Of a stretch of 28,344 nt of DNA, positions 1 through 28,344 are shown piece after piece. A program made the translations under genes and the position numbers. The number at the start of each line of letters is the position of its first letter. The stretch's first letter is position 1. Location of the stretch: positions 1 through 28,344 of the IMG/VR virus record IMGVR_UViG_3300017751_000151; one strand, written 5' to 3'. This DNA is from a virus. The notes under the pieces were generated by a model. The model saw only the letters and a list, made by a program, of their open reading frames with translations, did no database searches and had not been told where the DNA came from.

Positions 1-2
1 AA

Positions 3-644
3 TATCAATATGTATGTTATTCTACAGCATCATCAACAAAAGAAAAACCAAAGTTCAGATTAGTGTTTCCACTTACATGTGGTATTGATAAAGAACAAAT
101 CAAACATTTCTGGTATGCTCTTAATAAAGAAATCGGCGATATCGCAGATGCTCAAACAAAAGATTTGAGCCGTATGTATTATATTCCAGCAAAATACAAA
201 AACAGTTTTAATTTTATATTCTCACATGATGGCGAAACTATGGATCCACATTTACTTATGGATTCTCACCCTTATGTTGTACCAAACGAAAACTTCTTTG
301 ATAGATTACCTGAAGCAATTAAGAAAGGTTTAATCGAACATCGTAAAGGCCAACTTACAAATAAAAGTTATACATGGACAGGGTATCAAGATTGTCCATT
401 TGTAAATAAGAAACAAGTAGAAGAATACAAATCAATAACAGATACTGGATGGTATGCAAAGATGTATCAAATTATGGTATCTACTGCTGGTAATGCAATG
501 AGCAAAGGTTATCCAATTACAGCTAAAGAAGTCGAGTATCTATGTAGAGGATTAGATGGCGATACAGGTAATTGGTATTTAAAAAGAGATATGAATAAGG
601 AAGCAGAGAGAGCAATAGAATTTGTGTTTAGAAATAACTTATGA
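3..644 (+). CDS. Primase-like protein, C-terminal part (5' truncated)
   Basis: The reading frame is open from the first bases of the window, so this is the C-terminal part of a longer gene; a GTG at 63 is only an internal codon. The visible 214 residues include a run ending in KDLSRMYYIPAKY followed by NFIF and a DPHLLMDSHPY segment. This resembles the 'DLSRxxYxP' region of archaeo-eukaryotic-type primase/Rep proteins in marine phages, where substrate-binding residues precede a helical C-terminal domain (family impression, not a search). It would prime replication with the gp41-like helicase further downstream. The catalytic metal-binding motif would lie upstream of the window and cannot be seen. 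The call is uncertain; a conserved phage protein of other function is possible. Confidence 0.45.
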   Translation, partial: YQYVCYSTASSTKEKPKFRLVFPLTCGIDKEQIKHFWYALNKEIGDIADAQTKDLSRMYYIPAKYKNSFNFIFSHDGETMDPHLLMDSHPYVVPNENFFDRLPEAIKKGLIEHRKGQLTNKSYTWTGYQDCPFVNKKQVEEYKSITDTGWYAKMYQIMVSTAGNAMSKGYPITAKEVEYLCRGLDGDTGNWYLKRDMNKEAERAIEFVFRNNL

Positions 645-784
645 TTTTTTATCACGAGAGAGAACTACATATAGCATATGAAGAATATTGTCAATCAATG
701 CCTGAAGGTTCAATGCTTATGGATATCGAAAATTATAGAAGAGAAATATTTGAACCGTTATTAAATGAGATGTATGATGAGTAA
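641..784 (+). CDS. Small hypothetical protein (47 aa)
   Basis: A 47-codon frame starts with ATGA overlapping the upstream stop codon and ends inside the start region of the downstream SleB gene, so it fills the gap exactly and is probably translationally coupled. The protein starts MIFYHERELHIAYEEYCQS and is acidic with many Tyr and Glu residues; no membrane segment or known motif is visible. Function is unknown. Support comes from position and overlap rather than recognised homology. Confidence 0.5.
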   Translation: MIFYHERELHIAYEEYCQSMPEGSMLMDIENYRREIFEPLLNEMYDE

Positions 785-1286
785 TAAAGAAATAGATAGA
801 GGGTTATTAGCAATAGGTTGGTCATTAATGTTTATGATGATAATCTTATTTGCTGGAAAAGCATATTCTGTAGAAAACGATAGATATTGTATGGCACAAA
901 ACATTTACTTTGAGTCAGCAAACCAATCTTTTGCAGGGCAACTTGCAGTTGGTCTTGTTGTTATAAATAGAGTAGAAGATGATCAATTTCCTAGTGAAGT
1001 TTGTGATGTAATATACCAAGCTAAGACTTTTATTAATTGGAAAGGTAATGAAGTACCTATTAGAAATCAATGTCAGTTTAGTTGGTACTGTGATGGAAAA
1101 TCTGATGAGCCAGTTGATTCTGCTACATGGTTAAAATCATTATACGTTGCTGATTTATTACTAGAAATCGGTGTTAGAGATATAACAGAAGGTTCATTAT
1201 ATTACCATGCTGATTATATATTGCCATATTGGGCATCAGAACTTGAACAGATTGTTACTATTGATAATCATTTGTTCTATAAATAG
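777..1286 (+). CDS. SleB/CwlJ-type cell-wall hydrolase with N-terminal membrane segment
   Basis: The 169-residue product has an N-terminal hydrophobic stretch (about residues 9-27), then the segment CMAQNIYFESANQ (38-50), which matches the signature of the SleB/Hydrolase_2 family; Glu46 is the expected catalytic acid. A CQFSWYCDG segment and a final Tyr/Trp-rich ADYILPYW segment also fit the family. These enzymes cut peptidoglycan glycan strands, so it is a candidate endolysin or virion lysin acting in the periplasm. The hydrophobic segment could be a cleaved signal peptide or a signal-anchor-release helix. ATGs at 765, 774 and 777 compete; 777 has the best-spaced GAGA upstream. It lies far from the spanin pair at 23.1-24.0 kb, so the lysis genes are split. 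Confidence 0.85.
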   Translation: MSNKEIDRGLLAIGWSLMFMMIILFAGKAYSVENDRYCMAQNIYFESANQSFAGQLAVGLVVINRVEDDQFPSEVCDVIYQAKTFINWKGNEVPIRNQCQFSWYCDGKSDEPVDSATWLKSLYVADLLLEIGVRDITEGSLYYHADYILPYWASELEQIVTIDNHLFYK

Positions 1287-1297
1287 GAGATAAAAAA

Positions 1298-1561
1298 ATG
1301 AAAATGTTAGCAGACAATGTCTTAATAACAGAAGTGCCAACTGAATCACAATCAGCTGGTGGAATTATATTAACAGAATCAATAGATAACGCAAGTAAAC
1401 CAGGTTTAGTTTTATCTGTAGGGTCAGGAGCAAATGGTTCTATTACACGAGGCCAAAGAGTGTTCCTTGAATGGGATAAAGCAATGCCTGTAAACGTAGA
1501 AGGTAAAGCCGCGGTTATTATAAAGTCAGAATATATAAGAGCAATAATAGGAGAAGAATAA
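1298..1561 (+). CDS. groES: GroES-type co-chaperonin
   Basis: An 87-residue protein with the complete GroES plan: an N-terminal strand (MLADNVLITEV), a mobile-loop region ending in SAGGIILTES (about residues 19-28) that should contact GroEL, a GLVLSVGSG turn, a VFLEWDKAMPV segment, and a C-terminal strand ending YIRAIIGEE. It would cap host GroEL, as gp31 does for T4 during capsid protein folding. No groEL is visible here, so it must use host GroEL. AGGAGA precedes the ATG at a normal distance, and the stop overlaps the next start (TAATG), implying coupling to the nuclease gene. The product is short and lacks the longer loop of T4 gp31, so it is closer to bacterial GroES. Confidence 0.9.
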   Translation: MKMLADNVLITEVPTESQSAGGIILTESIDNASKPGLVLSVGSGANGSITRGQRVFLEWDKAMPVNVEGKAAVIIKSEYIRAIIGEE

Positions 1562-2022
1562 TGTACAAATATAAAGTTCATGTAGGTAGAATTATTGATG
1601 GAGACACAGTTGATGTAGATATCGACTTAGGCTTTGGAATGGTTTATAAAAAACAAAGAGTTAGAATGATGGGTATTGATACTCCAGAATCAAGGACTCG
1701 AAATTTAGAAGAAAAGTTTTATGGTAAGCAATCAAAATACTTTTTAGAAAAATTATTAAAAGGTGAGAATGAATACAGAACAGTGTATTTACAATCTCAT
1801 GACAAAGGAAAGTTTGGTAGAATCTTAGGAGAGTTTTTTATAGAAACTGATGTTATCTTTGAAGGTGTTACAAGTAATGCATCTGGTAGCATTAACCAAA
1901 TGATGATTGATAACTATCATGCAGTACCATACTTTGGTCAATCTAAAGATGATACAGAACAAGGACACCTTTGGAATAAACAAGCATTAAATGAACAAGG
2001 TATTATTTACAAGCCAAAATAA
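1561..2022 (+). CDS. Staphylococcal-nuclease-like (SNase) endonuclease
   Basis: The 153-residue product carries the whole SNase core: IIDGDTVDVD (residues 11-20, Ca-binding Asp13/Asp15), RVRMMGIDTPES (33-44, with Arg35, Asp40 and Glu43) and KFGRILG (84-90, with Arg87). These correspond to the catalytic and metal residues of Staphylococcus thermonuclease. It hydrolyses DNA and/or RNA. No signal peptide is seen, so it should act in the cytoplasm, plausibly on host DNA to feed nucleotide salvage. A cytoplasmic nuclease makes sense if phage DNA is modified, as the following genes suggest, but SNases are not known to be modification-sensitive. Its start overlaps the groES stop by one base. Confidence 0.88.
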   Translation: MYKYKVHVGRIIDGDTVDVDIDLGFGMVYKKQRVRMMGIDTPESRTRNLEEKFYGKQSKYFLEKLLKGENEYRTVYLQSHDKGKFGRILGEFFIETDVIFEGVTSNASGSINQMMIDNYHAVPYFGQSKDDTEQGHLWNKQALNEQGIIYKPK

Positions 2023-2035
2023 ATGAAATTAACTA

Positions 2036-2064
2036 TTTACATTATACCAAAACTGTGGTATAAT
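2036..2064 (+). promoter_or_regulatory. Strong sigma70-type promoter P1 with extended -10
   Basis: TTTACA (2036-2041), exactly 17 bp, then TATAAT (2059-2064) preceded by TGG, giving an extended -10. The same arrangement recurs at 8730, 12089 and 24251. It lies in the 64-bp gap after the SNase gene, and the expected start site near 2071 leaves a short leader with GGAG (2078-2081) before the ATG at 2087. It should drive the nucleotide-modification genes early, using host RNA polymerase. Confidence 0.88.
2041..2064. promoter_or_regulatory. Perfect inverted repeat over promoter P1 (candidate operator)
   Basis: ATTATACCA (2041-2049) and TGGTATAAT (2056-2064) are perfect reverse complements separated by AAACTG. 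The right arm contains the whole -10 element. A dimeric repressor bound here would block polymerase, or the dyad could act as a hairpin on the DNA. The other three promoters do not share this left arm, so this control would be specific to P1. The arms are A+T-rich, so chance remains possible. Confidence 0.4.
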
Positions 2065-2086
2065 ATAACTATATTATGGAGAAATT

Positions 2087-2452
2087 ATGAAAGAATCTTT
2101 GAGAGTGCTACAAGAATGTGCTGAGCTACAAACACAAAAGTCCAATGACTATCAGAATCCAAATTCTAAAATAAGTCAAGCTGATTACTATCCGAATGGT
2201 ATCACAACCATTCATGACATTATGCATGCTAAAATGCTAAGAATGGCATCCGTTATGGAAGCTATGCAAACTAGCGACTATGAACCAAACTTTGAATCTC
2301 TTGAAGATTCAGCAAAAGATCTAATCAATTATGCATCATTCTTTGTTGCATATTGCAGACACGGTATTCCAGGTCAAGACTTAGATAAAGATGCATTTAA
2401 CTCTAATAATAATATTGGTTTAAAAGGAGATAATAATGTATCAAGTGAATAA
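2087..2452 (+). CDS. DUF1599/MazG-like all-alpha nucleotide-associated protein
   Basis: The 121-residue product has a helical layout with KSNDYQNPNSK (18-28), HAKMLRM (about 47-53), then SLEDSAKDLINYASFFVAY (71-89). The 'DY ... K..R ... ED..DLINYA' pattern is that of small phage DUF1599 proteins, which have been proposed as nucleotide-modification-associated relatives of the MazG/dUTPase all-alpha pyrophosphatases. Their substrate is not established. It is the first gene after promoter P1 and lies directly before the gp42-like hydroxymethylase, so a role in the modified-dCTP pathway (for example removing dCTP) is plausible but inferred. The last 17 bases overlap the next gene. Confidence 0.55.
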   Translation: MKESLRVLQECAELQTQKSNDYQNPNSKISQADYYPNGITTIHDIMHAKMLRMASVMEAMQTSDYEPNFESLEDSAKDLINYASFFVAYCRHGIPGQDLDKDAFNSNNNIGLKGDNNVSSE

Positions 2453-3116
2453 TACAGCAGACATAAAAGAAGTATTTAAGAAACACTTAGAAGCTAAAAA
2501 CTATGTAACTGATAAAACAGGTGTAAAGACTATTGAAATACTTGGTGCATCTTTTGTTGCTGATAAACCTGCTATCTTTGGTACTCCGAATGAAGAGTAT
2601 ATTAAAGTAGAAATTGATTGGTATAACTCTAGGTCAACAAATATAAATGATATCTATAATGATAAAGAAGCACCACAAGCTTGGCAATATACTGCAAATA
2701 CTCATGGTGAAATCAATTCTAATTATGGACATCTTATATTCAGTAAAAAATACCATAAACAATATCAACATGTTCTTCAAGAATTGTGTGAAGTTAATCC
2801 AGACTCACGTAGAGCTTCAATGATATACCAAAGACCAAACATATGGCGTGAGTATAAAGAAAACGGTAAGAATGATTTTATATGTACTAATGCTGTTACT
2901 TATTACATTCGAGATGGATACTTACATGCTGCAGTTCAAATGAGAAGCAATGATGTAATGTTTGGATATCGAAATGATTATGCTTGGCAAAGATATGTAC
3001 AAGAAAAACTACAAACTGATTTGTACTATAATGGTATTAAAACAGAACTTGGCCATATTTATTGGCAAGTGCAAAATTTACATGTATATGAGAGGCACTT
3101 TAATCTTGTTAAGTAA
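2436..3116 (+). CDS. 42: Deoxycytidylate 5-hydroxymethylase (T4 gp42-like)
   Basis: This is a 226-residue thymidylate-synthase-fold protein. Visible motifs are DKTGVKTIEILGASF (26-40), NPDSRRASMIYQRP (121-134, phosphate-binding Arg125/126), DFICTN (147-152, nucleophile Cys150), MRSNDVMFGYRNDYAW (169-184) and LHVYERHF (215-222). In thymidylate synthases the position of Asp181 is Asn and selects dUMP; Asp here is the diagnostic dCMP-hydroxymethylase residue (Asp179 of T4 gp42). The overall pattern matches remembered T4 gp42 closely. It would convert dCMP to 5-hydroxymethyl-dCMP with methylenetetrahydrofolate. A good Shine-Dalgarno (AAAGGAGA) precedes ATG 2436. The protein ends soon after LHVYERHF and so lacks the C-terminal tail of T4 gp42. 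Confidence 0.9.
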   Translation: MYQVNNTADIKEVFKKHLEAKNYVTDKTGVKTIEILGASFVADKPAIFGTPNEEYIKVEIDWYNSRSTNINDIYNDKEAPQAWQYTANTHGEINSNYGHLIFSKKYHKQYQHVLQELCEVNPDSRRASMIYQRPNIWREYKENGKNDFICTNAVTYYIRDGYLHAAVQMRSNDVMFGYRNDYAWQRYVQEKLQTDLYYNGIKTELGHIYWQVQNLHVYERHFNLVK

Positions 3117-3267
3117 TTACTGGAGACTATGGGCTAAGTCCCTAGGCGAAAAAGTTGGAGCTACCAACAAAGAAGCAAACACTATAGCTATAATGAGAAG
3201 TATTATTGTTTGGATGAACTTTATAACGTGTTTCTTTATCATATCTGGAGTAATACACAATTGGTAA
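3088..3267 (+). CDS. Small membrane protein (59 aa)
   Basis: The 59-residue product overlaps the end of the hydroxymethylase gene and the start of the dCMP deaminase gene. It begins with a YWRLWAKSLGEKVG segment, then KEANTIAIMRSI, and ends with one strong hydrophobic helix (IIVWMNFITCFFIISGVIHNW). The 'WRLWAKxLGEK ... EA ... IAIxR' layout is one I associate with short conserved proteins of marine T4-like phages. The function is unknown; it is a single-pass inner-membrane protein with an N-terminal cytoplasmic or amphipathic part. The exact start (ATG 3082 or 3088, or TTG 3107) is uncertain because no clear ribosome binding site is present. Confidence 0.6.
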   Translation: MRGTLILLSNYWRLWAKSLGEKVGATNKEANTIAIMRSIIVWMNFITCFFIISGVIHNW

Positions 3268-3695
3268 ATAAGTGGGATAAAAGATTTATGAATGTGGCTA
3301 TGGAAGTATCTTCATGGTCAAAAGATCCAAGTAAGAAGATCGGTTGTATTGCTGTAAAAGATAGAAGAATAATAGCTACAGGATTTAATGGATTCCCTAA
3401 AGGAATTGAAGATTTACCTGATAGGTTAAACAATAGAGAATTAAAATATAAGTATGTAGTTCATGCTGAAATGAATTGCATATATAACGCATCACACCAT
3501 GGGATATCTTTAAAAGATACAACAATGTATGTATATGGATTACCCACATGTAGTGAATGTGCAAAAGGTATTATTCAAGCAGGTGTAACAAGAGTTGTAT
3601 ACCAAGCAGAAGAAATACCATCACAATGGGAAAAAAGTAATATGTTAACAATTGATTTATTATCGGAGGCAAATATTAGTTATGAACGAGCCTAG
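3261..3695 (+). CDS. Deoxycytidylate deaminase
   Basis: The core is an intact zinc-dependent CMP/dCMP deaminase: SKDPSKKIGCIAV, then VVHAEMNCIYNA with the His-Ala-Glu zinc/proton-shuttle motif, then LPTCSECAKGIIQAG with the Cys-x-x-Cys zinc ligands. It converts dCMP to dUMP for thymidylate synthesis, as T4 Cd does, and would compete with the gp42-like enzyme for dCMP. I place the start at TTG 3261 with GGAG at 3247-3250, because homologous proteins begin close to the NKWDKRFM segment. An ATG at 3210 would add 17 residues that only mirror the upstream gene in another frame. The product is about 144 residues, normal for the family. Confidence 0.9.
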   Translation: MVNKWDKRFMNVAMEVSSWSKDPSKKIGCIAVKDRRIIATGFNGFPKGIEDLPDRLNNRELKYKYVVHAEMNCIYNASHHGISLKDTTMYVYGLPTCSECAKGIIQAGVTRVVYQAEEIPSQWEKSNMLTIDLLSEANISYERA

Positions 3696-3930
3696 GAATC
3701 CAAAATACACAGCAGATTGGTATTTAAAATGGATAGCTTCAATAATTGTACTATGTGCAATGTCAATACGTGGTGTAGCGGAATACGCTCAAATTGATTT
3801 ATATTTAAGTATTGTAGGTATAGGTTTATGGCTATGGGTATCTCTTATTTGGAACGATAGAGCATTGATACTTTTAAATGGTATGGGACTATTATTCCTA
3901 CTAAATAACTTATGGAAGAGTTTCTTATGA
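3682..3930 (+). CDS. Conserved small membrane protein (82 aa)
   Basis: The product starts MNEPRNPKYTADWYLKW and then has two to three hydrophobic helices (about residues 16-33, 40-55 and 60-76). It overlaps the deaminase stop upstream and the glycosyltransferase start downstream (ATGA), so it belongs to the same coupled transcript. The 'RNPKYTADW.LKW' start and 'IWNDRALILLNGxGL' end resemble a family of unknown function found in marine T4-like phages (family impression). GGAGG lies 12 bases before ATG 3682. No function can be assigned; it should sit in the host inner membrane. Confidence 0.7.
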   Translation: MNEPRNPKYTADWYLKWIASIIVLCAMSIRGVAEYAQIDLYLSIVGIGLWLWVSLIWNDRALILLNGMGLLFLLNNLWKSFL

Positions 3931-5186
3931 AGATAGGTGTAGGTAAAATAGGTAAATCAGTATTATTCGACAGCAGTCGTTGGGGTGCAGTTGGTGGAGA
4001 TAATGAAGCACCAATACTATTCGAACATTTAATCCGTAATAATCCTGAGCATGAATTTGTTTTAGTATGTCCATCAGATTATGATAGATTACCTTTAAAC
4101 AGACAACAAGAAATAAACGAACATGGTAATTTAACAAATGCATGGGAAAAGTTTTCACAATGGAAAAAAGATGGTAACTGGAGTCGTAACCATCCAGCAA
4201 GTGATAGACAAGAATTTATGGAAGATGTATTAATTAAAAATCCTGACTATAAAGTAGAAGTTGGTGTTTTTATGATGGGTATGTCAGCAACTTCTAATAT
4301 TCATGGTCATTCTAAATTAATGACTGATCATACAGTTCTTGCAAAACCATTAGATATGCAAAGAAGGTATGCTGGACCACCTGTCTATTATCTTAATCAT
4401 TATACGGATATAAAATGGATTATGTTACTTAATGACCCTAGATTATATCCAGGTAAAATGAGAGACTTATGGAATCCACCACAAAAAATCTTTTCACAAT
4501 ATAACGAACCTATAGTACATAAAAACTATGCATCGTATGATGATCCTACAAGACAAGAACATAATATCCAATGTAGCTATGATGCACTGGAAACAACATT
4601 TCTTATTGGTAAAAAACGTGGTGAAATGTTAGAAGAAGTGCCTAATAGTTTAGATAACTTTTTTGAAGATAAACCAAAGAGTGGTGAAAAAGATATTCAG
4701 TTTATGATAGTATGTAATGAAGGTAAACCATCTAGGTATCCTGACTTAAAGAAATATATACTTGACCATGTACAAGATGTTGACATATACGGGCAATGGA
4801 AACCTGAAACTATAGGTGAAGATAAAAGATTTAAAGGACCAAAGAAGTTTAATGATTTAATGCAGATGTTACCAAGAGTAAAATACACATTCTGTATTCC
4901 AATTAAAAAAGGTTGGGTAACTGCAAAGGTATGGGAAATGGCTCATTATGGTATTATACCTTTCTTACATCCAACGTATGATGAACAAGATAATCTTAAA
5001 GTACCTGACTTTATTAGAGTTAAAGATTCTGAAGATCTATTTAATAAAATTAAATTCTTAGAAGAAAAACCAAAAGCATATCAAGAGCTTAGAGATTTAC
5101 TTGATAACTTACTTAAAGATGAGTACTATGATGGCTCATATTTAAATAATAAAATTATGGGAGAATTAAAAGCTTATGCACAATAA
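3927..5186 (+). CDS. GT-B glycosyltransferase, T4 beta-glucosyltransferase-like; candidate 5hmC-DNA glycosyltransferase
   Basis: A 419-residue two-domain protein. In the N-terminal half, VYYLNHYTDIKW (153-164) parallels the YYLFTDIR segment of T4 beta-glucosyltransferase that holds the catalytic Asp100 (here Asp161). In the C-terminal half, KPSRYPDLKKYILD (267-280) parallels its phosphate-binding Arg region; DVDIYGQ, KRFKGPKKF and TAKVWEMAHYGIIPF (332-346, Glu337) parallel its FFGN and RVWETMASDAV segments, where Glu272 binds the UDP ribose. These matches rest on memory of the T4 protein. The gene lies just after dCMP hydroxymethylase and deaminase, so transfer of a sugar to 5-hydroxymethylcytosine in DNA is the favoured role. 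A glycan glycosyltransferase is the alternative. Start 3927 overlaps the previous stop. Confidence 0.62.
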   Translation: MKIGVGKIGKSVLFDSSRWGAVGGDNEAPILFEHLIRNNPEHEFVLVCPSDYDRLPLNRQQEINEHGNLTNAWEKFSQWKKDGNWSRNHPASDRQEFMEDVLIKNPDYKVEVGVFMMGMSATSNIHGHSKLMTDHTVLAKPLDMQRRYAGPPVYYLNHYTDIKWIMLLNDPRLYPGKMRDLWNPPQKIFSQYNEPIVHKNYASYDDPTRQEHNIQCSYDALETTFLIGKKRGEMLEEVPNSLDNFFEDKPKSGEKDIQFMIVCNEGKPSRYPDLKKYILDHVQDVDIYGQWKPETIGEDKRFKGPKKFNDLMQMLPRVKYTFCIPIKKGWVTAKVWEMAHYGIIPFLHPTYDEQDNLKVPDFIRVKDSEDLFNKIKFLEEKPKAYQELRDLLDNLLKDEYYDGSYLNNKIMGELKAYAQ

Positions 5187-6216
5187 AAGACTTATAGTAG
5201 ATTTTGATGACACAATAGCATTTACCAAAAATAGAGATTGGGATAATGCAAAGGCAAATACGACATTAATTGAAAAGTTAAATAAACTTAGTGATGAAGG
5301 TTGGACCGTAGATATTTTTACAGCTAGAGGTTCAATATCATGTAAAACAAGAGGAGAAGCAGAAGAAAAGTATAGTGACCAAATTAAAAATTGGTTAAGT
5401 AATCATAACGTAAATTATAATATGCTATCTTTTGATAAACCATTAGGTGCTTATTATATTGATGATAAAGGTATTACACCCGAAGATTTTATAGATACAG
5501 ATATTAGAGAACTTGAAGGTGGTTTATCAGGGTCAGACATTTATACTGATGGTAAACTAGTACACAAGACTGCTGATAATGCTCACTTAGCTCATGCGTG
5601 GTTCTCTTATGTAAATGGTTATTTAAATGTTCCAAGAATTGATAGAGTTGTAGGTAATACAATTACAATGGAATATATTGATCACGACGAATTCTATTTA
5701 AATAATTTTACATATAGAGCATTAGGATTAATACAAGAATCACTAGATAGAATGTCAAATATGGATGTACTAGAAAATAGCTACACATTTGATGATTATG
5801 TAAAAAGAATCAAAGGACATATTGAATTAGCAGGAGATATACCAGAGTTTACTGACACATTGCAAAGATTAAAAGAATTAGATTTACAACCAACGTTTTC
5901 ACATGGTGACTTTGGTGTCAAGAATATGTTATTTAAAGAAGATGAATTATTTTTAATTGATCCTATCTTAGATACATTTGGATGTACTGAACTTGATGTT
6001 GCTAAATTTATAGCATCATTATATATTAATCAATACGATGATATGACTTGTTTAGCTATCAGAACATTGTGTGCGTATAACAAATTTGAAGAAGAGGATA
6101 TTACTACTTTAGTTAAAGCAGAAATCATTAGAGTATACAAATATCACCCAGACAAACAATTTATAATTAATAAAGTACAACAGGCGGAAGCCGATTTTTG
6201 GAGAAGATATGAATGA
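5176..6216 (+). CDS. HAD phosphatase fused to an aminoglycoside-phosphotransferase-like kinase
   Basis: The 346-residue product has two domains. Residues 1-105 are HAD-like: VDFDDT (8-13, nucleophile Asp9 and Asp11), IFTARG (47-52, Thr49) and YIDDKG (94-99, Asp96/97), as in the small phosphatases found in capsule and sugar-phosphate loci. Residues 115-346 are kinase-like: a KLVHK segment, a YIDHDEF stretch, FSHGDFGVKN (241-250: Asp245 base, Asn250) and LIDPILD (260-266: metal Asp262), the Brenner motif of APH/choline-kinase enzymes. One protein thus could both remove and add a phosphate on a small sugar or alcohol. It overlaps its neighbours on both sides, in line with the following GT-A and cytidylyltransferase genes. 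The substrate is unknown. Confidence 0.75.
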   Translation: MHNKRLIVDFDDTIAFTKNRDWDNAKANTTLIEKLNKLSDEGWTVDIFTARGSISCKTRGEAEEKYSDQIKNWLSNHNVNYNMLSFDKPLGAYYIDDKGITPEDFIDTDIRELEGGLSGSDIYTDGKLVHKTADNAHLAHAWFSYVNGYLNVPRIDRVVGNTITMEYIDHDEFYLNNFTYRALGLIQESLDRMSNMDVLENSYTFDDYVKRIKGHIELAGDIPEFTDTLQRLKELDLQPTFSHGDFGVKNMLFKEDELFLIDPILDTFGCTELDVAKFIASLYINQYDDMTCLAIRTLCAYNKFEEEDITTLVKAEIIRVYKYHPDKQFIINKVQQAEADFWRRYE

Positions 6217-7111
6217 CATTTTTATAATAAGTAATAACATGGATAGATTAGTACAATTTAAAAAGTACTACAATATATTTCATGATGATACAAAAACACA
6301 ACTAAACGTAATATTAGATAATAGGAAAAAAGATTTTGACGTAAGTGAAATACTTGATACCTTTAATATTTACTATACAAAAGATATGTTAGAAGAGGTA
6401 AAACCATTATTTGATAATCCAGATATGATTGATAAAATACTAGACATATACGGAGTTGCTATTAAATGGTTTGTGTTTCCTTATGTGCATAAAATATTAC
6501 ATATTGAAAAAGCAATGATGATGGACGATGATGTATTTTTACTTCAACCAATAGATGAATACTTTAAAAAGGATTATGTTTATTACAATGAGTCAGCATT
6601 AGGAGTTATGTCAAAAGGTGTAGAAAATGTACTAGAGCCATTATATAGAGAATATGTTGATATTACTAAAATGAGAGAAAAGCCATGGTTTACATTAAAC
6701 TCAGGACAGATTATTCATAAAGACCACGATATGTTAATGACTTTTCTAAATAGAGCTTTACATCCGAATGTGTATAATCTTTTAATGGAAGCAACAGAAA
6801 AATATAAAGCAAAAGCTGGATTTATAAATACTAAAAACAAAAGAGTTATAGGTGGTAAGTTTTGGATTTTAGAACAAAACATATATGCTATCTATTACAG
6901 ATGGTTATCCGAGAATGGTTATGATGTGACCACATTTGGTACTGACATAAAAGTACATAGTGGTATTATGAAAGAGGATTTTGATATTTCAAGAACTAGA
7001 AAATTACCCAAGTATATACATTACCTTCCAACGGATAAAGAACCGCTATATACAATATATGCAAAACAAATTGATAGAATAATTAATGGAGAAGTGAATG
7101 TTCCTAGATAA
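6209..7111 (+). CDS. GT-A-type glycosyltransferase
   Basis: The 300-residue protein has an N-terminal beta/alpha region and the segment KAMMMDDDVFLLQPIDEYF (101-119) with a DDD metal/nucleotide-sugar motif at 106-108, typical of GT-A glycosyltransferases. Further on are LNSGQIIHKD and a GGKFWILEQN segment suitable for acceptor binding, and a late VHSG segment (His metal ligand in many GT-A enzymes). No membrane helix is seen, so it acts in the cytoplasm. It overlaps both neighbours by a few bases. It may add a second sugar to the DNA base made by the preceding genes, or decorate phage or host glycans; the sequence alone cannot decide. Confidence 0.7.
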   Translation: MNDIFIISNNMDRLVQFKKYYNIFHDDTKTQLNVILDNRKKDFDVSEILDTFNIYYTKDMLEEVKPLFDNPDMIDKILDIYGVAIKWFVFPYVHKILHIEKAMMMDDDVFLLQPIDEYFKKDYVYYNESALGVMSKGVENVLEPLYREYVDITKMREKPWFTLNSGQIIHKDHDMLMTFLNRALHPNVYNLLMEATEKYKAKAGFINTKNKRVIGGKFWILEQNIYAIYYRWLSENGYDVTTFGTDIKVHSGIMKEDFDISRTRKLPKYIHYLPTDKEPLYTIYAKQIDRIINGEVNVPR

Positions 7112-7529
7112 AACTAAATTACCAGAAAATGCAAAAGTTGGATTTACATGTTCCACTTTTGACTTATTTCATGCAGGTCATATCGTAATGTTACAAGAAG
7201 CCAAATCATTATGTGATTACTTAATTGTTGGTTTATTAATAGATCCTACAGTAGATAGACCTTCTAATAAAAACAAACCGGTACAAAGTCCATTTGAAAG
7301 GTATGTCCAATTATCTGCATGCAGATATGTAGACGAAGTTATACCTTTTACGACTGAAGCAGAAATTGTTGATATGATTTTAACAATTAATCCAGACATT
7401 CGTATAGTAGGTGAAGAATACAAAGACGTTGAACATACAGGAAAAGGGTTATGTCCAATACATTATAATAAAAGGAGACATTCGTTCTCATCAAGCGATC
7501 TTAGGGAGAGAGTAAAAAATGGAAAGTAA
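7098..7529 (+). CDS. TagD/RfaE-like cytidylyltransferase
   Basis: A 143-residue single-domain nucleotidyltransferase. GFTCSTFDLFHAGHIVML (15-32) has the HxGH motif (His25, His28), GLLIDPTVDRP and PFERYVQLSACRYVDEV follow the Rossmann layout, and RHSFSSSDLRERV near the C-terminus matches the ISTT-type nucleotide-binding motif. Relatives join CTP or ATP to glycerol-3-phosphate, phosphoethanolamine or a heptose phosphate. With the HAD-kinase fusion and two glycosyltransferases just upstream, it may make a CDP-activated group for transfer. Short length and the lack of a fused kinase favour glycerol-3-phosphate-type enzymes, but the substrate is not proven. It overlaps the GT-A gene and the methyltransferase gene. 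Confidence 0.82.
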   Translation: MFLDKTKLPENAKVGFTCSTFDLFHAGHIVMLQEAKSLCDYLIVGLLIDPTVDRPSNKNKPVQSPFERYVQLSACRYVDEVIPFTTEAEIVDMILTINPDIRIVGEEYKDVEHTGKGLCPIHYNKRRHSFSSSDLRERVKNGK

Positions 7530-8757
7530 AAATTTAACTTATGGTTCAATAGTACCATTAATCGGAGGTGAATCATTAGGTATTTCAGAATCATTAGGTG
7601 GTCAAAACCCTGAGTGGGTATTGTCATATTCTGACTTTGAAGCAAATGATGCTCACTATTTAAACTATTTAAGAACCAAGAAAAACTATACTGGTGATTA
7701 TGTAAAACTAGATGAGAATCCAAAGTATAAAGCAAAAAAGGTTGATATAGTAAATACTGTATGTCCATGTGCAGGGTTATCATCATTAAGTCAATCATCA
7801 TCAGGCGATAGTCCAACTAATAACTGGATGTATGAATCAGCAGAATATGTATTAGGTAATATACAGCCTAAAGTATTTTGGGGAGAGAATGCACCAAGAT
7901 TAGCACAAAGTACTGGTGTACCTGTAGTTAAAAAGTTACGTGAGATAGGTAAAAAACATGGGTATACACTATCCATTTTTAAAACTAAATCGCTTGTCCA
8001 TGGGTACTCTCAGATAAGAGATAGGACGTTCTATTTCTTTTGGAAAGGTAATAAAACCCCTTTATTTAATTACATCCACAAGCCACACCAAAGAATTGAA
8101 GACCTTTTAAAATCAATAAAAAATAAGAAAGGTGATCCTATGTCAGAAGTACATAACAAGCTAATACCTTCAGAAGATGTAGTTTATAATTGGATTCTAA
8201 AAGAACATGGAATGACACATAAAGAGTATGTAGAAAACCTAGAATTAACGAATGTTAACCTATATAATATACTTGATGAAATGGGTAAAGACAGGTTTGA
8301 TGCATGGCAAAGAATTATAAAAGAACTAGAAAATAAAGAAGATGATAAATCTGTTAGATGGCATCGTGTATTAAAAAGAATGTACGATAAAGAATATGCT
8401 GGTGGGTGTACTATGAGAAGAACAATCACAATACCTAATAATTACATTGGAGCTTTTGTAGGACATTTACCTCATCAGTTAACTCACCCGATAGAAGATA
8501 GATTCTTAACTTATAGAGAGATGTTAAGTATTATGTATTTACCTGAAGACTTTGAGTTATTAAATCCAAGAAGACAACTGAACCATATCTGTCAAAATGT
8601 ACCAGTGAAAACTGCAAGAGATATGATGGATCAAATTAAACTATATTTTGATAATAGGTTGGATTTAATTGACACTGAATACTTGTTACAAGATAACAAA
8701 AGAAAAGTGTATGAATATGAAAAAAACCATTTACAATTAGATGAATTTATGGTATAA
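7519..8757 (+). CDS. DNA C5-cytosine methyltransferase-like protein
   Basis: The 412-residue product shows most C5-MTase landmarks: a motif I-like SLGISESLGG (19-28), motif IV VCPCAGLSSLSQ (81-92) with nucleophile Cys84, motif VI WGENAPR (121-127, Glu123) and motif VIII YSQIRDR (163-169). The C-terminal half contains the target-recognition region and a THPIEDRFLTYREM segment, similar to the 'R.lt.rE..rlq' region before motif IX/X. It would methylate cytosine at C5 in a specific sequence. This is odd beside a dCMP hydroxymethylase, because 5-hydroxymethylcytosine could not be methylated at C5. Promoter P2 lies within its last codons and just beyond. The gene overlaps the cytidylyltransferase stop. 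Confidence 0.78.
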   Translation: MESKNLTYGSIVPLIGGESLGISESLGGQNPEWVLSYSDFEANDAHYLNYLRTKKNYTGDYVKLDENPKYKAKKVDIVNTVCPCAGLSSLSQSSSGDSPTNNWMYESAEYVLGNIQPKVFWGENAPRLAQSTGVPVVKKLREIGKKHGYTLSIFKTKSLVHGYSQIRDRTFYFFWKGNKTPLFNYIHKPHQRIEDLLKSIKNKKGDPMSEVHNKLIPSEDVVYNWILKEHGMTHKEYVENLELTNVNLYNILDEMGKDRFDAWQRIIKELENKEDDKSVRWHRVLKRMYDKEYAGGCTMRRTITIPNNYIGAFVGHLPHQLTHPIEDRFLTYREMLSIMYLPEDFELLNPRRQLNHICQNVPVKTARDMMDQIKLYFDNRLDLIDTEYLLQDNKRKVYEYEKNHLQLDEFMV

Positions 8758-8758
8758 T
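8730..8758 (+). promoter_or_regulatory. Strong sigma70-type promoter P2 (rpsU-uvsX)
   Basis: TTTACA (8730-8735), 17 bp, TATAAT (8753-8758) with TGG just before the -10. It overlaps the 3' end of the methyltransferase gene. The leader after it closely resembles that of promoter P3 at 12089: TATAATAGATT, then an A/T run and AAAAAGGAG. It should start transcripts near 8765 and drive the S21, UvsX and helicase genes up to the terminator at 12003. Confidence 0.88.
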
Positions 8759-8787
8759 AGATTATATATTATTAAAAAGGAGTGGCT

Positions 8788-9045
8788 ATGCCAACAGTAA
8801 ATTTAAGTCCTCGTAAGAGGCACCCAAAAGATAAACGCCCGTCTAAACCGATGCCTTTCGATATAGCTTTAAGAAAGTTTAGAAAGCAATGTGAAAAGGC
8901 CGGGATAGTTCAAGAAGTTCGTAAAAGAGAATTTTATGAAAAGCCTACAGCTAAAAGAAAAAGAAAAAAAGCTGAAGCTAAAAGTCGCCAACTCAAACAA
9001 ATGAGAATGGAAAATCAATATAATAGCCCGAGAGGCAGGAGATAA
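8788..9045 (+). CDS. rpsU: Ribosomal protein bS21
   Basis: The 85-residue product contains a full bS21 core from residue 22: [17 protein letters not shown], then [22 protein letters not shown] basic N-terminal extension of about 21 residues ([20 protein letters not shown]) precedes it. bS21 is a small-subunit protein near the anti-Shine-Dalgarno region that helps start translation; phage copies are known in marine phages and are thought to replace the host protein. The residue pattern is nearer to gamma/betaproteobacterial S21 than to the alphaproteobacterial form. It is the first gene after promoter P2 with a near-ideal AAAAAGGAG five bases before ATG 8788. The in-frame GTG at 8782 lies inside that site and is rejected as a start. 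Confidence 0.93.
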
Positions 9046-9048
9046 ATT

Positions 9049-10098
9049 ATGTCTATAATGGATAAATTGAGAAAGAATAGTAAAATCAAAAGTACTGATA
9101 TACTTGCTGATTCTCCACTATTCGCAGAGAAGGATATGATTCCTACAGATGTACCTATGGTAAACGTTGCGTTATCAGGGGATATGGAGGGAGGACTGTC
9201 ATCTGGACTAACAGTATTGGCTGGACCTTCTAAACATTTTAAAACAAGTTTTGCATTACTTATGGGTGCTGCGTATTTAAACAAATATGAAGATGCTGTA
9301 ATGTTATTCTATGATTCAGAGTTTGGATCACCACAAAAGTATTTTGAATCTTTTGGTATTGATACAAGTAGAGTATTACATACACCAATTCAAAATGTTG
9401 AACAACTTAAATTCGATCTAACAGGTCAATTAGAAAACCTTGAAAGAGGGGATAAGGTTGTTATAGTTATCGATTCAATCGGTAACCTTGCATCTAAGAA
9501 AGAATTAGAAGATGCACTTAATGAAAAGTCAGTGGCAGATATGTCAAGAGCCAAAGCGTTAAAGGGACTGTTCCGAATGGTTACTCCTTATCTTACGATG
9601 AAGAACGTCCCTTTACTTGCTGTTAATCATACTTATCAAGAGATTGGATTATTTCCTAAAGCAATTGTTTCAGGTGGTACAGGTATTTACTACTCAGCTG
9701 ATAACATTTGGATTATTGGAAGAAGACAACAGAAAAAAGGTACTGATATAACAGGGTATCACTTTATAATTAATGTAGAGAAATCAAGGTTTGTAAAAGA
9801 GAAATCTAAAATCCCAGTTGAAGTTACTTGGGAAGGTGGTATTTCAACCTATGGTGGAATACTAGATGTTGCTTTAGCAGGTGGATATGTAACTAAACCA
9901 AATGTTGGTTGGTATGCAAGAGTTGATAAAGCTACTGGTGAAATCGAAGATGGTAAGGTTAGAGAAAAAGATACTAAAACTAAAAAGTTCTGGGATCCAA
10001 TTTTTAAAGATACAGACTTCAAAGAATTTGTAAAAACATATTACTCAATTGGCCATAAGCCATTACTAGAAATTGATTTAGATTTTGAGGAAGAGTAA
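9049..10098 (+). CDS. uvsX: UvsX-like RecA recombinase
   Basis: A 349-residue RecA-fold protein. The Walker A segment AGPSKHFKTS (58-67) matches the UvsX form GPSKxFK rather than the bacterial GPESSGKT, and VVIVIDSIGNL (137-147) is Walker B with Asp142. LLAVNHTYQEIGLFPKAIVSGG covers the L2 DNA-binding region, followed by a UvsX-type C-terminal part ending LEIDLDFEEE. It forms filaments on single-stranded DNA and drives recombination-dependent replication and repair, as in T4. It starts three bases after rpsU and is followed directly by a coupled gene and the gp41-like helicase, the usual order in marine T4-like phages. Confidence 0.96.
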   Translation: MSIMDKLRKNSKIKSTDILADSPLFAEKDMIPTDVPMVNVALSGDMEGGLSSGLTVLAGPSKHFKTSFALLMGAAYLNKYEDAVMLFYDSEFGSPQKYFESFGIDTSRVLHTPIQNVEQLKFDLTGQLENLERGDKVVIVIDSIGNLASKKELEDALNEKSVADMSRAKALKGLFRMVTPYLTMKNVPLLAVNHTYQEIGLFPKAIVSGGTGIYYSADNIWIIGRRQQKKGTDITGYHFIINVEKSRFVKEKSKIPVEVTWEGGISTYGGILDVALAGGYVTKPNVGWYARVDKATGEIEDGKVREKDTKTKKFWDPIFKDTDFKEFVKTYYSIGHKPLLEIDLDFEEE

Positions 10099-10430
10099 TG
10101 TTTGATATTACTGAAAAAGATTACGGATTTGTGGATAACCAAAATCAGCCTATACAAGGTGTAATATATAAAACTGGGATATATAAAGACGTAATAGTTA
10201 TGTATGGAACAGTATCAGTAAAAGAGAGCCCTGAATTAGATATGGCTAGTTTAGGGTTTACATTTCAAATAGCTGACCCAGCAGAACATACTGTTGATGA
10301 ATTAGAAAAAGATGAGCACTTTAAGAATTACATGGGTGCAGTCTTACAACATATTATAGAACATAATTTAGATAGCGAAAAAGCAAGGATAGGAAATATT
10401 GAGTCAGATACTGCCAACACACATACTTAA
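10098..10430 (+). CDS. Conserved hypothetical protein between uvsX and gp41
   Basis: This 110-residue acidic protein starts MFDITEKDYGFVDNQNQ. It has a beta-strand-rich first half (GVIYKTGIYKDVIVMYGTVSV) and a helical second half (VDELEKDEHFKNYMGAVLQHIIEHN). It shares one base with the uvsX stop and overlaps the helicase start by 32 bases. A short gene at this place is common in marine T4-like phages, suggesting a role in the replication/recombination machinery, but no motif identifies one. It is not recognisable as the helicase loader gp59 or the UvsY mediator. Confidence 0.7.
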   Translation: MFDITEKDYGFVDNQNQPIQGVIYKTGIYKDVIVMYGTVSVKESPELDMASLGFTFQIADPAEHTVDELEKDEHFKNYMGAVLQHIIEHNLDSEKARIGNIESDTANTHT

Positions 10431-11784
10431 TCATTTACTCAACAATGAAGAATATTGCAGAAGAGTAATTCCATATGTTAAAAAGGAATACTTTGATGGT
10501 TCTCATAGAACGGTATTTGATTTAATAGTAAGTTTTGTAAATGCACATAATAAATTACCAACAGCTAAAGTATTAGATCTTGAGCTAAAAAAGATTAGTG
10601 CACATGAAGAAATATTAAATCAAGCATCAAGACTTATTGATGAAATACAAGAAAAGTCTGATATTGATACAGATTACCTAATTAAAGAATCTGAAAACTG
10701 GTGTAGAGAACGAGCAGTTTATAATGCTATAATGGAATCTATTCAGATCATTGATAAAAAAGATACAGAGAGAAGTGAAGGTGCTATACCTGAAATACTA
10801 TCTGATGCATTAGGTGTATCATTTGACCAAGCAATAGGACATGACTATATTGATAATTCTGATGAAAGATTTAATTTTTATAATCTTAAAGAAGATAGAA
10901 TTCCATTTGATTTGGATTACTTTAACAAAATTACAAAAGGTGGTTTACCAAATAAAACATTAAATATTGCTCTTGCTGGAACTGGTGTTGGTAAATCTTT
11001 GTTTATGTGTCATTGTGCAGCATCAGTTTTAGAGCAAAGCAAAAACGTTTTATACATCACAATGGAAATGGCTGAAGAGAGAATAGCAGAAAGAATAGAT
11101 GCTAACCTTATGAATTTGCCAATCGAACAATTATCATCTTTACCTAAAAAAGTATTTGACGATAAGATTGGAAAGATTGCAAAAGGGTCTATTGGTAAGT
11201 TAATTGTAAAAGAATATCCTACAGGTTCTGCTCATACCGGTCACTTCCGTGCACTACTAAATGAGTTAAAACTCAAGAAAAACTTTAAACCAGACATAAT
11301 ATATATAGATTATTTGAATATTTGTGCATCATCGCGTATGCGAGGCATGGGCGGAAGTATAAATAGTTATACATATATTAAAGCTATTGCGGAAGAACTT
11401 CGTGGATTAGCTGTGGAATTCAATGTACCGATAATGTCGGCAACTCAGACCACAAGGTCTGGCTTCGGTAATACCGATGTTGGCTTAGAGGATACATCTG
11501 AATCTTTTGGTTTACCTGCAACGGCTGACTTAATGTTTGCTCTTATTTCAACAGAGGAACTTGAAGAGTTAGGTCAATTACTGGTAAAGCAATTGAAGAA
11601 TAGGTATAATGATCCAACCAAATATCGAAGATTCGTGGTTGGTGTGGATCGTTCCCCCATGAAACTATATGATGTGGAAGAGTCGGCTCAGTCAGATATA
11701 ATGTCTGATATGACTCCCGACAAACCTATAAATAAGTTCGGTGAAAGAGAACAGAATGATTCTTTCGCCGATTTCAAAGTATAA
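10399..11784 (+). CDS. 41: DnaB-type replicative helicase (T4 gp41-like)
   Basis: The 461-residue product has an N-terminal helical domain (HLLNNEEYCRRVIPYVKKEYF, typical of DnaB N-domains) and a RecA-like motor: GTGVGKS Walker A (194-200), LYITMEMAEERIAER, PDIIYIDYLNI Walker B (about 294-304) and PIMSATQTTRSG (H3). It unwinds the fork 5' to 3' as a hexamer and would work with the phage primase. The start appears to be TTG at 10399 with GGATAGGA just upstream, inside the preceding gene; no ATG lies near. Parts of the C-terminal half (about 11.32-11.48 and 11.64-11.76 kb) look richer in G+C than the neighbouring sequence. Confidence 0.94.
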   Translation: MSQILPTHILNHLLNNEEYCRRVIPYVKKEYFDGSHRTVFDLIVSFVNAHNKLPTAKVLDLELKKISAHEEILNQASRLIDEIQEKSDIDTDYLIKESENWCRERAVYNAIMESIQIIDKKDTERSEGAIPEILSDALGVSFDQAIGHDYIDNSDERFNFYNLKEDRIPFDLDYFNKITKGGLPNKTLNIALAGTGVGKSLFMCHCAASVLEQSKNVLYITMEMAEERIAERIDANLMNLPIEQLSSLPKKVFDDKIGKIAKGSIGKLIVKEYPTGSAHTGHFRALLNELKLKKNFKPDIIYIDYLNICASSRMRGMGGSINSYTYIKAIAEELRGLAVEFNVPIMSATQTTRSGFGNTDVGLEDTSESFGLPATADLMFALISTEELEELGQLLVKQLKNRYNDPTKYRRFVVGVDRSPMKLYDVEESAQSDIMSDMTPDKPINKFGEREQNDSFADFKV

Positions 11785-11796
11785 AGAGGAGACTTT

Positions 11797-11982
11797 ATGG
11801 AACTATTAAATGTAGCAAAAGAATGGGTCGTATCAAGATGGTCAGAAAGAACATCTTGGGATGGCGGTGTGATCATAGGATTATCCCTTGGATATATTCT
11901 ATTAGGTGGACTAATTGATTGGTTAGCCTGGGTAGCACTTGCTTACGGTGTCTACACTTTTGTTAAATCAGAAGTTGCTTAA
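11797..11982 (+). CDS. Small membrane protein (61 aa)
   Basis: The 61-residue product begins MELLNVAKEWVVSRWSERTSWDGG and continues with two hydrophobic segments (VIIGLSLGYILLGG and DWLAWVALAYGVYTF). It follows the helicase gene by 12 bases with AAAGAGGAG upstream and is the last gene before the terminator at 12003. Short Trp/Gly-rich membrane proteins of this kind occur in marine T4-like phages; function unknown. A holin-like role is possible from size and topology, but its place in the replication operon speaks against it. Confidence 0.7.
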   Translation: MELLNVAKEWVVSRWSERTSWDGGVIIGLSLGYILLGGLIDWLAWVALAYGVYTFVKSEVA

Positions 11983-12002
11983 TTAAGCACTTGTAAGTTC
12001 AT

Positions 12003-12028
12003 AAGGGGTCTTCGGGCCCCTTTCTTTT
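12003..12028 (+). terminator. Rho-independent terminator with UUCG tetraloop
   Basis: AAGGGGTC (12003-12010), TTCG loop (12011-12014), GGCCCCTT (12015-12022), followed by TCTTTT. All eight stem positions pair (one is T-G) and the loop is the stable C(UUCG)G type. It lies 21 bases after the last gene of the S21-uvsX-gp41 unit and is the only clear intrinsic terminator in the window. Confidence 0.93.
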
Positions 12029-12034
12029 GAGTAA

Positions 12035-12072
12035 TGTTACAGGAGTGTTACAATTCTGTTACAATTGTGTAA
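12035..12072. repeat. 11-bp-phased TGTTACA direct repeats
   Basis: TGTTAC starts at 12035, 12046 and 12057, with a degenerate TGTAAA at 12068; the second and third copies share TGTTACAATT. The exact 11-bp step puts every copy on the same face of the DNA helix. The array lies between the terminator and promoter P3 and is followed by an A-rich stretch (12071-12086) just upstream of the -35. It may bind a regulator or polymerase alpha subunits (UP element), or be an iteron-like replication site. Confidence 0.6.
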
Positions 12073-12088
12073 AATCTTAAAAAAACTA

Positions 12089-12117
12089 TTTACATATCTA
12101 TCAAACTATGGTATAAT
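12089..12117 (+). promoter_or_regulatory. Strong sigma70-type promoter P3
   Basis: TTTACA (12089-12094), 17 bp, TATAAT (12112-12117), again with TGG before the -10. The leader (TAATAGATTTATATTTAATAA, then AAAAAGGAG) is nearly the same as after P2. It drives the block of small genes starting at 12152. Confidence 0.88.
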
Positions 12118-12151
12118 AGATTTATATTTAATAAAAAAGGAGTTAATAAAT

Positions 12152-12355
12152 ATGTCAAATGAAAGAAATCAAGTAATAATAGAAAGCATCGTAGAGGATG
12201 TAGAGCAAATGTCAACTAGTGCGATTCTAAGAGAATTAGACGGTGGAATGAAACCAGGAATGTGTGATTCTTGGGACGAAAGAGTTGGTATGACAGATAG
12301 AGATTGGGCTATAGAAAAATTAGCAAATGAAAGATTTGAAGCGAGGTGCGTATAA
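12152..12355 (+). CDS. Small hypothetical protein (67 aa)
   Basis: The first gene after promoter P3, with AAGGAG (12137-12142) upstream of ATG 12152; upstream in-frame codons lie inside the promoter and are excluded. The product starts MSNERNQVIIESIVEDV and is acidic and probably helical, with SAILRELDGG and a TDRDWAIEKLANERFEARC end. No known motif is recognised. It may be an early host-takeover factor judging only from promoter strength and size. Its stop overlaps the next start (TAATG). Confidence 0.7.
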   Translation: MSNERNQVIIESIVEDVEQMSTSAILRELDGGMKPGMCDSWDERVGMTDRDWAIEKLANERFEARCV

Positions 12356-12672
12356 TGGCTAGAGGATCACAGAGTTTTATTGGATCATATTGGACTGAAT
12401 GTGCAGGTGATATGTTAGAAGTTAAAAAAATTAGAGAAGTTATTAAAGCAGTCAATAGAGAAGCAAAATGGGCAGAAGAAAGTCCATGGAAAAACAAGGC
12501 TGGTGTAAAATTTCCAAGATACAGAGTAAAGCTTCAAGGGAGAGGTCCTAGAAAAGAAGCTGCTGTAAAAGATGGCAGACATTGGAATGCATATGATCAG
12601 AGTTTACCTTTGAAACATGCTGAAAGAGTTGATTTATATATTTATGAAAGGAGTGAAGTATATTATGGATGA
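12355..12672 (+). CDS. Hypothetical basic protein (105 aa)
   Basis: The product starts MARGSQSFIGSYWTECAGDM. It has a helical KKIREVIKAVNREAKWAEE stretch, then a basic Pro/Gly/Arg region (KFPRYRVKLQGRGPRKEAAVKDGRHWNAYD) and LPLKHAERVDLYIYER at the end. The basic region suggests binding to nucleic acid, but no domain is recognised. It is coupled to its upstream neighbour by a one-base overlap and overlaps the next start. Confidence 0.65.
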   Translation: MARGSQSFIGSYWTECAGDMLEVKKIREVIKAVNREAKWAEESPWKNKAGVKFPRYRVKLQGRGPRKEAAVKDGRHWNAYDQSLPLKHAERVDLYIYERSEVYYG

Positions 12673-12802
12673 TAGAGAATACGTATTAACATTTAAGAAG
12701 GAGTGTCGTAGGTGCGATGACTTCTTCGGCATGAACCCTAAAGCATGGGCTCATGTTCAGAAACTATGCGCAAAGCATGGTTGGGACTATTATGCCTTAT
12801 GA
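12665..12802 (+). CDS. Small Cys-containing hypothetical protein (45 aa)
   Basis: The 45-residue product contains FKKECRRCDDFFG, with one Cys-x-x-Cys pair, and a third Cys in VQKLCAKHGW. This could hold a metal ion, but one CxxC pair is weak evidence. ATG 12665 has AAAGGAG 11 bases upstream, and the frame is overlapped at both ends by neighbours. Function unknown. Confidence 0.55.
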   Translation: MDDREYVLTFKKECRRCDDFFGMNPKAWAHVQKLCAKHGWDYYAL

Positions 12803-12975
12803 GATTATTAGAGGCTAATTACGGAGACGTAAGAATATTCTCTGAAAGACCATACGGCTATAAGAGATATATAGTCGAATGGCAAAACGGTGCTACCACA
12901 ACCTTTTCAGGTTTATGGTATAAAAAAGAAAAAGTAATAAAATTAGTTGAGGAACAATTAAATGGAAAATCCTAA
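12799..12975 (+). CDS. Small hypothetical protein (58 aa)
   Basis: It starts with ATGA over the previous stop. The product MRLLEANYGDVRIFSERPY continues through a strand-rich KRYIVEWQNGATTTFSG segment and ends in a helical KKEKVIKLVEEQL. This alternation of strands and a helix suggests a small folded domain, but no family is recognised. It overlaps the next gene by 14 bases. Confidence 0.55.
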   Translation: MRLLEANYGDVRIFSERPYGYKRYIVEWQNGATTTFSGLWYKKEKVIKLVEEQLNGKS

Positions 12976-13123
12976 AGTACAAGAAAATTATGAAAAAGCA
13001 ATGAAGTCATTCGATAAACTCGATGCTTCATTTGAAAGAACAACACGAGCAATATATTTCCTATATGGTGGTGCAGTTGCTCTTTTAGTATATACAATTA
13101 TTGAGGTATTTGAAAATGTATAA
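12962..13123 (+). CDS. Small membrane-anchored protein (53 aa)
   Basis: The 53-residue product has GAGG at 12949-12952 nine bases before ATG 12962. It begins with a charged helical region (ENPKVQENYEKAMKSFDKLD, then SFERTTRA) and ends in one membrane helix (IYFLYGGAVALLVYTIIEVF). It overlaps both neighbours, so the tight gene chain continues through it. It should be anchored in the inner membrane by its C-terminal helix. Function unknown. Confidence 0.6.
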   Translation: MENPKVQENYEKAMKSFDKLDASFERTTRAIYFLYGGAVALLVYTIIEVFENV

Positions 13124-13346
13124 TATTGATGACGTATTATCTAAACTTGATGAGATTGAGTGTAAGATAGATGATCTTATTGAGAGAGAAAGCAAAGCTC
13201 AATCATTTCAAGTAATTGCTACTAAAGGTAAAACAAAATTACCAGTAGCTGATTATGTTTTTGATAGAATGCAAGATGCAGTTTTATTTTATAAACAAAT
13301 GAAAGAAAAAGGCTATGATGTAGTTATGGAACAAAAGTGGATATAG
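13116..13346 (+). CDS. Small coiled-coil hypothetical protein (76 aa)
   Basis: The product MYNIDDVLSKLDEIECKID starts with a heptad-like helix (to about residue 28). It then has SFQVIATKGKTKLPVADYVF and a DRMQDAVLFYKQMKEKGYDV helix. ATG 13116 overlaps the previous stop and has GAGG nine bases upstream. The architecture suggests a small oligomer; no family is recognised. Confidence 0.6.
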   Translation: MYNIDDVLSKLDEIECKIDDLIERESKAQSFQVIATKGKTKLPVADYVFDRMQDAVLFYKQMKEKGYDVVMEQKWI

Positions 13347-13525
13347 CATTCTATATCATATTTTTTGTATGTGTTATATGCTGTGGGTGGTCATCCTACA
13401 AAATAGGCCATAAAGACGGTGTACGTTCAGGTGCAGAAAGTACTATAGATATGTTACATGAAAACAGAGTAATTTCTTTTGATAATAAAGGAAATATTAT
13501 TCCAAATCCATATTTTAAGGTTTAG
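13337..13525 (+). CDS. Small membrane-anchored protein (62 aa), GTG start
   Basis: The frame begins at GTG 13337 inside the end of the previous gene. The product has an N-terminal membrane helix (IAFYIIFFVCVICCGWSSY) followed by a soluble part (KIGHKDGVRSGAESTIDML, then ENRVISFDNKG). A YKxGxxxGxxxG pattern after the helix, as here, is seen in many small phage membrane proteins. It is the last gene before the late promoter at 13532. Function unknown; the start is only weakly supported. Confidence 0.5.
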   Translation: MDIAFYIIFFVCVICCGWSSYKIGHKDGVRSGAESTIDMLHENRVISFDNKGNIIPNPYFKV

Positions 13526-13531
13526 TAAATG

Positions 13532-13539
13532 TATAAATA
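13532..13539 (+). promoter_or_regulatory. T4-type late promoter TATAAATA
   Basis: An exact TATAAATA octamer lies in the 38-bp gap before the gene at 13564; the predicted start near 13546 precedes AAGGAA (13551-13556) and the ATG. T4 late transcription uses this -10 octamer with gp55/gp33/gp45 and no -35. Other copies at 962, 6823, 11358, 20763 and 26447 are all inside genes, which is about what chance gives. Only this one is intergenic and correctly spaced, so the call rests on position. Confidence 0.68.
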
Positions 13540-13563
13540 GATTATATAAAAAGGAATCTATTT

Positions 13564-14961
13564 ATGAACTTTAAATCTTTTATTAATAAACCACAAGTAA
13601 TTAGTGAAGGTACTAAATTAACACCGTCTGTTCTAGACGAAAAAAATTCTAAAAGCGGAGAAGCAAGAATTGATATTCTTCGTGATTTGGTTCGTGGAAG
13701 TAAACCTTTAGAATTAGCAAAAGGTGGTACAGTCGTCGTAGTCAATATTAAAGACGCTCTGGAAAAAATCAAATTATTTAAAAAGAATTCTTTACATTTT
13801 GGTAGAGGTGGAATTCCATTAGAAACTAACGGTGGTACCATTTATACAAATGATCTTAAAAAATCAAAAGTATTTGGCGGTGAATCTGGTGGTGCTGGTG
13901 GCGGTAGTTTAAATACAAAAATTTATGAATCTCATAATGCAGTATTCTTACACGCTATGTTAGAGCATGGTCATAAACAACCACTAGAATTTTTTACTAA
14001 TGATATATTAAAGAATGCTCATAAGTTAGCTGATGTAGATGCTAAATGGAATGAACTAGAAAATATACCAGATGAATGGATGTTATCATCTTATAATATA
14101 TCTCAAGAATTAATTAAACTAGGTTATGTTAAAAAAGGTCATGTTATTCATAGAAATAGTAAAATAATGAATGGTATATATCAAAAGAAAAATGAAGCAT
14201 TTGCTAATATGAATTTGAAAAAACTTAAAGACGATAAATGGAATCCTGGTGATGTATGGGCAGTAGATAAATCATTTGATATTAATAGTTTAAACACAGC
14301 TACAGTTGATGGATTAAATGCTGACATATTAGAAAATTATTTAAATAGAAGTTGTGTAGGTATATCTCTTAAAGGTCCTATGATAAAATCTGTTCCTATA
14401 AAGGAATACAATATTGATAAATCATTATTAAAAACTTATAGATTTAAAGACTTTAGATTAGAGTCCAAGGGTGGAAACTTTTGGTCATCTAAGATGGGTC
14501 ATATAGATTACGACGGTGGTGAAATGTCAATTAAAGACGGTAAACATTTTGGTTCTGTAAAAGCAGAAATCAAAGGTAAGAAAGCAAGAGGTGGTGGAAT
14601 CGGTTGGAGTGAAATGAGTGGTTACCTTGAAAGATATGGTAAAAAGTATAAACTACAGCCTATATCAAAACAAGCTAAAAAAATAGCTAAAGCAATTGAA
14701 AGAAAGCAAGATGAAAAATCAATAAAAGAATTTTATAAGTATTATAATTACTTTTATAAGAATGATTCTTATGATGATTTTAAAGCTAAATTAATTACAA
14801 TGCCAGGTCATTGGATATCAGCTAAGTTTGCTATTACACAACTTGGCTATAATATTAACCATGTACCACGATCTAAAATAAATGAATTGGTTACTAATTT
14901 TGTTAACTATGCAGGTTCTTCTACGGCAGAATCTAGTGCGTATGTTAAGGCAGGGAAATAA
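13564..14961 (+). CDS. Putative virion-interior protein with nuclease-like features
   Basis: The first gene after the late promoter; a 465-residue product. The N-terminus MNFKSFINKPQVISEG resembles a capsid-targeting tag followed by a gp21-type cleavage site (Ile-Ser-Glu, then Gly, at 13-16). A Gly-rich VFGGESGGAGGG segment lies at 103-114. Later, KWNPGDVWAVD (225-235) and CVGISLKGP (264-272) are placed like the Asp and x-x-Lys motifs of PD-(D/E)xK nucleases, with Ser in place of the usual acid before Lys. The C-terminal half is Lys/Tyr-rich and helical. A packaged nuclease, or a structural protein with a decayed nuclease fold, are both possible. Its stop overlaps the next start (TAATG). Confidence 0.5.
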   Translation: MNFKSFINKPQVISEGTKLTPSVLDEKNSKSGEARIDILRDLVRGSKPLELAKGGTVVVVNIKDALEKIKLFKKNSLHFGRGGIPLETNGGTIYTNDLKKSKVFGGESGGAGGGSLNTKIYESHNAVFLHAMLEHGHKQPLEFFTNDILKNAHKLADVDAKWNELENIPDEWMLSSYNISQELIKLGYVKKGHVIHRNSKIMNGIYQKKNEAFANMNLKKLKDDKWNPGDVWAVDKSFDINSLNTATVDGLNADILENYLNRSCVGISLKGPMIKSVPIKEYNIDKSLLKTYRFKDFRLESKGGNFWSSKMGHIDYDGGEMSIKDGKHFGSVKAEIKGKKARGGGIGWSEMSGYLERYGKKYKLQPISKQAKKIAKAIERKQDEKSIKEFYKYYNYFYKNDSYDDFKAKLITMPGHWISAKFAITQLGYNINHVPRSKINELVTNFVNYAGSSTAESSAYVKAGK

Positions 14962-15593
14962 TGCGTAGATTAAAACAATTTATAACAGAAGACATCTCAG
15001 TGTATAAACCACAAGATGAACTTAAACCTGCTAAATATAATAATATAGAAATCTTTAAAGATGGATGGCAAACAATACAGCTACCGCCTCCGCCCCCGGA
15101 AAAGGTAGAAATTGACAAAGTAATTGAAATATGTCATTCAGCTACAGATGCGCAAAAGAAAGAATATGAATTATGCGATACTGATGCATCATATATGATT
15201 AAAGATTATATGAATAAAAATGATTTAAAATATGAAAATGCTGTAATAGAATATATTGAAAAACAATGTGTTCCAATTATAAGACATTATAAAAATCATT
15301 TTAATAGGCCAAGGCCATATCAAATTGCTGCATATTACAATAAAGAACTTAGAAGGTTTAAAAGCGAAACTGCTAGTACACCATCGTATCCATCAGGACA
15401 TACAGTTCAGCCATTAGTTGTAGCATTACATTATGCTAAAAAGTATCCTAACCATAAATCAAATTTAGAAAGTATGGCAAATAAATGTGGGTACGGAAGA
15501 GTAATAGCAGGGTTACATTACCCAGCAGATTATAACGCAGGCATATTACTTGCAAATAAATTAATGGAATATATAGAATATGAAAAATTTTAA
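14961..15593 (+). CDS. PAP2/class A acid phosphatase-like enzyme with capsid-targeting-like N-terminus
   Basis: The 210-residue product has all three PAP2 motifs: K-x6-RP (Lys111 to Arg118-Pro119, in KNHFNRPRPY), PSGH (144-147, His147) and R-x5-H-x3-D (Arg180, nucleophile His186, Asp190 in GRVIAGLHYPAD). Such enzymes remove phosphate from lipids, nucleotides or sugar phosphates. No membrane helices or signal peptide are seen, so it is a soluble type. The N-terminus MRRLKQFITE followed by Asp fits the capsid-targeting pattern with Glu10 as the cut site. A Pro-rich linker (PPPPP, 42-46) separates the tag region from the enzyme. The gene overlaps both neighbours. It may be packaged and injected, but its substrate is unknown. 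Confidence 0.8.
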   Translation: MRRLKQFITEDISVYKPQDELKPAKYNNIEIFKDGWQTIQLPPPPPEKVEIDKVIEICHSATDAQKKEYELCDTDASYMIKDYMNKNDLKYENAVIEYIEKQCVPIIRHYKNHFNRPRPYQIAAYYNKELRRFKSETASTPSYPSGHTVQPLVVALHYAKKYPNHKSNLESMANKCGYGRVIAGLHYPADYNAGILLANKLMEYIEYEKF

Positions 15594-16815
15594 TAGATAT
15601 TTAGCCGAAGCCAAGAACACTCATATGATTCATATTGAGGACTTAATCTTGGACGGTGGAGTTAAGGGGGCACGCCAAGCAATCCTAGCGCTTAGGTCAA
15701 TGAGGGATATGTTGAGCGGTAATGCGAAAGCACCAATGGACATTACTGTTAAGTGGGACGGTGCCCCCGCCGTATTTGCTGGAGAGGATCCAAGCGATGG
15801 TAAATTCTTTGTAGCCAAGAAAGGTATATTTAATGCTAATCCAAAAATATATAAATCACATGAAGATATAGATGGTGACACATCAGGTGATTTAAGCCGT
15901 AAATTAAAAATGGCATTTGATAATCTCAAAGGTCTTGGAATTAAAGGTGTTATCCAAGGTGATTTCATGTTTGAGAAAAAAGATCTTAAAAGGGAAAATA
16001 TCAATGGACTTAAACATATAGTATTTCACCCGAATACAATTGCATATGCTGTTCCAGAAAAGAGTGCATTAGGTAAAGAAATAAGTAAAGCTGAAATAGG
16101 TATTGTATGGCATACTACTTATAAAGGTGGAACATTCGAATCTATGAGTGCAGAATTTGGAAGAGAGATTGTACCTAAACTTAAAAAGAGTTCAAAGGTA
16201 TGGATGGTTGATGCAACACTTCGAGATTTATCAGGTACTGCCACATTAACCGCAGATGACAATAAAGTAATATCCAAAAAATTATCAGATTCTGGAAAAA
16301 TATTCAGAAAAATAGCAAGTGGTGTATTAAAAGAGATTGAAGCTAATAAAGAACTTAATATGTTACTTAATGTATATAATAACACAAAGGTAAGAGAAGG
16401 ACAAAGAATTACAGATACTAAGAAACATGCTACTGGTTTAGTGATGTGGATTAATACTAGATATCAAAAAGAGATTGATAAAAGAAGTTCAGATAAAGGT
16501 AAGGCGACTCAATCAGATAAAAGAGATGCTTTATTAAAGTTTTTCAGTAAAGAAAACATAAAAAATTTAAAATTAATCTTTGATTTACAAAATTTAATCA
16601 TCGATAGCAAATTAATTATTATAAATAAATTAAACAAACTATCTAAAATAGATACATTTGTTAAAACTAAAAATGGATTTAAGGTCACCGGCGTTGAAGG
16701 TTTTGTGGCAATAGATCGATTAGAAGGTGGTGCTGTTAAGCTTGTAGATAGAATGGAATTTTCTACAAACAACTTTAGCAAAGATATTATAAAAGGTTGG
16801 GATAACCCCAACTAA
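15580..16815 (+). CDS. DUF6267-type protein with DNA/RNA ligase-like nucleotidyltransferase motifs and capsid-targeting-like tag
   Basis: The 411-residue product begins MKNFNRYLAE then Ala, very close to the T4 capsid-targeting sequence (MKTYQEFIAE), with a classic Leu-x-Glu/Ala cut site. After HIEDLILDGG comes VKWDGAPAVFAG (57-68): Lys58-x-Asp-Gly fits motif I, the lysine that takes AMP or GMP in ligases and capping enzymes. GVIQGDFMF (123-131) resembles motif III, VEGFVAI (372-378) motif IV and KLVDRMEF (387-394) motif V. This matches the conserved N-terminus of DUF6267 proteins in marine T4-like phages. The ligase reading is inference from motif order; a nick-sealing or RNA-repair role would fit. 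The first 200 bases are visibly richer in G+C than the rest. Confidence 0.65.
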   Translation: MKNFNRYLAEAKNTHMIHIEDLILDGGVKGARQAILALRSMRDMLSGNAKAPMDITVKWDGAPAVFAGEDPSDGKFFVAKKGIFNANPKIYKSHEDIDGDTSGDLSRKLKMAFDNLKGLGIKGVIQGDFMFEKKDLKRENINGLKHIVFHPNTIAYAVPEKSALGKEISKAEIGIVWHTTYKGGTFESMSAEFGREIVPKLKKSSKVWMVDATLRDLSGTATLTADDNKVISKKLSDSGKIFRKIASGVLKEIEANKELNMLLNVYNNTKVREGQRITDTKKHATGLVMWINTRYQKEIDKRSSDKGKATQSDKRDALLKFFSKENIKNLKLIFDLQNLIIDSKLIIINKLNKLSKIDTFVKTKNGFKVTGVEGFVAIDRLEGGAVKLVDRMEFSTNNFSKDIIKGWDNPN

Positions 16816-16835
16816 ATGGGATACCGAGGGAATAC

Positions 16836-18203
16836 ATGTCAGTTAAATCATTTAGCGATTTTTTAACAGAGTCAACAAAAGAAGTTACTTTCGTATTTGG
16901 AAGATTTAATCCTCCTACGATTGGACATTTAAAATTGTTTGATCATCTGAAAAAAGTTAGCCGTGGGCAAGCATATCGTATATATGCTTCAAAATCAGTG
17001 GATAGCAAAAAGAATCCACTCTTATTCAAAGATAAAATCAAATTTCTCAGAAAAATGTTTCCTAAACATGCACGTAGTGTTATGTCAGATAAAGATGTAA
17101 GAACTGTTTTAGATATAGCAGTTAAACTATATGACCAAGGGTTTACTAAAATGACTATGGTTGCTGGGTCAGATAGAATAAAAGAATTTGAAATACTACT
17201 AAACAAATATAACGGTGTCAAATCAAGGCATGGTTTTTACGAATTCCAGGGTGCTATAAATGTAGTCAGTGCTGGAGAAAGAGATCCTGATGCAGAAGGT
17301 GCATCTGGTATGTCAGCTTCAAAAATGCGAATGACCGCTCAACAAAATGATCTTGAAGGCTTTTCTAAGGGATTGCCTTCAGGATATCAACCTAATGATT
17401 TATTTAATGCAGTTAGAAAAGGAATGGGTTTAAAAGAAAAAACATCATTCAGAAAACATGTGCAATTATCTCCAGTATCAGAAACTAGAGAAGAATATGT
17501 AGAAGGAAGCTTATATAATATAGGTGATGGTGTTATTATTAAAGAATCAGAAGAAAAAGGTACTATAGAATATTGTGGTGCAAATTATGTTATAGTAGAA
17601 TCTAATGGTGATAAGAAAAGATATTGGTTAGATGCTGTAGAAAAGATTAATGAATATAACGAAATTGGTACAAAACAGTTACTAAAAAAATATTTAAAAG
17701 ACACACCGTTTTCAGAAGTAAAACAAGACCCTGATATAAAAGATAGAAAAGGATCACAACCTGCAGGTTATTATAAAGGTTTAAAAACAAAATCAACAAA
17801 ACAAGCTAGAGCTAGACATTTTGCTAAGAAGTCTAAAATGGACGATGATAATCCAAAAGCATATAGTAAAGCTCCAGGCGATGCAACTGCAAAAACTAAA
17901 CCATCAAAACATACTAAAAAGTTTAAACAAATGTATGGTGAAATGGCAGAGCATTTAACGTTTGAAGATTTTACAATTACAGAACAAGATACTAAAAAGG
18001 CATTAACGAAAAAGGCTGATAAGTCAGGAATGCCATACAGTATATTGAAAAAAGTTTTTGATAGAGGAGTAGCTGCTTGGAAAACAGGACATAGACCTGG
18101 CACTACACCTGTACAATGGGGATTAGCAAGAGTTAACTCTTTTGTTACTAAAAGTAAAGGAACATGGGGTAAAGCAGATAAAGATTTAGCTGCAAAAGTT
18201 TAG
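16836..18203 (+). CDS. NMNAT-like nucleotidyltransferase fused to a DUF5824-type C-terminal domain
   Basis: The 455-residue product has three parts. Residues 1-14 (MSVKSFSDFLTEST) fit the capsid-targeting tag. Residues 16-200 are a cytidylyltransferase/NMNAT domain: TFVFGRFNPPTIGHLKLF (18-35, HxGH-type TIGH at 28-31), TMVAGSDR, and SGMSASKMRMTA as the ISxT-type motif. A basic linker follows (DPDIKDRKGSQPAGYYKG, then ARARHFAKKSKMDDDNP). The C-terminal GMPYSILKKVFDRG, GHRPGTTPVQW and KGTWGKADKDL segments match DUF5824 of marine phages. A second tag-like segment, LTFEDFTITE (374-383), sits inside the chain before DUF5824. The N-domain may make NAD or a CDP compound; the substrate is unknown. Confidence 0.7.
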   Translation: MSVKSFSDFLTESTKEVTFVFGRFNPPTIGHLKLFDHLKKVSRGQAYRIYASKSVDSKKNPLLFKDKIKFLRKMFPKHARSVMSDKDVRTVLDIAVKLYDQGFTKMTMVAGSDRIKEFEILLNKYNGVKSRHGFYEFQGAINVVSAGERDPDAEGASGMSASKMRMTAQQNDLEGFSKGLPSGYQPNDLFNAVRKGMGLKEKTSFRKHVQLSPVSETREEYVEGSLYNIGDGVIIKESEEKGTIEYCGANYVIVESNGDKKRYWLDAVEKINEYNEIGTKQLLKKYLKDTPFSEVKQDPDIKDRKGSQPAGYYKGLKTKSTKQARARHFAKKSKMDDDNPKAYSKAPGDATAKTKPSKHTKKFKQMYGEMAEHLTFEDFTITEQDTKKALTKKADKSGMPYSILKKVFDRGVAAWKTGHRPGTTPVQWGLARVNSFVTKSKGTWGKADKDLAAKV

Positions 18204-18213
18204 GAGAAATAAA

Positions 18214-18945
18214 ATGAAATTTAAAGAATTAAGAGAAAAGTATAGTAGTAAGTTTCCACCTGCTCTAATTGCTGCAGCTGTCAAGATTGCTATTGACATG
18301 GGTGGTAATATGACCGGTGCTTACAAGAAAATAGAAAGAATGAAAAGAGGATTGGGCGATGATCCTGTAGTTAAAGATGCACTAAGATTGGCTAATGAAG
18401 AAGTTCAAAACGAAGAAACAGTTATAAATGAGTTAAACTTTTCATATGCATTTTTTGATAAGTTAAGCCTTAATAAGTTTATGATGAAAGCATTAAAGGT
18501 TAAAGGAGGAACTGTTCTAGATAGTGAAAAGCAAACTGGTGGACACTTTACAGTTAAAGTTAAAGCTGATGATAAAAAAGTAATTGCAAAATATAATGCA
18601 ATAGCTCTCAAAGCAATGTCAGAATCAGTTAATGAAAATTATAATCAAGACTTAACTCTTGCTACTAAGAATATAGCAAGGCTTTCTAATAAAGAAAGCG
18701 GTCAAGATAAGAAAGACTATCAGGCAGTATCTAGAGCTCTTGCTCAAGGTAACCTCGGTGCAGTTAAGAAAGTAATTAAAGGTATTTCAACAAAAGAAAT
18801 ACAAGCTGACTTATTAAATATACTTGTAGGTTATAATGACCTAATTGGTAAAATGTATCCTAAAGCAGTAGATGCTAAAGGTAATCTTAAACGTGGCTTG
18901 ACTGTAGGTAAGATGATTAAAGATGATTTTAACGAGAGTAAGTAA
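18214..18945 (+). CDS. Putative virion-interior protein (243 aa)
   Basis: The product starts MKFKELREKYSSKFPP, a short form of the tag with Leu-Arg-Glu at 6-8. The FPPALIAAAVKIAIDMGGNM, then GAYKKIERMKRGL, segment looks helical and is of a kind seen repeatedly in marine phage internal proteins. A middle part (KVKGGTVLDSEKQTGGHFTVKV) forms strands like a small RNA-binding or ferredoxin-like unit. The C-terminal half is a Lys/Ala-rich helical bundle. It also contains LNFSYAFFDKLSLNKFMMKA. No enzyme motif is seen. It overlaps the next start (TAATG). Confidence 0.6.
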   Translation: MKFKELREKYSSKFPPALIAAAVKIAIDMGGNMTGAYKKIERMKRGLGDDPVVKDALRLANEEVQNEETVINELNFSYAFFDKLSLNKFMMKALKVKGGTVLDSEKQTGGHFTVKVKADDKKVIAKYNAIALKAMSESVNENYNQDLTLATKNIARLSNKESGQDKKDYQAVSRALAQGNLGAVKKVIKGISTKEIQADLLNILVGYNDLIGKMYPKAVDAKGNLKRGLTVGKMIKDDFNESK

Positions 18946-19217
18946 TGAAAAACTTTAATGAATTTAAACAAGAATTACTAGAAAAACGTTTTAATGATAT
19001 ACTCAAACAATTCGGTAGAGATAAAGACTGGATTGACTGGTGTAAAGAATATAAAAAAGAAATAGAAACTTTTGTAAGAGGTAAAGGTAGAAAATCAATT
19101 GATCAAGATGCAGAAGATGATCTAATAGATTGGGCTGTAGAAAATGATCACATGGCAGGGCCAGATGATGATCGTAGTCTTGATAGATTTTACGATAAAT
19201 ATTTGCTAGGTAAATAA
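18945..19217 (+). CDS. Small protein with capsid-targeting-like N-terminus (90 aa)
   Basis: The N-terminus MKNFNEFKQELLEKRF matches the M-K-x-F-x-x-F form, with cut sites possible after Glu10 or Glu13 (Leu-Leu-Glu). The rest is charged and helical (WIDWCKEYKKEIETFVRG, then DAEDDLIDWAVENDHM) and ends DRFYDKYLLGK. No known domain is recognised. It is coupled by TAATG overlaps on both sides. Likely a small internal head protein, by analogy with the T4 IP proteins. Confidence 0.55.
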   Translation: MKNFNEFKQELLEKRFNDILKQFGRDKDWIDWCKEYKKEIETFVRGKGRKSIDQDAEDDLIDWAVENDHMAGPDDDRSLDRFYDKYLLGK

Positions 19218-19636
19218 TGAAAACATTTAAACAAATCAGAGAAGAAAAGTTTCAGTTAGTAGATATGGATGCAGACACCGCAAGAGTTGCGGTTCAACTC
19301 GCTAAGAAAGCTGGGCTGAAACCAAAAAGCTATAAATCTAGAAGTGGTGGTTTAGATATATCTGTGGAAGGCCCTAAGAAAAAAGTAGCTAAGTTTATAA
19401 TGTCATTACCAGAGTCAATACAAGTAGATGAAAGAGCACCACTTGTAATGAGTGTAACTAATATTGTAAAACTTATGCTTAAAGATGTTCAATCTAAATT
19501 AGAAAAAGATTTAAAGAAAGGTAATATTGAAATAGCTAATAATATAGCAAGAATGGTTGGATTAAAGATTACTACAAAGGGTCAACAAAAGAATAAAGCT
19601 TTTTTATATGATTTAGAAAAGGGAAATAAAAGATGA
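19217..19636 (+). CDS. Small protein with capsid-targeting-like N-terminus (139 aa)
   Basis: The N-terminus MKTFKQIREE closely resembles the T4 tag, with Ile-Arg-Glu at 7-9. A compact domain follows (VDMDADTARVAVQLAKKAG, then GGLDISVEGPKKKVAKFIM). Its helix-strand-helix layout looks like a small ACT/ferredoxin-like fold. The C-terminal half is helical (MSVTNIVKLMLKDVQSKLEKD). No catalytic residues are apparent. Overlapping starts and stops place it in the same coupled late transcript. Confidence 0.58.
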   Translation: MKTFKQIREEKFQLVDMDADTARVAVQLAKKAGLKPKSYKSRSGGLDISVEGPKKKVAKFIMSLPESIQVDERAPLVMSVTNIVKLMLKDVQSKLEKDLKKGNIEIANNIARMVGLKITTKGQQKNKAFLYDLEKGNKR

Positions 19637-19974
19637 AAGACTTTAAATCATTTTTTGAGAATAAAGGACCGTGTTGGCCTGGATATGTACAAGTTGGTAC
19701 TAAAATGAAGAACGGCAAAAAGGTTCCTAATTGTGTTCCTAAAGAAGAAGTAGAAGAAGGAACAGGCAAAAAGAAAGGCGAATCTTGGGAAGATGGATTT
19801 AAAAGAAGAGTTGTAAAAACAACTAAACCAGAGCATAAAGAAGATGGTTATAAATGGAGAATAAAGGGTAAAGAGCGAGACGGAATATCTATTAAACTCT
19901 ATAAGACTAAACCAGATTATGCTGAATTTAAAAAACAAATGAAAAGGGTAGCAGGACATGAATTCGGAGGTTAA
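19633..19974 (+). CDS. Small protein with capsid-targeting-like N-terminus and GYVQVG motif (113 aa)
   Basis: The N-terminus MKDFKSFFENKG has Phe-Phe-Glu at 7-9 as a possible cut site. It is followed by PCWPGYVQVGTKMKNGKK and VPNCVP, a short Cys-flanked segment that I associate with many structural and internal proteins of marine T4-like phages. The rest is basic (WEDGFKRRVVKTTKP; YKWRIKGKERDG), which suits packing with DNA. Function unknown. ATGA overlap with the previous gene. Confidence 0.58.
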   Translation: MKDFKSFFENKGPCWPGYVQVGTKMKNGKKVPNCVPKEEVEEGTGKKKGESWEDGFKRRVVKTTKPEHKEDGYKWRIKGKERDGISIKLYKTKPDYAEFKKQMKRVAGHEFGG

Positions 19975-20329
19975 AACATTTACAGAATGGAAAGAAAGAT
20001 TCGATTTATATGAAGGTAAATACGTACCTTTAGAAATGCCTATGGTAGAAGCACCTGAATTAAATAAACCAAAACGGTCAGCAGGTCCAAGCAAATATGT
20101 TGTATATGTAAAAGACCCAAAAACTGGTAACGTAAAAAAGATAAATTTTGGAGATGCTAAGGGTGGTTTATCCGCAAAGATAAACGATCGAGATGCAGCT
20201 AGGAATTTTGCTTCAAGACATAACTGTGATACTAAAACAGATAAAATGAAAGCAGGATACTGGGCATGCAGATTACCAAAATTTGCAAAAGACTTAGGGA
20301 TGAAAGGTGGCGGCAGCTATTTCTGGTAA
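19958..20329 (+). CDS. Putative virion-interior protein with conserved FGD/RHNC/YWACRLP domain (123 aa)
   Basis: The N-terminal region contains VKTFTEWKERFDLYEGK, a tag-like helix with Leu-Tyr-Glu/Gly (17-20) as a good cut site. The domain at about 46-110 reads KYVVYVKDPKTGNVKKINFG, then DRDAARNFASRHNC, then KMKAGYWACRLPKFAK. This is a pattern common in marine phage structural or internal proteins, with two Cys and a His that might hold metal. The protein ends GGGSYFW. Function unknown. It overlaps both neighbours. Confidence 0.6.
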   Translation: MNSEVKTFTEWKERFDLYEGKYVPLEMPMVEAPELNKPKRSAGPSKYVVYVKDPKTGNVKKINFGDAKGGLSAKINDRDAARNFASRHNCDTKTDKMKAGYWACRLPKFAKDLGMKGGGSYFW

Positions 20330-20543
20330 AATAAACTTTCCGTTTATCGAGGAAGTTGACATCGGTGGAGTTGTTCGCACATTTTATCCTACTAAGGATG
20401 ATTCTGAATATGTATGGCATAGAGACAATGAGTGCCGTGAGATTGAAATACTTGAAGGAGAAGGTTGGCAATTTCAATACGATAATTGTTTACCGTATTT
20501 GCTAGAAGTCGGTATGATCTTTGAAATTAAAAAAGGTGATTAA
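20307..20543 (+). CDS. Small cupin-like protein (78 aa), GTG start
   Basis: The frame begins at GTG 20307, which lies inside the previous gene, with AGGGA (20295-20299) upstream. The product has VVRTFYPTKDDSEYVWHRDN, then REIEILEGEGWQFQYDNCLP and LEVGMIFEIKKGD. This WHRD, EVLxGxGW, Q-x-D, LxxGM layout fits a small cupin-like beta barrel seen in marine phages (family impression). The function is unknown and no full metal-binding His set is visible. It lacks the N-terminal tag of its neighbours, so it may not be packaged. Confidence 0.6.
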   Translation: MAAAISGKINFPFIEEVDIGGVVRTFYPTKDDSEYVWHRDNECREIEILEGEGWQFQYDNCLPYLLEVGMIFEIKKGD

Positions 20544-20553
20544 CATAGATTAA

Positions 20554-20575
20554 TTAGAGGTGTAACTCCTCTTAA
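20554..20575 (+). other. Short hairpin in the gap before 20596
   Basis: TTAGAGG and CCTCTTAA pair around a TGTAACT loop, with one bulged base. No T-run follows, so it is unlikely to end transcription by itself. It may mark an RNA processing site or shield transcript ends in this 52-base gap. Confidence 0.3.
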
Positions 20576-20595
20576 ATGTAGGATTATATTCAGAG

Positions 20596-20916
20596 ATGAG
20601 TGAAGACAAACAGGTTTATACAATCCAATCTCAAAGATTGGACAGAATTGAAGAAAAGATTGACCAGATGGGAGAGGCTATTGTTATGTTAGCTAGAGCG
20701 GAAGAGAAAATACATACTCTTACAAGTTTTAGTAAACAACAGTCAGAGCAGATACAAAATCTTATAAATAGAATAGACAGAGTAGAAATGTTGGCAACCG
20801 GCAATTCTAATACTGTTGCTTTAATAAATAAAGTTTTCTGGGTAATTGTTGTTGGTTTAATATCAGCATTTACTTGGGAAATGGTATTACACAGTGGTTA
20901 CTTTAACGGAGGATAA
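20596..20916 (+). CDS. Coiled-coil protein with C-terminal membrane anchor (106 aa)
   Basis: The product has a long heptad-patterned region (IQSQRLDRIEEKIDQMGEAI to about residue 70, including RIDRVEML) and a single C-terminal membrane helix (VFWVIVVGLISAFTWEMVL). This layout occurs in phage membrane proteins near lysis or structural genes. A holin role is possible, since no other clear holin lies near the spanins, but many tail-anchored proteins look alike. It follows a hairpin-containing gap and precedes a charged scaffold-like gene. Confidence 0.55.
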   Translation: MSEDKQVYTIQSQRLDRIEEKIDQMGEAIVMLARAEEKIHTLTSFSKQQSEQIQNLINRIDRVEMLATGNSNTVALINKVFWVIVVGLISAFTWEMVLHSGYFNGG

Positions 20917-20920
20917 CTAA

Positions 20921-21406
20921 ATGAAATTAACTGATAAAGAAGGCCTAGAGATTGCATCCGTCGTAAAAGATGTGTTGGAAGGAAAGGCTGTCAAAAAAGA
21001 AAAGAAAAAGGTAAACGAGGTTGAAGAACCAAGACCTGAAGGCGAAAAAGAGTTTAAGAAAAAGCACGTGATTAAAAAATCAGGTGAGAAGGGAGATGGT
21101 ACAGTTACTAAAGAAGCTGCATCTCCTGAAGAAAAAGCTCAACAAGCTCTAAAACATGCAAAAGAAAAAGAAGGTTTGAAAAAGAAGCAAGACCAAGAAA
21201 AAGAAAGACTAAATGCTAAAGAAGAAGTAGAAGTTGAAGAAAAGGTTACTGCAGCAGAATCTAAAAAAGAAAAATATCAAAAATTCTTTCAAGCTGCTTT
21301 GAAAAAGTTTGGTGTTAAATCACCTGCTGAATTAGAAGGCGATAAGAAAAAAGAGTTTTTTAATTATGTAGATAAAAACTACGAAGCAGACAACGAGGAA
21401 GACTAA
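20921..21406 (+). CDS. Highly charged, low-complexity putative head-interior protein (161 aa)
   Basis: The protein is mostly Lys and Glu: VVKDVLEGKAVKKEKKK, then EEKAQQALKHAKEKEGLKKK. It ends in a compact ESKKEKYQKFFQAALKKFG, then SPAELEGDKKKEFFNYVD segment that is repeated in other marine phage proteins. The composition is like scaffold or internal head proteins. Val-Leu-Glu/Gly at 18-21 could be a cut site, though the N-terminus lacks the M-K-x-F pattern. GGAGG lies upstream, and the stop overlaps the next start. Confidence 0.55.
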   Translation: MKLTDKEGLEIASVVKDVLEGKAVKKEKKKVNEVEEPRPEGEKEFKKKHVIKKSGEKGDGTVTKEAASPEEKAQQALKHAKEKEGLKKKQDQEKERLNAKEEVEVEEKVTAAESKKEKYQKFFQAALKKFGVKSPAELEGDKKKEFFNYVDKNYEADNEED

Positions 21407-21699
21407 TGAAAGATTATTTTGAACTAAGAAAAACAATATCTGAAAGGACATCAGTAAAAGATTTACCTATGTATAAAGACAGATATCGTAAAGGTCAAGC
21501 AAGAGCTTATATTCAGAAAAAACATTTTAAGAATATAGATAACTTAGGTGCATTATTAATGGACATAGAAGGCAATTATAATATTGCATCATTTAATGGC
21601 ATAGACAATAATCCTACTGAAGTTGAGTTATATGGTGATATGAAAGTTCTACAACAAATTAAGAAAAAAATTAAAGGAACTGAAATTTACAAAAACTAA
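21406..21699 (+). CDS. Small protein with tag-like N-terminus (97 aa)
   Basis: The N-terminus MKDYFELRKTISERTS has an aromatic residue at 4-5 and Ile-Ser-Glu at 11-13. The rest has a basic MYKDRYRKGQARAYIQKKH segment and an ending in strands and helix (VELYGDMKVLQQIKKKIKG). No family is recognised. It is the last gene before a 31-base gap. Confidence 0.55.
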   Translation: MKDYFELRKTISERTSVKDLPMYKDRYRKGQARAYIQKKHFKNIDNLGALLMDIEGNYNIASFNGIDNNPTEVELYGDMKVLQQIKKKIKGTEIYKN

Positions 21700-21729
21700 T
21701 ACATTTGATTTGTATATATAATTTATAAT

Positions 21730-22098
21730 ATGAAAAACTTTGATAAATTGACACATAGAAATTTTAAGCTTTACGCAGCTAAGTACTATGATAATCCAGA
21801 TTGCTTAGACATAGAAGAGTTTAAGCAAGACCTAAGTAGATTTAAATACCTTAAGAGATTACTTAAAAGGTATGAACTAACAGGTGATTTGCAAGTAAGA
21901 TTAATACTTAATCACATTATAGTTTTATATAATGTCTTTGGTATAAATCCTTGTAATAAAATGATGTGGTTTAAAATTAACGATGAGCACTTTCATGTAG
22001 TTAAACCATTCTTAGTTTACTTAAACTATTTACCTGAAGATGAAGGTGTAGAAATACCAATGGATCCATATATTGTAGACGTATTAAGGAAACTATGA
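21730..22098 (+). CDS. Conserved marine T4-like phage protein (122 aa)
   Basis: The product starts MKNFDKLTHRNFKLYAAKYYDNPDC and continues with EEFKQDLSRFKYLKRLLKRY, LILNHIIVLYNVFG and VKPFLVYLNYLPED. This mainly helical pattern is a familiar uncharacterised family in marine T4-like phages. The start resembles the tag (MKNFDKL) but has no Leu/Ile-x-Glu site, so targeting is doubtful. No Shine-Dalgarno is visible before ATG 21730, only an A/T-rich stretch. It overlaps the next gene by ATGA. Confidence 0.68.
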   Translation: MKNFDKLTHRNFKLYAAKYYDNPDCLDIEEFKQDLSRFKYLKRLLKRYELTGDLQVRLILNHIIVLYNVFGINPCNKMMWFKINDEHFHVVKPFLVYLNYLPEDEGVEIPMDPYIVDVLRKL

Positions 22099-22688
22099 CA
22101 AGAAGAACATTAATTAGAGAATCATTAACAGCAATTGCTGACTTTGCTTATGCTATAAGATTTCTTAAATTACTAGTTACACCTTTTGATAAAACTGATG
22201 CTTATGAACATGGTGTTATTGATGATAAAGGTAAAGTGTTAAAAAAAGGCAAACAAAGAAAAACTAAAGAGGAAAAGAATTCTTATACTGTATTTCATAG
22301 ATTAGTATTTAATATTAAAAAGATAATTCCACTTGGTAAAGTAGGGTCTTATGCTGCAGCATTATTTCTCATTAGAGAACATACAGGTATGACCGATGAA
22401 GAAATTGAAAATGCATTAGATAAAGCTGACCTTACACTAGATAATTTTATACATGAAAGTAGTCACTACGTAACAGATTTCGAAGAATTAAAAATAGGTA
22501 CTTATATACTTAAAGATAATTTATGTCATGAAGAAACAGGTGAAGATATATTTAAAAAAGGTACCAAGATAAGAGTAGATGAACATACTATTCCTGTTGG
22601 TAAAGTATTAGATATAAATATATTTAAAGCTAAACATATTCCTACCGGCATGGATATATATGTTTCACAATATAACATAGAGAGATAA
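22095..22688 (+). CDS. Conserved marine T4-like phage protein (197 aa)
   Basis: The product begins MTRRTLIRESLTAIADFAYAI (possible Ile-Arg-Glu/Ser cut site at 7-10). It has RFLKLLVTPFDKTDAYEHG, then KTKEEKNSYTVFHRLVFNIKK and KVGSYAAALFLIRE. The C-terminal part, from FIHESSHYVTDFEELKIGTYI to the end, is strand-rich with a KGTKIRVDEHTIPVGKV turn. A family of this layout is common and unexplained in marine T4-like phages. No catalytic motif is clear. Coupled to both neighbours. Confidence 0.66.
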   Translation: MTRRTLIRESLTAIADFAYAIRFLKLLVTPFDKTDAYEHGVIDDKGKVLKKGKQRKTKEEKNSYTVFHRLVFNIKKIIPLGKVGSYAAALFLIREHTGMTDEEIENALDKADLTLDNFIHESSHYVTDFEELKIGTYILKDNLCHEETGEDIFKKGTKIRVDEHTIPVGKVLDINIFKAKHIPTGMDIYVSQYNIER

Positions 22689-22689
22689 A

Positions 22690-22920
22690 ATGGCAACAAA
22701 GTATACTAAATCGTTTAATGAATACTTAAAGCAGTGGGAAGATGCTGCAGCTAATTCTGTTTCGGGCGGTGGTGTATCGCTTCCAGCAGATGCCGGACAT
22801 AAGTCATTGGTTAAACGTAAAAAGAAAGTTTATGATGGTAGAACTAAAGAGGGCAAGAAGTTTATAGAACGAATGCTTGCTAAGAGAGCACAACGTGAAG
22901 CAGCTAAAAAAGATACTTAA
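22690..22920 (+). CDS. Small basic protein with tag-like N-terminus (76 aa)
   Basis: The N-terminal KSFNEYLKQWEDAAANS (7-23) is tag-like, although the cut-site residues are not canonical. A SVSGGGVSLPADAGHKS linker and a very basic tail (KRKKKVYDGRTKEGKKF, then RMLAKRAQREAAKK) follow. A tag plus basic tail suits a DNA-binding internal head protein. The next gene starts inside its 3' end. Confidence 0.58.
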   Translation: MATKYTKSFNEYLKQWEDAAANSVSGGGVSLPADAGHKSLVKRKKKVYDGRTKEGKKFIERMLAKRAQREAAKKDT

Positions 22921-23146
22921 TAGTATAAACAGTTTTTATAAATGGATAAAAAGTCATTTTACTGTTCGTTATGTAGTACATGTGTCTTTTGATAGCCAAT
23001 GGGGAAATGAAGATGACCAAGTATGGCATGGAGTTCGTAAAATAATTAAATCCAATTTTAAGGAATTAAAGTTTAGAACAGAAGATAAAAAAACTGTTCA
23101 TATTAGAGGTATGAATGGTTTACGTTATAGGATAGAGGACGAATAA
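22895..23146 (+). CDS. Small conserved hypothetical protein (about 83 aa)
   Basis: A strand-rich core reads VRYVVHVSFDSQWGNEDDQ, then VWHGVRKIIKSNFKELKFRT, and ends VHIRGMNGLRYRIEDE; I associate this pattern with marine T4-like phages. The start is uncertain: GTG 22895 with AAGAGAG upstream is preferred, and TTG 22877 is the alternative. It overlaps the previous gene by 26 bases and the next by one. Function unknown. Confidence 0.58.
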   Translation: MKQLKKILNSINSFYKWIKSHFTVRYVVHVSFDSQWGNEDDQVWHGVRKIIKSNFKELKFRTEDKKTVHIRGMNGLRYRIEDE

Positions 23147-23526
23147 TGCAACAAATGTTAATAGGAATTATATTAGTATTAGGATTAGGTGGCTATTGGT
23201 TATATAATGAGAACCAAACACTTTCCGCAAATAATATAAAGCTTGAGGTTGCTGTAGAAGAACAAAAGCAAACTATAAATGCAATTAAAGAAAATTACGA
23301 AAAGCAAGGTAAAGAATTATCAAATCTTGCTCGTAAGAATGCTCAGATTGAAGCAGATAAAGATAAGTATCTAAGTATACTATCTAAACATAATTTTGAA
23401 AAATTAGCTATAGCTAAACCTGGTCTTATGGAAATAAGATTTAATAAAGGTACTGAAGAAGTGATAAAGGAGATTGAAAATGACACTAAAAACATTAGTG
23501 AACTTAGCAATAGTTCTTCTGATTAG
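23146..23526 (+). CDS. Inner-membrane spanin (Rz-like)
   Basis: The 126-residue product has an N-terminal membrane helix (IGIILVLGLGGYWLYN) and a long periplasmic coiled coil (NIKLEVAVEEQKQTINAIK to about residue 75). It ends in LSKHNFEKLAIAKPGLMEIR and GTEEVIKEIENDT, as in Rz-like proteins of marine T4-like phages. Together with an outer-membrane lipoprotein it would fuse the inner and outer membranes in the last step of lysis. The lipoprotein gene starts inside its 3' end in another frame, the typical Rz/Rz1 arrangement. Confidence 0.78.
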   Translation: MQQMLIGIILVLGLGGYWLYNENQTLSANNIKLEVAVEEQKQTINAIKENYEKQGKELSNLARKNAQIEADKDKYLSILSKHNFEKLAIAKPGLMEIRFNKGTEEVIKEIENDTKNISELSNSSSD

Positions 23527-23965
23527 TGGTTGTTCACTATTAGGAACTAAAAAGCTAGAGGTTGTATCCAAACCAATAGAGTTACAAATAATACAACCAA
23601 CATTGCCTAGAGAAGTTTCTCTAAATACTCCAAAGTGGTATGTCGTATCTGAAGCAAGAATAGCTAATCCTTGTAAAAAGGTAGAAAATAAAAGACCAAA
23701 GTCATGTGCTATCCAGGATAGAGAACATCCTGAATGGCCAGAAGGTTATACGTATTTAGATAGATTCCTTGATGATATGAAATCTCAAAATAATGGAGAC
23801 ATTGTTTTCGTAGCTACAACTGTTGGTGATTACAAACAAATGACAGTTAATAATCAAGAGATCCGAAGATATATTAGAGAACTAGGTGAAGTAATAGTTT
23901 ATTATAGGAACGTAACTTTACCAAATGGTGAGGAAGGCGTAGCAGTTGAAGTAGAGAAAAAGTAA
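23480..23965 (+). CDS. Lipoprotein, candidate outer-membrane spanin (Rz1-like)
   Basis: From ATG 23480 the product begins MTLKTLVNLAIVLLISGCSL: a short basic start, hydrophobic stretch and lipobox Ile-Ser-Gly-Cys, with lipidated Cys18. The mature protein has about 144 residues (ELQIIQPTLPREVSLNTP, then PNGEEGVAVEVEKK), longer than most Rz1 proteins and Pro-rich only near the start. Its first 47 bases overlap the i-spanin gene in a different frame. Position and lipobox support an o-spanin role; another envelope lipoprotein is the alternative. A TTG at 23474 is a less likely start. Confidence 0.7.
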   Translation: MTLKTLVNLAIVLLISGCSLLGTKKLEVVSKPIELQIIQPTLPREVSLNTPKWYVVSEARIANPCKKVENKRPKSCAIQDREHPEWPEGYTYLDRFLDDMKSQNNGDIVFVATTVGDYKQMTVNNQEIRRYIRELGEVIVYYRNVTLPNGEEGVAVEVEKK

Positions 23966-24250
23966 ATGTGGGGTTTAATATTAAAAGTATTAAAACTTAT
24001 ATTTTCTTTAGCTTCAAAGAATATAGCCTTTAAACCATTACACCCTTGGTTACTCAAACTAGATGCTTGGTGCGAAAAGAAACTTGGTATTGATATAATC
24101 AAACAAGAAAAAAAGTTTCATCAAAAGTGGCCAGGCATATCAAAAAGAATTGCATGTTTAGAACGTGATTCTCACCCGCCTATCTGTTTAAAAGAATTTG
24201 ACGGATACAATGACTTGGTAAAAAGAATAGAACAATTAGAAAAAAAGTAG
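23966..24250 (+). CDS. Hypothetical protein next to the spanins (94 aa)
   Basis: The product starts MWGLILKVLKLIFSLASKNI, a hydrophobic and basic helix that could lie on or in the membrane. PLHPWLLKLDAWCEKKLG and a charged C-terminal helix (DLVKRIEQLEKK) follow. It comes directly after the lipoprotein gene and is the last gene before promoter P4. A lysis-related membrane role is suggested only by position; no family is recognised. Confidence 0.55.
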   Translation: MWGLILKVLKLIFSLASKNIAFKPLHPWLLKLDAWCEKKLGIDIIKQEKKFHQKWPGISKRIACLERDSHPPICLKEFDGYNDLVKRIEQLEKK

Positions 24251-24279
24251 TTTACATTTAGGGTAAACTGTGGTATAAT
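24251..24279 (+). promoter_or_regulatory. Strong sigma70-type promoter P4 (nrd operon)
   Basis: TTTACA (24251-24256), 17 bp, TATAAT (24274-24279), with CTGTGG before the -10 exactly as in P1. GTTTAC (24250-24255) and GTAAAC (24263-24268) form an inverted repeat over the -35. The start near 24286 leaves a very short leader, which favours the ATG at 24308 for nrdA. Confidence 0.88.
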
Positions 24280-24307
24280 ATATATTATAATGAACGGGAT
24301 AAACAGT

Positions 24308-26584
24308 ATGAATGTTACAAAAAGAGATGGAAGTATTCAACCTTTCAATTTAGATAAAGTACACAAAGTTTTAGAATGGGCAGTAGAAGATATCACTGGT
24401 GTCTCTATGTCAGAGATTGAGCTTAAAGCAAATATTCAATTATACGATAAAATCCCAGCATATGATATTCATGAGCTATTAATAAAATCTACATCTGAGC
24501 TCATTTCTGATGCAACACCAAACTATCAATTTGTGGCAGCTAGACTTATCAGTTACAAATTGAGAAAAGAAGTATATGGCCAATATGAACCATTTCATCT
24601 AAAGGAATTGATAATTAATAATATAGAGCGTGGTGTATACGACGGTGCTATAGCAAAAAATTACACTCCTGATGAAATTGATGAACTTAATGATTATATC
24701 AAACATGATAGAGACGATACGTTTACATACGCTGGAATGGAACAATTCCGTGGTAAATATCTTGTCCAAGATAGAAGAACTAAAGAACATTATGAAACAC
24801 CACAAATGTTATACATGATGGTTTCAGCGACACTATTTAGTGGATATAAAGAAAACCGATTAAAATACGTAAAGGATTACTATGATGCAATTTCTCAGTT
24901 TTACATTTCGTTACCTACGCCGATCATGGCTGGAGTTAGAACACCAACTAGACAGTTCTCTTCCTGTGTTCTTATTGAGTCTGGCGATAGTCTCGATTCC
25001 ATTAATGCTACTTCTACTTCTATTGTTAAATATATAAGTAAAAAAGCAGGAATAGGAATTGGTGCGGGTCGCATTAGAGCAGAAGGTGCAAAAGTTGGAG
25101 ACGGTTCAGTTGTCCATACAGGTTTAATACCATTCCTCAAATATTTTCAAAGTGCTGTCAAAAGCTGTTCCCAAGGAGGTGTACGTGGAGGAGCTGCAAC
25201 TGTTTATTTACCAGTTTGGCACTATGAGTTTGAGGATTTGGTGGTATTAAAAAACAATAAAGGTACTGAAGAGAATCGTGTTCGCCACATGGATTATGCA
25301 TTTCAATTTAATAAGTTAATGTATGAAAGATTATTAACTGGTGGTAATATTACGTTCTTTGACCCCAATGATGTTCCTGGATTATATGAAGCATTCTTTG
25401 CTGATCAAGATGAGTTTAAAGAGTTATACGAAAAGTATGAAAGAGCTTATTCAATTAGAAAGAAAACTCTACCAGCACTTGAAGTCTTTTCTCAATTCTT
25501 AACTGAAAGAAAAGATACTGGTAGGCTTTATGTTATGAATGTTGACCATGCAAACGATCATGGTGCATTTAATCCAAGAAGAGCTCCAATTAAAATGAGT
25601 AACTTATGTTGTGAGATTGATTTACCAACTAAGCCAATGGATGCAGATAGTGAAGGTGAAATATCACTATGTACTCTATCTGCAATTAACTGGGGTTTAA
25701 TAAATGAGCCACATGAATTTGAAAAGTATTGTGACTTATCAGTTAGAGCTTTAGATGAATTACTTGACTATCAAGATTATCCTGTAGCTGCTGCAGAAAA
25801 AGGCACTATGGGTAGAAGACCATTAGGTGTGGGTATTATCAATCTAGCATATTTCCTAGCAAAACGTGGATTAAAATATGATGAATCAGCATATGAAATA
25901 GTAGATGAATATGCAGAAGCATGGTCGTATTATTTAATAAAAGCGTCAGCAAACCTAGCTCTTGAAAAAGGAAAAGTAATATATAATAATGATACGAAAT
26001 ATTCCGAAGGAGTACTTCCTATCGATACTTATAAGAGAGCGATAGATAATTTAATCGAGTTCAGAGAACGTCTACCGTGGGAAGATTTGCGAAAGCAACT
26101 CAGGGAAACTGGTATTCGAAACTCTACTCTTATGGCATTAATGCCTGCTGAAACAAGTGCTCAGATAAGTAATAGTACAAATGGTATTGAACCTCCTAGA
26201 GCTTTAGTATCATATAAACAAAGTAAAGATGGGGTTATGGCTCAGGTTGTACCTGGTTATCACCATCTCAAAAATAAGTACGATTTACTCTGGGATCAAA
26301 AGTCTCCAGCAGGGTATCTTGGTATCTGTGGTATATTACAAAAATATATTGACCAAGGAATCAGCGTAAACACATCTTATAATCCTGAGCATTTTGAGGA
26401 TAATAAGATACCTATGTCAGTAATGATACAGGATTTGGTAACAGCATATAAATATGGATTGAAGCAATTATATTATTTCAATACATATGATGGTGCTGGA
26501 GAAATGGAAGAAGAACATCATACATATGAAATTGGTACAAGTCCAATTATAGATGACGAGGATTGTGACTCTTGCAAGATTTAA
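24308..26584 (+). CDS. nrdA: Class Ia ribonucleotide reductase, large subunit
   Basis: A 758-residue NrdA. The N-terminal VTKRDGSIQPFNLDKVHKVL is an ATP-cone start; RQFSSCVLIE (Cys220) holds one of the redox cysteines, SNLCCEIDLPT the thiyl-radical cysteine, and SLCTLSAINWG the partner cysteine. KQLYYFNTYDGAGEM carries the Tyr-Tyr radical path, and the end DCDSCKI is the C-terminal Cys pair reduced by glutaredoxin. It makes dNDPs for phage DNA. An ATG at 24290 would lie only about four bases from the transcript start, so 24308 is preferred, as homologues begin at VTKRDGS. The next gene overlaps its C-terminus. Confidence 0.96.
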   Translation: MNVTKRDGSIQPFNLDKVHKVLEWAVEDITGVSMSEIELKANIQLYDKIPAYDIHELLIKSTSELISDATPNYQFVAARLISYKLRKEVYGQYEPFHLKELIINNIERGVYDGAIAKNYTPDEIDELNDYIKHDRDDTFTYAGMEQFRGKYLVQDRRTKEHYETPQMLYMMVSATLFSGYKENRLKYVKDYYDAISQFYISLPTPIMAGVRTPTRQFSSCVLIESGDSLDSINATSTSIVKYISKKAGIGIGAGRIRAEGAKVGDGSVVHTGLIPFLKYFQSAVKSCSQGGVRGGAATVYLPVWHYEFEDLVVLKNNKGTEENRVRHMDYAFQFNKLMYERLLTGGNITFFDPNDVPGLYEAFFADQDEFKELYEKYERAYSIRKKTLPALEVFSQFLTERKDTGRLYVMNVDHANDHGAFNPRRAPIKMSNLCCEIDLPTKPMDADSEGEISLCTLSAINWGLINEPHEFEKYCDLSVRALDELLDYQDYPVAAAEKGTMGRRPLGVGIINLAYFLAKRGLKYDESAYEIVDEYAEAWSYYLIKASANLALEKGKVIYNNDTKYSEGVLPIDTYKRAIDNLIEFRERLPWEDLRKQLRETGIRNSTLMALMPAETSAQISNSTNGIEPPRALVSYKQSKDGVMAQVVPGYHHLKNKYDLLWDQKSPAGYLGICGILQKYIDQGISVNTSYNPEHFEDNKIPMSVMIQDLVTAYKYGLKQLYYFNTYDGAGEMEEEHHTYEIGTSPIIDDEDCDSCKI

Positions 26585-26799
26585 GAAGTAAAATTAACGA
26601 ACGAATGGACATCCTGCAAAATTGGATGGAACAAGACTACCACATGAAAAGGCCGGAAGTCGTTTATGAACATACATTAACGATAAGCAAGTTTTGGTCT
26701 GTGTTAAGTGGAGAAGACAGAGAATATATACAATGTGCACAAGATGCAATAGAAACAAAATCAGACATATCATGGAGACCAAATGGGAATACTAACTAA
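26572..26799 (+). CDS. Small conserved protein between nrdA and nrdB (75 aa)
   Basis: The proposed start is TTG 26572 with GAGG (26558-26561) upstream, overlapping the nrdA end by 13 bases; ATG 26605 is the alternative. The product is helical: QDLRSKINERMDILQNWME, then RPEVVYEHTLTISKFWSVLS and EDREYIQCAQDAIE. A short gene of this type (xPEVxYExxxTISKxxSVL) sits between nrdA and nrdB in other marine T4-like phages (family impression). Function unknown; its place suggests a role near ribonucleotide reductase. Confidence 0.62.
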   Translation: MQDLRSKINERMDILQNWMEQDYHMKRPEVVYEHTLTISKFWSVLSGEDREYIQCAQDAIETKSDISWRPNGNTN

Positions 26800-27856
26800 A
26801 AGCAAAAAATCACATCTAACTAAAAATATGTTCTTAGATGAATCTGTAGATATACAAAGATTTGATTTGGTTAAATATCCACAAATCGAAAAAATAACAG
26901 AAAAACAATTAGGATTCTTTTGGAGACCCGAAGAGGTAGATATTTCAAAAGATAAAAAAGATTTCGACGGATTAACTGAACATGAAAAACATATCTTTAC
27001 ATCAAATCTCAAAAGGCAAATACTATTAGATAGTGTTCAAGGTAGAGCACCTAATATTGCATTCCTACCAATTGCTTCATTACCTGAAGTAGAAAACTGG
27101 GTAGAAACATGGTCGTTTTTTGAAACAATACATAGTAGAAGTTATACACATATTATCAGAAACATATATCCTGATCCTTCTCTAGTATTTGATGGATTAC
27201 TTGATGTGAAAGAAATACTAGAATGTGGTAACGACATTGCTACTTACTATGATGATTTAATAAAAGATAATAATTCAGCTACAAATAGGATGGACCATAA
27301 ACGTTCATTATACATGTGCTTGATGTCAGCCAATGCTCTAGAAGGAATTCGTTTTTATGTTTCCTTTGCATGCAGTTGGGCATTTGCAGAACTTAAGAAG
27401 ATGGAAGGTAACGCAAAGATTATCAAGTTTATTGCTAGAGATGAAAACACTCACTTAGCTGCGACCACAGTTATGATAAGAAATTTAATTAAAGAAGATA
27501 AAGATTTTGAAAAAATAGCAAAAGAAATGGAACCTCAAGCTACAAAATTATTTACTAAAGTTATTGAACAAGAAAAAGAATGGGCTGATTACCTATTTAA
27601 AAATGGTTCTATGATTGGTCTAAACGAAACTATATTGAAAGAATATGTTGAATGGATTGGTTGTAAAAGAATGAGAGCTATAGGGTTGACTTGTCCTTAT
27701 ACTGTGCCTCAAATGAATCCACTACCTTGGACGGAGAAATGGATATCTGGAGGAAATGTACAAGTTGCACCACAAGAAACGGAAATAAGTTCGTATGTTG
27801 TAGGTGGAGTTAAACAAGACGTATCGGAGGATACATTTAAAGGAATGGAATTATAA
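26783..27856 (+). CDS. nrdB: Class Ia ribonucleotide reductase, small subunit
   Basis: A 357-residue R2 protein with all iron ligands and the radical Tyr: LLDSVQGR (Asp83), SFFETIHSRSYTHI (Glu114, His117, Tyr121), LEGIRFYVSFACSWAF (third-helix Glu) and FIARDENTHLAAT (Glu and His). The spacing is almost the same as in E. coli NrdB (Asp84, Glu115, His118, Tyr122). It makes the tyrosyl radical used by NrdA. GGAG lies just before ATG 26783, and its stop overlaps the cytochrome gene start (TAATG), so the cytochrome is coupled to nrdB. Confidence 0.96.
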   Translation: MGILTKSKKSHLTKNMFLDESVDIQRFDLVKYPQIEKITEKQLGFFWRPEEVDISKDKKDFDGLTEHEKHIFTSNLKRQILLDSVQGRAPNIAFLPIASLPEVENWVETWSFFETIHSRSYTHIIRNIYPDPSLVFDGLLDVKEILECGNDIATYYDDLIKDNNSATNRMDHKRSLYMCLMSANALEGIRFYVSFACSWAFAELKKMEGNAKIIKFIARDENTHLAATTVMIRNLIKEDKDFEKIAKEMEPQATKLFTKVIEQEKEWADYLFKNGSMIGLNETILKEYVEWIGCKRMRAIGLTCPYTVPQMNPLPWTEKWISGGNVQVAPQETEISSYVVGGVKQDVSEDTFKGMEL

Positions 27857-28287
27857 TGAAAGGATATATAATAGCTATATGTTTGGCAATGATTGGTACA
27901 ATTGCTATGGCATATAATAATTTAGAATATAAAGATGTGCCAAGAACAACATCATGTACAGGTGAATGTTATATAGAATATGTTAAACTAAATGGCACAC
28001 CATCTGAGATAGAAAGACGTAAACAAGCATTGGCCGCCGAAGATGAATTTAGTTCTATTAAGGGATTATGGGCTGGATGCGCAGCATGTCATGGCCAAGA
28101 AGGAGAAGGGATGGGACCATTCCCTAAACTTGCAGGACAAAATGCAGACTATATTACAAGTAGATTATATGCATACAAGAACAGAGAAACAGTAGGTAAT
28201 ATGAGTTCTACAATGTGGGCTCAAGCTGGTATGTTATCAGAACAAGATATAGAAACAATTGGTAAATTTATTGAGGAAACATTATGA
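27856..28287 (+). CDS. Exported monohaem cytochrome c
   Basis: The 143-residue product has a signal peptide (MKGYIIAICLAMIGTIAMA, likely cut after residue 19), a linker with Cys34 and Cys38, and a class I cytochrome domain. GCAACHGQEGEGMGPFPKLA (74-93) holds the CxxCH haem site at Cys75-His79, and GNMSSTMW (114-121) supplies the Met axial ligand (Met116 or Met120). The fold resembles one half of cytochrome c4 or a c5/c553 type. Haem would be attached in the periplasm by the host Ccm system, and the protein could carry electrons to a terminal oxidase. It sits between nrdB and a glutaredoxin gene, which is unusual for a phage. Confidence 0.88.
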   Translation: MKGYIIAICLAMIGTIAMAYNNLEYKDVPRTTSCTGECYIEYVKLNGTPSEIERRKQALAAEDEFSSIKGLWAGCAACHGQEGEGMGPFPKLAGQNADYITSRLYAYKNRETVGNMSSTMWAQAGMLSEQDIETIGKFIEETL

Positions 28288-28344
28288 TAGAGATTTATGG
28301 AAAAACACCATGTCCATTTTGCGATATGGCAAAACAACTTTGTG
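28284..28344 (+). CDS. nrdC: Glutaredoxin, N-terminal part (3' truncated by window)
   Basis: ATG 28284 overlaps the cytochrome stop (ATGA). The visible product, MIEIYGKTPCPFCDMAKQLC, carries a CPFC redox site in the first strand-helix unit, typical of glutaredoxins such as T4 NrdC. It would supply electrons to the C-terminal Cys pair of NrdA. The rest lies outside the window. Confidence 0.85.
   Translation, partial: MIEIYGKTPCPFCDMAKQLC

Follow-up and report, generated by a model that had tools for sequence, protein, structure and literature searches.

Genes very probably for sugar addition to the DNA cytosines of a marine T4-like virus

Why does a T4-type dCMP hydroxymethylase gene share a cassette with two glycosyltransferases and a group of phospho-sugar enzymes? 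The question is raised by a stretch of viral DNA of 28,344 nucleotides (IMG/VR record IMGVR_UViG_3300017751_000151), here called the window. The locus very probably encodes the enzymes with which a marine T4-like virus adds a sugar to the cytosines of its own DNA, and this sugar very probably acts as armour against bacterial defences. Phage DNA glycosylation is known so far from few model phages. No published account of the cassette was found in the literature searched, which excluded the closest paper (PMC13326640, on glycosylated 5-hydroxycytosine across viruses of many kinds).

A first-pass annotation, made from the letters alone, had proposed a cytosine-hypermodification pathway at 2087-7529. 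All the genes that it named were found at roughly its coordinates, but the true end of the cassette is at 8757, which adds a C5-cytosine-methyltransferase-like gene (7519-8757). This gene, a DUF6552 protein (3652-3930) and the uvsX-gp41 neighbourhood were absent from that annotation. The features are as follows.

2036..2064, plus strand: promoter-like element P1 (TTTACA-17-TATAAT with TG), 5' of the cassette; exact-copy motif count.
2087..2452, plus strand: DUF1599-like (nucleotide-modification-associated) protein; PF07659 at E 0.13 only, phrog_18404 'hydrolase' E 6.5e-13.
2436..3116, plus strand: gp42-type dCMP hydroxymethylase P0002 (Cys150, Asp181); PDB gp42 E 5.2e-69, alignment, tree.
3210..3695, plus strand: dCMP deaminase, start codon uncertain; PF00383 E 1.9e-21, phrog_174 E 6.6e-47.
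3652..3930, plus strand: small DUF6552 protein, probably membrane; PF20189 E 1.7e-16, kept in the closest relatives.
3927..5186, plus strand: GT1 (P0004), virus-specific GT-B glycosyltransferase, proposed DNA transferase; model pLDDT 82, T4 BGT fold, gp42 linkage.
5176..6216, plus strand: P0005, HAD phosphatase (EcbF-BcbF type) fused to an APH-type kinase; TIGR01689 E 5.2e-16, hhalign, catalytic motifs.
6209..7111, plus strand: P0006, putative GT-A (GT8-like) transferase with DxD (MMMDDD), optional; invariant DDD, low-confidence model.
7098..7529, plus strand: P0007, nucleotidyltransferase of RfaE-II/TagD type; PF01467 E 8.5e-16, TIGR02199 E 1.3e-21.
7519..8757, plus strand: P0008, C5-cytosine-methyltransferase-like protein with a polymerase-type clamp tail (LQLDEFMV); PF00145 E 1.1e-16, motifs, tail.
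8730..8758, plus strand: same promoter-like element for the second time, at the cassette end, ahead of S21-uvsX-gp41; exact-copy motif count.
8782..11784, plus strand: landmark outside the pathway; S21 8782-9045, UvsX 9049-10098, gp41 helicase 10399-11784.

Adjacent cassette genes mostly overlap by 4-17 nt; the exception is the deaminase, which has an uncertain start and is separated by 93 nt from the gene that precedes it. The window holds four perfect matches to TTTACA-N14-TGNTATAAT, P1 among them, against an expectation of 0.09 when up to one mismatch is allowed. Pfam, PHROG and NCBIfam back the thymidylate-synthase/hydroxymethylase fold, the dCMP deaminase, the HAD phosphatase and the cytidylyltransferase-like protein, and in the same searches the kinase (APH) and DUF1599 calls were under the cut-off. 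The cassette occupies the position of the modification genes of T4 and RB69 (gp42...uvsX-gp41), and the order S21-uvsX-gp41 also lies 3' of these genes in T4-type RB14 and in Mosigvirus. The search for gp1- and gp56-like genes that the first-pass annotation had advised gave a mixed result: none was found in the window, itself a genome fragment, in a 170-kb relative gp1 matched marginally and phrog_173 not at all, and in Pseudoalteromonas phage XG4 a phrog_173 gene adjoins the cassette. A complete replacement of dC is therefore no more than possible.

By profile comparison, the HAD-kinase fusion and the nucleotidyltransferase form a predicted sugar-activation module, and homologues of its HAD and kinase parts occur in the arabinosyl-cytosine cassette of RB69-type phages (hhalign, 99.8% for the HAD and 96% for the kinase). 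The kinase part can be aligned to the corresponding domain in the RB69 ORF53_52c family, and its APH-type motifs HGD...N and IDP are invariant in 11 relatives. RB69-type phages carry arabinose on cytosine (PMC6024577, PMC13390438). Arabinose was nevertheless not adopted as the sugar here, because the arabinose-5-phosphate (SIS) isomerase present in Mosigvirus was found neither in XG4 (158 kb) nor in the large relatives, including the 170-kb one; the window itself is a fragment.

Within one phage lineage the module has been replaced in place, with a DNA identity of 97% upstream and 92% downstream across 12 contigs, so that in a sister phage an RB69-type block stands where the whole window-type block would be. 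A chimeric assembly was ruled out as the source of this swap, since eight type-A and four type-B contigs agree. Related viruses have thus swapped the sugar-making part, much as bacteria swap capsule types. As the replacement lies within near-identical genomes, it offers natural near-isogenic pairs in which the genes that determine the sugar could be sought. We give an even chance to a broader proposal, namely that the stretch from the hydroxymethylase to the methyltransferase-like gene is a recombination hot spot for whole decoration modules in marine T4-like phages, giving phage DNA switchable 'serotypes' around a core with a near-constant, clamp-tethered C5-methyltransferase-like enzyme. The exchanged modules would be of HAD-kinase/RfaE, RB69, NTP_transferase-HAD/cupin, UDP-galactopyranose-mutase and inositol-phosphate-synthase/HMUDK types. 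If so, each module would add a chemically different group, and modification-dependent restriction would be evaded.

The first-pass annotation had read the extra phospho-sugar enzymes as signs of a larger modification, for example a phosphoglycerol group. The genes are there, but this reading of them needs revision: because the HAD and kinase have homologues in RB69-type phages, and because the block is exchanged for an RB69-type one in a sister phage, the simplest reading is that the extra genes produce the activated form in which the first sugar is donated, and this is more likely than an additional phosphoglycerol group. In a rival route, in line with that annotation, the kinase and nucleotidyltransferase would yield CDP-linked glycerol, ethanolamine or choline, from which a phospho-alcohol would pass to the DNA base. 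The closest solved relatives of P0007 are indeed phospho-alcohol enzymes, the ethanolamine-phosphate (E 1e-23) and glycerol-3-phosphate cytidylyltransferases, and the kinase weakly matches choline kinase. We consider this route unlikely, as the best NCBIfam match of P0007 is a heptose-1-phosphate adenylyltransferase domain, the HAD and kinase have their homologues in the arabinose-on-cytosine phages, GT1 looks like NDP-sugar transferases, and a phosphatase would be superfluous for a choline or ethanolamine route.

The same homology raises a question about the base, as that of RB69-type phages is 5-hydroxycytosine (PMC13390438). A TS-like enzyme would then make 5-hydroxy-dCMP, and the sugar would be ether-linked straight to C5. 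P0002, however, is ~52% identical to T4-type gp42 and ~26% to the Mosigvirus enzyme, and in the tree it clusters with gp42 (94/93), outside the 5-hydroxy-dCMP-synthase branch of TS-like enzymes, which makes a base of the RB69 kind very unlikely. The alignment also confirmed the Asp181 that had been singled out as diagnostic of a hydroxymethylase, together with Cys150. The DUF1599-like gene adjoins gp42 in relatives as well.

The candidate for sugar transfer to such a hydroxymethylated base is GT1. T4 BGT was the top PDB match of its model with both Foldseek and VIA (VIA Z 19.4), whereas neither Pfam BGT (PF09198) nor AGT (PF11440) matched it at E<=1, and a PDB profile search with its alignment gave nothing meaningful. 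The Bgt-like landmarks reported earlier therefore hold for the fold and not for the sequence; membership of the BGT or AGT family by sequence was ruled out, and only a resemblance in fold is claimed, because no Pfam match supports more. Such a modelled fold does not by itself show the function of GT1. The first-pass annotation had set against its own pathway the case in which both transferases were clearly LPS or capsule enzymes, and GT1 did not turn out to be one. It is nearly absent from bacterial genomes in a scan by short peptide patterns, which makes this a result of lower sensitivity.

Linkage across relatives was marked. In 30 independent clusters with context, GT1 was accompanied by the activation module in all 30, by a gp42-type gene in 28 and by the methyltransferase-like gene in 27; L025 and L094, in which a gp42-type gene was undetected within the fetched flank, were counted as exceptions. 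Seen from the HAD-kinase, a gp42-type gene was present at 29 of 30 loci. The same gene logic is found beside Asp-carrying TS-family enzymes in Pseudoalteromonas, Enterococcus and Agathobaculum phages.

The second transferase, P0006, is assigned only loosely as GT8-like. Its model was poor (pLDDT 58), with best structural matches of the glycogenin/LgtC type (Z up to 11), and no match was obtained in the phage sequence collection, no similarity to the Mosigvirus transferase by BLAST and nothing meaningful in a PDB profile search with its alignment. The gene is present in some relatives only and is cleanly missing from L013.

P0008 retains the motif IV Cys, motif VI (ENxP, ENV-type) and the QxRxR of motif VIII, with little or no variation across 15 relatives, and PF00145 matched 15/15 family members. 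At the SAM-binding motif I (FxGxG), profile matches begin after the region, where PLIGG is conserved. A C-terminal L..FF tail, as on the phage's own DNA polymerase, was found on 101 of 121 methyltransferase-like proteins, 33 of 69 GT1 proteins and 32 polymerase-family proteins, and on none of the metabolic enzymes of the cassette; in the window, P0008 carries the tail and GT1 lacks it. This distribution points to the replication clamp, and not the cell surface, as the predicted workplace of GT1 and P0008. The rule, with tails on predicted DNA-acting enzymes and off precursor makers, is a cheap finder for more DNA-modifying enzymes.

An action of the transferases and sugar genes on the host LPS or O-chain, with gp42 as an accidental neighbour, is barely credible, for although EcbF and RfaE are surface-polysaccharide families and pelagimyophage rfaE and GT8 genes have been interpreted in this way (PMC7029224), the gp42-type linkage of both GT1 and HAD-kinase, the BGT fold match, the clamp-type tails, the near-absence of GT1 from bacterial genomes and the position of known DNA-modification genes all argue against it. 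The published interpretation is thereby challenged, at least at such loci.

The core of the earlier proposal, a gp42-type enzyme with a Bgt-like transferase, is thus well supported by linkage, T4/RB69 position, fold match and tails, and we judge the whole pathway, a DNA-hypermodification locus combining hmC, a phage-activated sugar and transfer by GT1, to be probable. From gene content, motifs, folds, linkage, exchange and tails we infer its chemistry as follows. The gp42-type enzyme would convert dCMP to 5-hydroxymethyl-dCMP, while the deaminase, by reference to T4, would help to move the dCMP pool to dUMP/dTMP, and the phage polymerase would incorporate the modified nucleotide. The HAD-kinase and nucleotidyltransferase would make an NDP-sugar from a sugar phosphate of the host; by analogy with the ADP-heptose route and the RB69 arabinose genes, the kinase would act first, at C1, then the phosphatase on the distal phosphate, and nucleotidyl transfer would come last. 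GT1 would pass the activated sugar to hmC within DNA, P0006, where present, may well add a second sugar, and P0008 would work on this DNA too, at the replication clamp. The activation block would be exchangeable by recombination, with the remainder constant. Both the virus-specific GT-B family and the kinase-phosphatase-nucleotidyltransferase module are new, and the locus would link them to hmC, a prediction directly testable in the cultured phages XG4 and Enterococcus 9183.

Among known systems, P0008 resembles C5-cytosine DNA methyltransferases (PF00145) in its catalytic Cys, ENxP, QxRxR and C-terminal region, but differs in an N-terminal SAM motif I unrecovered by profiles, the polymerase-type clamp tail and the hmC-locus setting. 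The succession of kinase, HAD phosphatase and RfaE-II-type nucleotidyltransferase recalls ADP-heptose synthesis (HldE, GmhB), although the window kinase has an APH fold instead of a ribokinase fold and stands in a DNA-modification context, not an LPS one. Shewanella phage Thanatos makes deoxypentosyl-cytosine, with the sugar attached without a hydroxymethyl group (PMC12838424); its TH1_060 NTP_transferase-kinase family replaces the window's module, which is of another type, in sister phages. With the RB69/Mosigvirus cassette (ORF53_52c, HAD, A5P isomerase, TS-like) the locus shares the homologous HAD and APH-type kinase, a nucleotidyltransferase, a TS-family enzyme and its position, whereas its nucleotidyltransferase is RfaE-type and not NTP_transferase-type, its TS-family enzyme is gp42-type and not of the 5-hydroxy-dCMP-synthase branch, its transferases are different and an A5P isomerase was not found. 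T4 hmC glucosylation (gp42, BGT, AGT) has in common with it the gp42-type enzyme, the BGT-like fold and the position before uvsX-gp41; unlike in T4, GT1 falls outside the BGT/AGT families by sequence, the donor-making genes are phage-encoded and a C5-methyltransferase-like gene is added.

The window, a viral fragment of 28.3 kb, belongs to a T4-like phage: it encodes a gp42-type hydroxymethylase, UvsX recombinase, DnaB-type (gp41) helicase and ribonucleotide reductase. A tightly packed gene set starts at a promoter-like element and ends at 8757; its genes, which mostly overlap their neighbours by 4-17 nt, with a 93-nt gap before the deaminase, are in order:

2036-2064, + strand: promoter-like element
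DUF1599-like protein
2436-3116: gp42-type hydroxymethylase (P0002)
dCMP deaminase
small DUF6552 protein
3927-5186: GT-B glycosyltransferase (GT1, P0004)
5176-6216: HAD-kinase fusion (P0005)
6209-7111: GT-A transferase (P0006)
7098-7529: nucleotidyltransferase (P0007)
7519-8757: C5-cytosine-methyltransferase-like protein (MT, P0008)

The set described in the first-pass annotation is present, although the MT gene at its end had been overlooked, and the core of the hypermodification pathway proposed there is well supported: the locus very probably serves DNA-cytosine hypermodification. Four exact copies of the promoter-like element were found in the window on the + strand (2036, 8730, 12089 and 24251; 0.09 expected), of which that at 8730 overlaps the end of MT, with S21, uvsX and gp41 downstream. 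A ribosomal protein S21 homologue lies at 8782-9045, S21 being reported as a core gene of pelagimyophages, and a GroES-like co-chaperonin homologue at 1298-1561.

Elsewhere in the window, a run of ORFs at 13564-22098, including phosphatase-, ligase- and nucleotidyltransferase-like proteins, shows similar short leaders (MKNFN.., MKTFK.., MKDFK.., MNFKS.., MKDYF..) that recall T4 capsid-targeting leaders; the proteins bearing them may be packaged in the head. The ORF that follows nrdB, at 27856-28287, has a haem motif (CAACH) together with a signal-like start and resembles a phage-encoded cytochrome c.

The hydroxymethylase P0002 shares about 52% identity with the gp42 proteins of T4-type phages. 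Its best PDB match was solved gp42 (E 5e-69), followed by the thymidylate-synthase (TS) chains 9iqc/9iqu (E 6e-9), and its Asp181 and Cys150 aligned with the specificity Asp and catalytic Cys of gp42, which bears out the earlier gp42-like call. In a tree with several long outgroup branches, P0002 grouped with gp42 and marine relatives (94/93), outside the TS-like Mosigvirus/Winklervirus branch, which makes 5-hydroxy-dCMP. The specificity Asp was also present in the TS-family proteins that adjoin the cassettes of the Enterococcus, Agathobaculum and fecal phages, which suggests that they are dCMP-specific, although the Agathobaculum protein is annotated as a dUMP enzyme.

No confident family match to GT1 was obtained in Pfam, PHROG or NCBIfam. 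A good structure model was built from 16 relatives (pLDDT 82, pTM 0.82), for which T4 BGT ranked first in the PDB by Foldseek (E 1e-7) and by VIA-align (Z 19.4 over 309 residues, rmsd 4.1 Å), the VIA-align runners-up being BshA (17.5), T4 AGT (15.5) and the phage HY126 glycosyltransferase (15.4). The Bgt-like transferase of the first-pass annotation thus held as a fold but not as a sequence family. In the related locus L030 (5895-7983), GT1 is absent and an AGT-family protein (PF11440, E 1.8e-8) occupies the same stretch; this protein bears a clamp-type tail and adjoins a probable adenine-type DNA methyltransferase.

Synthesis of ADP-heptose proceeds by kinase, phosphatase and nucleotidyltransferase. 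The activation module of the window matches this order of reactions, so it would make an NDP-sugar, which GT1 is likely to transfer to the DNA. A CDP-alcohol route, in line with the phosphoglycerol-type group given as one of two examples when the extra phospho-sugar genes were first noted, is retained as improbable.

The linkage of these genes was followed in 103 GT1 loci, which formed 42 clusters at 90% identity, 30 with enough context. A gp42-type or TS-family gene was found in 28/30, MT in 27/30, and in 28/30 either a type A module (HAD-kinase plus RfaE-type, as in the window) or a type B module (HAD plus NTP_transferase-kinase, as in RB69). The remaining two had an NTP_transferase-HAD fusion and a cupin-like gene, with an epimerase downstream in one; in loci of this third type (L118:8568-9020, L106:8501-8872), a gene for a small protein weakly similar to uracil-DNA glycosylase lies immediately upstream of GT1. 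With the HAD-kinase fusion as query, 30 distinct loci with context had a gp42-type neighbour in 29 cases, a nucleotidyltransferase in 30 and MT in 29. Phages whose hosts are unrelated (Pseudoalteromonas XG4, Enterococcus Planchet, Agathobaculum AB434P2 and one fecal phage contig) showed the same cassette logic. Among 84,980 prokaryote species genomes, scanned with short peptide patterns of limited sensitivity, a GT1 relative appeared in only one contig, a 28-kb MAG contig that agrees with an IMG/VR viral contig in length and coordinates. Similar pelagimyophage genes have been read as LPS genes (PMC7029224); that such genes modify host LPS is unlikely here.

In one phage lineage the module has been replaced in place. 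Across 9 kb, L015 (type B) shares 97.2% identity, and an identical hydroxymethylase, with L055/L057 (type A), up to roughly the final 60 bases of GT1; unrelated modules follow, and then 92% identity across 6.6 kb from the start of MT. An assembly artefact was ruled out, since 8 type-A and 4 type-B contigs agree. The same kind of difference separates the window from L024. L013 lacks the GT-A gene alone, so this gene is an optional extra.

Non-redundant loci with both a TS-family and an MT gene numbered 64; classified by content, 18 had GT1 plus type A, 18 GT1 plus type B and 4 GT1 plus another module, while GT1 was missing from 8 that had an A or B module, and the remaining 16 held neither GT1 nor any of these modules. 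Between deaminase and MT, L162:3521-9001 and likewise L144, L153, L157 and L168 carry a myo-inositol-1-phosphate-synthase-like gene, with a small HAD-like gene, an HMUDK_hel protein (5-hmdU DNA kinase helical domain), a 340-aa protein without known family and, in some, an FkbM methyltransferase; they possibly direct inositol-phosphate decoration of DNA. At L151:6103-9001, the same interval holds a UDP-galactopyranose-mutase (GLF, E 3e-53), an epimerase-like gene and one for an unidentified protein of 379 aa, and galactofuranose on DNA is possible.

MT is near-constant across loci, whereas the decoration modules vary. It retains the catalytic Cys together with the ENxP and QxRxR motifs, but SAM loop motif I was not recovered by profiles; it may methylate leftover cytosines or carry out a repurposed reaction on hmC. 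The C-terminal pattern L..F[FMLI], matched by 0.3% of shuffled tails, was present on 101/121 distinct MT and 33/69 GT1 proteins. It was absent from hydroxymethylases (0/97), deaminases (0/89), DUF1599 proteins (0/57), HAD-kinases (0/50), nucleotidyltransferases (0/42), NTP_transferase-kinases (0/33), HADs (0/30) and GT-A proteins (0/15). All other ORFs gave 88/1369: 32 from one family, family-B DNA polymerase by Pfam, 55 other modification-locus proteins and 1 probably spurious. The tail of the T4-like phage DNA polymerase is a known sliding-clamp binding site. T4 AGT also binds the clamp, whereas BGT does not (PMC13216743). Because they share the polymerase pattern, and given AGT, we infer that MT and a large share of GT1 proteins would be carried by the clamp and have DNA as their substrate. 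The GT1 of the window is tail-less, which is still compatible with action on DNA since T4 BGT dispenses with the clamp.

The activation module can be compared with those of known phages. The HAD half of P0005 matched the EcbF-BcbF model (NCBIfam) and, in profile comparison, a HAD alignment including Mosigvirus-type cassette HADs (99.8%); the kinase half matched the C-terminal domain of the RB69 ORF53_52c family (96%), inactivation of whose Thanatos homologue nearly halts phage growth (PMC12838424). Arabinose, first reported in RB69 (PMC6024577), is carried on 5-hydroxycytosine in Mosigvirus phages (PMC13390438). The nucleotidyltransferase of the window is of the RfaE-II/TagD type, whereas that of RB69 has an NTP_transferase domain. 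The modification genes of T4-type RB14 and of Mosigvirus are, as in the window, placed ahead of uvsX and gp41.
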